Source: Lamellibrachia satsuma (lineage: Eukaryota; Annelida; Polychaeta; Sabellida; Siboglinidae). From it: 64,000 nucleotides of DNA. A program made the translations under genes and the position numbers. Below the pieces are notes generated by a model. That model was not told the origin of the DNA, did not search any database, and saw only the letters and a program-made list of their open reading frames with translations. The stretch lies in contig BSQZ01000002.1 of the NCBI GenBank assembly GCA_033239005.1, positions 3,552,501 to 3,616,500 on the forward strand, in the 5' to 3' direction. Below, piece after piece: positions 1-64,000 of the stretch (its first letter is position 1; each line of letters begins with the position of its first letter).

Positions 1-110
1 TTCTGATGTTACACGTTGAATAGGTTAGACATTGTTCTGATGTTACACATTGAATAGGTTAGACATTGTTCTGATGTTACACATTGAATAGATTGTTCTG
101 ATGTTAAACA
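1..110. repeat. 34-bp tandem repeat at window edge
   Basis: About three direct copies of a unit that begins TTCTGATGTTACACRTTGAA and ends near GACATTG. The last copies are shortened. The array is cut by the window start, so its full length is unknown. Confidence 0.8.
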
Positions 111-156
111 TTAATTAACAAAATAACTAGTGCAATGGACAAAAGAGAACATATAA

Positions 157-1289
157 ATGGGACTATTTTTAGATGCTGCCAAACCCTTTGATACTGTTAA
201 CCATGACATCATATTAAGAAAACTAGATCATTATGGAATCATAGGAATAGTGCTCCAGTGGTTTAACAGTTATTTGTCTGGAAGACAACAGACAGTAACA
301 TTTACTGGAATCAATTCTGTTCTTAAAAATATAACATATGGAGTACCACAAGGGTCAATATTAGGACCCTTACTATTCCTTATGTACATAAATGAGTTAG
401 GTGCTGTGTCTCAGATCACCTTTCCCATTTTGTATGCAGATGATACTAACATTTTTATCCAAGGAAAAGATTTGCAAAAAATGGAAAAAGATTTAAACAT
501 TGAAATAAAAAAGCTGTCAGTTTGGCTTAAAACTAATAAACTTTCATTGAATATACAAAACATGTGCAGTGGCCCTTTGCAATACTCCCAGTGTAAGAAA
601 CAGATTTAATAACATATATATACATAAAATGGAATAGAATAGAATAGAAATAAACACTGTTAATCATATGCAGTTTCTGGGAATGATAATAGATTACAAA
701 ATCAACTGGAGTAACCATATAAAGTACAAATGTAATAACATGTCTAAGAGCATAGGCATTATTAAAAAGGTAAAGAACAAACTGAACAAGAATACATTTG
801 TTGACCTATAAAATTATTATACATTTATTTACCCATATATTACTTATTGTAACATAGTATGGGGAAGAGCCCCAACAATATATTTATCTAAAATTCATAT
901 TAATACGTATAATTAGTCACGTTGGATTTAGAAACCATACACAGTTTTTATTTAAGAAATATCAAATTATGAACATTTATCAACTAAACAAATATATAAG
1001 CTGCGTGCTAATGTATAAACATAATAGGGGTATGTTGCCAAATATATTTAATGACATGCTTACACAACATATCACTTCACACAATCATAATATGAGACAA
1101 GAAAAAGTTTATAAAATACCATACTGTAAACATCAGACAAAATCAACTGGCATATTTGGTCCCAAACTGTGGAATACTATTGTCATGAAGAACAACCTTG
1201 ATGATTATATGTCTATTTATATATTTAAAAAGAGAGTGAAACATTACATTTGGGGAACCTACGAAGAAAATTACTCTAGTCAGTGGTGA
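157..1289 (+). pseudogene. Decayed non-LTR retrotransposon reverse transcriptase
   Basis: The first open block (157-609) has the RT palm core: a degenerate LDAAKPFDTVNHD block, GVPQGSILGPLLFLMYIN and the catalytic YADD of LYADDTNIF. The second block (about 640-930, broken by stops) continues the thumb region with QFLGMIIDYK and YPYITYCNIVWG. The third (969-1289) is the C-terminus, with the family-typical sequence FGPKLWNTI before its stop. The order and content match CR1/jockey-type LINE ORF2. The 5' part (endonuclease) is absent. Frames change between blocks, so the copy is dead although YADD is intact. It would have reverse transcribed its own RNA at a nicked target. The exact clade is uncertain. 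Confidence 0.85.
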
Positions 1290-1702
1290 CATTCCAGTAT
1301 AATTTAGTACAATAGTCTTATGCATTATTACATACGAATAACTTATTTAGTAAATTGTGGTAAAGTTTTATCATATCTTAGTACAAATAATTTATTAATT
1401 AGACAAGTGTGGTATACTTGTATTAAAAATCACTTGCGAATAACTATTGGTTAACATAATATTATATTGTCAAAGTTAATTTTCTAACATTTGCTGACTT
1501 ACACTTGGTTTACTATAAGTCACACGTGAAATGTTTCACTTTCACTTAAATTGTGTCACATAATATATTTCATATTTCATTACCATAAGTAACTTGTTTC
1601 TTTTCCATTATCTTAAATGTGCTTAATAGTTGAGCCGCTGATTAATTGTATGTATATGAATTTATGTCATATTTGAGACAATAAAAATTATTATTATTAT
1701 TA
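1290..1702 (+). mobile_element. LINE 3' UTR and ATT-repeat tail
   Basis: This AT-rich stretch follows the RT stop. It ends in AATAAAAATTATTATTATTAT at about 1680-1702, the short simple-repeat tail typical of CR1-like LINEs. I place the element's 3' end here. No 5' boundary or target duplication was found. Confidence 0.55.
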
Positions 1703-1789
1703 CCTGTTTTGTAGTCTTACTTCCCACCAATCCCACTTTTCGCCTATTTTTCAGACCAACCTTAGTAAAGGATCAGTGTAGATTGGATA

Positions 1790-1915
1790 TCAGGAAGTAC
1801 TCGTTATTACAGAGGAAATAAATGAATGGAACAAATTATCAACATATCGTGTAACTGTAACTGTTTAAAAACAAGGTTGACACATATTTCAGGAGGGTGG
1901 GTTACATACAGATGA
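1790..1915 (+). mobile_element. Possible LINE 3'-end fragment
   Basis: This piece resembles the stretches at 18561-18690 and 46828-46945: AATAAATGAATGG, then an AAAAACAARRTTGACA block. In translation these recall the WN...FK-K-D-YL end of LINE ORF2. All are short and frame-broken. The repetition within the window is seen; the LINE origin is inferred. Confidence 0.3.
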
Positions 1916-1921
1916 AATTTT

Positions 1922-2085
1922 GTTTATTACATTACTGGTCGATTTATTACATTACCGGTCGATTATTACATTACCGGTCGATTTATTACATTACCGGTCG
2001 ATTATTACATTACCGGTCGATTATTACATTACTGGTTGTACCAATCGACCGGTAATGTAATAACTCGACTGGTAATGTAATAAAA
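1922..2085. repeat. 19-20-bp ACCGGT array with inverted end
   Basis: Six or so copies of CGATTTATTACATTACCGGT or its 19-bp form, followed at 2037-2085 by two copies in the opposite orientation. The two halves can pair. The same unit makes a longer array at 2770-3118. Confidence 0.85.
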
Positions 2086-2765
2086 ACGATGAAGATGATT
2101 ATGATGACGATGATGACGAAGACGATAAATGGTAATGATGATGAAGAATAGGAGGAGAAAGATGAAGATAATTAAGTGTTTATCTTAGCGCTACCTTGGA
2201 GGTTATATGAACGACATTCCATATGTCCTCCCAGAAAATAAGCGGCTCACTCGTTCTGAGATTCGTATGTTAATCATACGTTTGTGAACGTCGAGTGGGT
2301 GTCAGTATGGCTAGCCGTTATAAGGGTGAATATAAGGATGATGATGACGATGAAACGAAGGAGTAGGATGATGAGGATGAAGGTGTCATTGTCTTCGTCC
2401 TCATAATCGTAATAATGATCACCCTCATTGTCATCATCTTCGTCATCATCATCATCATCATCATCACTGAGACCGCTTAATTGTCTTCATTTTCTTCCTC
2501 ATCATCATCATTACCATTTATCACCCTCGTCATCACCATCGTTATCGTTATCATCATCATCATCATCATTATCATCATCATCGTTATCATTATCATCATC
2601 ATAATCTTTATCATCATCATCGTCATAATCATCATCATCTTTATCATCGTCACTAAGATAACCCCTTAACTGTCATCATCATCAGAATCGTTTATTACAC
2701 TCATCATCACCTTCTACATCATCATTAATAACATCATCATCATCACCATCATAATGATTATCATC
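2086..2765. repeat. GAT/ATC trinucleotide-rich block
   Basis: Imperfect GAT-type repeats dominate at 2086-2170 and 2330-2390, and ATC-type repeats at 2395-2765. About 2175-2330 is non-repetitive. The poly-isoleucine reading frame at 2481-2669 is a by-product of the ATC repeat, not a gene. Confidence 0.85.
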
Positions 2766-2769
2766 ATCA

Positions 2770-3118
2770 TTTTTATTATATTACTGGTCGATTTATTACA
2801 TTACCGGTAGATTATTACATTACCGGTCGATTATTACATTACCGGTCGATTTATTACATTACCGGTCGATTTATTACATTACCGATCGATTTATTACATT
2901 ACCGGTCGATTATTACATTACCGGTCGATTTATTACATTACTGTTCGATTATTACATTACCGATCGATTTATTACATTACTGGTCGATTATTACATTACC
3001 GGTCGATTTATTACATTACTGGTCGATTATTACATTACCGGTAGATTTATTACATTACTGGTCGATTATTACATTACCGGTCGATTTATTACATTACCGG
3101 CCGATTATTACATTACTG
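2770..3118. repeat. 19-20-bp ACCGGT minisatellite
   Basis: About 18 copies of the same CGATT(T)ATTACATTACCGGT unit seen at 1922. The 19- and 20-bp versions are mixed, and some units carry ACTGGT or ACCGATC in place of ACCGGTC. Confidence 0.9.
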
Positions 3119-3715
3119 GTTGTAACACACGCTACATAACTAGCAGCATTTATCTGTTCATAGAGTCACGAAGACACACGACAAATTAAGAACACACCCA
3201 TATTTCCGCTGTCGGGTCACTGTTTCAGTCACCTGAATACAAATGACCAAATGGCGCGTTGAATTGCCAATAAGTCACAGCCGATCCGTCGTCGGTGGAA
3301 TATTTCCGTACCTGGAATAGCCGAGTGACGTATATATTTCACAGCGCTCGGGTCACCAGATCAACACAGTCGACGTCGTTTTTTAGTTGTGCTAAACGAG
3401 GTCTGCTAGCCGCGGTACACAAACTACCAACGTGACACATTGCCAGTGTGTACGCCTTCGTTCACATAGACAATGACATTTCACCAAGTCGAATAACTAC
3501 CTGACAGGATTACGTATATGGAAGGTGTTTGGTTCGTTGTCGTACTTGATACACGCGGGGCGACTTAGAAATTACGTTGATATGAACACTATGTCGGCCA
3601 ATTATGTTCTGCTTGTCGCAACTGTACCTGCCAACACGTCTCCGCTGTACAAGTTAATGAATGTACAAATATACTCGTCCCTGCTGTACAAGGCGACGAC
3701 AATACCCACCCATTA
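3119..3715 (+). other. Unique, GC-richer stretch; possible start of a broken gene
   Basis: Non-repetitive sequence between the array and a MITE pair. It contains a TATATATTT box at about 3330, some 30 bp before TCACCAGATC. An open frame in the 3713 phase runs from 3581 to 3715. After removal of the MITE pair with one copy of its TA target, that frame continues from 4883 to the stop at 4991-4993. The joined frame has no family I recognise. The TATA box and the frame could both be chance. Confidence 0.2.
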
Positions 3716-4880
3716 CAGGAGTCAGACCACTGTAGAGAATTGCATTGGTGGCCATGTTAACGTTTTGTCTGGTTATAAGAAAACGTGACCATCAAAAATT
3801 CTGAAAATGTTTCACAACAACTGCCATCATCTCATAGACATGCTGACCAATTTTTTTTTCAAAATCACACACCTCCAGCTCATTTAAAACGCCCCGACGT
3901 GCGATGCCCATACATTTTTACAAAAATAGCCATGTATTCATGCGCCCACATGACCCATAGCAGAAAAATTCCCATAAATCCCTCCGCCTGTTAAACTCTC
4001 GAAATGCACCATTTCACAGCCAATATCTTCTACGAACAAACCTGTGAATATGCCTGCTCAATTGCACTTATGTCACATCATATGAATTCTTTAAATCCAC
4101 ATATCGCAATTTAGTACGCCCTACATTCGTGTGAAACAATAAACAGGAAGGTCAACTGTGGTCTAACCCCTACAGATTAACTGGGCGACGACGATCGACT
4201 CGTGGACCAAATCCTAATTCTCGAACACACAACTCGACGTCGGCGACTGCGGCAACAACAGCAGCAAGTCGTGGGTTTGTGACCCGGCTCGGCTGCTCAC
4301 GAAACAGGAAGGTTAGATGTTTATATTCATTTTGTAAAGTCACTTCATGGAATTTCACTTCTTTTCCACATAGATGGTGAATTTTATCAAAAAAACTCAC
4401 CCACGTGATTGATTCGTGTGGCCTGTGAGAATGTGTCTTGTCTTTTACCCAGATATAATTATAGGGGTAAGACCACAGTTGACCTTCCTGTTTATTGTTT
4501 CACACGAATGTAGGGCGTATGAAATTGTAAAATGGGAAATTAATATTATGTAACATGAGTGCCTTTGAGCAGGAATATTCACAGGTTTGTTTATAGAAGC
4601 TATTGGCTGTGAAACAGTGCATTTTTTAAAGAGTTTAACTGGCGGAGGGATTTATGGGAATTTTTCTGCTATGGGCCACGTGGGCGCATGAATACATGGC
4701 TATTTTTGTCAAAATTGATAGGCATCGCACGTCGGGGCGATTTAAAAGAGCTGGAGGTGTGTGATTTTGATAAAATTTGGTCAGTATATCAATGAGATTT
4801 TTGATGGTCACGTTTTCTTATAATCAGACAAAACGTTAACCTGGCCACCAATGCAATTCTCAACTGTGGTCTGACTCCTA
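3716..4880. mobile_element. Inverted pair of TA-target MITEs
   Basis: Two copies of one family (3716-4172 and 4462-4880) face each other around a 289-bp spacer, so the outer ends form long arms. The outer ends read (C/T)AGGAGTCAGACCAC and are flanked by TA at 3714-3715 and 4881-4882. The inner ends resemble TAGGGGTAAGACCAC, the end of the solo copy at 47497-47948. TA targets and short inverted ends fit a Tc1/mariner-like non-autonomous element. No transposase is present. Confidence 0.75.
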
Positions 4881-4882
4881 TA

Positions 4883-5830
4883 GTCGATGCCCTGAACGAG
4901 CTGATCATTCAAATACGAGGTGACAACTCTCGCCTAGACTGGGTCGCAGAGGGTGCCGTCGTCCGGAGAATCCGTCTCGTACATAATAAGTGAGATAATT
5001 TATGTACTGTATTGTATGACAATTGTATTTTCAAGTTGAATCCTTTGCGGCTTCGTCATATAAATGATTGGATGAAGAACGCGTGAGTCTATAAACAGGC
5101 CCGGGGTTTGAAGTTTGCTGATATATTTATGTTCTCATCAGTGCCCCAGTTCAATCAGCCCCGTCCCAGTAACTCCTCCCCCCCGAGGTGTGAGATTTGA
5201 GTGCCAGTAACACCCAGGGTCGGTATATGCTATTGATTTAACACACCCCTCTAGTCTATTCATTATTTATTTTCACAATAACATGTTTTTTAAATTGCTG
5301 TTCAACTTAAATATGATAATAGTATAGACTATTGTCAGATTATTGTGTAGTAGAAAGCCAGTTGTCCTCACGTTTAACGGATCGCCTGTAAACAAATCAG
5401 AAATTGTCACAGTTTAATATTATTCTCGATCTTAAGTCAAAATTCTGTTCATTTGTTATGTATAGTGATTATCAAGACATTATCAATTGTGCCTGGAAAT
5501 TAATAACGCTTTTTAAATTTCCATTTTTTTAACCTGTAAATGATACGATTCACAAATAAGAGGGTTTTTATGGTTTCCCATGATACAAAAAATCCGACAT
5601 TCCTTGTGCACATCAGTTATATGACTATTTTCTTATTTCGGAACAAGTAATGGAACAGTCAGGAAGTGTTCCCAAACAGATAAGTATCACCAATAGCCCC
5701 CCCCCCTTTAGCTCCAGTAGGCCCCTGTGGTTATGGGTAATAAACCAATACAATTGCGTGGCAGTAGGTGCCGGTGAAATTGAGTGATGGACGTATATTT
5801 ACCAATAGCATTCGCGAAATAATTGCAGCG
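4883..5830. other. Intergenic, no gene recognised
   Basis: Apart from the short frame at 4883-4993 noted under 3119-3715, I see only AT-rich non-coding sequence, including short C and T homopolymer runs (a C run near 5697-5706). Confidence 0.5.
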
Positions 5831-5843
5831 GAACTGATTGTTT

Positions 5844-6811
5844 TCAAGATAGGTCGAGTTGGTTCACAACTATGTTAAGGTGGCGGATGCTTGACATCTT
5901 GGGCGTTGTGACGTGGGCTATTGCACCGAGTAGCTTCGTTCTCAATTTCCTGTGCATAGACACTTCTCCCGGAGACTTGTAACCGCTTGACGATTTGTAT
6001 CGCCTTTTCCGTTTTCCCGTTACTCTGTGGGTACCTAGGATTGACCTATCTAACGCCTTCTTCAGTCTAGCGTCATGTTCTTCCCTCGTTCGTCCCCAGA
6101 CAACTGTGTCGCCCATGCAGACTCTTACTCCTGTCTCACACTCGAGTAGCTGGTGAACCTTGGCGTGGAACATTTCCGATGCACAGTTGATCCCATATGA
6201 AAGTCTTGTGAAGGAGTATCGCCCAAGAGGTGTAGCGACTGTGCATAACAGTGTACTCTCCTCGTCCAGTTGTGTCTGATAGATTCCCTGTGACGCATCC
6301 ATTTTCATGAAGTATTTCGCATCTGCCATTTTACTAAGAATGTCTTACCTATGTGGCAGGTGGTAGTGTTTACGTCTGATGTACTAGTTCTGGTCCATTG
6401 GGTCCAGACACAGTCTCAGATCGCCGTTGGGTTTCTCCACTATCACTAGTGGCAGCACCCAATCTGTTGGCTTATCGGCTTTGATAAGCACCCCGGTGTG
6501 TACGAGTGTGTCAAGTTCTTTTTTAAGCTTTGCCTTCTTTTCTTGTGGTACCTTTCTTGCAGGATACACTACGAGCAACAATTTTCACGCAGGTGACTCC
6601 TGCACTTCCATAGTCTTCTGAATATATATTTATACTCTTTCTTGATATACGTTCTTGTAAGTATACCCTCTTCTTCAACAGTGTACGCTCGTGTTACTAG
6701 ACCTAACCGCTCACAATCGTTGGCTCCAATTATTGACTGTGTCCCATTTGGCACAACTACACATTGTAGTGTCTGTTTCTTCCCATTGTGAGTGAGTGAG
6801 GCGATGCACAC
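5844..6811 (-). pseudogene. Ty3/gypsy-like pol relic (protease end to RT)
   Basis: Three overlapping or adjacent minus-strand frames read in pol order. The first (6569-6811) has an aspartic-protease-like tail with SIIGANDCERLGL. The second (6384-6581) has RT entry motifs VIVEKPNGDLRLCLDP. The third (5844-6329) has the RT palm: MDASQGIYQTQLDEES, GRYSFTRLSYGINCASEMF and EEHDARLKKAL. The position of the YxDD metal-binding box reads CMGD. RNase H, integrase, gag and LTRs were not found. Frameshifts separate the blocks, so the copy is inactive. The family match is by motif; the lineage within gypsy is not resolved. Confidence 0.8.
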
Positions 6812-6815
6812 ACCC

Positions 6816-6859
6816 AGAGGGAGGGAGGGAGGGAGGGAGGGAGGGAGGGAGGGAGGGAG
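6816..6859. repeat. (GGGA)n microsatellite
   Basis: About ten perfect GGGA units between the gypsy relic and the 76-bp satellite. Confidence 0.95.
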
Positions 6860-6929
6860 CGACCAGAAAAAATCCCGGAAAACTGGCGTTCAAACCTACA
6901 CAATGTTACAGTCTGGGGTCATTTAAAAA

Positions 6930-9900
6930 GTTCGTAAGTGACTCACGATAGTTATTGTGAGTCACTTACTAACTACCTTATTATTATTATGTCTGGAGGA
7001 CGGGTAGTTTTGTTATAAGGTATATAGTTATCGTGAGTCACTTACGAACTACCTTATTATTATTATGTCTGGGGATGGGTAGTTTTGTTATAAGGTATAT
7101 AGTTATCGTGAGTCACTTACGAACTACCTTATTATTATTATGTCTGGAGGACGGGTAGTTTTATTATAAGGTATATAGTTATCGTGAGTCACTTACGAAC
7201 TACCTTATTATTATTATGTCTGGGGGATGGGTAGTTTTGTTAGTAGGTATATAGTTATCGTGAGTCACTTACGAACTACCTTATTATTATTATGTCTGGA
7301 GGACGGGTAGTTTTGTTATAAGGAATATAATTATCGTGAGTCACTTACGAACTACCTTATTATTATTATGTCTGGAGGACGGGTAGTTTTGTTATAAGGT
7401 ATATAGTTATCGTGAGTCACTTACGAACTACCTTATTATTATTATGTCTGGGGGACGGGTAGTTTTGTTATAAGGTATATAGTTATCGTGAGTCACTTAC
7501 GAACTACCTTGTTATTATTATGTCTGGGGGAAGGGTAGTTTTGTTAGTAGGTATATAGTCATCGTGAGTCACTTACGAACTACCTTATTATTATTATGTC
7601 TGGAGGACGGGTAGTTTTGTTATAAGGTATATAGTTATCGTGAGTCACTTACGAACTACCTTATTATTATTGTCTGGGGGACGGGTAGTTTTGTTAGTAG
7701 GCATATAGTTATCGTGAGTCACTTACGAACTACCTTATTATTATTATGTCTGGAGGACGGGTAGTTTTGTTATAAGGTATATAGTTATCGTGAGTCACTT
7801 ACGAACTACCTTATTATTATTATGTCTGGAAGACGGGTAGTTTTGTTATAAGGTATATAGTTATCGTGAGTCACTTACGAACTACCTTATTATTATTATG
7901 TCTGGGGGATGGGTAGTTTTGTTATAAGGTATATAGTTATCGTGAGTCACTTACGAACTACCTTATTATTATTATGTCTGGGGGATGGGTAGTTTTGTTA
8001 TAAGGTATATAGTTATCGTGAGTCACTTATGAACTACCTTGTTATTATTATGTCTGGAGGACGGGTAGTTTTGTTATAAGGTATATAGTTATCGTGAGTC
8101 ACTTACGAACTACCTTGTTATTATTATGTCTGGGGGAAGGGTAGTTTTGTTAGTAGGTATATAGTTATCATGAGTCACTTACGAACTACCTTATTATTAT
8201 TATGTCTGGGGGACGGGTAGTTTTGTTAGTAGGTATATAGTTATCGTGAGTCACTTACGAACTACCTTATTATTATTATGTCTGGGGGACGGGTAGTTTT
8301 GTTAGTAGGTATATAGTTATCGTGAGTCACTTACGAACTACCTTATTATTATTATGTCTGGAGGACGGGTAGTTTTGTTATAAGGTATATAGTTATCGTG
8401 AGTCACTTACGAACTACCTTATTATTATTATGTCTGGGGGATGGGTAGTTTTGTTATAAGGTATATAGTTATCGTGAGTCACTTACGAACTACCTTATTA
8501 TTATTATGTCTGGAGGACGGGTAGTTTTGTTATAAGGTATATAGTTATCGTGAGTCACTTACGAACTACCTTATTATTATTGTCTGGGGGACGGGTAGTT
8601 TTGTTAGTAGGTATATAGTTATCGTGAGTCACTTACGAACTACCTTATTATTATTATGTCTGGAGGACGGGTAGTTTTGTTATAAGGTATATAGTTATCG
8701 TGAGTCACTTACGAACTACCTTATTATTATTATGTCTGGAAGACGGGTAGTTTTGTTATAAGGTATATAGTTATCGTGAGTCACTTACGAACTACCTTAT
8801 TATTATTATGTCTGGGGGATGGGTAGTTTTGTTATAAGGTATATAGTTATTGTGAGTCACTTACGAACTACCTTATTATTATTATGTCTGGGGGATGGGT
8901 AGTTTTGTTATAAGGTATATAGTTATCGTGAGTCACTTATGAACTACCTTGTTATTATTATGTCTGGAGGACGGGTAGTTTTGTTATAAGGTATATAGTT
9001 ATCGTGAGTCACTTACGAACTACCTTGTTATTATTATGTCTGGGGGAAGGGTAGTTTTGTTAGTAGGTATATAGTTATCGTGAGTCACTTACGAACTACC
9101 TTATTATTATTGTCTGGGGGACGGGTAGTTTTGTTATAAGGAATATAGTTATCGTGAGTCACTTACGAACTACCTTATTATTATTATGTCTGGGGGACGG
9201 GTAGTTTTGTTATAAGGTATATAGTTATCGTGAGTCACTTACGAACTACCTTGTTATTATTATGTCTGGGGGAAGGGTAGTTTTGTTAGGTATATAGTTA
9301 TCGTGAGTCACTTACGAACTACCTTATTATTATTATGTCTGGGGGATGGGTAGTTTTGTTAGTAGGTATATAGTTATCGTGAGTCACTTACGAACTACCT
9401 TATTATTATTATGTCTGGAGGACGGGTAGTTTTGTTATAAGGAATATAGTTATCGTGAGTCACTTACGAACTACCTTATTATTATTATGTCTGGAGGACG
9501 GGTAGTTTTGTTATAAGGTATATAGTTATTGTGAGTCACTTACGAACTACCTTATTATTATTATGTCTGGGGGACGGGTAGTTTTGTTATAAGGTATATA
9601 GTTATCGTGAGTCACTTACGAACGACCTTGTTATTATTATGTCTGGGGGAAGGGTAGTTTTGTTAGTAGGTATATAGTTATCGTGAGTCACTTACGAACT
9701 ACCTTATTATTATTATGTCTGGGGGACGGGTAGTTTTGTTAGTAGGTATATAGTTATTGTGAGTCACATACGAACTACCTTATTATTATTATGTCTGGAG
9801 GACGGGTAGTTTTGTTATAAGGTATATAGTTATCGTGAGTCACTTACGAACTACCTTATTATTATTATGTCTGGGGGACGGGTAGTTTTGTTAGTAGGTA

Positions 9901-10805
9901 TATAGTTATCGTGAGTCACTTACGAACTACCTTATTATTATTATGTCTGGGGGATGGGTAGTTTTGTTATAAGGTATATAGTTATCGTGAGTCACTTACG
10001 AACTACCTTATTATCATTATGTCTGGGGGATGGGTAGTTTTGTTATAAGGTATATAGCTATCGTGAGTCACTTACGAACTACCTTGTTATTATTATGTCT
10101 GGAGGACGGGTAGTTTTGTTATAAGGTATATAGTTATCGTGAGTCACTTACGAACTACCTTGTTATTATTATGTCTGGGGGAAGGGTAGTTTTGTTAGTA
10201 GGTATATAGTTATCGTGAGTCACTTACGAACTACCTTATTATTATTGTCTGGGGGACGGGTAGTTTTGTTAGTAGGTATATAGTTATCGTGAGTCACTTA
10301 CGAACTACCTTATTATTATTATGTCTGGGGGATGGGTAGTTTTGTTATAAGGTATATAGTTATCGTGAGTCACTTACGAACTACCATGTTATTATGTCTG
10401 GGGGATGGGTAGTTTTGTTATAAGGTATATAGTTATCGTGAGTCACTTACAAACTACCTTGTTATTATTATGTCTGGGGGACGGGTAGTTTTGTTAGTAG
10501 GTATAGTTATCGTGAGTCACTTATGAACTACCTTATTATTATTATGTCTGGAGGACGGGTAGTTTTGTTAGTAGGTATATAGTTATCGTGAGTCACTTAC
10601 GAACTACCTTATTATTATTATGTCTGGAGGACGGGTAGTTTTGTTAGCAGGTATATAGTTATCGTGAGTCACTTACGAACTACCTTATTATTATTATGTC
10701 TGGGGAACGGGTAGTTTTGTTATAAGGTAAATTATAGTTATCGTGAGTCACTTACGAACTACCTTATTATTATTATGTCTGGAGGACGGGTAGTTTTGTT
10801 AGCAG
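6930..10805. repeat. 76-bp satellite, about 51 copies
   Basis: The unit contains CGTGAGTCACTTACGAACTA, a (TTA)4 stretch, GTCTGGRGGACGGGTAG and TATATAGTTAT. Units differ by a few substitutions (GGAGGACG, GGGGGATG or GGGGGAAG) and by small indels (loss of one ATT, or TAAGG against AGTAGG). Variants recur in blocks, which suggests multi-unit duplication. Nearly every unit carries TGAGTCA, the consensus AP-1 (bZIP) site, inside the odd palindrome GTGAGTCAC. The left end (6931-6972) is an inverted pair of the same motif. The right end meets a SINE tail near 10805. Confidence 0.95.
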
Positions 10806-10965
10806 GTATACGTTCTAATACAGAGCACAGTATTCAGTTCATAGGACCACTCAAATTACTTTACACTTCAGCCCTGGAAGACCTGTTCATTCCAACACCA
10901 ACTCGACTTCTCTGGGAAGCATTCAGCCACACTGCAATTACTGCACAAAACAAACACTATGTTGT
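10805..10965 (-). mobile_element. SINE fragment (3' part)
   Basis: This shares the block GAAGCATTCAGCCACACTGC and its surroundings with the fuller SINE copies at 17629-17930 and 20130-20450. The tRNA-like head is missing. It abuts the end of the 76-bp satellite. Confidence 0.65.
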
Positions 10966-13040
10966 TGTGCCCCGTCTGCACATAGTATGTTTGTAGACAT
11001 TTGGCTGTAGAATGACACCAACCGTGTCGTACATTTCTAACATGTGTCTAAAAAAATTGGTTTGTACAAAAAAAAAACAGTTAAATGTAATTAATTGTAT
11101 TGTTTATTGCATACTGAAAATGTACACACAAATCAACGACATTTTTTGTCAATAAACACCCACTTACAACAGCAGCATTAAAACAATTCTTGGGTTAAAC
11201 CTGATGTAGAATTAAATCATCACCAGCCTGTGCATCATAACTCACTCGAAAGCGTACAAGACGTATGCACGCACACTCGCACGCACGCACACACACATGC
11301 ATATGTTATGTGTTAATTGCAAAGCATTGTTACATTCAGTTTTTCTTATTTTAGGTGAATTTAAGTCATTTCTATTTACAGAAAACAGCCATTTTTGCAA
11401 CAGCGAGTCATGTATGGCATATGCAAAAGTCAATTAATTAACGAAATGTTAATTAATTATGGATTAGGACCGGGAAATTATCGAAATTATACTTGGTAAC
11501 ATTTCTGATTCCACAGGCCAGAAAACACTTGTCCTCAAACAATGGGTAAAACACGCTGTTCTCCGTGTGAAATCTAAGAAAACGTCATGATTCCTTTTAA
11601 CTCTTTCCCTTGATTTACGGCCCCCAAAAATCGTACTGTACTTGAGGACTGTCAATATAATTTGCCAGCTTCCTGATGTCATAATTAAATAACATCCCGA
11701 TAAGTGTAGTGTCGTCAAAAGGCGGTAACCGCTGTTAAAAAAATCGATTACAAGTACTGTTTGACTTGTAGATTGTTCAACATTATTTTGAGTATTGAAT
11801 TCACTGATGACGTAGACAAAGACAGACTCTATCCTAACATAATACCCACGCATCAGTCATACTGTAACCCCAACAAATGGTGGAACAAGAGGCCAGCCAT
11901 ATTTAGACCAGCAATGATATTGCACAATTTTGTAATATGTATAACAATAGACATCAACAAGCAAATAACACATACAAAGCATAGGAAATACATCGAAGTC
12001 TGGGTTAGACAAACAAAACTAAAATCATTAGTGTGTGCACTATCCGACAGGTGTCAGCGGCTATTTCATAATTGCCTCCATCATTCACCAGGGGCGCCAC
12101 TGTTTGTTGGTCAGTTCCAACTTTAAAAGTATGATTCCTGGATTGTAATATAAAAATACCTGCAGCATAAAAACATTGTGCAATAGGTACGCGAAAACCA
12201 TATATAGTTAAAGCAGCAGCCATATAATTATAATAAAGTACAACTAAGAAATGCACGTAAGAAATACAGATCTACAAGAGAAACTGAGATCAATTGAAGT
12301 GGCACCAAATTCAGGACAGCCATAAAATCTGAGACGTGTCTGTGATAGATTCGTTCACTGAAAATAACCAGACGTCTAATATACCTCCTATTAAGATTAT
12401 ACTAACAAACGTAAAAGTAGTAGTAATATTTTAAATAAAGAATCTGCTTAAAGCTTGATTCAGTAGTCTGTCTGATCACAGCTAAACTAAACATGACAAA
12501 GAAATTATTCGAAGTACGTTTATGCGCATCTGCGATGACAGAATCCACCACAGACACGTCGATGATTTCATGACACTATTCAACATTTTTATCACTGCAG
12601 ACAAGGGTGAGAGTACAACTTCTAAAATAGACAATAAACACGCCCACAAACCTGAGGTGTTTGTGTTTTTACACTAAATACACATCATTGTTTCCGACAT
12701 CAAATTTCTACACTGAAAACATGAATTTATTGTGGCAAATGATATTCCGAAAGCTAGCATAAAATTCTACATTGCTGTCAAAATCAATAACGTAAGTTAG
12801 ACCCGATTTTCACAATCCCTGCTAAGAGTAGTTTCCATTACTAATAACGTATCAGAGACTGATTTTATCCCAGAATTGTCACTATACAAATAAAATGCGT
12901 CCAACAGTTTATATTACAGTGATAACATTAATAAAAAATCACCTGCTGACCTCTTCCCATCGTTGCTCACAATATCAGACCCTAAAATAAATATTCAGAA
13001 ATGTCACGTTTTCTGATTCTTTACTTTCTATTACTTTAGC
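10966..13040. other. Intergenic 3' flank of DENND5, no gene seen
   Basis: AT-rich, with a short AC-rich run near 11268-11296. Short reading frames on both strands show no recognisable domain or splice context. Confidence 0.5.
12726..12731 (-). terminator. Candidate poly(A) signal for DENND5
   Basis: AATAAA on the minus strand, about 1.35 kb beyond the DENND5 stop. It is the best match I noticed downstream. The sequence is AT-rich, so it could be chance. Confidence 0.2.
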
Positions 13041-13044
13041 TGTT

Positions 13045-13083
13045 ACTGTAGAGTGCTCCCAGCAGGTGGCAGCACTCTACAGT
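13045..13083. other. Perfect 13-bp stem hairpin
   Basis: ACTGTAGAGTGCT pairs perfectly with AGCACTCTACAGT across a 13-nt loop. It lies about 1 kb beyond the DENND5 stop, so it may be in the 3' UTR. It may instead be the relic of a short palindromic element. Confidence 0.6.
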
Positions 13084-13779
13084 GTTGCAATACCTGTTAT
13101 GTTCACGTTTCTGGCGGGAGACTCATGCATGGGGTGAGATGAAGTCTCATCTCACGTTCTCACAGGGGTGAGATGAAGTCTCTTGTTTCAAGGTTCCTCC
13201 CATCCAATAAAATTCCAGTTTTCAGACCACTTCCTGTTTCTAAAAAATTATTGTCTGCCTCGTTCTTTTTGGCTTTGTAGCTAGTGGTAAAATCCTACAC
13301 TCAATGCCACAAAGGTCGCGATTTTGCATCACATAAAAATCTCCAGCCTTGCCATAAACTTAACTGGTCTGAGTATTGCACAGTTTGCGTTATTTGTAGA
13401 CCTGTCTATGCATGATCTCCACTCTCTTGGTTACAAAGTTACCAGCTAAAGTACCACAGGTAGGTTGTAGTCTTACACTTGGTAGTTCCAAGCTTGATAA
13501 CACAGGAGCTGCAATCTACCCACAATAATTGGGGCCAGTCTGTCCTCATCTGGATATGTCATTGATCCATCTAAGAAGGTATGCAGGTCATTATGAAGAT
13601 CAGTGACAGTTCAGAGGTGACAGGTTTTGTGGCTCTGCTTTTCCACAAATGTCCACTACAACCACCGGAGTACACCATACGTTTAGATGTTCGATTTAGA
13701 ATCTCACCTAAGGCTATTGCACTTTAGAATTTCACTGGGAGCTCGTAAGTTGTCTTTGATCAGAGAGCAACCCTAAGTC

Positions 13780-13935
13780 AGAGCTTCAGTGAGAGTCCAG
13801 GATTTCTCGGTGTTCAAGGCCAGGATTTCTTGGCTTTCAATTCCTAGATTTCTTGGCGTTCAACTTCAGGATTTCTTGGCATTCAACTCCAGGATTTCTT
13901 GGTGTTCAACTCAAGGAATTCTTGGCGTTCAATAA
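13780..13935. repeat. 28-bp tandem repeat downstream of DENND5 stop
   Basis: Five to six imperfect copies of TTCAACTCCAGGATTTCTTGG. The array starts about 150 bp beyond the stop codon and probably lies in the 3' UTR. Confidence 0.75.
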
Positions 13936-14082
13936 GACATCGACTCAATGAGAGTGAAATGGGTCAGATTTAAATCAACACCACGTGGCAGCACTGTACT
14001 GCAGACTGATCACCCTGGAACTAGTTGCTGCAACCCAGCACTGGAAATATCCCGTTGACGTCGCAGTCTTGCGACACGCCAC

Positions 14083-14266
14083 TCATACACTGACCCCCTT
14101 TATGAGGGACGCCTCCAACTCGATTTTGAAGTCTTTCAATGAGTTAATGATCTGTATGAGGAACTGAAGTAATGAAGGGTCCCTCATAAATGACTGCTCC
14201 TCATACATTGAGGCAGCAACGGGCGTCTTGCTCATCAGTTTGATCCAACGGTGCAGCACATGATCC
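14083..14266 (-). CDS. DENND5: DENND5 exon 20: end of RUN2 and stop
   Basis: The acceptor is TATCCTTGCAG; phase 2 in. It encodes [28 protein letters not shown] and [13 protein letters not shown], then TGA at 14085-14083. The ending matches the family's LETSLVKGIDI terminus, so the C-terminus is complete. Confidence 0.96.
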
Positions 14267-17200
14267 CTGCAAGGATACAAGCGGATATTCGTACTGTGAG
14301 TTTGTACATAAATGCATACGTGTACGCACATATACACTTCATACATGTAGTGAAATGTGCTAACAATTTGGGGACAAAAGTTATAAACTGAAATGTCAAA
14401 AGACAGGAACTTTTATGACAAATAGGGATACAGGGAAATAATTATTAAATATCTAAGAAAAATTACTTCCCTTCCAAATGGAAATTTCAAACATTTCTGG
14501 GAGCTCAGAAAACGCACTGTCGCAACGATTGTACCACTGGATCAAATGCAGGAAAGCTGGACGACTATATCATTAACATTTATAAAAATAAAATCCACCG
14601 CAGACAGTTTCCTGATTTTACAGACCCATAAATGGCCGTAATAGATATTTAAAAAAAATCAATGTCTGCCCTCCTCAGAACAGAAAGTTTGCAAATCCAA
14701 AGGTAAACACCCACATCAAGTCATTTCTTAACAGTGTTTGTGGAGAAATAAGAAAAGCCTAAAGAGGGTCTTGTAAACAAGAACCCAAGTGCTTTTTCAA
14801 AGGGAACTTTTCCAGTATTAAAGGACCATTATTTTGTGTTCTTGCTGTGTAATAATAACAAGCACTTTATCATTTTCCTAAAGGTCATAAGTTTAAAACT
14901 AAATAAACAGATCAATATAGTACTTAAAGTTAAACAATTACATAAGAGAGTATAGTATCAGAGGGCACAGGGTTTTTAAGGTTCAGCTCACACAGGCAGT
15001 ATTTACTTTTGAATTTCACATGGGCATGAAGGCCTTTCACAATTTGCCCGTGTGAAAGCAGACCTGCCAAGTCTTCCGCTTTTGGCAGAAGATCTTCCGC
15101 TTTTTCGGGTTTTTGAGAAAACCTTCCGCTATTCCGCTATGCTTTGAAAACCTTCCGCTTTTTTCCGATTTTCCCGGTGATCGCAGCGCCACCCGAAGTG
15201 AAAATAAAATTGGCACCAAGAACGACACCAAGTTCCGGTCATCTCTTGGTGCTGAGACACTGTGCAACCTGCTGCAGGTGAAAGTGAACACTGACTATGA
15301 CTGTCACATGTTCCGGCCAACTAAAGACCTTCTCGACAGGGCACGACCAGCTGCTTGAGACCATAGTGTGGGAATGACACTGAACTGTGGCAGCATCGAC
15401 TCATCCACAGACCCGTCTTTTGGACGGGTAAAATGCGTAAAGCGCGTTTTTGGACGGGTAAAGATTTATTTTGGACGGACTAGCCCGTCCATGTCGTTTT
15501 TATAATCCGACATACCCGTTATCCAACGCAATGCTAACTACAACGTGTGGCAAATTCAGTTGACAGGCAAATTCAGACTGTGAGAAATAGGACAAGCCAA
15601 TATAATTTGTTTGGAAGCCGGCCGCGGGCCCGCCCGCCAGTAATTACATTGTATCTACCTGCCACTCAACATCTTTGATGTGTGTGGGGAAACCCAAAAC
15701 AAACAGAACTTAATGATTTTACATGTTTCTACATAAAACATCATAAAAACAATACTGCTCAACATATTTGATTTATGTTTGCTTAATTTATGTTAACGCT
15801 TACACATATGGCTACATTTGTCCCACTGGATATAGGGACATTCAGCAACTCATAAATTATCTAGTAGCAGGTTAAAATATGTTTATTATTTGCTTTGTGT
15901 TTTGATACTCATTTTAAAAATCGTCAACGTTTGACATGGTTCTACAAAAACCGTGATGCAAACAAAACTGTTCAACGTATTTGATTCATATTTGCTTTAT
16001 TGTATAGCTTACATCTTTGGCTACATTTTCACCACTGGATGTAGGGACATTCAGCCGCTCTAAAATTGTTTGGTAGCAGGGTGAAATCTGCTTTCAGTTG
16101 TGATGAAATTTTTAATTTCAGATAGTAATGTTCCCATGATTACATAATGTGTTGTAGTTATTATCATTCTATTATAGAAAATAGTATCTTAGCAACCAAC
16201 AAAATGATACCTCATTCATACTTTTATGATGATAATTTGCAGAGCTATGATGTTTTAATTGTGGGTGGTACAGTATTCCCAGGCACTGAATGGAGTCACG
16301 TTAGAAGACGATTTATGTTTGTCAGTTGTTATTTTGAATTATTAATGATTATTATTTATGATGCACACAATATGTACAGGTAAATGTATTGGTAGTTACC
16401 CCTGTTTTTTAAGACTTAGTCAAATTATTATGTAAGTAAATATAAATATATATTTTTATCGTATTGTTAACTTGATTATATATGAATATTATACTTACAT
16501 TTTTGATCACGCGACCGAGCGTGCGATCGAGCGCGCACATCCATTTTGTTACATTCTGAAAACATTTTGGACTGGCAAAAATTTGATCCCGGATGAGCCC
16601 GAGTGGCAGTGGCTAGTTTTAGCAGTTCTTTTAAATTGTACGCCATGTTTGTTATTTCATTGGCATTGTTCGCACTTTTTTGTTGTACATTTTTTGTTTT
16701 CCACATTTTTTCAATATAAAATTTTGTTGTTTTTCCGAGCAAAAAGTCTTCTGTGTTTTTTTTTTACAGTAAGAGGAAGATCTTCTGCTTTTTGTTCATA
16801 AAATATTGGCAGGTCTGTGAAAGGCCTTAAGAAACCCTGAGCATACCTGACTCCAACGCATATAAACAGCTGAAATCGTCCATCCTTTCCGACCGACTCT
16901 GATGCCCGGTTGATGCGTGAGATGACATCACAGAAGGACTGAAGGACCAGGGCGACCTCATCCCCCACTCTGTAGTGGGCCTGGTCCAGCAGCAACACCT
17001 CAAAGTAATCCTCAACTTTCTCTGCAAACAAAACCAGTGTTCCCAGTCTAAGATTTATAGGCATTCCGAAGTAAAAATATAGGAACAAATAGGAATATTT
17101 TAACAAAATATAGTTGTCCAGGTGGTGAAATCTACTGGCTCGAGTTAATGCAAATTAGCAACCGCCGACTTTCAACATTACGTCACAAAATTTGCCAATC

Positions 17201-20200
17201 TGGTTATAGTTTGGTGTGATTAACACCATACCACAATCCAACATCACCATGTAGAGTTCTATCACAAAATAAGGTTGTAGCAATGAATCATAACAAACCT
17301 CCAAATCTCCACAATTTTTTTATATATATATATAGGATTCTTTTTTAATAGGATTTTTTTATAAAAAAATTTGGAATTGCTAATAAAATATAGGAAATAT
17401 TGGAAAACATAGGAATGTTGTCTTCCTTATAACCAATGACATCTTGCCATCACAAATCCTAAGGCATCTTGGTCAGACAATAGACGGACTCACCAAGGAA
17501 ATCCCAGATGAAGAAGCGGTTACGGAAGAGACGGGATGACTTGAACCCGTACTGGAAGATGTGTTCCATGCAGTAGACGAGCCCGTACTCCCCGCACAGC
17601 AGCCCAGTGATACTGCCTCTCTGTCAACGTAAAGATAGGTTCTTATATAGCACAGCATCCAGCCCATAGGATCACTCCACCCTCTGGCTGACATGTTCAT
17701 TCCAACACTAACTCTGCGAACCATTCAGCCACACTGCAATTATTGCACAAATACTATTCATTCACATATATTCACCACTGCATATAGCCAGGTATTCATT
17801 TATACAGCTGTGTGAACTGAGGCAATGTGGAGTGAACAAAATTGCCCAAGCTTCGAAATTGCAGCAAGAAGATTCGAACCCAGGTTCTCTCGGTTGAGAG
17901 TCCGACGGTCTAATCACTGCGCACTTTGTAACAACACTAGGCCATTTTCGTACCCAACACACACATTTTTGTTTTGAGAATTTTACTTTACATTTGTTTT
18001 GTCCACCAATATCGATGTTTGCTTCTGACCAGTGGCCATAAAGAAAACAAAAGTAAAACCATAACTGAGCCACCTCCATTCAACGGAATGCCATTTCTCA
18101 GATTGTGTTTTGGCAATTTGTGTTTGTAGTAACTTCATACACTGGTAGAGAGTATAAAAGTTGCACAAACGTAAGAGATTGAGGACTCCCGAGACAAATA
18201 ATAAAAAAGAAGATCATAATCATAATAATATACCCACCTCCTTCTCTGGCTTGTAGAAGTGTTTGACAAGATTATTGACCGCATCTCCCAGCATTGATTG
18301 GAGCTGAGATACCTGCAGCTCTACAAAATATTGTACGACACATGTACATGGAATTTGTACTCAGAACAGGTACAAGGACAGGTATTTGGGACAGGTACGA
18401 GGGAAATGTAAGGTCAGGCAATTGGAAGGACATTGTCCCAGCCACATAATGGCCTTATTGATAGAAATATTTTCTTCAAATTTAAAGAAGGCATTAGAAC
18501 CAGACGACGCTAAGCAACATTACTCAAGGAACAGAGTATGCTGGATGTGAGAAAGTAGTCATTCTCACTGAGGACGATAAATGAATAGAAAAAATTACTT
18601 ACTGAATATGTCAATGCTAGCGTTCACATTGGTGTACGTTTAAAAATAAAATTGACAGATATCTGATAAGGGCGGGCTATACATAGATGAGCAATCGTTG
18701 AACTCTCAATAAGCCAATGGTTTCTTGTACACTTGTACATATTGTACACACCCCATTATGGCCATGTTCTGATTAAACAGAACTCAGTTTAAATACCTGT
18801 ACAGGCGTGAGAAATGGTTGAGGACATGACCAATCAGTTGGACTGCAGGAACTGGTAGGTAGCTCTCCTCGTCTAGTGCTAGGCATATGGGTATAGCAAG
18901 TTGGATATGGGTATAGCAAGTTGGAAATATCTTTTGGATAAAACAATAGGAGCCATAAGGTGCCTTGACACTGCCTTCTACCTGGTGCGTATGCCAGAGG
19001 AAGTAACAGACCCTGGGCAGTAAACAAGTAACCTGTCAACCCGTATATTGGTATGCTATAATCAAGGGAGCAGTTATTGTTAAATGTGATGAAGCAAAAC
19101 AACGCTCATCAATGTGTCATTGAAAAGCTCACGTACTTGCGTCACTCGACTTGCGGGGCATGCTGGGAGATCGACACCGCGGCGGAGTTCGACATTTCTC
19201 CATCAGCTCTGCAGAAAGTATTGACAAACTTCTTAAAACATGGAACCAATTAAATTATGCCCGACAACAACTATGATAACTTACGTTGGTAATAACTTAA
19301 TTAACATTTTACAGACCTGCCACTTTAATTTGGTTGACATTTTTATTTTTACTTGGAATTCTGTATAAAACTATATAAATCCATATCACATAACACACCT
19401 ACTCTGATTGAGCATTGCTATCTACCAGGCTATGAAATATATCTACCTCAAATAAAATCTGCTATGTTTTGTCAGAAATCTGCCATAAGCACTTATTTTT
19501 CGACTACTATAACTTTCATTCAATTTTATACTTGCGTGATCAACACAAGAAATTTGTCCATTTCCATATGAAACAAATGCGTATTACAATGTATTCTAAT
19601 GGGGTATTCCTCCCAAAATCCATAAAATCCATATTCTATATAGAAAATCTGCATGATGTGGTAGGTCTTATTTATGCATTTTTTTTAAACTTAATAATAT
19701 GCCATAATATACTGTTTTACTATGCATAATACTGCATTTTATATTATATATATATATACATTTTATACTAAAAGGATGTTACTTAATTATTTATCTATAT
19801 ATTAAAGTTACTTTCAATAAATAATAATTATTATTACAGCTGTCACACTATAACCTGCAGCAGACGTAAAATTTCCAGCAGACAAATTTCAATCTCACCT
19901 TCTGGATTCGTCTCCGGTGAAACAGGTTCTGCCACCAGGAGGCGCTCCAGACTGCCATCATCGACACTCTTCCCCAGCCATCTCCCACAGGGAAACCTGC
20001 AGGACATAACATACTCACAGGAACACTCTAGAGACAGACAGACACTGGTGCTGCCCTCTGGGAGATGATGCAGATAATATTACCTCTTATCTGAGGCAGT
20101 TAGAAACATAGTTCAGACTAAAGGTAAAAGATATATTCTTATATAGCGCAGTATCCAGTCCTTCGGATTGTTCAAAGAGCTTTACATCTCAGCCCCCAGC

Positions 20201-23200
20201 AGACCCATTCATTCCGACGGCATCTCGATTTCTTTGGGAAGCATTCAGCCACACTGCAATTACTGCACAAAGACCATTCGTTCACATATCCACCTGTGTC
20301 TATAGCCAGGTACTCATTTATACAGCTGAGTGAACTGAAGCAACGTGGAGTGAACAAAATTGCACAGGCTTTGAAATGGCAGCAGGAGGACTCGAACCCG
20401 GGTTCTCTTGATTGAGTCTAATGTTCTAACCACAGCGCCACATTGCCCCCAAAAAATTACACAGCAACATAAAGCTGATCTGTCTACAAATGAGCCTGCT
20501 ATCGATATGTTCACAAGAACAGGTAGTCTGCAATACTAGTATCGTGGCTAAGGCAGGCTTGGGCCACTAGGTGTCTTTGTACCTGTATGTGTGGCCAGTG
20601 GCCTCGTTTCGTGCGAGTATGTGCTCAACCATCCACTTGGGAGATATGCCTGCATTGTCGTGGCCAATTCTCAGCGTCGTCAGTATGCCCAAGTTCTTAT
20701 GCTGTAAGGTGAAACATGACATACAGAGAAAATAAACAGAGGACAAGCACTAAACGCATAGACATAGAATTGTGAAAACAACCTAATTCTGGGGGGTCAC
20801 CAGGTTCTGGTCACCGCAGGGGACAGGGCACCCCAGGGGATAGAACTGGTAAGTCATTTAATGCTGCCTCTTCAATTTATTTAATCCACTGCAACACATC
20901 TTATTTGATAAGTCAACATTTATTTACACATGGACTTTTTATTTTTATTATACAAATAAATAATAGACCGTGAGTACCAATCATTCTTCTCTAGGTTGAA
21001 GCAGGTAACCAGCATTTTGTTTCCTCCCCTCCAATTTCCACCCCTAATATTATCTAGAAGTAACATTCATGAGATCTCACATCGATGGTCAAGTCGAGGG
21101 TGTGTTTGGGGATGTTCACATGGCCTGTTTCTCCGAGCTGACCGGCCAAACACAGCCAGCAGTTGGCCGTTGTCGTACTGCCGCTCAACTGGCGCTGCCG
21201 AGGGAAGATCAGGATTCGGTAGGGAATACCTGAAACAGTAGCAGTTGACAGAAAAATGTGGTACTGAAAGTATATCATTTCATGAAGTACATTTTAGTCA
21301 TCGACTCGTGTCACTTTTTCCTCAATGACACAAACATCTTAGTCATGGACTCGTGCCACTTTTACCTCAATGACACAAACATCTTAGTCATGGACTCGTG
21401 TCACTTTTTCCTCAATGACACAAACATCTTAGTCATGGACTCGTGTCACTTTTACCTCAATGACACAAACATCTTAGTCATGGACTCGTGTCACTTTTAC
21501 CTCAATGACACAAACATCTTAGTCATGGACTCGTGCCACTTTTACCTCAATGACACAAGCATCTTAGTCATGGACTCGTGCCACTTTTACCTCAATGACA
21601 CAAACATCTTAGTCATGGACTCGTGCCGCTTTTACCTCAATGACACAAGCATCTTAGTCATGGACTCGTGCCACTTTTATCTCAATGACACAAACATCTT
21701 AGTCATGGACTCGTGCCACTTTTATCTCAATGACACAAGCATCTTAGTCATGGACTCGTGCCACTTTTATCTCAATGACACAAACATCTTAGTCATGGAC
21801 TCGTGCCGCTTTTATCTCAATGACACAAGCATCTTAGTCATGGACTCGTGCCACTTTTATCTCAATGACACAAGCATCTTAGTCATGGACTCGTGCCACT
21901 TTTATCTCAATGACACAAACATCTTAGTCATGGACTCGTGCCGCTTTTACCTCAATGACACAAGCATCTTAGTCATGGACTCGTGCCGCTTTTACCTCAA
22001 TGACACAAGCATCTTAGTCATGGACTCGTGCCGCTTTTACCTCAATGACACAAGCATCTTAGTCATGGACTCGTGCCGCTTTTACCTCAATGACACAAAC
22101 ATCTTAGTCATGGACTCGTGTCGCTTTTACCTCAATGACACAAGCATCTTAGTCATGGACTCGTGCCGCTTTTATCTCAATGACACAAGCATCTTAGTCA
22201 TGGACTCGTGACGCTTTTATCTCAATGACACAAGCATCTTAGTCATGGACTCGTGTCGCTTTTACCTCAATGACACAAGCATCTTAGTCATGGACTCGTG
22301 CCACTTTTACCTCAATGACACAAACATCTTAGTCATGGACTCGTGCCACTTTTACCTCAATGACACAAACATCTTAGTCATGGACTCGTGCCACTTTTAC
22401 CTCAATGACACAAACATCTTAGTCATGGACTCGTGTCACTTTTACCTCAATGACACAAACATCTTAGTCATGGACTCGTGCCACTTTTACCTCAATGACA
22501 CAAACATCTTAGTCATGGACTCGTGCCACTTTTACCTCAATGACACAAGCATCTTAGTCATGGACTCGTGTCACTTTTACCTCAATGACACAAGCATCTT
22601 AGTCATGGACTCGTGTCGCTTTTACCTCAATGACACAAGCATCTTAGTCATGGACTCGTGTCGCTTTTACCTCAATGACACAAACATCTTAGTCATGGAC
22701 TCGTGCCGCTTTTACATCAATGACACAAACATCTTAGTATTCACTTTTAACTTGTATTTTAAGTAGTATTTTAAGGTTATATCTTTTGTATATTAATTGT
22801 TAATATTATCTTAATGCTTTAAACATTTCAATGTATATTCCGTTATCTAAACTCCATGCATTAATGTTTTAGCATTGTAATTCACCTTTGAATGATCAAA
22901 AGCAGCCAGACTTATGGCAAAGACAAATATTATTACTATATTATTATTATTACACTTGTTGGCGAACGTGTTAACACATTTATTACATTTATTGGTGGAT
23001 GTGTTAACATATCACATGTAATAAATGATGGTAAATGACATAAACAACTAGGCTGGAATTAGTTTAGAATATGACAGTTTTACAACAAGTGCTGGTAAAC
23101 GTGTTAGTGAAACAACAGTAGTCGACTGCACTGAGTGAGAGTAGATAGAGGAACAACCTGTGTTGGTGAATGTGTTAGTGAAACAACAGTAGTAGACTGC

Positions 23201-26200
23201 ATTGAGTGAGAGTAGATAGAGGAACAACCTGTGTTGGTGAACGTGTTAGTGAAACAATGGTAGTCGACTGCGCTGAGTGAGAGTAGATAGAGGAACAACC
23301 TGTGCTGGTGAATGTGTTAGTGAAACAACAGTAGTAGACTGCATTGAGTGAGAGTAGATAGAGGAACAACCTGTGTTGGTGAACGTGTTAGTGAAACAAT
23401 GGTAGTCGACTGCGCTGAGTGAGAGTAGATGGTACAGGAACTACCTGTTTTGGTGAATGTGTTAGTGAAACAACAGTAGTAGACTGCATTGAGTGAGAGT
23501 AGATAGAGGAACAACCTGTGTTGGTGAATGTGTTAGTGAAACAACAGTAGTAGACTGCACTGAGTGAGAGTAGATGGTACAGGAACTACCTGTTTTGGTG
23601 AATGTGTTAGTGAAACAACAGTAGTAGACTGCATTGAGTGAGAGTAGATAGAGGAACAACCTGTGTTGGTGAACGTGTTAGTGAAACAATGGTAGTCGAC
23701 TGCGCTGAGTGAGAGTAGATGGTACAGGAACTACCTGTTTTGGTGAATGTGTTAGTGAAACAACAGTAGTAGACTGCATTGAGTGAGAGTAGATAGAGGA
23801 ACAACCTGTGTTGGTGAATGTGTTAGTGAAACAACAGTAGTCGACTGCACTGAGTGAGAGTAGATGGTACAGGAACTACCTGTTTTGGTGAATGTGTTAG
23901 TGAAACAACAGTAGTAGACTGCACTGAGTGAGAGTAGATGGTACAGGAACTACCTGTTTTGGTGAATGTGTTAGTGAAACAACAGTAGTCGACTGCACTG
24001 AGTGAGAGTAGATGGTACAGGAACTACCTGTTTTGGTGAATGTGTTAGTGAAACAACAGTAGTAGACTGCATTGAGTGAGAGTAGATAGAGGAACAACCT
24101 GTGTTGGTGAACGTGTTAGTGAAACAATGGTAGTCGACTGCGCTGAGTGAGAGTAGATGGTACAGGAACTACCTGTTTTGGTGAATGTGTTAGTGAAACA
24201 ACAGTAGTAGACTGCATTGAGTGAGAGTAGATAGAGGAACAACCTGTGTTGGTGAATGTGTTAGTGAAACAACAGTAGTCGACTGCACTGAGTGAGAGTA
24301 GATGGTACAGGAACTACCTGTTTTGGTGAATGTGTTAGTGAAACAACAGTAGTAGACTGCACTGAGTGAGAGTAGATGGTACAGGAACTACCTGTTTTGG
24401 TGAATGTGTTAGTGAAACAACAGTAGTAGACTGCACTGAGTGAGAGTAGATGGTACAGGAACTACCTGTTTTGGTGAATGTGTTAGTGAACAACAGTAGT
24501 AGACTGCATTGAGTGAGAGTAGATAGAGGAACAACCTGTGTTGGTGAATGTGTTAGTGAAACAATGGTAGTCGACTGCGCTGAGTGAGAGTAGATGGTAC
24601 AGGAACTACCTGTTTTGGTGAATGTGTTAATGAAACAACAGTAGTAGACTGCACTGAGTGAGAGTAGATGGTACAGGAACTACCTGTTTTGGTGAATGTG
24701 TTAGTGAAACAACAGTAGTAGACTGCACTGAGTGAGAGTAGATGGTACAGGAACTACCTGTTTTGGTGAATGTGTTAGTGAAACAATGGTAGTAGACTGC
24801 ACTGAGTGAGAGTAGATGGTACAGGAACTACCTGTTTTGGTGAATGTGTTAGTGAAACAACAGTAGTAGACTGCATTGAGTGAGAGTAGATAGAGGAACA
24901 ACCTGTGTTGGTGAACGTGTTAGTGAAACAATGGTAGTCGACTGCGCTGAGTGAGAGTAGATGGTACAGGAACTACCTGTTTTGGTGAATGTGTTAATGA
25001 AACAACAGTAGTAGACTGCACTGAGTGAGAGTAGATGGTACAGGAACTACCTGTTTTGGTGAATGTGTTAGTGAAACAACAGTAGTAGACTGCACTGAGT
25101 GAGAGTAGATGGTACAGGAACTACCTGTTTTGGTGAATGTGTTAGTGAAACAACAGTAGTAGACTGCACTGAATGAGAGTAGATGGTACAGGAACTACCT
25201 GTGTTGGTGAATGTGTTAGTGAAACAATGGTAGTCAACTGCATTGAGTGAGAGTAGATGCTGCAGGAACTACCTGTGTTGGTGAACGTGTTAGTGAAACA
25301 ATGGTAGTCGACGGCGTTGAGTGAGAGTAGATGGTAGAGGAACTGTTCTCTCTCGTCCTCACATCGGAGGAAGGCATACTTCTTGTAAAGACTCCTGCAA
25401 TCCCACCAAGAGGCAAAATCATTGACAGAATCACCTGGCATTATTAATGAACACACATCATGATATACATAAAAATTATTACAAAATGTGCTGTCCAGTT
25501 AATTGTCAAACTGTAGCTTAGACATTGGCAAGAATGAAGAAGAAATATGAAAAGAAGTAGGATTACATGAGGATTGGGCCTGGCTGCTTCTAGGATAACT
25601 ATGCGTTCCAGCATTAGATACCTTGATATGATCCCTGAAGCAATACACTACAAATATCACTAATTAAGCCACAACTATTAGGCACATAAAATATTTCTCA
25701 CATTTGTAACTTGCAAAAAATGTAAATAACCTTGTGTTACAGTCTTTACAGCCGGACCATTTTTTACCAGATCTGGATTTTTACTGGAATCTTGACCGGA
25801 CCTGGTAAAAATTAATTTAGTAGTTTGCCCGAAGATTTCACCAACACTAAATAACACATTTGTACAAATGAGTTAGTGTGCTGCAGTGGATACAAGAAAG
25901 GTTATTTTTTGCAAATTGAGTCTGAAATGAGACTACCAAAAAAAATGGAATAGCAGCGGGAGTTTTAACATTAACAAATGGCCTTCAACTTGACCTTGAA
26001 CTCACTTGGTGAGGTCACTGTTTGAGAGCAGCTCCTTGAAGTGTCTGGAGAGAAGTTTCTTCTCAAGGGCGAGTCTCACCCAAGCCCTTGCTCGCCCTAC
26101 GTCCGTACAGATGTCGGACATCTTCTGCACGTTCCTGGGCACATCAAAGCATTAACTTCACAAAATGTCCCCCGTCAACACCACAGCTTAGACTCAGGTG

Positions 26201-29200
26201 ACAACCATGCACAACGTTTTACTGTGTCACGTCAAACATTGCCCTCTCAATTTAATATTCTGTTAGGAAATGTGAGAGAAATAAACCGTCTATGTGTTCT
26301 TCAATATGATATATTGCCTACTATAAAAGTAGACAAGTCTATCTGGCTGCTCAAAATGTGCATGCAAAACTACATGACGAAATCTTGATGAACAAAGAAC
26401 AAAGGTCAGGGAAACGGGCAGTGGGGTGAGGATCTTACCTCATGTCAAAGGTCACGGACACGGGCAGTGGGGTGAGAACTGGGGTGTCGGGGGCGCGACT
26501 TGGTTTCTTCTTGTGCCTCCTGAGCGGCCATGTCTGCATGCCACTAGGACATGAGTCGTCGGCCTCCAGCGCCGCACTCGACAGGTCTAAAGGGTCACAA
26601 GAGTGAAAACAACATCATCATATACCAATTACAAACAAATACCCAGTATTGTTAGATAGTATCTGTTAGTAAAACTAGACAATCTGGCATGAAAGGAACA
26701 TTCTCTAGATTTTCCATTTGCGATAAAATACTTATCATATTATCTTGCAACATATATAGCTATTATCAATATGTTTTGTAATACAAACAAGGAATATAGC
26801 AGTGATCATGTACGAAGGTTGCGACTTTGCAGAATGATATAAAAACGCATTAGAGAAAATAAAAGTAATCTTCCCATTTTATGTTCAACAATTAAATATT
26901 ATCAGCACAGATTTCTGGTAAATACATATGTGGTATTATTATTTTTTTTCTAACATTATAAGTGTTTAATCAATAAACGTAAATTTAACACAAACAGTTT
27001 TTGATGCTCTACAAAAGAAAGCACTTTGATAGACATATTTCAAAAGTTCTGTTCACAAAGCTATAGCCACTTCTTGCGTTCTGCCTTCTCTTACTGTACA
27101 GATATATTTTAACGAGAGCGACATTACACTTAGTTTGAGGCATAAAAATTGTAATAAAATAAAATTATGTTTATTAGCAGCAGGATTTCTCTTGAGTTTT
27201 GAGATCCAAATCCTAACCATCCAACAGGAAGGTGAGCTGCCATCAAAAAAGTCATAAGTTTATTTGTAAATGTCATCATACACGAGATCAAAGTATAACT
27301 GTAAAAACAGACCAGACCGACAAAGTAAAAGTGAATCGAGCAGACCAACAAAACGGCACACAGAGACCACAGTGCCAAGCTGTGACAAGAGAAAGCACAC
27401 GACACATAGCGGGGAGATATTATGATGCCACTAAAGAAAGGCAGACAGCGACTTCATCGCAGTCTAGGAAATCAATAACACTATTACGTCGTCTTGGATG
27501 GCTCCTGGCCACATCACGTTCACTAACAGGATTTGGCACCAACTGCACACGTGTTGGGTTGTCATACTGACCATATCACCATATCTTGTATTTTATTCAG
27601 TTCAAACAGGTCTGAAGACCCAGTAACAGGACTGATAACAAAATGACTGTCCTTTGGCTCACAAAACGGGTGCAACTGACTACACACATTTTGCTCTAAC
27701 CACCCTAGTCATATGGGTTTATTTGCCCCACAGGGAAAAGATGTTTTGCTAGGAGGCAGACATGTTAGAAGCCTGCATCAAATCTCATGACCACTACGTT
27801 TTTGAACTAGGAGTTTCCCAAACCCTATGGGAGTACTCCCTATCCCCAGAATGTGATACTCTAATTCCTTTTTGTTACAATAAAACATAATAATCAATAA
27901 AGAATAATAAAAAAACACAGAGATGGTTGCAAAACTATCACATAAAGAATGCCAAGAACAGACAGCAAGTGATGAAATTAGCATCAACAGCAGGTCTTCA
28001 GAAACAGAGATAAATACACAAAAATCTACTAAAAACAGCAAAACATCACTGATTACATCCATGTCTGAACAGGGCAATGAAAATTGTGCACGGTCATTGA
28101 TTCTAAGAATAACTGCAAATGCAAAACCTTCTACCATAAAAGATAAAGAACCATATTTAATTATGTCTTAGAGATTGGAGAACAAACCAAAAGAGAAATG
28201 AATTTCATCAACACTGTGTAAGAAAAAAAAACAGCAAGCAATAACGCAACTGAAGATGTGTATACTACGGGACACCAACACGAACGTCACACAGATTACG
28301 GTGAGCGTTGACACGTACAGTCGAATCTCTTACGCAGGATACACCACGCTAGCGCTGTGTTGAGGAGAAGGTATATTAAATAGCGATGTTACACACTTTC
28401 ATCAGGCATATGACAGAGGCAAATATTCTGTACTGTCATCAGCGGATGTCGATACATAAACGTTGTAGTTTTTCTCTATCAAACGTTCAAAACACACCCG
28501 GAAAATCTATCGGACACATGTACATAAGATGTCCCAGTATTCATTTTGTAGTTTAGTCGTGGCATCGTACTAAAATGAATTCTTGCAAAATATTATCGGA
28601 CAGATTGCCAATAAATCATTCGCAAAAATTGGATATGAGAAAACATGTTTATGAATGGTCCAAATGTGTTTTTTTTGTGGAAATGGTCAAGTAATGCCGA
28701 TATACAATACAGGCAGAACAGCAAAAGCATTGGCTGAGTGGTTTCCTCGATAGCAAAGGTGGGGGAGTTAGCGTGAATGCCCCGAACCCTTTCCCTAGCA
28801 GAGGGTGTGGCTGGCCAAGCTCGGAGTGGCACATGATGCAGGGAAGGGGGACTTACGCATGAAACACAACCAGCTTTCGATGTCTGGCAAAACAAGACAA
28901 GTTAGAGTGACACGTTCTAATTTAGTATGCGTTTGCACAGTTCATGATTGCTAGAAAAACTAATGGGCTGTTCTAGCAATAGTGAGCCAGTCTACTGTCA
29001 ACATTAAAACATGGAGAAAAAAAAATTATTTTTTAAATGTATCAAAACCTTGCTGGATATGCATACATTTTTGTTGAACTTTTTTAAGATGTGACAGTTA
29101 TTAAAATAAGCTATATCATGAGCAGCTGTTAAATGTTTTTAAGATATTTCATTAAATGCTATGTGAATAGTATTATACTGGAATATCATGCGTTTGCTAA

Positions 29201-32200
29201 GAATAAAGTATTTAAGACTTGTTTGTAGTCTCTGTCTGCTGGTAGTATGTCACAGTACAGTCAGACAAACGCTGCAGTTTTATCCATGACTGATACATAA
29301 AACTGTCCCTGGCTCCACAGATGGTAGAACAACCCGGAAGAATTTACACAACTATACTGATTATGCACAACGTGTTTAACTTGCATAGAAACATTCTAGG
29401 GTCACCATTCAGTGAATGACATTAGAAGAAAACACTTGTGCAGTTAAAACTCTCTCCTCAATTCATTTTTCCAACACAAATGAGGTTTGTTGATGTTCAA
29501 ATCTGTAATGTGTTAATGGTTTAAGTATTATGAACTTTTCGATTGTTAGATCGGGTAATTTGTGAGGCAGAGCCACTTTCGCCATTTTTCCGCTGATTTC
29601 CTACTGATAAAAAATAATTTAATACTATGTCCAATGATTTCACCAAAACTAAATAACAAATTTAGATACTAGGTATGTTTTTCGTGAAATGAATCTGTAA
29701 CGAGACAAAACTGAATTGAGGAGAGACCTTAAACAGTTGTTTTGTAGTGTTGCCTTTTCTTTGCAAACGACATGGTCAACCTTAGGCTAGTGGCAGAGAC
29801 TTCCATCTTAAACTGTACATTTGTTTCTTACATAAGTCCACACTGGCTGTTAACATAACCACTGCACTCATCACACAATCTTATTTTGTCGATGTTGCAA
29901 AAAAGCTACAACTATCATAAAATGTGAAGACAATCAACAAGAGTGAATTCTACTATCATAAGTTATTATTTTATTATATCTCATGATATAAAACGAATAT
30001 AGTAACACCAGGAAAAAATTTAAATATATATGTCAGAAACAGACTGGAGTACGAGAATTGTATGCTTTGTCTTATGACAGATTTTGTAAATTTACAAAAT
30101 TCATCACAAATTATCCGAAGCTTCCCGACCAATAATATTGAAACAACTGATGATGTTACAGTGCTGCCACCTACCAGGGGTGAGTAGATTGGGGTCGATG
30201 GGTCTGTTGCTGTCGTTGCACTGTTCCACCTCCTGGTAACTGAGCAGATGAGACCAGAGATCAGAGCGGCCCTGGAGGGGTAAATACCACACTTGAAGGG
30301 GGAGAAGTTAAAATGTTCATTCAGTGTTGCCCATGGGGGGATTTCTGTTATTTTCATAATTATTTATGTACAGTTTCCAGTTTCCCAAATGTCACTGTGG
30401 ACTCATGCAACATTTGTGCATTTTCAACAAAAGTTTTACCTACAACTTGCGGTTTTAAACAAAAGTTTCTTCAGTTAAATACTTTCATCTTACCACAATG
30501 ATTAATTTTCTGGAGTCAATATACACTAAGCCACTAACAGCCCACAAAAGCTAAACGTAAAACAACTCACTGAAAAGCATCCTTTAGGAAACCTATTCAG
30601 TTTCAAACAATTACAGCTAGCCATACAGTTAACAAATGTCCTGTCCTGTCAGTATAAAAATATAATGAAATCACAGCCACTTGATGTCAATCATTCAGTC
30701 ACTGTCAATCAGCCAGTCACTGTCAATTAGCTTGTCACTGTGAATCATTCAGTCGCTGTCATTCGTTCAGTTACTGTCAATCCTTCAGTCGTTGTCATTC
30801 GTTCAGTCACTGTCAATCCTTCAGTCGCTGTAAATCCTCCAATCAATGTAAATCATTTTGTCAATGTCAATCCTTCAATCACTGTCAATCCTTCAATCAC
30901 TGTCAATCATTCAGTAGCTGTCAGTCATTCAGTCACTGTCAATCATTAAATCACAGCCAATCATTAAGTCACTGTCAATTATTCAGTCATTGTCAGTCAT
31001 TCAGTCACTGTCAATCATTCTGCCATTGTCAATCATTGAGTCACAACCAATCACTCAGTCACATTCAACATTCAGTAACTGTCAATCAGTCTGCCACTGA
31101 CAATGATTCTCCCACTGTCAATAATTTTCCTACTGTCAGTCATTGCCAATCATTCTCCCACTGTCAGTCATTCAGTCACTGTCAATCATTCAATCACAGC
31201 CAATCATTAAGTCACTGTCAATCATTCAGTTGCTGTCAATCATTCAGTCACTGTCAATCATTCAGTCTCTGTCAATCATTCAGCCGCTGTCAATCATCCA
31301 GTGGCTGTCAATCACCTGCTTTGACTGCACCCCATGGCCCCAGGTGCGTTCAAACATGTCGCACATACTGGCTATGAGGGTGTTCTCCTCCACCCCTGTT
31401 ATGGTGATCTCTCCATGCCCCAGCTCCACCGCCTCCTGACCCATCTTCTCCACCAACATCCGCTTCGTCTGGAATGTTACATTCACATGTCATCAAGCTG
31501 AGTTCTTCATTTAAAAAATTTTAGGTGTTATTTATATTTTTTTGCATTTATATTTTTTACTTTTAAGCCAATGACTACCTTGTCCACTTGCCATCTGGGC
31601 CTTTGCCTTGGATGGTAATCTTGCTCAACCTTGTTAAACGGGTTGGGACTTGGTCAAATTGTTCCTTATATCCAACGTTCCTTACATCCAAGGGTACATA
31701 AACCAGCCAGGCCAGAATGGGGAATTGTTTCTTCTGAGTCCCTATAGCGCGAGTCCACTTTAAATTTATTTGTTGTAAGCTCAAATTTAAGTTAAAATTT
31801 AATATAATCATGCAATTGTGCAGGATCCATTTAAAATCTAAAAAGTCTGAATCAATGAGTAATTACACATATTTCAAGCATGACTGACTCATAGTTCAAC
31901 TATAAAATGCACTCGTCTAGGATTACCAACAATATTTTAGGTTTTCCTAACCACTTCACAGTAAATAAGTGCTTCCTCAGTGCTAATCTGGGGAATGTCT
32001 GTAGAGGACAAGAAATCCACCACAAATCTGTCTCGGTCTTCAAACAAGATCCAGATTATTTTACAATGTAGCATTTCCAAGTTTGTCCGTTACATCACTT
32101 TGACATTTCCACAAATAAATGTGAATTTTTAAACACAATTACATTTATTTATTTTGACTTTTTAAAATTTTTAACAGAACGTTACTAATAAAAAATTATG

Positions 32201-35200
32201 TAGAATTTCGAATTATAGAAATTTTTTATTTAAAAAACCATACTTAATTAAATTAATCTTATTCTTGCCGACAACAACCGAGCTAAAAAACAACTGAGCG
32301 AGACACCGCAATGTACAGCAGTGCCTTGTGGGTAGGGAAGACAAACCCTGTTTGTCCTCACCTTAGCTTTACACTCCTTGAGTAGGGAGATGACGAAGCT
32401 GCCGTTTGTGTGCATCATTGCGATGGGGTTGGCCTCTGCTGGTCTTGGCCCGCTCCGACTCCTCGCCTCCTGCATGTATTTCTGGAAGAGACACAGTGAG
32501 ACACCACGAGGGATTACAGCTTCAATCTTAAACTGTTCATCAACCATGTGATTATTTAAATATATATATTTGAACACACCTACTAACGTTTATTCACTTC
32601 AATGTTTCGGTTATCTTCTTGAGGAATTAAATTCTCAGACTTAGTTCTTCTTCTGCTCGCCAGATGGTAGTACAAGCAGGCTATGCCACATGTGTTACTG
32701 GGTTGGCACCCCCTCATCCCAATTCATGATTATTAAACTATATACCACTGTAATTTACACAACTATTTTATTTATTTAATCATAGGCTACGCTTAATTAT
32801 CTACACACGTTACATAAAAAAACACTGAGTGATCAGTATAAAGACATAATAATAATTACAATTAACTTCTATGGCACCTATATCCTCAGGAACCTGAGCT
32901 CAGAGGCGCAACAAAACATAATCATTAAGCATTAATGTGAACAGGGACGCGCAAAAGTCATTATCAGAACGAGGGACAACCGAAGATTTATGGTGGAAAT
33001 GCAATTTGGAATAATAATAATAATAATATTACCACAGAATACCACTACTGGTTCCACAAAGACAAATGAATGATAAAAACCGTATTTAACCTAATAAATT
33101 GGGCCATGGAAAAATGTCCAGGTATCTGTTCTTATAAGCGTACACAAAAAATTTCCAGGTATCTGTTCTTATAAGCGTACACAAAAAAAATTTCTCTAGA
33201 CAAAAATATAACTGTTTAATACTAGTGGTGTCATTTGGGGACTAGCATAAAACAACTGAAAAGTGGTGCCAACTGTTTAACACCAGATGGTGACACTTTT
33301 CAGTTGTTCCACACTAGTCAAATTACAATAATTATGGATCCTGCTTATTAAAAAAAATTCTGCAGACAAAGGTAAGTGTTTAACACTAGTGGTGTAATTT
33401 GGTGGCTAGTGACTAGTGTGGAACAAGTGAAAAGTGGTGCCAACTGTTTAACACTTTTCATTTGTTCCACACTAGTCAAATTACAATAATTATGGATCTT
33501 GCTGAATGAACTGACCTCTTTCTGACTAGAACTCAGCTGTAGATGTTGAGAATGCTGGTGATGTCGGTCTTTCTTGCGCCACCGTGCCACCTCGCCACAC
33601 TTGACCCTGACAAACAACACATGCATCATTTAACATCAACAAGAGCAATGAAGAATAAATGGGTGAATCAATGTCAAATCTGAGACATCGACTTCTTGAC
33701 CATTGGTTGATTTGATACAGAATGACCCAGATGACAGTTACACCGATAGACATGTCACACATCAATTTGTTTCTACCAATTGCGTAAATGTTAGCACTGT
33801 GAATAATGTCTACACAGTGGCTATTCGCCCAACCATTATGTGAACAAGTCGGAAGATACTGCTTATTTGCCCAACCACTAACAGCTTCTCTGTTGGTAGC
33901 AGCACATGGCGTAGTAGTCATGCAACACAGGTATTTGCACGCCTTACTTTGTGGTGGAAATAGTTTCCAACAAACTGGGCTGTACATAAGTAAAGCACAA
34001 TAGAAAGTGCTAAAAAGTGAAAACTGATTTATAACTATAGTGAAGTGGACAGTAAGCAGATGATAAATAAGTAGATGACAAATAAATAGATGATGAATAA
34101 GTAGATGATAAATAAATAGATGATAAAGAAGTGGATGATGATCAAGTAGATGATGAATAAGTAGAATATAAATAAGTAGATGATGAATAAGTAGATAATA
34201 AATAAGTGGATGATGAATAAGTAGATGATAAATAAGTGGATAATAGATAAGTACATGATGAATAAGTAGATCATAAATAAGTAGATCACAAATAAGTAGA
34301 TGATGAATACGCAAATGATAAATCCGTAGAATATAAATAAGCAGATAATGAATAAGTAGATGACAACTAAGTAGATGATGAATAAGTAGATGAAAAATAG
34401 ATGTTAAATAAGTATGATGAATAAGTAGATCACAGATAAGTAGATCATAAATAAGGTGGATCATATGGTTTAACCCCAAAGCGGTTGGGTGGTTTAAGAT
34501 AGACCATAAAATTTATTTACACAATAGTTTGACGAATTGCCCTTGCCATGCACAACTGACAGATATCTGTTGACTCTCAATATGCCAGGAGTTTTGGAAC
34601 CCAATTTTGATAAGGATCAAGTACAATCAAGTACCATGGAGTACTTTCTCCCAGTTGGGTGCTTACTTGTTCTCGGACATATCCCTAGTGAGGAGTTTGG
34701 AAGATAACAGTGGGAAGACAGGACCACGACGATGCTGCTGCGTGTTGTTTACAACAGTGCTGCCCTCTAGTGGTCTGGGAGGTGGCACCACCAGGTCTAT
34801 GATCGCTGCTCTCTTTTCGACCAGCTTTTCTGCAAATCAACCAAGTGAACGGTTGATGAAACAACGGACACGTGCACTGCCGGGTCACTGTATTTGTAAT
34901 GCAAATGTTACTTATTTAATCAACCCCTAGGAATATTTTGTCTTACTGTCATATAATAACATAATTATGTCATTCTTCTGTGGCTGGCACATTTCTTTTA
35001 CAACTATAGCTACCTTTCTTTTACAACTATAGCTACCTTTCTTTTACAACTATAGCTAACTTTCTTTTACAACTATAACTATCTTTCTTTTACAACTATA
35101 ACTACCTTTCTTTTACAACTATATTTACCTTTCTTTTACAACTATAGCTACATTTCTTTTAAAACTATAGCTACATTTCTTTTACAACTATAGCTACATT

Positions 35201-38200
35201 TCTTTTACAACTATAGATACATTTCTTTTACAACTATAGCTACATTTCTTTTACAACTATAGATACATTTCTTTTACAACTATAGCTACATTTCTTTTAC
35301 AACTATAGATACATTTCTTTTACAACTATACCTATATTTCTTCACTCATTGCAAACACTTCCTGATACCAAAACTATGCCTGTGTCAGAACTTCTTAGTA
35401 AAATTATTTTTATTCTATCAACATTTTTTTTGAAAAAAACCTACAAAAAAATACCAACGCAAATATGTTCCAACTTTTTCAGCTTTCTTTCTGATTCTGT
35501 CAGTTTCTCGATTATTACTATGATGTCACAAATTTGTATCACAAAAAAATTTCTTGCGATAACTTACAAACTCTCACAAACATGTTATAACCAGTGACTA
35601 CCACACACAGGTGGCTCCACCTACCTCCTTCCTTGGCAGCTAATCCCCGAGAGTACCGGCGGAACCGCTGGTCATGCCGTTCGCCTCGAATCCTGCGAAT
35701 TCGCTCCTCGAACACACGAAGATTTGCAGGTGGCATCTCCCAGTGTGACATGATCTTACTATCTACAAATGACATGAACATCTGCGTCTCCATGAACGCT
35801 GACAAGAAAGACAGGTGTGCCACCGGTTGATCACTAAGATACGCTGCCTTGTCGAAGTTCTTGAAGCTCTCGCGATTAGTCAACCACGACTCATAATCAT
35901 GTCCCGAAGGGGGGATGACGAAACTCTCGAATGAACCAAACATCTGCAGCATATAGTGCACTACGACCTCGCGTATGTTGCTATTGACAACGAGATCCTC
36001 AACGTGTGGATCCAACTGAGGCCGGAAGTTCTGAAGTCGCGACGCGTCCGCCTCAGTCAAACACCCGGTGATGTCGTCGAGCGACGTGATCACTCCGGTT
36101 TTCTTCGCGAGCTCCGTGATCTTTGCAAGTGCGGAGCTACTTCGCTGGAGCATCTCGAGGCGACTCGCAATGCTCCACATGGAGCTAGAGGCAGAGCAGT
36201 CAGAACTGTTCACATCGTCGTCGTATGTTGCAATGAAGCTGTCTCGGAAGCCACTGTCTCGCGAGTGGCCATTGGTCGGCGGCGAGTCACGACCATCGCC
36301 ATTGGTTCGCCGATTCAGCTCGTTTAGGATGTCATCACGCAGCTCTGTTTGGTGGGGGAACACTGGAACATCTTCCGGTTGTTCCACTTTCTGAGTGTCG
36401 ATGTTGACAAAGCACATGTTCGCCTGTTGTAGAAAAACACTGTGACACTAAATTGCTGAGATGTTTTATTTGATCAATGTAAGATATGGTTAGATTAAAA
36501 TTTACTTAAATTACTGTATTCTACCTAATAAGCACACAGTATACTTTAAAACAAATTACCGTATTCTATCTAATAAGCACACAGTATACTTTAAAACAAA
36601 TTACCGTATTCTATCTAATAAGCACACAGTATACTTTAAAACAAATTACCGTATTCTATCTAATAAGCACACAGTATACTTTAAAACAAATTACCGTATT
36701 CTATCTAATAAGCACACAGTATACTTTAAAACAAATTACCGTATTCTATCTAATAAGCACACAGTATACTTTAAAACAAATTACCGTATTCTATCTAATA
36801 AGCACACAGTATATTTTAAAACAAATTGGGCCATGATAAATGTCATGGAATCTGTTCTTATGTGTACACCAAAATTTTTTTCTCTAAAAATTTTGTTTAT
36901 TGTTTAACACTAGTGGTGTCATTTAGTGACTAGCGTAGAACAACGGAACAATGGTGCCAACTGTTTAATACCACATGGTGATCATTTTCAGTTGTTACGC
37001 ACTTGCTAAATCACAACAATTATGGATCCTGCTTATTAACAAAGGGGCTGTATGCTAATTAGGACATGTATGTTTAATATGTCGAATATGGTAACTCTTG
37101 TAAGCGAAAATTTTAATATGTTTGAACGCATTAAAAGAATCACAACTAATCTCACAACATTCATATATAAAGTGAACCAAAAAGCTACAAAAAGCACAGT
37201 TTTTTTTGCATGTTTTAATAAAGTAAAGTTTTTAAGCAAGCAACTGCACATCGCCACAGGACCAATAAACATTCAGTTAGGCCACATTACAATTTTCGTG
37301 TAACAGGGGGATAAAAATGTTTTATGTAGCATATAGCATATTAACAAATAACATATAGTCACTTCTGCCAATTTTTCGTTTTGGCCAGACCAAAACTAAT
37401 TGAACAATTTAATAATTTGTCCAATGATTTCATCAAAACTAACAAATTTGCACAAAAAAGCTAGCATGTTGTAGTCGATACTAGACAGGTTCGATTTTTG
37501 GGAAAATTACCCTGAAACGAGACAAGCGAAAAACTTAACTGTGGGCAAAGCTTTAATAATTTTTTTTTTACAAATTATGAAAATAATTAACTGTCTAGTT
37601 GAGTAACTGCCATACCTTAGAGCAGAGGTTCGTGAGTAGCTTGCTGTCCGTGCAGTGATGAAGCCCCATGATGAAAGGAACGGGAGCGTCGAGGAAGTGT
37701 AGGAGGGAGGCAGGAAGGATGGGAACGTAGACGTGGGGCCACTCGAATGGGAAGACAAGGGAAGAGATGCTCTCTGCCACCAGCATCAGTCTCTGGTAGT
37801 CTGCAACATACATTGCAAGTCTACATGTATCACCAGAGTAGGGGTCAATTACATTGTGATTGTAACTGAACTGTCAATTCCAACAGACTGCCTGGAATAA
37901 CCCGTGGCACCCCCGATGCATAATATAACACCAACATCATTGCGTTTATACACGGACGCCATCTAGCGATCAGAAACATTACATTCCAGGTATCGACTAT
38001 TCCAGATTTGGAATTGGTACTTTGTTTTTTGGAATTTATTATTTATACACAGATGCCATCTAGCGATCAAAAACATTACATTCCAGGTACTGACTATTCC
38101 AAATTTGGAATTGGTACTTTGGTTTTTTGAATTTATTATTTATACACAGATGCCATTTAACGATCACAAACATTACATTCCAGGTATCGACTATTCCAGA

Positions 38201-41200
38201 TTTGGAATTGGTATTTTGGAAATGGTAAAAATGTAATTAGTATTTTCACTTATTTTTCAATGACTTTTTAACTTAAATTACTTGCTACAAATAATCAATA
38301 AAATATTTGATATGTTGTGAATATCATAATTATGTTTGCCATTATGTATTACAATATGCAGAAATTAAATAAAGCTGCTCTCAGATAGATGTTATATTTT
38401 AGCGTTGAATATATCTATGGCTGCTCTGTTCACTTTTATTTAGATATGGAATTAATAATTGGAACTGTTTTTTATTTAATTGGACCTGGTATTTTTGAGG
38501 GAATTGGAAATTGTAATTGGTGTGGAATTCGAATTGATATAATGTAATTGACTGCAAGTGACCACACATGTCACATCTCTCGTTTTCTGTCCAATTAAAG
38601 GACGATGATATGGGGGGTTTCCACATAATTAAAATGCAAAAATTCTCTTACTTTTTTTCATCGGAAAGTACCTCATATATTTAAATTAACAATGTTACAC
38701 TTCAAGTTTTTATTTTTATTGCTGCGATATATTTACCGTCATAAATTGTGCAATAATGGATTTAAAATTTTCTTCCCCCCTTGCCAATTGACGCCATCTT
38801 TCTTTTTCAGTTGCAGCAGTGATTATTTTACAGCACAATGTAACATCGAACTTATTAGTGTTTACCACATCTCAGTTGGTTAAAAGTAACAACCATAAGA
38901 AATGTGAATCAAATAACTTTCATTTTACATATCCAAGGTGTGTTTAGTTTACCTGGTAGAGGCTTTCATCAACGTGTCACGTTGATTTCATCAGTACCTA
39001 TGACGCTTGATGACGTCATCGTACACGTGAGGCAGTTCATAATTGCCCTCGTCTCTGTTGATGGGTGTTCTAGTTTTTCTGATCCAGATGGCTTCTTTGT
39101 GCCGGATTCTTCGGTTGGGTTCCTTGTCTACAAAGTTCACTCCCTCCCAGTCTATGATGTGGTTTTCAGTTGTCGCATGGTCTGTAAGGGCGGATTTATT
39201 GATGGTAGACATCAATCTTTTTTTCCCGCTCCTTGTGTATTTCTCTTTTTTCGTGTTGCCTACATCCTTTCTGTGTTCCTCCAGTCGTGTTTTTAGTAGT
39301 CTTCCTGTCTCCCCAATGTACTCAGCACCACAGTTCTTGCATGGTATTTGGTACAACAGTTCACCCTGTTCTTCTAGCTCTACTTTGTCCTTGGGATGTA
39401 CCAACAAGCGCCTGAGGGTGGTGTGGGGATGCATAGCTGTTGCTACTCCATATTTCTTCAGTACTCGATGTACTCTCTCTGAGACCCCCTCTACGTATGG
39501 GATGACTACTTGGCTCCTGTAATTTCTGTCATTTGTTTTTTGTTGTTCTTTTTCTTCTTACAGCTATCTGTCACCTTGTTCAAGGCCCAGGACAGATAGC
39601 CACATACTCTTAGAGCTTCTCTCAAGTGTTCCATCTCTTCCTTCTTGTCCCCCTCCTCTGAAGTTATCGTCTCACACCTGTGCATAAGGGTTCTGACCAC
39701 TCCTAACTTCTGATGTTTGGGGTGGTGGCACGCAAAGTTCAAGTATTGGTCGGTGTGTGTCTTCTTCCTGTACACTGTAGACTTCACACTGCCATCTTCC
39801 TTTCTGGTGAACTTCGCATCCAGGAAGGGCATGCTGTTGTTCTCTTCATCTTCCCGCATGAAAATGATGCTCCCTGTGGGGTCTACAGTGTTCATGGGTT
39901 GTTGTAATTTCTTTGCCTTTCCCGTGTGTACCAGGCAAATTACATCGTCCACATATCGTTTCCAGTTTCTCGGTTGGCAATCTACTGGTGCTGTTGCTAT
40001 TATTTTCTGCTCCAGGTTCTCCATGTACAAGTTGACAACAATGGGGTATACCGGACTGCCCATGGCTACTCCAAATTTCTGCTGGTAAATTTCTCCTTCA
40101 AATCTGAAGTATGTCGTCTCCAGGACACATTTCAACAACCCCATGATGTCGTCTACGTTTAGGTTTGTTCTCTTCTTTAGTGTCTTGTCATTCTCTAGCC
40201 TTTTTCTGATGATTTCGCACGCTTCTTTGATCGGGGTCTTCGTGAACAGCGACACAACATCATAGAACACCCATCAACAGAGACGAGGGCAATTATGAAC
40301 TGCCTCACGTGTACGATGACGTCATCAAGCGTCATAGGTACTGATGAAATCAACGTGACACGTTGATGAAAGCCTCTACCAGGTAAACTAAACACACCTT
40401 GGATATGTAAAATGAAAGTTATTTGATTTGAAAATGAACTATCCTGAAGAATGTTCAGGAAAATAAGAAATGTGCTTTAAGTGCTATCGTAATCTTTCGT
40501 CTCTTCATATTTTCTTAAATACATGTTTCCTGTTTAAAATAAAATAAGTCAGATTTATAGTAGTTTGCAAATCTTTTAATTTCTTTATGTTCTAAATGCA
40601 TAGATTTATACCAGGTTTAAATGAAGAGTACTTGCTCCAAGAGCATACTTGTGAACACACCGACCATGTTGAGGCTTACCTTCGGAGTAGAGGAGCAATT
40701 GGTGCTCCAAGAGCATAATTGTGAACACATTGACCATGTTGAGGCTTACCTTCGGAGTAGAGGAGCATTTGTTGCTCCAAGAGCATAATTGTGAACACAC
40801 CGACCATGTTGAGGCTTACCTTCGAAGTAGAGGAACAATTGGTGCTCCAAGAGCATACTTGTGAACACATTGACCATGTTGAGGCTTACCGTTGGAGTAG
40901 AGGAGCAATTGGTACACCAATAGCATACTTGTGAACACATTGACCATGTTGAGGCTTACCTTCGGAGTAGAGGAGCATTTGTTGCTCCAAGAGCATAACT
41001 GTGAGTAGCATTTGTTGCTTCAAGAGCATACTTGTGAACACACCGACCATGTTGAGGCTTACCTTCGAAGTAGAGGAACAATTGGTGCTCCAAGAGCATA
41101 CTTGTGAACACATTGACCATGTTGAGGCTTACCTTCGGAGTAGAGGAGCATTTGTTGCTCCAAGAGCATATTTGTGAACACACTGACCATGTTGAGGCTT

Positions 41201-42410
41201 ACCTTCCGAGTAGAGGAGCATTTGTTTCTCCAAGAGCATAATTGTGAACACACTGACCATGTTGAGGCTTACCTTCGGAGTAGAGGAGTATTTGGTGCTC
41301 CAAGAGCATACTCGTGAGCACACTGAGCAGATTGTCAACACCAAGCAGATCGAGAGTTTCTCTGAGAGATCCGTCAAACAGAGGCAGCTCCATGATTCCT
41401 ACGATGCAACACACGGTTACTTGAGGTAAATTATTACAACTAGCAAAATCTTGTAACATTCTGATGCTTAGGATTAATTTCAAAACATTGATATAATGCA
41501 TTTGTAATTTTATTTTTTATTGTAAAACATATACAAACGTTACACAGAATTTTTAACAAAACGACAGACACATAAATAAACACCTTACCCTGTGCTAACA
41601 ACGCAGACGACAAATCGGCTGCTTCATGATAAAAGGTGACAAGATCCTGATAGATTTTAAAGTTGAAATATAAATCAAAGTGAATATTGTTTTCCAACTA
41701 ACCATCATCATCTCTATGAACAACAAACTTTCAAGCAACACCAAATTTATTTCTTCGCATTAAAAACAAGACATGCAAGAAAAATTCACGAGTTGGACAG
41801 AGATTTGTTTACTGTATATCTAGAAAACGCGCATAAAAGCATCATTTATACTGACTGAACACCTACCTGGTCTTTGGCACACAATGGTTCCTCCTGGCAC
41901 GTAGAACTTCAAACTGCGGCCTGTCGGGGGAAGCGGAACCTCATTGATAATGTTATACACGTAACTCTCAAGTGATAAACTGCTTCCATCACTAGGTGGC
42001 ACCACAACGACTGCCAGCAACGACCGCAGTAGCTGCTCGAACGTCCATATTAGCTGCAGCTGAGAAATGACGCAGATGCATTTGGTGACGTAAAGGGCAT
42101 CGCGTCCCATGTCATAAACCTTTCCGACGGTCGACGCTTCCACCCGATGGCCCAACTTCGGACTGCGCCGGTAGACGGGACCCAAGTGGGAATAGAGGGT
42201 TCGGGACTGAGCGTTGCTACATTCAGCCAAGTGCATCTCTTGCAGGGTCTGCATCGCCGTGTGGATCTGTCGACTGTCCACCTCCTCGTAGAACGTGAGG
42301 GCAGCACCGTATGCCCTCGTGCCATCCTCCTTCGTGATGAGGAATGAGTGAAATCGCGGCTCGCTCGAGTCTTTTTGTGAGCGGAAACGCAGGCCGAACG
42401 GGTGACAGAG
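14083..42410 (-). CDS. DENND5: DENN domain-containing protein 5 (Rab GEF), 20 exons, 5' end missing
   Basis: Join, in transcript order (minus): 42410-41867, 41398-41273, 37800-37616, 36423-35625, 34829-34667, 33606-33516, 32481-32362, 31468-31316, 30271-30175, [optional 28883-28857], 26586-26439, 26134-26006, 25394-25273, 21229-21081, 20701-20583, 19996-19899, 19208-19137, 18320-18238, 17620-17494, 17021-16847, 14266-14083. All introns are GT-AG and all phases match; 3684 nt gives 1227 residues plus stop. Order: uDENN (partial), cDENN, dDENN, RUN1, PLAT, RUN2, as in human DENND5A (about 1290 aa). In this family the DENN module is a Rab guanine-exchange factor (Rab39 reported) and RUN1 binds Rab6 on Golgi and endosomal membranes. 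Roughly 80 N-terminal residues are missing. The paralogue (A or B type) cannot be assigned; invertebrates usually have one. Confidence 0.95.
15059..16817. mobile_element. DNA transposon with CAGACCTGCCAA ends and 6-bp target duplication
   Basis: Left end CAGACCTGCCAA and right end TTGGCAGGTCTG are perfect inverted ends, flanked by the direct repeat TGAAAG (15053-15058 and 16818-16823). Subterminal CTTCCGCTTTT / AAAAGCAGAAG motifs extend the similarity. The inner 1.7 kb has no transposase I can recognise. GGACGGGTAAA repeats lie at about 15420-15490. A 6-bp duplication is reported for superfamilies such as IS3EU, but a class call on these ends alone is not safe. It sits inside the last DENND5 intron. 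Confidence 0.75.
16847..17021 (-). CDS. DENND5: DENND5 exon 19: RUN2
   Basis: The acceptor is GTTTTGTTTGCAG and the donor GTCAG|GTATGC; phase 1 in, phase 2 out. It encodes [19 protein letters not shown] and [15 protein letters not shown], matching GKDGKFQMLVCLGARD. A 1.76-kb DNA element ends 28 bp past the donor. Confidence 0.95.
17494..17620 (-). CDS. DENND5: DENND5 exon 18: RUN2
   Basis: The acceptor is CTTTACGTTGACAG and the donor CCTTG|GTGAGT; phase 0 in, phase 1 out. It encodes [25 protein letters not shown] and [11 protein letters not shown], matching the family's [20 protein letters not shown]...FIWDFLE. Confidence 0.95.
17629..17930 (-). mobile_element. tRNA-derived SINE abutting the exon 18 acceptor
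   Basis: Same family as 20130-20450. The head (GCGCAGTGATTAGACCG, then GGTTCGAATCTTC as a B-box) is near 17925-17870. The body contains TGCAGTGTGGCTGAATGGTT. The 3' end TATATAAGAACCTATCTTTA is only about 10 nt from the AG at 17622-17621, so most of the polypyrimidine region of intron 17 derives from the SINE tail. Confidence 0.8.
18238..18320 (-). CDS. DENND5: DENND5 exon 17: start of RUN2
   Basis: The acceptor is ACAATATTTTGTAG and the donor AAGGAG|GTGGGT; phase 1 in, phase 0 out. It encodes [12 protein letters not shown] and [15 protein letters not shown], matching IGEAVNGIVKHFHKPEKE. Confidence 0.94.
18561..18690 (+). mobile_element. Possible LINE 3'-end fragment
   Basis: Related to 1790-1915 and 46828-46945, with GGACGATAAATGAATAGAAA, then AAAAATAAAATTGACAGATA and TCTGATAAGGGCGGG. 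Decayed and only inferred to be LINE. Confidence 0.35.
19137..19208 (-). CDS. DENND5: DENND5 exon 16: inter-domain linker
   Basis: A 72-nt exon with acceptor ATACTTTCTGCAG and donor CGCAA|GTACGT; phase 1 in and out. It encodes [20 protein letters not shown], matching the family's CRTPP...SPS linker between PLAT and RUN2. Skipping would keep the frame. Confidence 0.88.
19899..19996 (-). CDS. DENND5: DENND5 exon 15: PLAT end
   Basis: The acceptor is TTATGTCCTGCAG and the donor AGAAG|GTGAGA; phase 2 in, phase 1 out. It encodes FPCGRWLGK and [14 protein letters not shown], almost identical to the vertebrate segment, then a variable PETNPE. Confidence 0.95.
20130..20450 (-). mobile_element. tRNA-derived SINE
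   Basis: On the minus strand it starts GGGGGCAATGTGGCGCTGTG then GTTAGAACAT (A-box-like), and has GGTTCGAGTCC (B-box) about 45 nt in, as in a tRNA promoter. A body shared with 17629-17930 follows, ending TATATAAGAATATATC. It lies in DENND5 intron 14 in the gene's own orientation. It is not a functional tRNA: no acceptor stem pairing was found. Confidence 0.85.
20583..20701 (-). CDS. DENND5: DENND5 exon 14: PLAT
   Basis: The acceptor is GTTTCACCTTACAG and the donor ATACAG|GTACAA; phase 0 in, phase 2 out. It encodes [28 protein letters not shown] and RNEATGHTY, the second half of the PLAT beta-sandwich. It is too short to be picked out as an open frame on its own. Confidence 0.95.
21081..21229 (-). 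CDS. DENND5: DENND5 exon 13: start of PLAT
   Basis: The acceptor is GCTACTGTTTCAG and the donor ATCGAT|GTGAGA; phase 1 in, phase 0 out. It encodes [19 protein letters not shown] and [18 protein letters not shown], matching IPYHILIVP...GELGET-IMQIP in the lipase-like PLAT domain. Confidence 0.95.
21293..22735. repeat. 45-bp tandem repeat in DENND5 intron 12
   Basis: About 32 copies of CTTAGTCATGGACTCGTGYC followed by RCTTTTACCTCAATGACACA and ARCAT. Because 45 is a multiple of three, the plus strand reads as a 15-residue peptide repeat for hundreds of codons (21258-22211 and 22245-22766, split by one TGA). It starts about 60 bp from the exon 13 acceptor and is not derived from any exon I found. 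Confidence 0.96.
23088..25272 (-). repeat. 71/74-bp minisatellite made of exon 12's 3' end and splice donor
   Basis: About 30 intronic head-to-tail copies of the exon 12 tail. Each encodes a version of [21 protein letters not shown] and ends ACAG|GTTGTTCC (71-bp type) or ACAG|GTAGTTCC (74-bp type). The two types alternate in runs, indicating higher-order duplication. The unit is almost wholly exonic, and the donor lies at the unit junction. Neither unit length is a multiple of three. Short overlapping minus frames of about 65 codons arise from the exon-derived coding and are not separate genes. Confidence 0.96.
25273..25394 (-). CDS. DENND5: DENND5 exon 12: end of RUN1
   Basis: The acceptor is GGTGGGATTGCAG and the donor ACACAG|GTAGTT; phase 2 in, phase 1 out. 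It encodes [33 protein letters not shown] and TFTNT, matching the RUN1 exit. The last 73 nt form the unit of the large minisatellite at 23088-25272. The donor at 25272-25271 is the first of about 31 near-identical donors. Confidence 0.95.
26006..26134 (-). CDS. DENND5: DENND5 exon 11: RUN1
   Basis: The acceptor is TTTGATGTGCCCAG and the donor ACCAA|GTGAGT; phase 2 in and out. It encodes [30 protein letters not shown] and [12 protein letters not shown], the hallmark helices of RUN1 in this family. Confidence 0.96.
26439..26586 (-). CDS. DENND5: DENND5 exon 10: RUN1 loop
   Basis: The acceptor is TTGTGACCCTTTAG and the donor ATGAG|GTAAGA; phase 1 in, phase 2 out. It encodes a variable basic segment ([18 protein letters not shown]) and VSVTFDM, which continues into the family's DMR-IQ. 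A 31-bp piece of the exon end is copied just below the donor (26401-26425 on the plus strand), again reproducing exon tail in the intron. Confidence 0.85.
28857..28883 (-). CDS. DENND5: Candidate DENND5 27-nt microexon
   Basis: The pyrimidine-rich acceptor TTGTCTTGTTTTGCCAG and the strong donor ATGC|GTAAGT bracket exactly 27 nt. Phase 1 in and out fits exon 9 (ends phase 1) and exon 10 (starts phase 1). Inclusion adds nine residues around IESWLCFM in the variable RUN1 loop, with no stop. This could be an alternative microexon of the kind common in neuronal transcripts. I know of no specific counterpart, and a chance splice-site pair is possible. Confidence 0.45.
30175..30271 (-). CDS. DENND5: DENND5 exon 9: RUN1
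   Basis: The acceptor is TTTACCCCTCCAG and the donor CCCCTG|GTAGGT; phase 0 in, phase 1 out. It encodes [10 protein letters not shown], matching ALWSHLLHYQ in the family, then a variable loop ([13 protein letters not shown]). Confidence 0.93.
30670..31315. repeat. 18-bp tandem repeat starting at the exon 8 donor
   Basis: About 35 copies of TCAATCATTCAGTCACTG. Read on the gene strand the unit is CAGTGACTGAATGATTGA, and the exon 8 donor CAG|GTGATTGACAG is continuous with it. Some copies carry CTTCAGTC or GCCGCTG changes. Confidence 0.95.
31316..31468 (-). CDS. DENND5: DENND5 exon 8: start of RUN1
   Basis: The acceptor is GTAACATTCCAG and the donor AGCAG|GTGATT; phase 0 on both sides, 51 codons. 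It encodes [33 protein letters not shown] and WGHGVQSKQ, nearly identical to the vertebrate RUN1 entry. The donor is the first unit of an 18-bp repeat array. Confidence 0.96.
32362..32481 (-). CDS. DENND5: DENND5 exon 7: pre-RUN1 helix
   Basis: The acceptor is GTGTCTCTTCCAG and the donor CTAAG|GTGAGG; phase 0 on both sides, exactly 40 codons. It encodes [11 protein letters not shown] and [12 protein letters not shown], matching KYIQEAR...EGLLKECRNK in the family. Because it is in phase 0 at both ends, skipping would keep the frame. Confidence 0.93.
33097..33505. repeat. Dispersed hairpin repeat, one copy plus a partial duplicate
   Basis: It starts AAATTGGGCCATGG and contains TCTGTTCTTATAAGCG. 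It has a self-complementary core: AACAACTGAAAAGTG near 33250 and CACTTTTCAGTTGTT near 33294. It ends near ATTATGGATCCTGCTTATTA. A 44-bp piece is doubled at 33116-33190. A second, partial copy with the same core lies at 33353-33505. Other copies are at 36825-37066 and 58663-58905. Confidence 0.8.
33516..33606 (-). CDS. DENND5: DENND5 exon 6: basic linker
   Basis: The acceptor is TTGTTTGTCAG and the donor AAGAG|GTCAGT; phase 2 in, phase 0 out. It encodes [17 protein letters not shown] and LSSSQKE, matching the family's QWRRKDRQKQHTEHL linker that leads to RUN1. A dispersed hairpin repeat (33353-33505) lies about 10 bp beyond the donor. Confidence 0.93.
34062..34460. repeat. 13-15-bp GATGAATAAGTA array in DENND5 intron 5
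   Basis: About 28 degenerate copies of GATGATAAATAAGTA or GATGAATAAGTA. It gives long Ile/Leu-rich reading frames on the minus strand, which are artefacts of the repeat. Confidence 0.9.
34667..34829 (-). CDS. DENND5: DENND5 exon 5: linker after dDENN
   Basis: The acceptor is TTGATTTGCAG and the donor AACAA|GTAAGC; phase 1 in, phase 2 out. It encodes [17 protein letters not shown], a variable stretch, then [18 protein letters not shown], corresponding to the family's FPKLQ/SDVL block. Phases fit both neighbours, which supports it even where sequence similarity is low. Confidence 0.85.
34985..35341. repeat. 22-bp tandem repeat in DENND5 intron 4
   Basis: About 16 copies of TTTCTTTTACAACTATAGCT + AC. 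The minor variants are ATAACT, ATATTT and AGATAC. Confidence 0.95.
35625..36423 (-). CDS. DENND5: DENND5 exon 4: end of cDENN, linker and dDENN
   Basis: This is the largest exon. The acceptor TTTTTCTACAACAG precedes [11 protein letters not shown]; the donor is GGAG|GTAGGT; phase 0 in, phase 1 out. [10 protein letters not shown] is the cDENN exit. A Ser/Asp-rich linker follows (a run of [20 protein letters not shown]), where this family varies. Then comes d[38 protein letters not shown] and [15 protein letters not shown]. Confidence 0.95.
36515..36828. repeat. 45-bp tandem repeat in DENND5 intron 3
   Basis: About seven nearly identical copies of TAATAAGCACACAGTATACT followed by TTAAAACAAATTACCG and TATTCTATC. 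It begins about 90 bp from the exon 4 acceptor and ends against a dispersed hairpin repeat at 36825. The near identity suggests recent expansion. Confidence 0.95.
36825..37066. repeat. Dispersed hairpin repeat, third copy
   Basis: Same family as 33097: AAATTGGGCCATG, TGTTTAACACTAGTGGTGTC, the degraded hairpin core and ATTATGGATCCTGCTTATTA. It extends to GGGGCTGTATGCTAATTAG, which the 58-kb copy shares. Confidence 0.8.
37616..37800 (-). CDS. DENND5: DENND5 exon 3: cDENN
   Basis: The acceptor is TGTATGTTGCAG and the donor CTAAG|GTATGG; phase 1 in, phase 0 out. It encodes [21 protein letters not shown] and [15 protein letters not shown], the most conserved cDENN signature, then [12 protein letters not shown]. 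The intron upstream (37801-41272) holds the Penelope-like insertion and the exon 2 minisatellite. Confidence 0.95.
37930..38225. repeat. About 115-bp tandem repeat in DENND5 intron 2
   Basis: Three direct copies with TTTATACACAGATGCCATCT, AACATTACATTCCAGGTA and TCCAGATTTGGAATTGGTA, with minor changes. Confidence 0.85.
38991..39525 (-). pseudogene. Penelope-like GIY-YIG endonuclease domain
   Basis: In a different frame from the RT. It starts near [15 protein letters not shown] and continues through [39 protein letters not shown] and [14 protein letters not shown] to the stop at 38991-38993. YQIPC...YIGETGR is the GIY-YIG nuclease core of these elements, here with the preceding CxxC. The last 27 codons fall in the inverted repeat. 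Confidence 0.92.
39506..40270 (-). pseudogene. Penelope-like reverse transcriptase, N-terminus missing
   Basis: The open frame starts within the RT at [13 protein letters not shown] (the DV-SLFT motif), then [29 protein letters not shown] (catalytic YVDD intact) and MPFLDAKF. The first third of the RT is absent because the element is truncated at 40262, next to its inverted end. The frame ends at 39506 after an A-rich run (KKKKNNKK); a frameshift there separates it from the endonuclease. Confidence 0.92.
40620..41272 (-). repeat. 70-bp minisatellite made of exon 2's 3' end and splice donor
   Basis: Eight head-to-tail copies, each with the exon 2 tail (encoding a version of [11 protein letters not shown]), the donor GAAG|GTAAGCC and intron CTCAACATGGTCA. 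The repeat junction falls at GTCAGTGTG, which resembles CTCAGTGTG inside the exon. One unit (about 40981-41030) contains a partial internal duplication. Units differ by few substitutions and the donor is kept in all. It fills the start of intron 2. Confidence 0.95.
41273..41398 (-). CDS. DENND5: DENND5 exon 2: cDENN strand-helix block
   Basis: The acceptor is TTGCATCGTAG; it starts [11 protein letters not shown], continues [10 protein letters not shown] and ends [11 protein letters not shown] at GAAG|GTAAGC. This matches the ELPLFD...LLE-QILLYS segment of DENND5 cDENN. Its last 49 nt plus about 21 nt of intron are copied eight more times downstream (40620-41272). Reading past the true donor meets TAA at 41201-41199, inside the donor of the next copy, so only the exon-proximal donor is productive. 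Confidence 0.93.
41867..42410 (-). CDS. DENND5: DENND5 exon 1 found: uDENN and start of cDENN
   Basis: The acceptor TTCTCTGTTCCATGCAG precedes [13 protein letters not shown]; the donor is CCAG|GTAGGT; phase 0 in, phase 1 out. It carries the uDENN core ([20 protein letters not shown], then FYEEV), a linker with an AMQTLQEMH helix, [13 protein letters not shown] and the [11 protein letters not shown] turn that leads into cDENN. The ATG at 42416 overlaps the acceptor and is not the real start, since family members have about 80 residues before this point. No upstream exon was recognised. Confidence 0.93.
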
Positions 42411-44072
42411 CTGCATGGAACAGAGAAAGATGTCAGGTAATTATGACAGTGCCAAAGTGAACGCAATGATTTTGACGATGGCATATTTTATTACACTTAT
42501 AAGATAAACTAATTCCACTTGATCACAGCTATAATTGAATTCCGTTGATGTGTTGGTGTCAGATATAGGGATGATCTCAAAAAGGGACGTTCTCAAAACA
42601 TTGATGCAAGATGCTATATCGTCTTCCCCCCCAGTCCCTACATGAAACTTAAAATAAAATCAACTTGTGTGCAACTTCGGTAATTTTTATTCACTAGGTG
42701 ACACTTCAGCTACCATAACACAAAACTGCCTGCATAGGCTCAAAGTCAGCCTCCTTACGAACTGTGACATAAACGATGTGGACAAAAATGCATTGATCTA
42801 AGATGGTAAAAAAACAGTTGTTAACCCCCACCCCCCACGAAACCAATTTTGTGCAGTGTTTTGAGATCGTCCGTTTGTTTCTGTTCAGCTGCAGTGTAAC
42901 CTACAGGTGACCTTCAGACAAAAACGTTCAATCAACACAAAAACATCACCACGCAGCTCGGTCAGTGCTCCACTTACATACTGCGGGTCAGGAGAATAGA
43001 ATCGGGTCAGCTTGACCTAAATTGTTTACACATTATGTTTCACCTGACGAATCTAAGCAGAACTGGAATTCATTAATGCTGGTCGTCTCACAATGGTGCA
43101 AGTGTGACGTGCATCAGAATTATACCGACTGGCATTCTCTAGTGTCAATGTTTCTCAGTGACTAATACTAATTAATACTAATTAATTACTGTAATTTTAA
43201 TTAATACAATAAAATGTGTGAATCTTAAATACTGGAGAAATAATTCTAAAAAAATACAGCTGTATATTATGAAATAAAAACAATACAAAGGAAATAACTA
43301 CAACTTAGGCAAATTGCTTTGATAAAATGAAATATCAATAACGCTCATGTCGATATATATTATCTCTTCACTAGCACAAATGGAATGATAATTGTATATC
43401 ACAAGACAAAAACGATACGAAGAAGACGACTATGATACGAGCAAATGGTTTTGCTACTGCAGGTAATGGCATTGTTGGTTGGTCAGTGTTATGTCATTCT
43501 GAGCAAACCACGGAAGAAGTCGAGAGTGAGGCAGTTTGGTCAGAAACTTGTGTATAAACTCAGTTCTGTATCAATCACAATATAGATTGAATGGAAAGCT
43601 GATTATGGCAAAATTTCAACCAGGAAAAAACTAAAAAATATACCTTTTCCAATGTTTTTATTATATTCCAATTACGCCGTTGACCCACCCACCCACATCC
43701 TATTTTTTCTTTATTTTACAAAATCCCTAAGCCTTATCACATGTAACTGTGATTGGCCCGAGAGCAGAACGCTCTGCTGTACAAGGGGAGGTCTATCAGA
43801 ATCGAGTAGATCATCCCCCGACATGGCTCAGTGTATTGATCTGCTTAGCACATTAACAGTCAATCTTCGCCTATTTACAGCCTTGGGCAAACGGCCCAAT
43901 ATGAGGCCAGGATAAACCTCATTAATCTTGCATAAACACTAGCCACAGATAGACATGAAACCTTGCATTGTTTTCTTGCTAACTTAGTTTCTTGCTAACT
44001 TAATATTGCAGGACATTAAACGCCTTAATATCAGATGATTTGTACTGGAAGGCAATCCTCATCTGCCATAAC
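42411..44072. other. Non-coding upstream of exon 1 found, no gene seen
   Basis: This should contain DENND5 intron. I looked for the missing N-terminal exon (a VICGL-like start and a NPFD-like end before LCHPFG) and did not find it. The short plus frame at 43652-43915 has no recognisable content. Confidence 0.5.
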
Positions 44073-44226
44073 CAGTGGCGTATTTAGGGAGACTATTGGC
44101 CCCCACTGGCTTAAATTTGTTTTCGTATGTAACCTGTTGCGCCAGCATGGTAAACTAATGGGTGACTAAGCTTGCCTTCCTTGGCACCCCTTGGCCTCCC
44201 TTTGCGAGATCCTAAATGTGCCACTG
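44073..44226. mobile_element. Short hAT-type MITE
   Basis: The ends CAGTGGCGTATTTAGG and CCTAAATGTGCCACTG are inverted and match the common hAT start CAGTGGCGTA. The flanks GCCATAAC and AACATAAC agree at six of eight positions, as expected for an aged 8-bp duplication. Confidence 0.65.
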
Positions 44227-45109
44227 AACATAACCTTGGACATGTTGGCATTACACTTTATTAGTGTTTCAAGCCTAGGGAATTTGTGCAAACAAGCCCT
44301 ACATGACAATACAAAATTCCCAGGAAAATGTTCTGTTCATGTGCAAGAGAACAGTCTAACTACAAAAACAATGCCTCTTCAGTAGGTATCTTCTACATAT
44401 TATTTATGTGAATAAACTGCTAATGTTGAGATATTTGATTCAAGAATGAGTAGGAATATAGGCCAAACGCTAACAGAAATAGACACAATCTGCAAGATTT
44501 TTTTCAACTGCAATAACTCAAAATGTTCTAAAAAAATTATATTAAACAAAATGTGCGAATTGACCCAATTTCTGCTTCTGGTTAATGACAGTAGAAATCC
44601 TACAGAGAGATGTCCATATAGCAATGGATGCTGGCATCAGTTTCAAATACTGTCACCAGCAGTAATATCAGCTCACTAGGGATTTGTGCGAACATGGGCA
44701 TCTCGCACTATAATGCACCTGCTGCAGGAACAGTGGCGCCACCGCCTGTCAAATCTGTGTCCCGGCGGGACTGTCGACGGCAGTCAACGCAAGATACGAC
44801 TGGTTTGATGGGAGTCCCGGTGCTTTACAGCCAGGATAGAGCATGCGCACTTGTAAAAGGACACCTTGTTAAGACGCACGGAGCATTATCTTGATGAAGA
44901 CAGATTAGGATTAATGGCTTAGCATGTCGTAAGACATACGAGGGAAGCTGGGAATCATATTAGCAATACACAGAAGTCATCCATAGGGGATTGGGAGCAG
45001 ATTATAATGACACTGTGGCAGTCTCTGTGTCTCCTCCCTCAGTCTCCCTATGAGCTGTAGGATGGGATTTAATAGGGAGGGGGCCATTCAGTGCAGCCAG
45101 CTAAGGAGC

Positions 45110-45690
45110 CAGTAGTCATTGCATTGGTCAGTGGTCAATGCATTGGTTCAGTGGTCATTGTATTGATTCAGTGGTCAGAGCATTGACTCAGTGGTCAGTG
45201 TATTGGCTCAGTGGCCAGTGCATTGGCTCAGTGGTCAGTGCACTGGCTCAGTGGTCAGTACATTGACTCAGTGGCCAGTGCACTGAATCAGAAGTCACCG
45301 CATTGACTCACTGTTTAGTGCATTGGTTCAGTGGTCAGTGCATTGGTTCATTGGTCAATGGTCATTGCATTGACACAGTGGTCAGTGTAAGAACTCAGTG
45401 GTCAGTGTATTGGCCCAGTGGTTAGTTTGATCCAGTGGTCAGTGCATTGACTCGGTGGTCAGTGTATGAATTCAGTGGTCAGTACATTGACTCGGTGGTC
45501 AATGTACGAACTGAACAGTCAGTATATTGTCTCACTGGTCAGTGCATTGACTCAGAGATCACTGCATTGATGCAGTGGTCAGTGCATTGTTTCATTGGTC
45601 AATGAAATGACTCAGTGGTCAGTGGAATGGCTCAGTGGTCAGTGCACTGACCCAGTGGTCCATGTATATTCTCAGTCGTCATCCTTTGTC
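45110..45690. repeat. About 20-bp CAGTGGTCAGTGCATTGACT array
   Basis: About 28 degenerate copies. CAGTGGTCAGTG is conserved and the CATTGRCT part varies. Confidence 0.9.
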
Positions 45691-46827
45691 TGTTCCCTCT
45701 ATCTTTGGCATTATAAATCAATTTCCTTCATCCAGGCACTCCTGTCCTCTGATTTCCTGTAGCCTGTCACAATGCCAATACTGTGAGTGGTCATCTGCAG
45801 ACCAGCTGGACCATTACCCGACACACTTCAAAACTACTTTGACATTTGGTGTGTCTCTGATCACGTCCGTACTCAACAGTGCGCACAGAACAAGAGTTCC
45901 CCAGCTAACACAGTTAACACGCACACAACACCAGACGGTCCCTTGGGTAACCGTCCTCTGCTCAACAGGAAATTTAAAGAAACAGTTTCACAGGTAACAC
46001 TGTTGAGGTCAGACCACAGTTAGGTGTCCAAATATAGTGCCTAAAAATACGCAGTTTAGCCAATTTCACTGATTTCATTTGCCAAGAAGTAACTGTATTC
46101 TGCCAGCAGGTTGGAACATTCGAAATGTTGCACCTTTGGAAGTGAGATGTTGCAGTATGAAGCGGATTTGAAGATGCATAGGTATTGTCAGTGGTAACAG
46201 GCATACTAATATTTAGCAAAAACTGCCCATTTTGAAGGAAGGGACATTTGCGACATGATTAAAGGAACCGGGTTCAGGTGATTTTGCAATAATGCAATAA
46301 TGCGGTGTGGTCTGTGCAATATCACTGGGCCTTGTTACTACAATTAGTAAAATAACAGCTCAGATATGTTATCTGGATATATTATCTGGATATGCCTGTG
46401 CAAATGGTGTGTTTTAGACTTCTTATCATCAGTGTAAATATGTTGTGCAGCACAAGCTGCCATTGTTTCTATTGATTAAGCAATTACCATGGCTAGTTCT
46501 TGATAAATGCTGATAAAGCGACAAATGTCCCTGTTTAGATTGACAACAGACACAACAACATATTTACCAGTCTCGGGGCTAAACAACTTTACAGCTTCTC
46601 GTCAGAATAAATGAAACAATATTTATTGTCTTTGAAACCATGTTTTGATTCGCTAATAATAAATACACAAATGCCAAAATTTGTTGGCATATATCCATGA
46701 ACACATGTGTAATTTAATGTGTAGTGTAAACACGGGTAGCATAATGCGCAAAGCCTTATCATTATCAACTCATGTCATGTGATCACAATCAAGATGTCAG
46801 AATAGATATAGTAAAACAAAATCTCAC

Positions 46828-47010
46828 AGAGAACAATAAATGAATGGCAAAATTATACACAGATTGTGTAAATGCTAGCAGCGTGAATATGTCTAAAAAC
46901 AAAATTGACAAATATCTCAGAAGGGCGCATGGCTTCTTCGGCTTCCTTGTCCACTTACTGTCTGGGTGTTTTGCCTTGGATTTCAATCTTGTTAAATCTT
47001 GTTACATTTA
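46828..47010 (+). mobile_element. Possible LINE 3'-end fragment
   Basis: Related to 18561-18690. TCTAAAAACAAAATTGACAA gives a frame resembling FKNKIDKYL. It continues to CCTTGTCCACTTACTG, a tail also found at 31575-31620. Decayed; LINE origin inferred. Confidence 0.4.
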
Positions 47011-47496
47011 AAAAAATCTTTTTAAAATTAGTTTAATTCTCTTGCTGGCACTCTCCAATCAGCAAAACCACTAGTATTGACACATAATCTCACAAGGTAT
47101 CTCGTTTTACCTCATTTCTTTGGCCAGAACAAGCAACTAGTTCCATCACTAACAAGGCCATCATTGTCTTAATGAACAACTAATCACGAGAGAGCCAGAT
47201 GTCTGCCAGTTACTTGTCTACTTAACTCAGAATGTTGCAATATTCATAGCAGTGACAGGACAGCCCCTTTGGGTTATGACATTGATGAATCCTGTGGCCA
47301 GGGAGGAAAAAACTGTCTGGTCCTAGAGAGGTCAACATCTCCAGACATAGTGAGAACAAGGTTACAGGAGACAGCACTGTGTGGGGACAGGTCACTATTT
47401 ATTTTTCTCTCCAGAAAATCAACATACAAGATGCACCCCATGAAATGACGGTCCAAAAGAACTACATCAAGTCTTCATGTACAACTTGGGTTCCTA

Positions 47497-47948
47497 TAGG
47501 GGGAAGACCACAGTACAAAATTGCATTGGTGACCATCTTAATGTTTTGTCTGATTATAAGAAAACATGACCACTAAAGATTCTGAAATTTTTTTACAGCA
47601 CCTGCTGTCATCTCATTGACATGCTGACCAAGTTCTGTTAAAATCACATACATCCAGCTCTTTTAAAATGCCCTGACATGCGATGCCTGTAAATTTTTAA
47701 ATAGCCATGTATTGATGCGCCCACGTAGCCCATAGCAGAAAAATTCCCATAAATCCTTCCGCCTGTTAAACTCTAAAAAATGCAATATTTCACAGCCAAT
47801 AGCTTCTACAAAGAAACCTGATAATATGCCTGCTCAATTGCACTTACGTCACATCATATGCATTGTTTATAATCACATATCACAATTTAATACGCCCTAC
47901 ATTCATGTGAAACAATAAACAGGAAGGTCAACTGCGGTCTTACCCCTA
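47497..47948. mobile_element. Solo TA-target MITE, same family as 3716-4880
   Basis: It is 452 bp with ends TAGGGGGAAGACCACAGT and ACTGCGGTCTTACCCCTA, about 18-bp inverted, between TA at 47495-47496 and 47949-47950. The interior matches the arms at 3716-4172 and 4462-4880 (TTGCATTGGTGACCAT, ACAATAAACAGGAAGGTCAA). It has no coding capacity. Confidence 0.85.
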
Positions 47949-48017
47949 TAGTCACTAACATGTGCATATGTTGCCACCTATCCACTAGAAATTGTAATCT
48001 CAGCAAAGCTTAAGTGT

Positions 48018-48275
48018 CCTGAAATATGGTCATATCCCTGTTCAAAAAATATGGTCATATCCCTGTTAAAAAAATATGGTTATATCCCTGTTCAAAAAAT
48101 ATGGTCATATCCATTAAAAAAATGGTCATATCCCTGTTAAAAAAGCAGGTCATATTCATGTTAAAAAAATATGGTCATATCCGTTTTTTTTAAAAATGGT
48201 CATATCCCTGTTCAAAAAACATGGTCATATCCCTGTTCAAAAAATATAGTCACATCCCTGTTAAAAAAATATATT
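48018..48275. repeat. 25-28-bp ATGGTCATATCCCTGTT array
   Basis: About ten irregular copies of ATGGTCATATCCCTGTTCAA plus an A run. It ends about 25 bp before the element at 48303. Confidence 0.9.
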
Positions 48276-48302
48276 TTTGACTTGACATTCTGCATAAAGT
48301 TA

Positions 48303-49098
48303 TACTCTCGGGTGCCAAATAAACGTATAGGCCAAATAACAGTATAGGGTGGCAAATCGGTAAAATCTAATAATAATATAGTGGCGAATAACAGTATAGA
48401 GGGACAAATTGTTCAAAACAAATAATAGTGCAGTGCGAAAAAAAGTCAGTAGTATATTTGTCTTTTTTAGTGCCGATGCAACTTTTTATTCTATGTGAAG
48501 CCAAGGGCAAGATGTTCCTAGAAAACTATGCGGATTGCAGGGTACTTTGGTTTTTTCTGCCAAATATGCATAAACTTTATGCGTATTCGTTTATGAGGCG
48601 CTGCGTATGGTGGCCATTTACAGTCGGTTAACGCGATGATAATGGCGTCTTAACTAATAATATACCATGTCGAGCTCCCGAGAATTAAGGATTCTGACCG
48701 ATTCATCTAATCATGGAAATCTAACGGCCTAACGTTTCGGGATCAAAATCTACTATCCTCAGAAGCACGGGACCCCGCAAAATTCACGACTGTCGTTCGA
48801 AAGGATGAAAACTTAGCCGTCATAGGGAGCCACATGCAACTCCAGTTGGGAGCAAGTGATTTTAACGTGAGCAGTAAACCGCTCCATGGATGATTGATTA
48901 GCGCTAGCAATAAGGAGTGAGAATGAATGCTCTCCTTAAAATTATGCCCTGCATAATTTGCCACGGTTATCAGAGAATATAGGCTGGCATAAAGGTTTAA
49001 ATTTAATAATAGTATAGTGCCAAATAAGGTGCGTATGGAGTGGCATTTTTCATCAAATAAATACGCGTATAGGGACGCTTATTCGGCACTCAAGAGTA
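48303..49098. mobile_element. Non-autonomous DNA element with GTGCC-AATAA ends
   Basis: The ends TACTCTCGGGTGCCAAATAA and TTATTCGGCACTCAAGAGTA are inverted with three mismatches, between TA dinucleotides (48301-48302, 49099-49100). Subterminal copies of CAAATAACAGTATAG follow on both sides. The interior frames show no recognised transposase. TA targets suggest a mariner- or ISL2EU-like family, which is uncertain. Confidence 0.7.
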
Positions 49099-49889
49099 TA
49101 CATTTTTTATAGGTTAATTGGCCTACAGTATTCCTATTCCGATCGATGGCGCTATCTACCAGGTTATGAAATATATAGTCTCAAGTGGTTTACTCCAAAC
49201 AGCCCAAACTTGGGCTAACGCAGGAGTTTGTGGTGGACTGTGCGCATGCGCTGTGGGTGGTACATTCGATTAAAAGACTAGTATCATTAATGCTGCTGAA
49301 ATGGTTTTTATCTGATAGTTTTATTTATTTTATGTATAGGATGTTTAACGAAAATTTTTAATAAGTTGGTTGTGTGTATGGATACTGTCGCTGCCTTCCC
49401 ACATGCACACATAGACAGTCTCCATACCCACACCATGGATAAGTTTACGCTGAGCACTGTGTTTTAAAGGCAGTTTAGGTGAGGAGGTGTGGTGAAAGGG
49501 AGTTCCATAATAGTTTCTTGAAATGATTTTGGGTTTTTTATGTTGGTAATTTATATACCTATCATTACTGTAGTACAGAAATCTGCCTAGCATTAAAACT
49601 TGCATTTGTGCTTTGAACGTAAATAAGTTTGTCATTCGATTTTGTGTAATGAACACAACAATATGCAATTTATGATATAAAAAATCCATATTACAAAGGG
49701 ATGCAGCCATATACCTACCAAAATCCAATTTTTTTATTACATACAGGAAACCCATACAATGTGTCTGGTCAGATCAATGGTCTCATGCAGACTAAGTACA
49801 GACATGCACTGACACCGCAACATCTTGTCATGTTGGGTTAGGTCTTCTGGCAATATTCTATAATTATATTCCTCTTGACCACATGGAAT

Positions 49890-49982
49890 GACACAAAAAT
49901 GGTGACAGTAGCCAGTTCATGGCTGACCCAACACATTAAATGGTGACAGTAGCCAGTTCACAGCTGACCCAACACATTAAAA
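49890..49982. repeat. 41-bp direct duplication
   Basis: Two copies of ATGGTGACAGTAGCCAGTTC + AYRGCTGACCCAACACATTA, adjacent and nearly identical. Confidence 0.85.
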
Positions 49983-50116
49983 ATCTCATTGCATCAGGTT
50001 GGAGTCTGAAATAGGCTTCATACTGAATTCTGTCATTTATTGCATACATATCATCATATATAATATTCCGCTACCCAACATTTTCCCATATTTTATGGCA
50101 ATCAAATTGATCGAAA

Positions 50117-50320
50117 AAGATTGGGATGCAGCACATCCTGGTGGGAAGAATAGGAAGAAGCCGGATGACATGGGCAGGTCACTTGGTGCGGATGGAGGAG
50201 GGCCAACTACCAAAGACAGCAGAGGTGATGAAACAGCGAGGCCTTAGGAAAAGGGAGAAGACTGCAACTGAAATGGGAGGACTGCGTAAAGAGGGATGTA
50301 AGAAAGGCAGGTGACAAGTG
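50117..50320 (+). pseudogene. LINE ORF2 C-terminal fragment
   Basis: Two frames together read the typical ORF2 tail: RMTWAGHLVRMEEGQLPK, then in the next frame RRLQLKWEDCVKRDVRKAG and DKWREKAVDREKR. WAGH-VRM, KWEDCVKRD and KWREKA-DR are hallmarks of the C-terminus of many invertebrate LINEs. A frameshift near 50245 breaks it. The tail continues straight into the 60-bp minisatellite. Confidence 0.85.
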
Positions 50321-51250
50321 GAGGGAGAAGGCTGTCGATAGGGAGAAGAGAACTGGGATAACAGAGGAGGATGATAAGTGGAGGAAGAAGGCTCCCGATG
50401 GGGAGAAGAAGGGATAGCAGAGGAGGATGAAAAGTGGAGGAAGAATTCTGCTGATACGGAGAAGAGGAAAGAGATAACAGAGGATAACAAGTGGAGAGAG
50501 AAGGCTGCAGATAGGGAGAAGAGGAAAGAGATAACAGAGGAGGATGAAAAGTGGAGGAAGAAGACTGCCGATAGGGAGAAGAGGAAAGGGATAACAGAGG
50601 AGGACGAAAAGTGGAGGAAGAAGGCTGCCAATAGGGAGAAGAGGAAAGGGATAACAGAGGAGGATGACAACTGGAGGAAGAAGGCTGCCAATAGGGAGAA
50701 GAGGAAAGGGATAACAGAGGAGGATGACAAGTGGAGGAAGAAGGCTGCCGATAGGGAGAAGAGGAAAGAGATAACAGAGGAGGATGAAAAGTGGAGGAAG
50801 AAGGCTGCCGATAGGGAGAAGAGGAAAGGGATAACAGAGGAGGATGACAAGTGGAGGAAGAAGGCTGCCAATAGGGAGAAGAGGAAAGGGATAACAGAGG
50901 AGGATGACAAGTGGAGGAAGAAGGCTGCCGATAGGGAGAAGACAAAAGAGATAACAGAGGAGGATGGCAAGTGGAGGAAGAAGGCTGCCGATAGGGAGAA
51001 GATAAAAGAGATAACAGAGGAGGATGACAAGTGGAGGAAGAAGGCTGCCAATGGGGAGAAGATAAAAGAGATAACAGAGGATGACAAGTGGAGGAAGAAA
51101 GCTGCTGATGGGGAGAAGATAAAAGAGATAACAGAGGATGACAAGTGGAGGAAGAAGGCTGCTGATGGGGAGAAGATAAAAGAGATAACAGAGGATGACA
51201 AGTGGAGGAAGAAGGCTGCCGATAGGGAGAAGAGGAAAGAGATAACAACT
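50300..51250 (+). repeat. 60-bp minisatellite expanded from a LINE coding tail
   Basis: About 16 units of 60 bp (three of 57 bp near the right end) translating as DDKWRKKAADREKRKEITEE. The first unit is continuous with the LINE sequence KAGDKWREKAVDREK. Periods are multiples of three, so 50378-51265 stays open for 295 codons, as does the complement. The coding is inherited from the transposon. Confidence 0.93.
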
Positions 51251-52804
51251 TGCAGCAGTACATGAACTAGCCTCATCACTTTATAAAGGGAGCAACACCG
51301 GAGAACACAAACTCGAAACTGGTAGATTTTCAGTAATGCAAGTGCTGCCACCTAGCCATAAGCTAGTGAACAAGGCATCATTTGTAAGCGCAGCTACAAG
51401 AGAAAGCTGCATTATTTACAAGTGTCATCAATTAAGAAAACGACTTTTTAGAGTTTTTGTTGCCGCGTCTGGTGACGTTGGCAATCACGACCCTCCAAAC
51501 AACTCTGTCATCTGCAGTAGTCAGCAGCTGGGTGTCATTGGCTGGTCTTTCAAACCGTTTGCTTAGACTATTTATGTATTTAATTTATTGTCTCCCTCCA
51601 GCGTTATTCTTTGATTTTTCCTAAAACAGCGGTTTTTTTTTCAATCAGTTATGTTGTCGAAAGACTAACATAATTAATGTTGGTATAAAATATTTATATT
51701 TGTTTCGAAAAAAATTGGTAATGTTGTTATGCTATCTTATAATCACATATTAAATGTCACTTTTAGACAGACATACTTTGTTAAGATAACAGGATCAGAA
51801 TTATCACGTTTATAATGCTAAAACAATCCCTTGAAGTTGACCCATTAAAACATGCAAACTTTTGCTGTCAGACCTGGGTGTATAAAAGAGACGATACGGT
51901 AATATATAACTGAACCATGGTCTGGAATACTTTATCAGCCTGGAATAAACATGGGCTCACATGGTCATTTTTCTGACTTCTGTCTAGAAAATAAAAAAAT
52001 TAAATAATTGCTCTATGTAGTCATGAACCAACAAAACTACAGTTGATGCAAACAGTCACTTGATCCATGCGATTTGGAAATGACGCACACAATTAATATA
52101 TCTGGCTGCTGGAAATAGACATGAATTATAAAGAAACAGCATACCAATACAAAACAACAGCATTTACTGCGTTAAAAATGAAGAAATCCACATCAATACA
52201 ACTACTTTATGGAGGACCAGCAATTACTGTTTTTAAACCGAACAAAGGCACCTAACCAAAAACAACGTCTATGAGTCATTGCAATGCAAAAACAATAATG
52301 ACAGATGCATGCCTGCATATTTATTGCCTGATTAATTAATATAATATCCATGGTGATTCTTTACACAGACAGACAACAAATGTCAAGAAGCAGTATCTAG
52401 TTTCTCTCCACTCAGAAGATGCCCATATCGAGAACCTGTCAGGCCTTTGTAAGACAACTTCATGGCTAATGCCCTGGAAGCTGTTAGCCAATAAATCAAT
52501 GGTTGTGCAAGTCCAACAGACCAGTTGTAGGAGGTTCTCGTTTTCACTTGCCTCAAGATAATTGTTTGTCGGAAAAGCAATGATGCTCAAATCTAGCAAG
52601 CTGTTAAAACTAGTGTATTATGCATAGGTTTAGCACAGCTGTCGTAACCAATACACAGTTCTGTGTGACTCTTTTTACAAATGATATCAACTTAATTATT
52701 AATGAAACGCAGCAGACAGGGAGAATGCGTAAAATGATGAAAGAGAGAGAAAGAGACTAATTTTAAAGACTGGGACTTTTGGCTGTTGCACTATCTTTGA
52801 TTCT

Positions 52805-52807
<3 letters not shown>
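51251..52807. other. Non-coding, no gene recognised
   Basis: AT-rich, non-repetitive. A plus-strand acceptor-like TTCTTTACACAG at about 52360-52371 precedes 27 open codons, too little to call an exon. Confidence 0.45.

Positions 52808-52873
<66 letters not shown>
52808..52873. repeat. (AT)n microsatellite
   Basis: About 33 uninterrupted AT dinucleotides. Confidence 0.97.
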
Positions 52874-52875
<2 letters not shown>

Positions 52876-54020
52876 AGCGAGGGATCGGGGGAATGGCAAC
52901 AGGAGAAGTGACAGGGAAACAAAGGTATCATTTAACTACACAACCTGTCTAGTATTCACTGCAATGTGCTAACTTACATCTTATTTAGTTTTGTTGTTGA
53001 AATCATCAGACAAACTATTAAATTATATTCACAATTCTGCATAGATCTGACGATCAAAGTAAATTATTTTAATGATTTTCTTTTATTAAACCTAGACTGT
53101 GCACATAACTTAACCATTAATCGTATTAATCTGAAAATGAATGAACCTGATTCGTGATGGGCTAAATCAGCTGAGAATGGATCTTTTAGATTGGGTATGT
53201 AAGCCATGTGTGGTTTTATTTATTACCTGGTCTCCTATGTATTGGTACCTCAAACAGGCTCCGTTGTCACAGTGCTGAAGTGCAAGTGGCATTTACAGCA
53301 CACTCAAATTCCATCTAAACTACACCGCACGCATCACACACTCATCACAGCTGTCATAAACAACCATTGCGTTGTGTGGTGAAATACAAGAAGTTATATT
53401 TCATCACACACAGAGACAGTTACAATCAGGTGTGTGTGCGTGACCTCAGGGAACAATCAGGTGTGTGTGACCTCAGGGAACAATATGTTTCTTATGTACG
53501 TTGAAACAAAACAGCCAAACAATATGATACACCAATTTGTTGACACAAAACAAACAACATAAAAATCTACTCTTAGTCATATTTCACCACATAGCAGTGA
53601 CAGCCACGATCACGTGCATTGCCTCGGGAAACAATATGTTTCCTACACCAAAACAAAACCGTTACATGTCAATTTGTTGAGTCAGAACAAACAACACAAC
53701 AGTCTGCAGTATGCCAGACACCCAGACATTCTCCAGGTCACATCAAGGCCAACTTGTTCGCAATTGAATTCCATGCTCATGTTGAAAGCCACTGGGCAGC
53801 TGTTCTCGGTTAGTTTGCCGACCTCAATACAGGTTACAGTGGCTTCTGGTTAGCGTAAACTGACATTTCTCGCGTGTTTACCATACCTACATGCACAGGT
53901 AAATGTCTACAAGTATGACACCAGAATCAACTTAGTAACTAACCAACAGCAAAACAATGGCATGTATATTTTATATAACTAGTTACTCATTGTTGTAACT
54001 ACAAACTATACAGAAGTGAC
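52874..54020. other. Non-coding, small duplications only
   Basis: A short direct duplication of CAATCAGGTGTGTGTG and ACCTCAGGGAACAAT lies at 53425-53482. Nothing else recognised. Confidence 0.45.
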
Positions 54021-54150
54021 AGCGACTGACCGACAGACAGACAGACATATGCACAGCACAGGCAGGCAGGCAGGCAGACTGACAGACAGGCGGAAAGTCA
54101 GACAGGCAGGCAGACACACATACAGACACACACACACATACAGACTGACA
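54021..54150. repeat. CAGA/CAGG tetranucleotide-rich block
   Basis: Runs of GACA, GGCA and ACAC units. Confidence 0.9.
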
Positions 54151-56015
54151 ATAACATCTTACTAATCAAGTTCCTCCAGAGAATAATCAGCTAGCAGGGA
54201 AGGCCACAGGCAAGTCTATCTGTATCCCTCTAATCCTAGTGTTTATTGGTGTTCAAGCACAACAGCTGACCACTGTATCTCTACAGCTAATGCAGTGCTG
54301 TAGCTAATCTGCCACTGTCTTCATACTCAATCAAAGCATCCGTAGAGGTCGTGTGTCCAACCCCAACTGGCGATGTACTGACCAAGTTTTGTCACTGAAA
54401 CTGGGAACAACTTGCTGGCTGATCTAGCACAGATCTGGCATATATGTAGGACGTTCGAAGGAGATGCTTCTCAGAGAAGTTGTTATTGCAATGAACCTTT
54501 TACCACTGTATCCAAAACATAAGTTATCATGGCCACTGCTTCACTTTTCATAAGCGCCTTCCTTGCCCAATATTTGCTGATATCTAGCGACTGCACCCAA
54601 GATAATGTCATAACACACACAAAGACGTCCTGCTAAAAATACATGCTTAAACCCAAATCAATACTGATTAATGCAGAATCACAAAATCAATATAATTATC
54701 TCCTAAATGATTCATGATGTTATCTTGTTCTCTCAGCACCATACTATATAATGGTGTTGTTACAAATGTACACAAACTTGAAATCAATATTATTAACAGA
54801 ACATAGAAGAAAGTTTCTTCATAGACAGGTACACTGTTACAGAAGCCATGATGACTGACACCTATAGATTCCTATAATTCAGGTGACCATTAGCAGTCAC
54901 AGAGACTTAGAGTTCTATTTGCGCTCCTCTGTTAGCCATCTGGAAAATCCATAGAGCCAGTGTACCACCAGAAGATCACCTGAGAAAACAGAGCTCTCGG
55001 AAAATCCCACTTTGTGAAGTAAAATGCATCGTGTTTTCAACACATCACACGACAAATATAAACCAGATGAAACTTCACCAGATAAAACTACATTCTACAC
55101 CATGTGTTTTTTTCATAAAGCCATTTCTGAAAGTCTTCATGTTTTCTTCTGAATAAATGAACGAGGAATGTCATATATATAATTATATGGCAAATACAAA
55201 CCAGGGGAAATTCACCATGGCATTCGTATGTAAAACTGCACCATACATCAGGTTTTTTATAAAGCCATTTCTGAAAGTCTGGTTATGAAAGCCGCCATAA
55301 CAGGTTTTCTTCTGAATAAAGCTGCATGATTTGTGTGAATGGAACAGCATAAACAAGCGGGTATCATGACCACAGAGTCATGATCTTGGTGTGAGCCATA
55401 ACAAGAGCGTGCATTCATATGGATATTATCTAAGCACTCAGTCCATGCCTTGGTTCAAAGTAGACAAATAACTTGTTTAGTCAGTTTAACTCTTTGTTTT
55501 ACATACATGTCACTAGGCTTGTTGGCAGGGTGGGTCTCACTTCAGTCAGTCCTAGTCATGGTTTTCAACTTACGAATGGGGGGACGACACGTGTCATTCT
55601 ACGAACAGGGGGGTTAATATTAGCCAGATGCTAATAAATACCTCAATCTTTACATTGACACTAGTTCCAATGTAGGCCTATATACAATGTCCTTTACCAT
55701 GATATTTAATTTGCCACGGACACAGGCGGTCTAAAACCCCCTCCATGGCCTGGGGGGTCTTGAGACCCCTAAGATCCCATTGGATCCGCTGCTGGTCGCT
55801 GACACTGCCGAATCCTGTTCCTGCAAATCATGTTGATAAAACAGTGTTGTGTAGGTAGGTATCTTCTACAGAGAGGCTGAGATCCACTGTTCTGTTCCAT
55901 CTCATGTAGAACAACATGATGATAGCATCTTAAACCAGTATCAACAGTGTGAACACGCAAACTCACTAGCATAATATCTGTGACTGATAGCGTGACTAGT
56001 AGAGGTTGGCCACTT
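54151..56015. other. Non-coding, no gene recognised
   Basis: Contains a diverged internal duplication (ACATCACACGACAAATATAA region near 55040 and a related stretch near 55190). The segment 55560-55800 ends GGATCCGCTGCTG, which resembles a worn hAT terminus without a partner. Confidence 0.4.
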
Positions 56016-56091
56016 GTGTCCTGGCATCAGGAGGCAGATCATTAATTGTCTTTCCATAGGCGATAACGTTCACTTTTAAGTCCTGTATGCA
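56005..56091 (-). CDS. Candidate 3' terminal exon, unknown gene
   Basis: The acceptor TTTTGCATACAG precedes 28 open codons, including DLKVNVIAYGKTINDL and PPDARTQVANLY, then TAG. Composition is protein-like. On the same strand about 115 bp upstream, AGGAAAGCTCTGCAGCAG|GTCAGG could supply a phase-0 donor. I do not recognise the product. It is weak evidence for a second minus-strand gene upstream of DENND5. Confidence 0.25.
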
Positions 56092-56139
56092 AAATAACCT
56101 TAAATGATTTGGCTTTATCACAATGTCACACGTTGCTGC

Positions 56140-56199
56140 ATGTCATGTCATGTCATGTCATGTCATGTCATGTCATGTCATGTCATGTCATGTCATGTC
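56140..56199. repeat. (CATGT)n pentanucleotide repeat
   Basis: About 11 perfect ATGTC units. Confidence 0.95.
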
Positions 56200-56511
56200 C
56201 CTGACCTGCTGCAGAGCTTTCCTTAAATCCTACAATTTTCTTCTCAAGGAAATCAACAGAGTAGATGCTTCCTGTTGGTCACCAAAAAAAATAATTTTTT
56301 TTTTACATACACAGGGGATCCTTCCACCACTGACAGGTCCATATTATTCTAACCAGTAACTAATAACTAATCCGGTATGCAGCAGAAATGACGTAGTCTG
56401 CAAATGTCCCTGTCCAGAAACTATTTTATCAAGGTGAAAATCTTTGACGGGGTACCGTCTGAAAATCAATGGCACTTGATGTGTATGTCATAAACCTGGA
56501 AGTGAAACAGT

Positions 56512-56775
56512 ATCCCCAATAATACACATGGGGTCGATGGTAGATGAATAAAGTGCCAGTGATCTATCCTCAATATCACACATGGGGTCGATGGTAGATG
56601 AATAAAGTGCCAGTGATCTATCCTAATATCACACATGGGGTCGATGGTAGATGAATAAAGTGCCAGTGATCTATCCTCAATACCACACAAGGGGCCGATG
56701 GTAGATGAATGACGTGCCAGTGATCTATCCCCAATATCACACATGGGGTTGATGGTAGATGAATGACGTGCCAAT
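56512..56775. repeat. 53-54-bp tandem repeat
   Basis: Five copies of AATATCACACATGGGGTCGA followed by TGGTAGATGAATAAAGTGCC and AGTGATCTATCCTC. Later copies have GATGACGTGCC. Confidence 0.93.
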
Positions 56776-57144
56776 GATTTTCAAGGAGTTTTCTGCTTCA
56801 GCCGACTCTCTCACAACATCAAGACTTCACTGATTCAAGGTTATTTAGTTAACTGCTCTGAGGATTCACGAGAAGGCACCAATAGACAATATTCGTGATG
56901 AATGTGCATCAGCACTAGATTTCTTTTACAACCCGCAACCATGGTTTCATTCTTAGCCATGTACGTGTTATAAATGATGTCTATTGTGTGACAGCAGATA
57001 ATAAAATTAACATCATACACATTTACCTTTAGAAGTAAAACAGCCCCTTTCGGATATTATAATAAAAAATATTAAATATTGTTATGACCAATTTCAAAGT
57101 CTATTAGTTTCAGGCAGTGACGTCACCAGGGCTGGGGTGAATTA

Positions 57145-58050
57145 AACAATTAATTGGAATTATTCAATTCAATTCCTGAATTTGAATTGAAAGATTTTGA
57201 CTAAGTTGAATTGCAATTGGTATTGAAAGAACATGAATTGAACCTCATTTTCTAGTGCTGGTGCAATCTGGTTTTATTTCCAATGTGGTCCTCAATCCAA
57301 CCCTAGAAATGTATATGAACTTTGTAGCAGCTAAACAAACATTTGTACACCATTTGAAGATCTGATGAGAACATTTGTCCAAATTTGAACAAAGGGTCTG
57401 TCATGTGGCAATTGGAAAAAAGAAGTTCTGCTCAAATCGAACTATGGTTGGGTGTGATGAGTTTACTTTGAATTCAACACAGGCTGCAGCTCCTGCTCTA
57501 AGACAACATTTTGTTGTTTGCCTGCACATATATGAAACCTTTGTGTGTGCTAGGAGTGTGTGAAGCCATAGCCACACCAAATGGGGCATTCCAACAATTA
57601 GTAATTGGCTTGCTACTCCTGCATTGGTTCATTGAGCAGGTATTTCTGAAACCATAAAATTATCAGCCTACTGGTCTTTTCATGTTGTTTGAATAACGGC
57701 TCAGCCATTGTCTGTACATTGTCTACAATTACTAGCAGTTGGAATAACATGCAAACAAACCTGATATTTTGTAAGTTGGCAGCAATAGATGTAATAGAAA
57801 AGTAACAGACTATTATCTATTACTTAGGATCTATTACTATTACAGAAAACAATTTCTATTACTATTATCCAATGCGATTGCTTTGGAAAAACTCCCATAG
57901 AATTAATTCAGAATTTGAACTGAATTGGTTTTGAATTTGAATCGAATTGAAAGATTTGAGGTAGAATTTGAATTTGAAAAAAATAATTGAATTGGAATTG
58001 ATTAAATTGAATTGAAAGGAATTTGAATTTGAATAGGAATTGATTAAATT
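57145..58050. repeat. GAATTG-rich blocks flanking about 0.65 kb
   Basis: Low-complexity runs of GAATTG, AATTTG and AATTCAA at 57145-57250 and 57895-58050 surround ordinary AT-rich sequence. The two blocks share GAATTGAAAGATTT in direct orientation. Possibly the edges of one worn element. Confidence 0.6.
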
Positions 58051-58662
58051 GAATGACGTCACAAACATATCACAATGACATTACAAAAATATATCGCAAT
58101 TACATCAGTTTTATTCTTAGCCTATAGGTGTCGTACACGTTGTGAATATTGTCTAAACCAACTGAACCATTACACAATGGCCTTGGTATGCATAGAAAGA
58201 CACTTGCCTCCTGAGAGCGAGAGAGAGCAATAGAGAAACTGGACGCTTTCCAAAACGTGAGACAAGCTAAATTGTTTTACTTGGAATTGTTTGGGTGTGT
58301 TTTTTTAACACAGCTGCTCAGTAAAAACTGAAAGAAGAAGCCTTGAACTTTGGTCGTTCTATTAATAATACCTGTAATATGATCCCATGATAGCTGCAAG
58401 AAAGGGTCATCTCAGAACATGAAAGAAAGGGTCATCTCAAAACATGAAAAGAGATGTTCGATAAAACAGAACATTGGTATCACTGGGTAGGGATGTTTGC
58501 AGCTCAGCTGTTTCGTGTAATGTCATTCATTGACGTGTTTTTCCCAAGACACATTGTTTAATTTCAATCCCAGTTCATAATGGTGTAGCTGAAAGAGGAT
58601 AAGCAATCACTTTCTGCTGCAGGTACCATATTCGGCCTAATATTCTTACAGTACACTTGACA

Positions 58663-58905
58663 AAAATTGGGCCATGTCAAGAAATCTGTTCTTATAAGCG
58701 CACACCAAAATTTGTTTCTCTAGACAATAAGGTAACTGTTTAACACTAGTGGTGTCATTTGGTGACTGGCATAAAACAACTGAAAAGTGGTGCCAACCAT
58801 TTAACACCAGATGGCAACACTGTTCAGTTGTTCCACACTAGTCAAATTACAATAATTATGGATCCTGCTGATTAAAAAGGGGGTGTATGCTAATTAGAGC
58901 ACATA
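58663..58905. repeat. Dispersed hairpin repeat, fourth copy
   Basis: Same family as 33097 and 36825: AAATTGGGCCATGTC, the AACAACTGAAAAGTG core and ATTATGGATCCTGCTGATTA, then GTGTATGCTAATTAG. Confidence 0.85.
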
Positions 58906-60141
58906 TGTTAGTATGTTAGGCACAACAAGAAGGACGAGGACATTTCCATGGGTCAATTAAAAGTTTCATGTGGGGGGTGGGGCTCTTGTGTGAATGACAT
59001 TGGTTTCATGTAATGTTGAAGTTTTGAGTTGGTTCCTAACTCCCAAAAAACTGAGCAGATGTGATTGGCTGGCTGTAAGTTGAACAACCGCCAGATACAG
59101 ACTTCACTGATTCAAGGTTGTTGAGATTCCCAAGATGGCAATGTTCAATCAAATCAATTTGGCACTGCTAACAATTAACACATCTTGCCAGGAATGCAGT
59201 AGATCACAAGATGGCCTTGGTGCAGACAGAGACACTGTCAATCAGACCAAGAAGCACATGGGAAGGGTCTAACATTCTGGACATTTTCATCAATGTTGCA
59301 AAAAAGAGTGAATAGGTGTTTTTATTTATTTATCATATCATGTCATTCATATAATATATGATCTCCAACCAGTGTGTATCTACGGGGTCTGCAGATAAAA
59401 AATTAATATTAAAATTATATAAAAACAAATTGGTGAAAATGTTCATCAAATTAGGATTTGAATGATTATACAATTTTCTTCTCAAAGTGACACTACAATA
59501 ACTATGAAGAAAGTTATGTGTCAAGAAGAATAATTATAAGATAAATAGTATTATACAGAATGCAAAAAATCACATACAAAATCATAAATAAATATAGTTT
59601 AAAATACAGAAGAGTGCCATGAAATCATAGAGCTATATCTGTGAGTTATTCTGAACACTGTATATGATAACTAGTTAACTGAAATAATACATAAGGATGG
59701 AGAGTATTTACACGTGGTGAACGTGACATGGCCAAGTATTCGGTGATTAAACGTTGAGCACATTACAGAACTCCATCTCAGTGAAATTTGATCAAGGTAA
59801 TGGATCAGCTTAGCTGACCAACGCTGTGTCATTAAATTCATAAAACCAGGTGAGGAGTTTTATATGACACCATAACTTAGAGGTAATTACGGTAATTAAT
59901 TGAGACTGGTCAATTTCAAATGCCTTACACCATGACCTGACCAGGACATGCACTGGTGCACAAGCACGCATGTACAGTGCGTGCACACACACATGCACAC
60001 GCATACACATACACACAGTTTCGTTATTCCTTCACCAAAGTGGGCCACCACCAAAGTAGAAAATTTTCCTTAAACGAAATAAATATTTATTTGTCTTTCA
60101 GTTTAGTAATTATCTTTCTGCTATTTCTTGTTGTACATTTA

Positions 60142-60593
60142 CAGTGTTCACATTAATGCAATTTTTGGGCGATATTACGCCAGTTTTTTTAGCCGGTACA
60201 CCGTTTCGTTACATCCGTTGGACGCCTTTTTCAAGTTTCGTTGCGTCTGATCAACACAATTCTACGGTTGTTCGAAGTTGTCTCTAGGCCCGCATTAGGC
60301 AGGTGCCACAGGTTGTTTACAAAGAAATATGACATATATCCAAATTGCAGACTAACACAATTTCATTTCCCAACATGCATGTGATGGGGAAATGGTGGCA
60401 TCACCTAGTGACCAAACCATGGAAATGGAATATGGTCATGACTAGGTGATAGTAGTTCCCAGCAACCTACTACTGATTGGTAGTGTCGCCTGGTGAATAG
60501 GCATCTTTGGACCCAATTTTTGTTGTAGGGACCCTGTTTTTAAGACCCATGAGGTCACAGAATACAATTTTTAAAACCCTAGTGTGAACACTG
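60142..60593. mobile_element. Non-autonomous hAT-like element, 452 bp
   Basis: The ends CAGTGTTCACA and TGTGAACACTG are perfect inverted ends, extended by TTA / TAG-like similarity. They are flanked by ATTTA at 60137-60141 and 60594-60598. CAGTG ends with a 5-bp duplication fit the hAT variants that use 5-6-bp targets. There is no transposase inside. Confidence 0.75.
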
Positions 60594-60884
60594 ATTTAAG
60601 TAAACACCCACAAACAATAGTCTTTATTACCTGTAATTTATATATCCAAATTACAGCCATTCTAAATATATGAAGAATTTTTTGTGGTATAAAAAGTTAA
60701 TATTCTAAATAATTCTACATACGAATTCTTTCCTAGCAGACTGTTTAAAACATGTCAATCCTTTCAGATCCATTTAAGTCCAGTACTAAAACCCATTTGC
60801 CATGGTGTAATCCAACAAGAATTACACTACCCTAGATCAGTAGGACGTGACATCAAGGCATCATAAGTGTTACCCCCCCTCCCC

Positions 60885-61040
60885 CCAGCAAGGACCAGGC
60901 ACGTATTTATACTGTCTATTAACACATCAGTGAACAAAATTGCACAGGCTTTAAACAACAATAAGTTGATCGAAACAACATCATCCCAATGAATGGAGAG
61001 TCTAATGTTCCAATCACTATGCAAGTATGCTATGGCAGAA
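60885..61040 (-). mobile_element. Worn SINE copy
   Basis: AGTGAACAAAATTGCACAGG, GGAGAGTCTAATGTTC and CATAGTGATTGGAAC (on the minus strand) correspond to the head half of the SINE at 20130-20450. The B-box region is replaced. Confidence 0.55.
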
Positions 61041-61211
61041 CATAACATTTAAAAGAACTCCAAAACCAGAGATACTGGGTAATCCAATACTTTTCAGCAC
61101 TTATTTACTGTGGGCAAGGGTGATTTTATATAACTTTGTATACATTATTATTGATTATATTTTTATTTGACTTCTATTTTAATGCACATTTGCATTTGTG
61201 TCTTTAACCAG

Positions 61212-61386
61212 AATAGTTCTGCAATGTGAAGTTTCTCGGCAACTCAAAACGAAAAGCACCAGTCAACCCACAGACCTTCCACAATTCCATGAAGAATGTT
61301 TTGGTCTCCTGGAAAGATTCTACCAAGCTGTGAAATCTGTGAGCACTGAACAAACATTGACTCCTGAATCAGTCACTAAAGAGTGA
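61212..61386 (+). CDS. Candidate 3' terminal exon, unknown gene
   Basis: The pyrimidine-rich acceptor TTTGTGTCTTTAACCAG precedes a 57-codon frame: IVLQCEVSRQLKTKS, LPQFHEECFGLLERFYQAV and KSVSTEQTLTPESVTKE, then TGA. The predicted helix with FHEECFGLLERFYQAV looks like real protein. The family is not recognised and no upstream exon was found. It may belong to a plus-strand gene, or be chance. Confidence 0.35.
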
Positions 61387-61597
61387 TGCAAAATGTGACT
61401 GTTAAGACCTTCACATCTGGTTAAAGTGAACTAGACAAACCTCCTTTTCAATTGAGTCATGGACAAGTACAGTTGTGTTAAACGTGTATTTTGTTCTCTA
61501 GTATTAATTAAAAATTACATATCCAATTTCTAGGAACAACGTGCAGTGCCTAAGGAATCAGTCACAATTGTTTACATTTATCTATTCGTACAGTATA

Positions 61598-61735
61598 CTG
61601 AAAGGTCACGGCCTGCATGCTAAAAGGTCAAGGCCTGCATACTAAAAGGTTAAGGCCCTCATACTAAAAGGTCAAGGCCTGCATACTAAAAGGTCAAGGC
61701 CTGTATACTAAAAGGTCAAGGCTTGCATACTAATT
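61598..61735. repeat. 22-bp CTAAAAGGTCAAGGCCTGCATA array
   Basis: Six copies with small changes (GTCACGG, GTTAAGGCCCTC). Confidence 0.93.
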
Positions 61736-62805
61736 TTTCTAATGTCCACCATTGCATCGTGAAGTGCCACGCAGTGAACTGTTATGGAACTACTATACTG
61801 TTTTAAATTGCGTAACCAGTCACAACGTGGCTATGTAATACAGTCCGACATCTTGGAAATTCACAACTTCACGGAAAACAGTTGTATTAGTTGGTAGAAA
61901 AACATAAATGTTGACAACTTTGAACAGATGGGAAAAACGTAATGAATTTGTATTAAAAACGATACTTTTGCAAAATGGTTACCAGAGCTACATCAGCCTA
62001 CATGTGTACGAGACATCGGAGGATGCCTGATACGACTACATAAGATTCGCTTCTATGAAACAAAAGGACAATCTATTTTGTAGAAAACAGCCATGGCTCA
62101 CATTAATCAGTCGACTGTCTCATGTTCCCGATGGCACAGAAATTGGTCTTGCTGTTATCCCCAGCTAGATGAGATTACTTTTTGAGCTGATCGAAGCTCA
62201 AGTCTCATGCTAAAGGATAAACGCAAATTGAAAATACGACAGTGGTGAGAGACACCATATCTTCGAAATTAATCCCTGCTGTGTCTTGAGCGGTTGGAGA
62301 CTACGCAGTCTGAGACCACCTGTTTTAACAGCATGATAGACGCACACCAATGCAACAGATTCGCAGCGTATATGTTATTTGGGGTACAGACAGCATGAAT
62401 TAACGTTTTACAGGCATAAACTTACATTTATTTTGACAGTCTAAGCACGTTTGTCATGGATTAAAAAGCAAAATTTCAAGATGTGTATAAAATCTGAGAT
62501 GCAAGCCTGCAATTACCCTGATAATAAAGGTGATTTAATGCCTGAAAATGCATGAGATATATACATTTTACAATTTTCTGCTGTATGAAATGCTATTATG
62601 TGGGTTTTAATATAGATGGACTATTGTACTAATAACATTCCAATGAATAATAGGCATAACATCACACTTATTGGCATGTCACAAACTGACAAGTCGCAAG
62701 TCAATGACCTGAATTCCAAGTCAAGTCGTAAAAATGGGCAACTAGATCAGAGCATCAACCCCACTGACTTGAATCAACAAGTCTAGGCTAGTTAGTCTAC
62801 ATAAT
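61736..62805. other. Non-coding, no gene recognised
   Basis: AT-rich single-copy-looking sequence. No domain, splice-flanked frame or repeat was recognised. Confidence 0.45.
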
Positions 62806-62811
62806 ATGAGT

Positions 62812-63465
62812 GCAAGTTATTGTACCTACCAAGTTATTGTACCTACCAAGTTACTATATCTACCATTTTACTGTACCTACCATGTTACTGTACCTACCAT
62901 GTTACTGTACCTACCAAGTTACTGTACCTACCAAGTTATTGTACCTACCAAGTTATTGTACCTATCAAGTTACTGTACCTACCATTTTACTGTACCTACC
63001 ATGTTATTGTACCTACCAAGTTACTGTACCTACCATGTTACTGTACCTACCATGTTACTGTACCTACCATGTTATTGTACCTACCAAGTTACTGTACCTA
63101 CCATGTTACTGTACCTACCATGTTACTGTACCTACCATGTTATTGTACCTACCATGTTATTGTACCTACCATGTTATTGTACCTACCAAGTTACTGTACC
63201 TACCAAGTTACTGTACCTACCATGTTACTGTACCTACCATGTTACTGTACCTACCATGTTATTGTACCTACCATGTTACTGTACCTACCATGTTATTGTA
63301 CCTACCAAGTTACTGTACCTACCATGTTATTGTACCTACCAAGTTACTGTACCTACCATGTTATTGTACCTACCATGTTCCTGTACCTACCATGTTCCTG
63401 TGCCATGTTCCTGTACCTACCAAGTTACTGTAACTACCAAGCTACTGTACCTACCATGTTATTGT
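62812..63465. repeat. 17-bp ACCATGTTACTGTACCT array
   Basis: About 38 copies of ACCWWGTTAYTGTACCT. As 17 is not a multiple of three and the unit lacks stops in all frames, all three plus frames stay open for 200 or more codons (a YCTYHVTVPTMLLYLP-type peptide). These frames are repeat artefacts. Confidence 0.95.
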
Positions 63466-63468
63466 ACC

Positions 63469-64000
63469 CAGGGATCGAACTTAACGCTCGCCCCCTCGCT
63501 GGAGGCGAGTAGAAATTCCTGGGGATGAGTAATCTTTGGCCTGCACTAGTCCCCCGGGCGAGTAGCTATTTTCCACTCGTTTTGTAACAATATAAATGCA
63601 AGCAATTTGAATTAGTCGTACATACAAAAACGTAACACATTGTATCGAAAAATACAATTTTAAATCTTCGTCCCTGATATATCCGATTTCGTAAACGAGC
63701 AGCAACGTAGTCAAAAATCCGTGCACACGGGTACACATATAGTACACTGAACAGTATTAACTTTTACATGTCGATCTTCTGCGTTTCCTTTCGAAATCGT
63801 GTGGAATTTTATAAAAGGGGTCCAACCCCCAAAAGAAAACTGAGCGCCGATGATAAAGTTGCGCATAAGCGTAGGTACGATGCGTATGAGAGGAAACGAG
63901 AATTTCAGCCACACTGGCTAAAGCAATTCTCATGGCTCGAATACAAAAGTTCGTCTGCTGGCTCTGGCGTTGCCGCTCACGCTGGCGTTGCTGTTAGCGG
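63469..64000 (+). mobile_element. hAT-type DNA transposon, left end, cut by window
   Basis: It begins CAGGGATCGAACTTAACGCT right after the 17-bp array, with GGCGAGTAGAAATT and CGGGCGAGTAGC subterminal repeats. A transposase-like N-terminus follows at 63768. The right end and target duplication lie beyond the window. Confidence 0.55.
63768..64000 (+). CDS. hAT-family transposase N-terminus, partial
   Basis: Open from ATG 63768 to the window end (77 codons): MSIFCVSFRNRVEFYKRG, then a basic stretch KRKLSADDKVAHKRR and the motif REFQPHWLKQFSWLEY. R-FQ--WL--F-WL-Y just before a Cys-rich region is the usual entry to the TTF-type zinc finger of hAT and ZMYM-like transposases. The Cys residues themselves would fall past the window edge. 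The start codon is the first in frame; an upstream exon cannot be ruled out. Confidence 0.5.
   Translation, partial: MSIFCVSFRNRVEFYKRGPTPKRKLSADDKVAHKRRYDAYERKREFQPHWLKQFSWLEYKSSSAGSGVAAHAGVAVS

Follow-up and report, generated by a model that had tools for sequence, protein, structure and literature searches.

The 31-bp VNTR of human CBS was reportedly described by Lievers et al. in 2001. By its notation, c.1444_1467+7(16_21), the unit consists of 24 coding and 7 intronic nucleotides and is present in 16-21 copies (available portion of PMC2630376); because it spans the coding end and the first 7 intronic nucleotides, the donor is repeated too. In amphioxus, the accessible parts of two reports describe "mirages" in the Adh, globin, TnC, and PGBD5 genes, in which exon-intron boundaries, many of them with AG/GT signals, have been copied in tandem as minisatellite-like repeats. 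The edges of these clusters escape homogenisation, and RT-PCR data for Adh3 and globin are said to suggest undisturbed splicing (PMC3087553, PMC3902484). According to excerpts of PMC5954066, a VNTR in intron 18 of human ABCA7 starts at the donor, with the true donor as its first GT. Splicing occasionally uses a later donor, which retains 25 nt and is out of frame; the two frame-shifting events given there are a cryptic acceptor (14%) and one-unit retention (2%), and cycloheximide increases such transcripts. Human genes in segmental duplications were also reported to have internal tandem repeats at their exon-intron boundaries, with 27 intron modifications (PMC2812944, in the part available).

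The window analysed here is a stretch of 64,000 nucleotides from Lamellibrachia satsuma (contig BSQZ01000002.1). It contains the gene DENND5 on the minus strand, and intron 12 of this gene begins with a large array of the same architecture. A preliminary description of this DNA treated the array as if it were unique; however, the architecture is already published for the amphioxus genes and human CBS, with a close variant in ABCA7, and the intron 12 array is a new, large, and recurrent case. The parts of the gene needed first are:

25273..25394, minus strand: DENND5 exon 12 (122 nt), whose last 72 nt gave rise to the array
21081..21229, minus strand: DENND5 exon 13 (149 nt, so that skipping it would shift the frame), acceptor TTTCAG|GTATTC
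25271..25272, minus strand: GT of the true (first) donor of intron 12, ACAG|GTAGTT
23087..25272, minus strand: exon-12-tail array of 30 units, 29 of which end in an intact AG|GT donor
23087..23157, minus strand: last unit of the array, with the decayed boundary CACTT|GTTGTAAAA

In the gene model, exon boundaries were placed at GT/AG sites under the guidance of the L. satsuma protein; the model is identical to this protein at 1215 of 1229 alignment columns. Joining the exons at their first donors results in one open frame. The open frame exists partly by construction, because the protein guided the fit; drafts with wrong boundaries elsewhere contained stops. The protein contains the first-donor junctions YSE-D and TNT-GIPY. 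Exon 12 lies where it had been placed originally (25394-25273) and continues in frame into exon 13 at 21229, which matches the L. satsuma protein.

TRF called the array with a period of 74 and 30.9 copies (23093-25344). Cutting at each donor gave 31 units; exon 12 itself supplies unit 0 (25346-25273), whereas units 1-30 are intronic (25272-23087). The intronic units measure 74 bp (n=19), 71 bp (n=10), and 70 bp (n=1), which bears out the two main unit types noticed earlier. The amplification had been described as about 31 copies of the last 73 nt of exon 12; the copy number stands, as 30 intronic units plus the exon, but the unit is the last 72 nt plus GT. In the 74-bp unit, positions 3-74 match exon 12 and the leading GT alone does not; therefore, bases +3 to +9 of the true donor (AGTTCCT) are likewise exon-like. 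The derivation from exon 12, claimed from the outset, is confirmed by alignment: the exon tail is 80-93% identical to the intronic units, and its Smith-Waterman score against its own intron is 129, compared to 16-19 for three shuffles. Because none of the unit lengths (74, 71, and 70) is divisible by 3, the peptide encoded by each unit does not run on through the array, and a stop codon is present in unit 2. A count by codon position in the array gave 42, 53, and 114, which we leave uninterpreted because the units are not independent.

The longest exact direct repeat within the array is 437 bp, which confirms the block duplication proposed earlier and suggests recent turnover. The mean identity to all other units is 85.9 for the exon, 88.7 for unit 1, and 85.3 for unit 30, and falls between 90.0 and 93.7 for the remaining units except unit 28 (88.6). 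Thus, the edge units are among the least homogenised (this was examined for intron 12 only), with unit 28 also low, and divergence peaks at units 0 and 30. Intron 12 may originally have begun at the last unit (23087..23157). An assembler that inflated a short duplication is an extremely improbable source of the array: the 31 units comprise 17 distinct sequences, divergence is greatest at the two ends, and introns 2 and 12 carry separate arrays.

The preliminary description missed the copies of exon ends in introns 2 and 10:

41273..41398, minus strand: DENND5 exon 2, from which the intron 2 array derives
40633..41272, minus strand: intron 2 array, 8 copies of the exon 2 tail plus a partial last copy
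26400..26430, minus strand: single decayed copy of the exon 10 tail in intron 10, identical to 26446-26476 at 29 of 31 nt

All 8 copies in intron 2 end in |GTAAGC, preceded by GAAG in seven and AACG in one. Seven units are 70 bp long and one is 103 bp; by reading, the 70-bp unit consists of 53 exonic and 17 intronic nt. No second donor was seen when the intron 10 copy was read. Copies of the upstream exon's end are thus present in 3 of 19 introns, and copies of the downstream exon's start in none of the 19. Scored against their own introns, the tails of exons 2, 10, and 12 reached 84, 52, and 129, whereas the other 16 tails scored at most 19; the best of 57 tail shuffles scored 27, and the best of 19 head scores, for which no shuffles were made, was 21. 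Some exon ends used for these tail and head scores are off by 1-3 nt. In a separate comparison the tail match in intron 10 scored 54, and 1000 shuffles reached 31 at most.

The placement of arrays was assessed with 10 TRF rows merged by hand (minimum period 10, minimum score 100), of which nine are intronic and one is not; the duplication in intron 10 has no TRF row. Three of the nine intronic arrays (introns 2, 8, and 12) start at most 5 nt from the donor, which 3 of 100,000 random placements achieved, and none of the nine ends within 5 nt of an acceptor. The 18-bp array of intron 8 begins 1 nt into the intron. It was considered as a further exon-tail case and dropped, because it has no similarity to exon 8 (tail score 16).

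As in the amphioxus mirages, the DENND5 repeats are tandem and derived from exon-intron boundaries, they include splice signals (29 of the 30 intronic units in intron 12 end in AG|GT, and intron 2 has 8 later |GTAAGC, 7 of them after AAG), and in intron 12 the edge units are less homogenised. Several sites are affected in both, several genes in amphioxus and three introns of one gene here. In the accounts available, amphioxus has both 5' and 3' boundaries affected, whereas the copies among the 19 introns of DENND5 are at 5' splice sites only; the amphioxus globin gene also differs in its few copies (6 and 3 in two haplotypes). The human CBS unit, like that of intron 12, joins the coding end of an exon to the first intronic bases and, at 31 bp, is not a multiple of 3; the same composition is found in introns 2 (53 exonic plus 17 intronic) and 12 (72 exonic plus GT). 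CBS differs in its shorter unit, fewer copies, and polymorphism in people, whereas the DENND5 array is known from one sequence. ABCA7 shares with intron 12 an array that begins at the donor with the true donor as first GT; in contrast, the excerpts describe its 25-bp unit as starting from the intron's GT, mention no derivation from an exon, and link its length to exon skipping and disease. The human repeats of PMC2812944 are, in the part available, also minisatellite units that alter intron structure at exon-intron boundaries, but with average 30-bp units in four copies and with alternative transcripts seen in human. Intron gain by tandem duplication likewise involves duplication across a splice-site-like AGGT, in fission yeast with several 24-bp copies; in the portions available, a new intron arises there, whereas the DENND5 copies extend an intron from its 5' end.

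The 31 boundaries, including the true donor, read ACAG|GTAGTT in 19 cases, ACAG|GTTGTT in 11, and the decayed ACTT|GTTGTA in one, the last; the two intact forms are those first reported for the units. Over -4 to +6, 18 decoys are the same as the true donor. Computed once per distinct donor sequence, the U1 duplex energy of the true donor is -7.8 kcal/mol, that of the sequence of the 18 decoys, and the 11 GTTGTT sites, at -5.6 kcal/mol, are the only ones weaker. The true donor of intron 12 is not intrinsically better than its decoys. Likewise, the true donor of intron 2 has the sequence of 7 of its 8 decoys. Among the 31 exon 12 boundaries tested, the full-length frame results from the first donor alone. 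All 30 later ones (29 intact) lead to a premature stop at codon 923 or 935 instead of 1227, as do all 8 later donors of exon 2 (codon 307 or 247 instead of 1227).

That 38 of 38 later boundaries give premature stops, together with the 18 decoys indistinguishable from the true donor over -4 to +6, would also fit frequent use of the decoys. Stop-containing transcripts that retain units would then be a sink setting the level of DENND5 and scaling with copy number, and a longer array would cause more skipping of the next exon. In the ABCA7 excerpts, skipping of the downstream exon does increase with VNTR length, 3.2-fold between extreme lymphoblastoid samples, but retention of a single unit is unchanged by VNTR size (PMC5954066). 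Two protein searches with the array peptide, with 2 and 56 candidates, returned none at E of at most 10 and at most 0.01, respectively; such proteins would rarely be expected in that database. We consider the sink unlikely.

RNA structure could instead hide the decoys: the strong GTAGTT decoys would fold into a hairpin of 5 bp, ACAGG-UAGUU-CCUGU, and the true donor into one of 4 bp, while the GTTGTT decoys would be open but weak for U1. The local fold is -6.1 kcal/mol for one decoy and -4.5 kcal/mol for the true donor, and with 30-nt flanks the true donor has the most favourable estimate of net U1 binding, by 0.17 kcal/mol, with 0 of 29 decoys better. However, decoys are better in 25 of 29 cases with 60-nt flanks and in 29 of 29 with 100-nt flanks, and the true donor of intron 2 was never the most accessible at three flank lengths. 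Hairpins as the main cause of donor choice were rejected because the effect reverses with longer flanks, and this explanation is very unlikely.

We think it likely that the array is a boundary-spanning, mirage-type minisatellite which arose by tandem duplication across the 5' splice site and is tolerated since the first donor prevails and unproductive leakage is minor. A tandem duplication with one breakpoint in exon 12 and the other at most a few bases from the start of intron 12 would have copied the exon tail with its GT; unequal exchange and block duplication would then have produced 30 copies, which became intron and may be mostly neutral freight. Exon 12 would be spliced mainly at the first donor, probably preferred because it is transcribed earliest, is caught by the Pol II-associated U1 snRNP, and gives the shortest exon. 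Later donors, most likely the second, probably account for a minor fraction of transcripts, which nonsense-mediated decay would then destroy. When equal donors compete, classical experiments often found the one closest to the acceptor to be favoured, the opposite of the first-donor preference required here. In human cells, nascent 5' splice sites remain paired with Pol II-tethered U1 (PMC8316553, available part).

According to the same excerpts, most of the putative intronic 5' splice sites to which U1 and Pol II bind are located no more than 1000 bp upstream of cryptic polyadenylation signals (PMC8316553). The array could function as a U1-binding platform which guards the long intron from premature polyadenylation (telescripting) or aids its splicing. 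Intron 12 has 29 intact decoy donors, and its only two AATAAA lie 165 and 174 nt past the last intact one. However, introns 9 and 19 are long and contain AATAAA without a TRF array scoring at least 100, and array turnover accounts for the sequence without selection; we regard this function as highly improbable.

At the other end of intron 12 from the exon-tail array lies a second array, whose donor-like sites were also missed in the preliminary description:

21289..22738, minus strand: array of a 45-bp unit, about 32 copies, with 21 exact GAG|GTAAAA donor-like sites on the sense strand

Compared with the initial 80 nt of exon 13, this array showed no similarity (score 16, with shuffled controls made for tails only). 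Donor motifs were not enriched in minisatellites in 200 kb of another contig of the same genome (1 of 35 arrays, versus 3 of 35 in the reversed control), so a general process in this genome is unsupported by this test; in the window plus 10 kb, the motif occurred in 1 of 16 arrays, that of intron 2, versus 0 of 16. The test is weak because the motif would miss the GTAGTT donors of intron 12. It is quite unlikely that a donor-site process has repeatedly lengthened introns from their 5' ends (3 of 19, with a single decayed copy, 8, and 29 extra donors) and that the U1-binding arrays are also used, as a copy-number-dependent unproductive sink or as a shield against premature polyadenylation.

A search of bacterial and archaeal contigs for the array DNA pattern found none, as expected. 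We found no report of exon-intron boundary repeats in annelids; the passages on introns and repeats in the Ridgeia genome paper do not mention such arrays, and the subject of a C. elegans minisatellite paper, in the part available, is not exon-derived units.

The locus adds a large new example of the copying of exon ends with their donors already described in lancelets and humans, and DENND5 has it at two further places. Intron 12 is a natural competition experiment, with one acceptor, one true donor, and 18 decoys that are the same over ten bases at nearly even spacing; intron 2, with 7 decoys of the same AAG|GTAAGC, is a second replicate in the same gene. Counts of donor use here would gauge the advantage that the first site gains from transcription order or from exon length, a question that has long occupied the splicing field. 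Together, the three stages found in one gene offer a series of steps by which introns may lengthen from the 5' side.

The tail of exon 12 of a DENND5 gene, together with its splice donor, had been described as amplified about 31 times into intron 12. Alignment of the 30 intronic units to exon 12 revealed that this amplification is real, and the preliminary description of the array was right in the main. Exon 12 ends at 25273, and the intronic units then span 25272 to 23087 (19 units of 74 bp, 10 of 71 bp and one of 70 bp), with 80-93% identity to the exon 12 tail. The last 72 nt of the exon align to positions 3-74 of the 74-bp unit, which leaves the leading GT as the sole part without an exon 12 alignment. 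With the true donor at the exon end counted, ACAG/GTAGTT is located at 19 boundaries (slash at the boundary) and ACAG/GTTGTT at 11; the single boundary at the far end has decayed to ACTT/GTTGTA. The 31 units, exon tail included, comprise 17 distinct sequences, and the longest exact repeat within the array is 437 bp. The stretch GTAGTTCCTG in the unit corresponds to ACAGTTCCTC in exon 12 itself; because of this correspondence, a duplication junction seems to lie at the present donor, where an intronic GT is followed by exon-like bases. The GTTGTAAAAC remaining at the far end of the array is probably the start of an older intron 12.

The array stretch is contained in the DENND5 gene on the minus strand (the whole window is C2:3552501-3616500, C2 being the contig, in a host assembly of 735 Mb). 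The two exons flanking the array match Rab6-interacting protein 1 (3cwz, E 4.7e-38), and Pfam found uDENN, DENN, and dDENN domains in two larger exon stretches. The best among the 120 protein matches listed was DENN domain-containing protein 5A [Lamellibrachia satsuma]. Using this protein as a guide, we placed the exon boundaries at GT/AG sites; the 20 joined exons of the window form a single open frame, identical to the protein in 1215 of 1229 alignment columns. From this agreement, the source of the window is most likely a vestimentiferan tubeworm closely related to L. satsuma. The protein record probably lacks the N-terminal exons. It begins with MQ, where the window has ATGCAG (42411-42416), resembling the acceptor of that exon.

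Other repeats and exon-tail copies in the window
6948-10810: 3.9-kb array downstream of the DENND5 gene, with 51 copies of a 76-bp unit
21289-22738: 45-bp array at the other end of intron 12, about 32 copies
26400-26430: one exon-10-tail copy, decayed, at the beginning of intron 10
30685-31314: 18-bp array in intron 8; its start is at the donor, 1 nt into the intron
40633-41326: exon-2-tail array in intron 2, with 8 extra GTAAGC donors
50312-51247, plus strand: 60-bp repeat, about 16 copies, with a 295-codon open frame

The exon-tail array and the 45-bp array make up 3636 of the 4043 bp of intron 12. The 45-bp array contains 21 exact GAG/GTAAAA sites on the sense strand of the gene; its opposite strand has an open frame of 320 codons. 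Copies of the exon 2 tail open intron 2, a donor closing each copy; seven of the eight extra /GTAAGC boundaries are preceded by GAAG and one by AACG. The intron 10 copy is identical to the exon 10 tail at 29 of 31 nt, and no second donor was found in it when the sequence was read. Translations of minus-strand ORFs in intron 2 (38991-40273) resemble a Penelope-type reverse transcriptase and a GIY-YIG-like part. By eye, the ORF at 157-609 (plus strand) resembles a non-LTR reverse transcriptase, and that at 5844-6344 (minus strand) a Gypsy-type one.

The upstream exon tail is present in three of the 19 introns of the gene; the downstream exon head was found in none of the 19. Three of nine intronic arrays begin at most 5 nt from the donor, which was matched by 3 of 100,000 random placements, and none of the nine ends at most 5 nt from the acceptor. 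The exon-tail counts and the donor-edge placement therefore support repeated growth of the introns of this gene at their 5' ends. One of the three donor-starting arrays, in intron 8, is not exon-like; similarity of its 18-bp repeat to the exon 8 tail was not found. A 200-kb sample, a test of little power, gave no sign of a genome-wide donor-side process.

None of the unit lengths is divisible by 3. When the first donor is used, the reading frame is complete through codon 1227. Use of any of the 30 later exon-12 boundaries, of which 29 are intact donors, leads to a stop (codon 923 or 935), as does use of any of the eight later exon-2 donors (codon 307 or 247). In intron 12, the true donor and 18 of the decoys, the later donor copies, share their sequence and a U1 pairing energy of -7.8 kcal/mol; 11 decoys pair more weakly (-5.6 kcal/mol). 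Seven of the eight intron 2 decoys share the true donor sequence (-9.5 kcal/mol), the eighth being weaker at -8.2 kcal/mol. By U1 pairing energy, the first donor is no stronger than the decoys. RNA structure was considered as the cause of donor choice and gave no robust explanation. What remains to favor the first donor, we infer, is position: it is transcribed earliest and is closest to the exon's own acceptor. It would also be closest to a purine-rich exon part absent from the units (purine fraction 0.58 in the first 48 nt of exon 12, against a unit mean of 0.38). In human cells, the available part of one report states, U1 tethered to Pol II remains paired to the nascent 5' splice site while the intron is being synthesized (PMC8316553); such pairing would favor the first donor, and position may determine donor choice in this DENND5 gene in the same way.

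A repeat type that is already known accounts for the exon-12-tail array, which from the available parts of the sources has an architecture in common with the amphioxus 'mirages'. Many of those repeats carry AG/GT signals, yet splicing there is said to be normal, as suggested by RT-PCR and by data on Adh3 (PMC3087553, PMC3902484). As far as the corresponding sources for human genes extend, the CBS VNTR c.1444_1467+7(16_21) comprises, by its notation, 24 coding and 7 intronic bases in 16 to 21 copies (PMC2630376), and other genes have shorter boundary repeats (PMC2812944). The ABCA7 VNTR starts at the exon 18 donor; retention of one unit occurs independently of VNTR length, whereas skipping of the next exon increases with it (PMC5954066, available part). 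An annelid case of boundary-spanning repeats was not found in the consulted portions of a limited set of open-licence papers; earlier reports elsewhere are possible. The present case differs as a member of this kind in its 70-74-bp unit, a copy number higher than that of the CBS VNTR, the occurrence in three introns of one gene, and the annelid host. The array is of interest as a natural splice-site competition series, ready for use, and also for the recurrence of such growth at donors within one gene.
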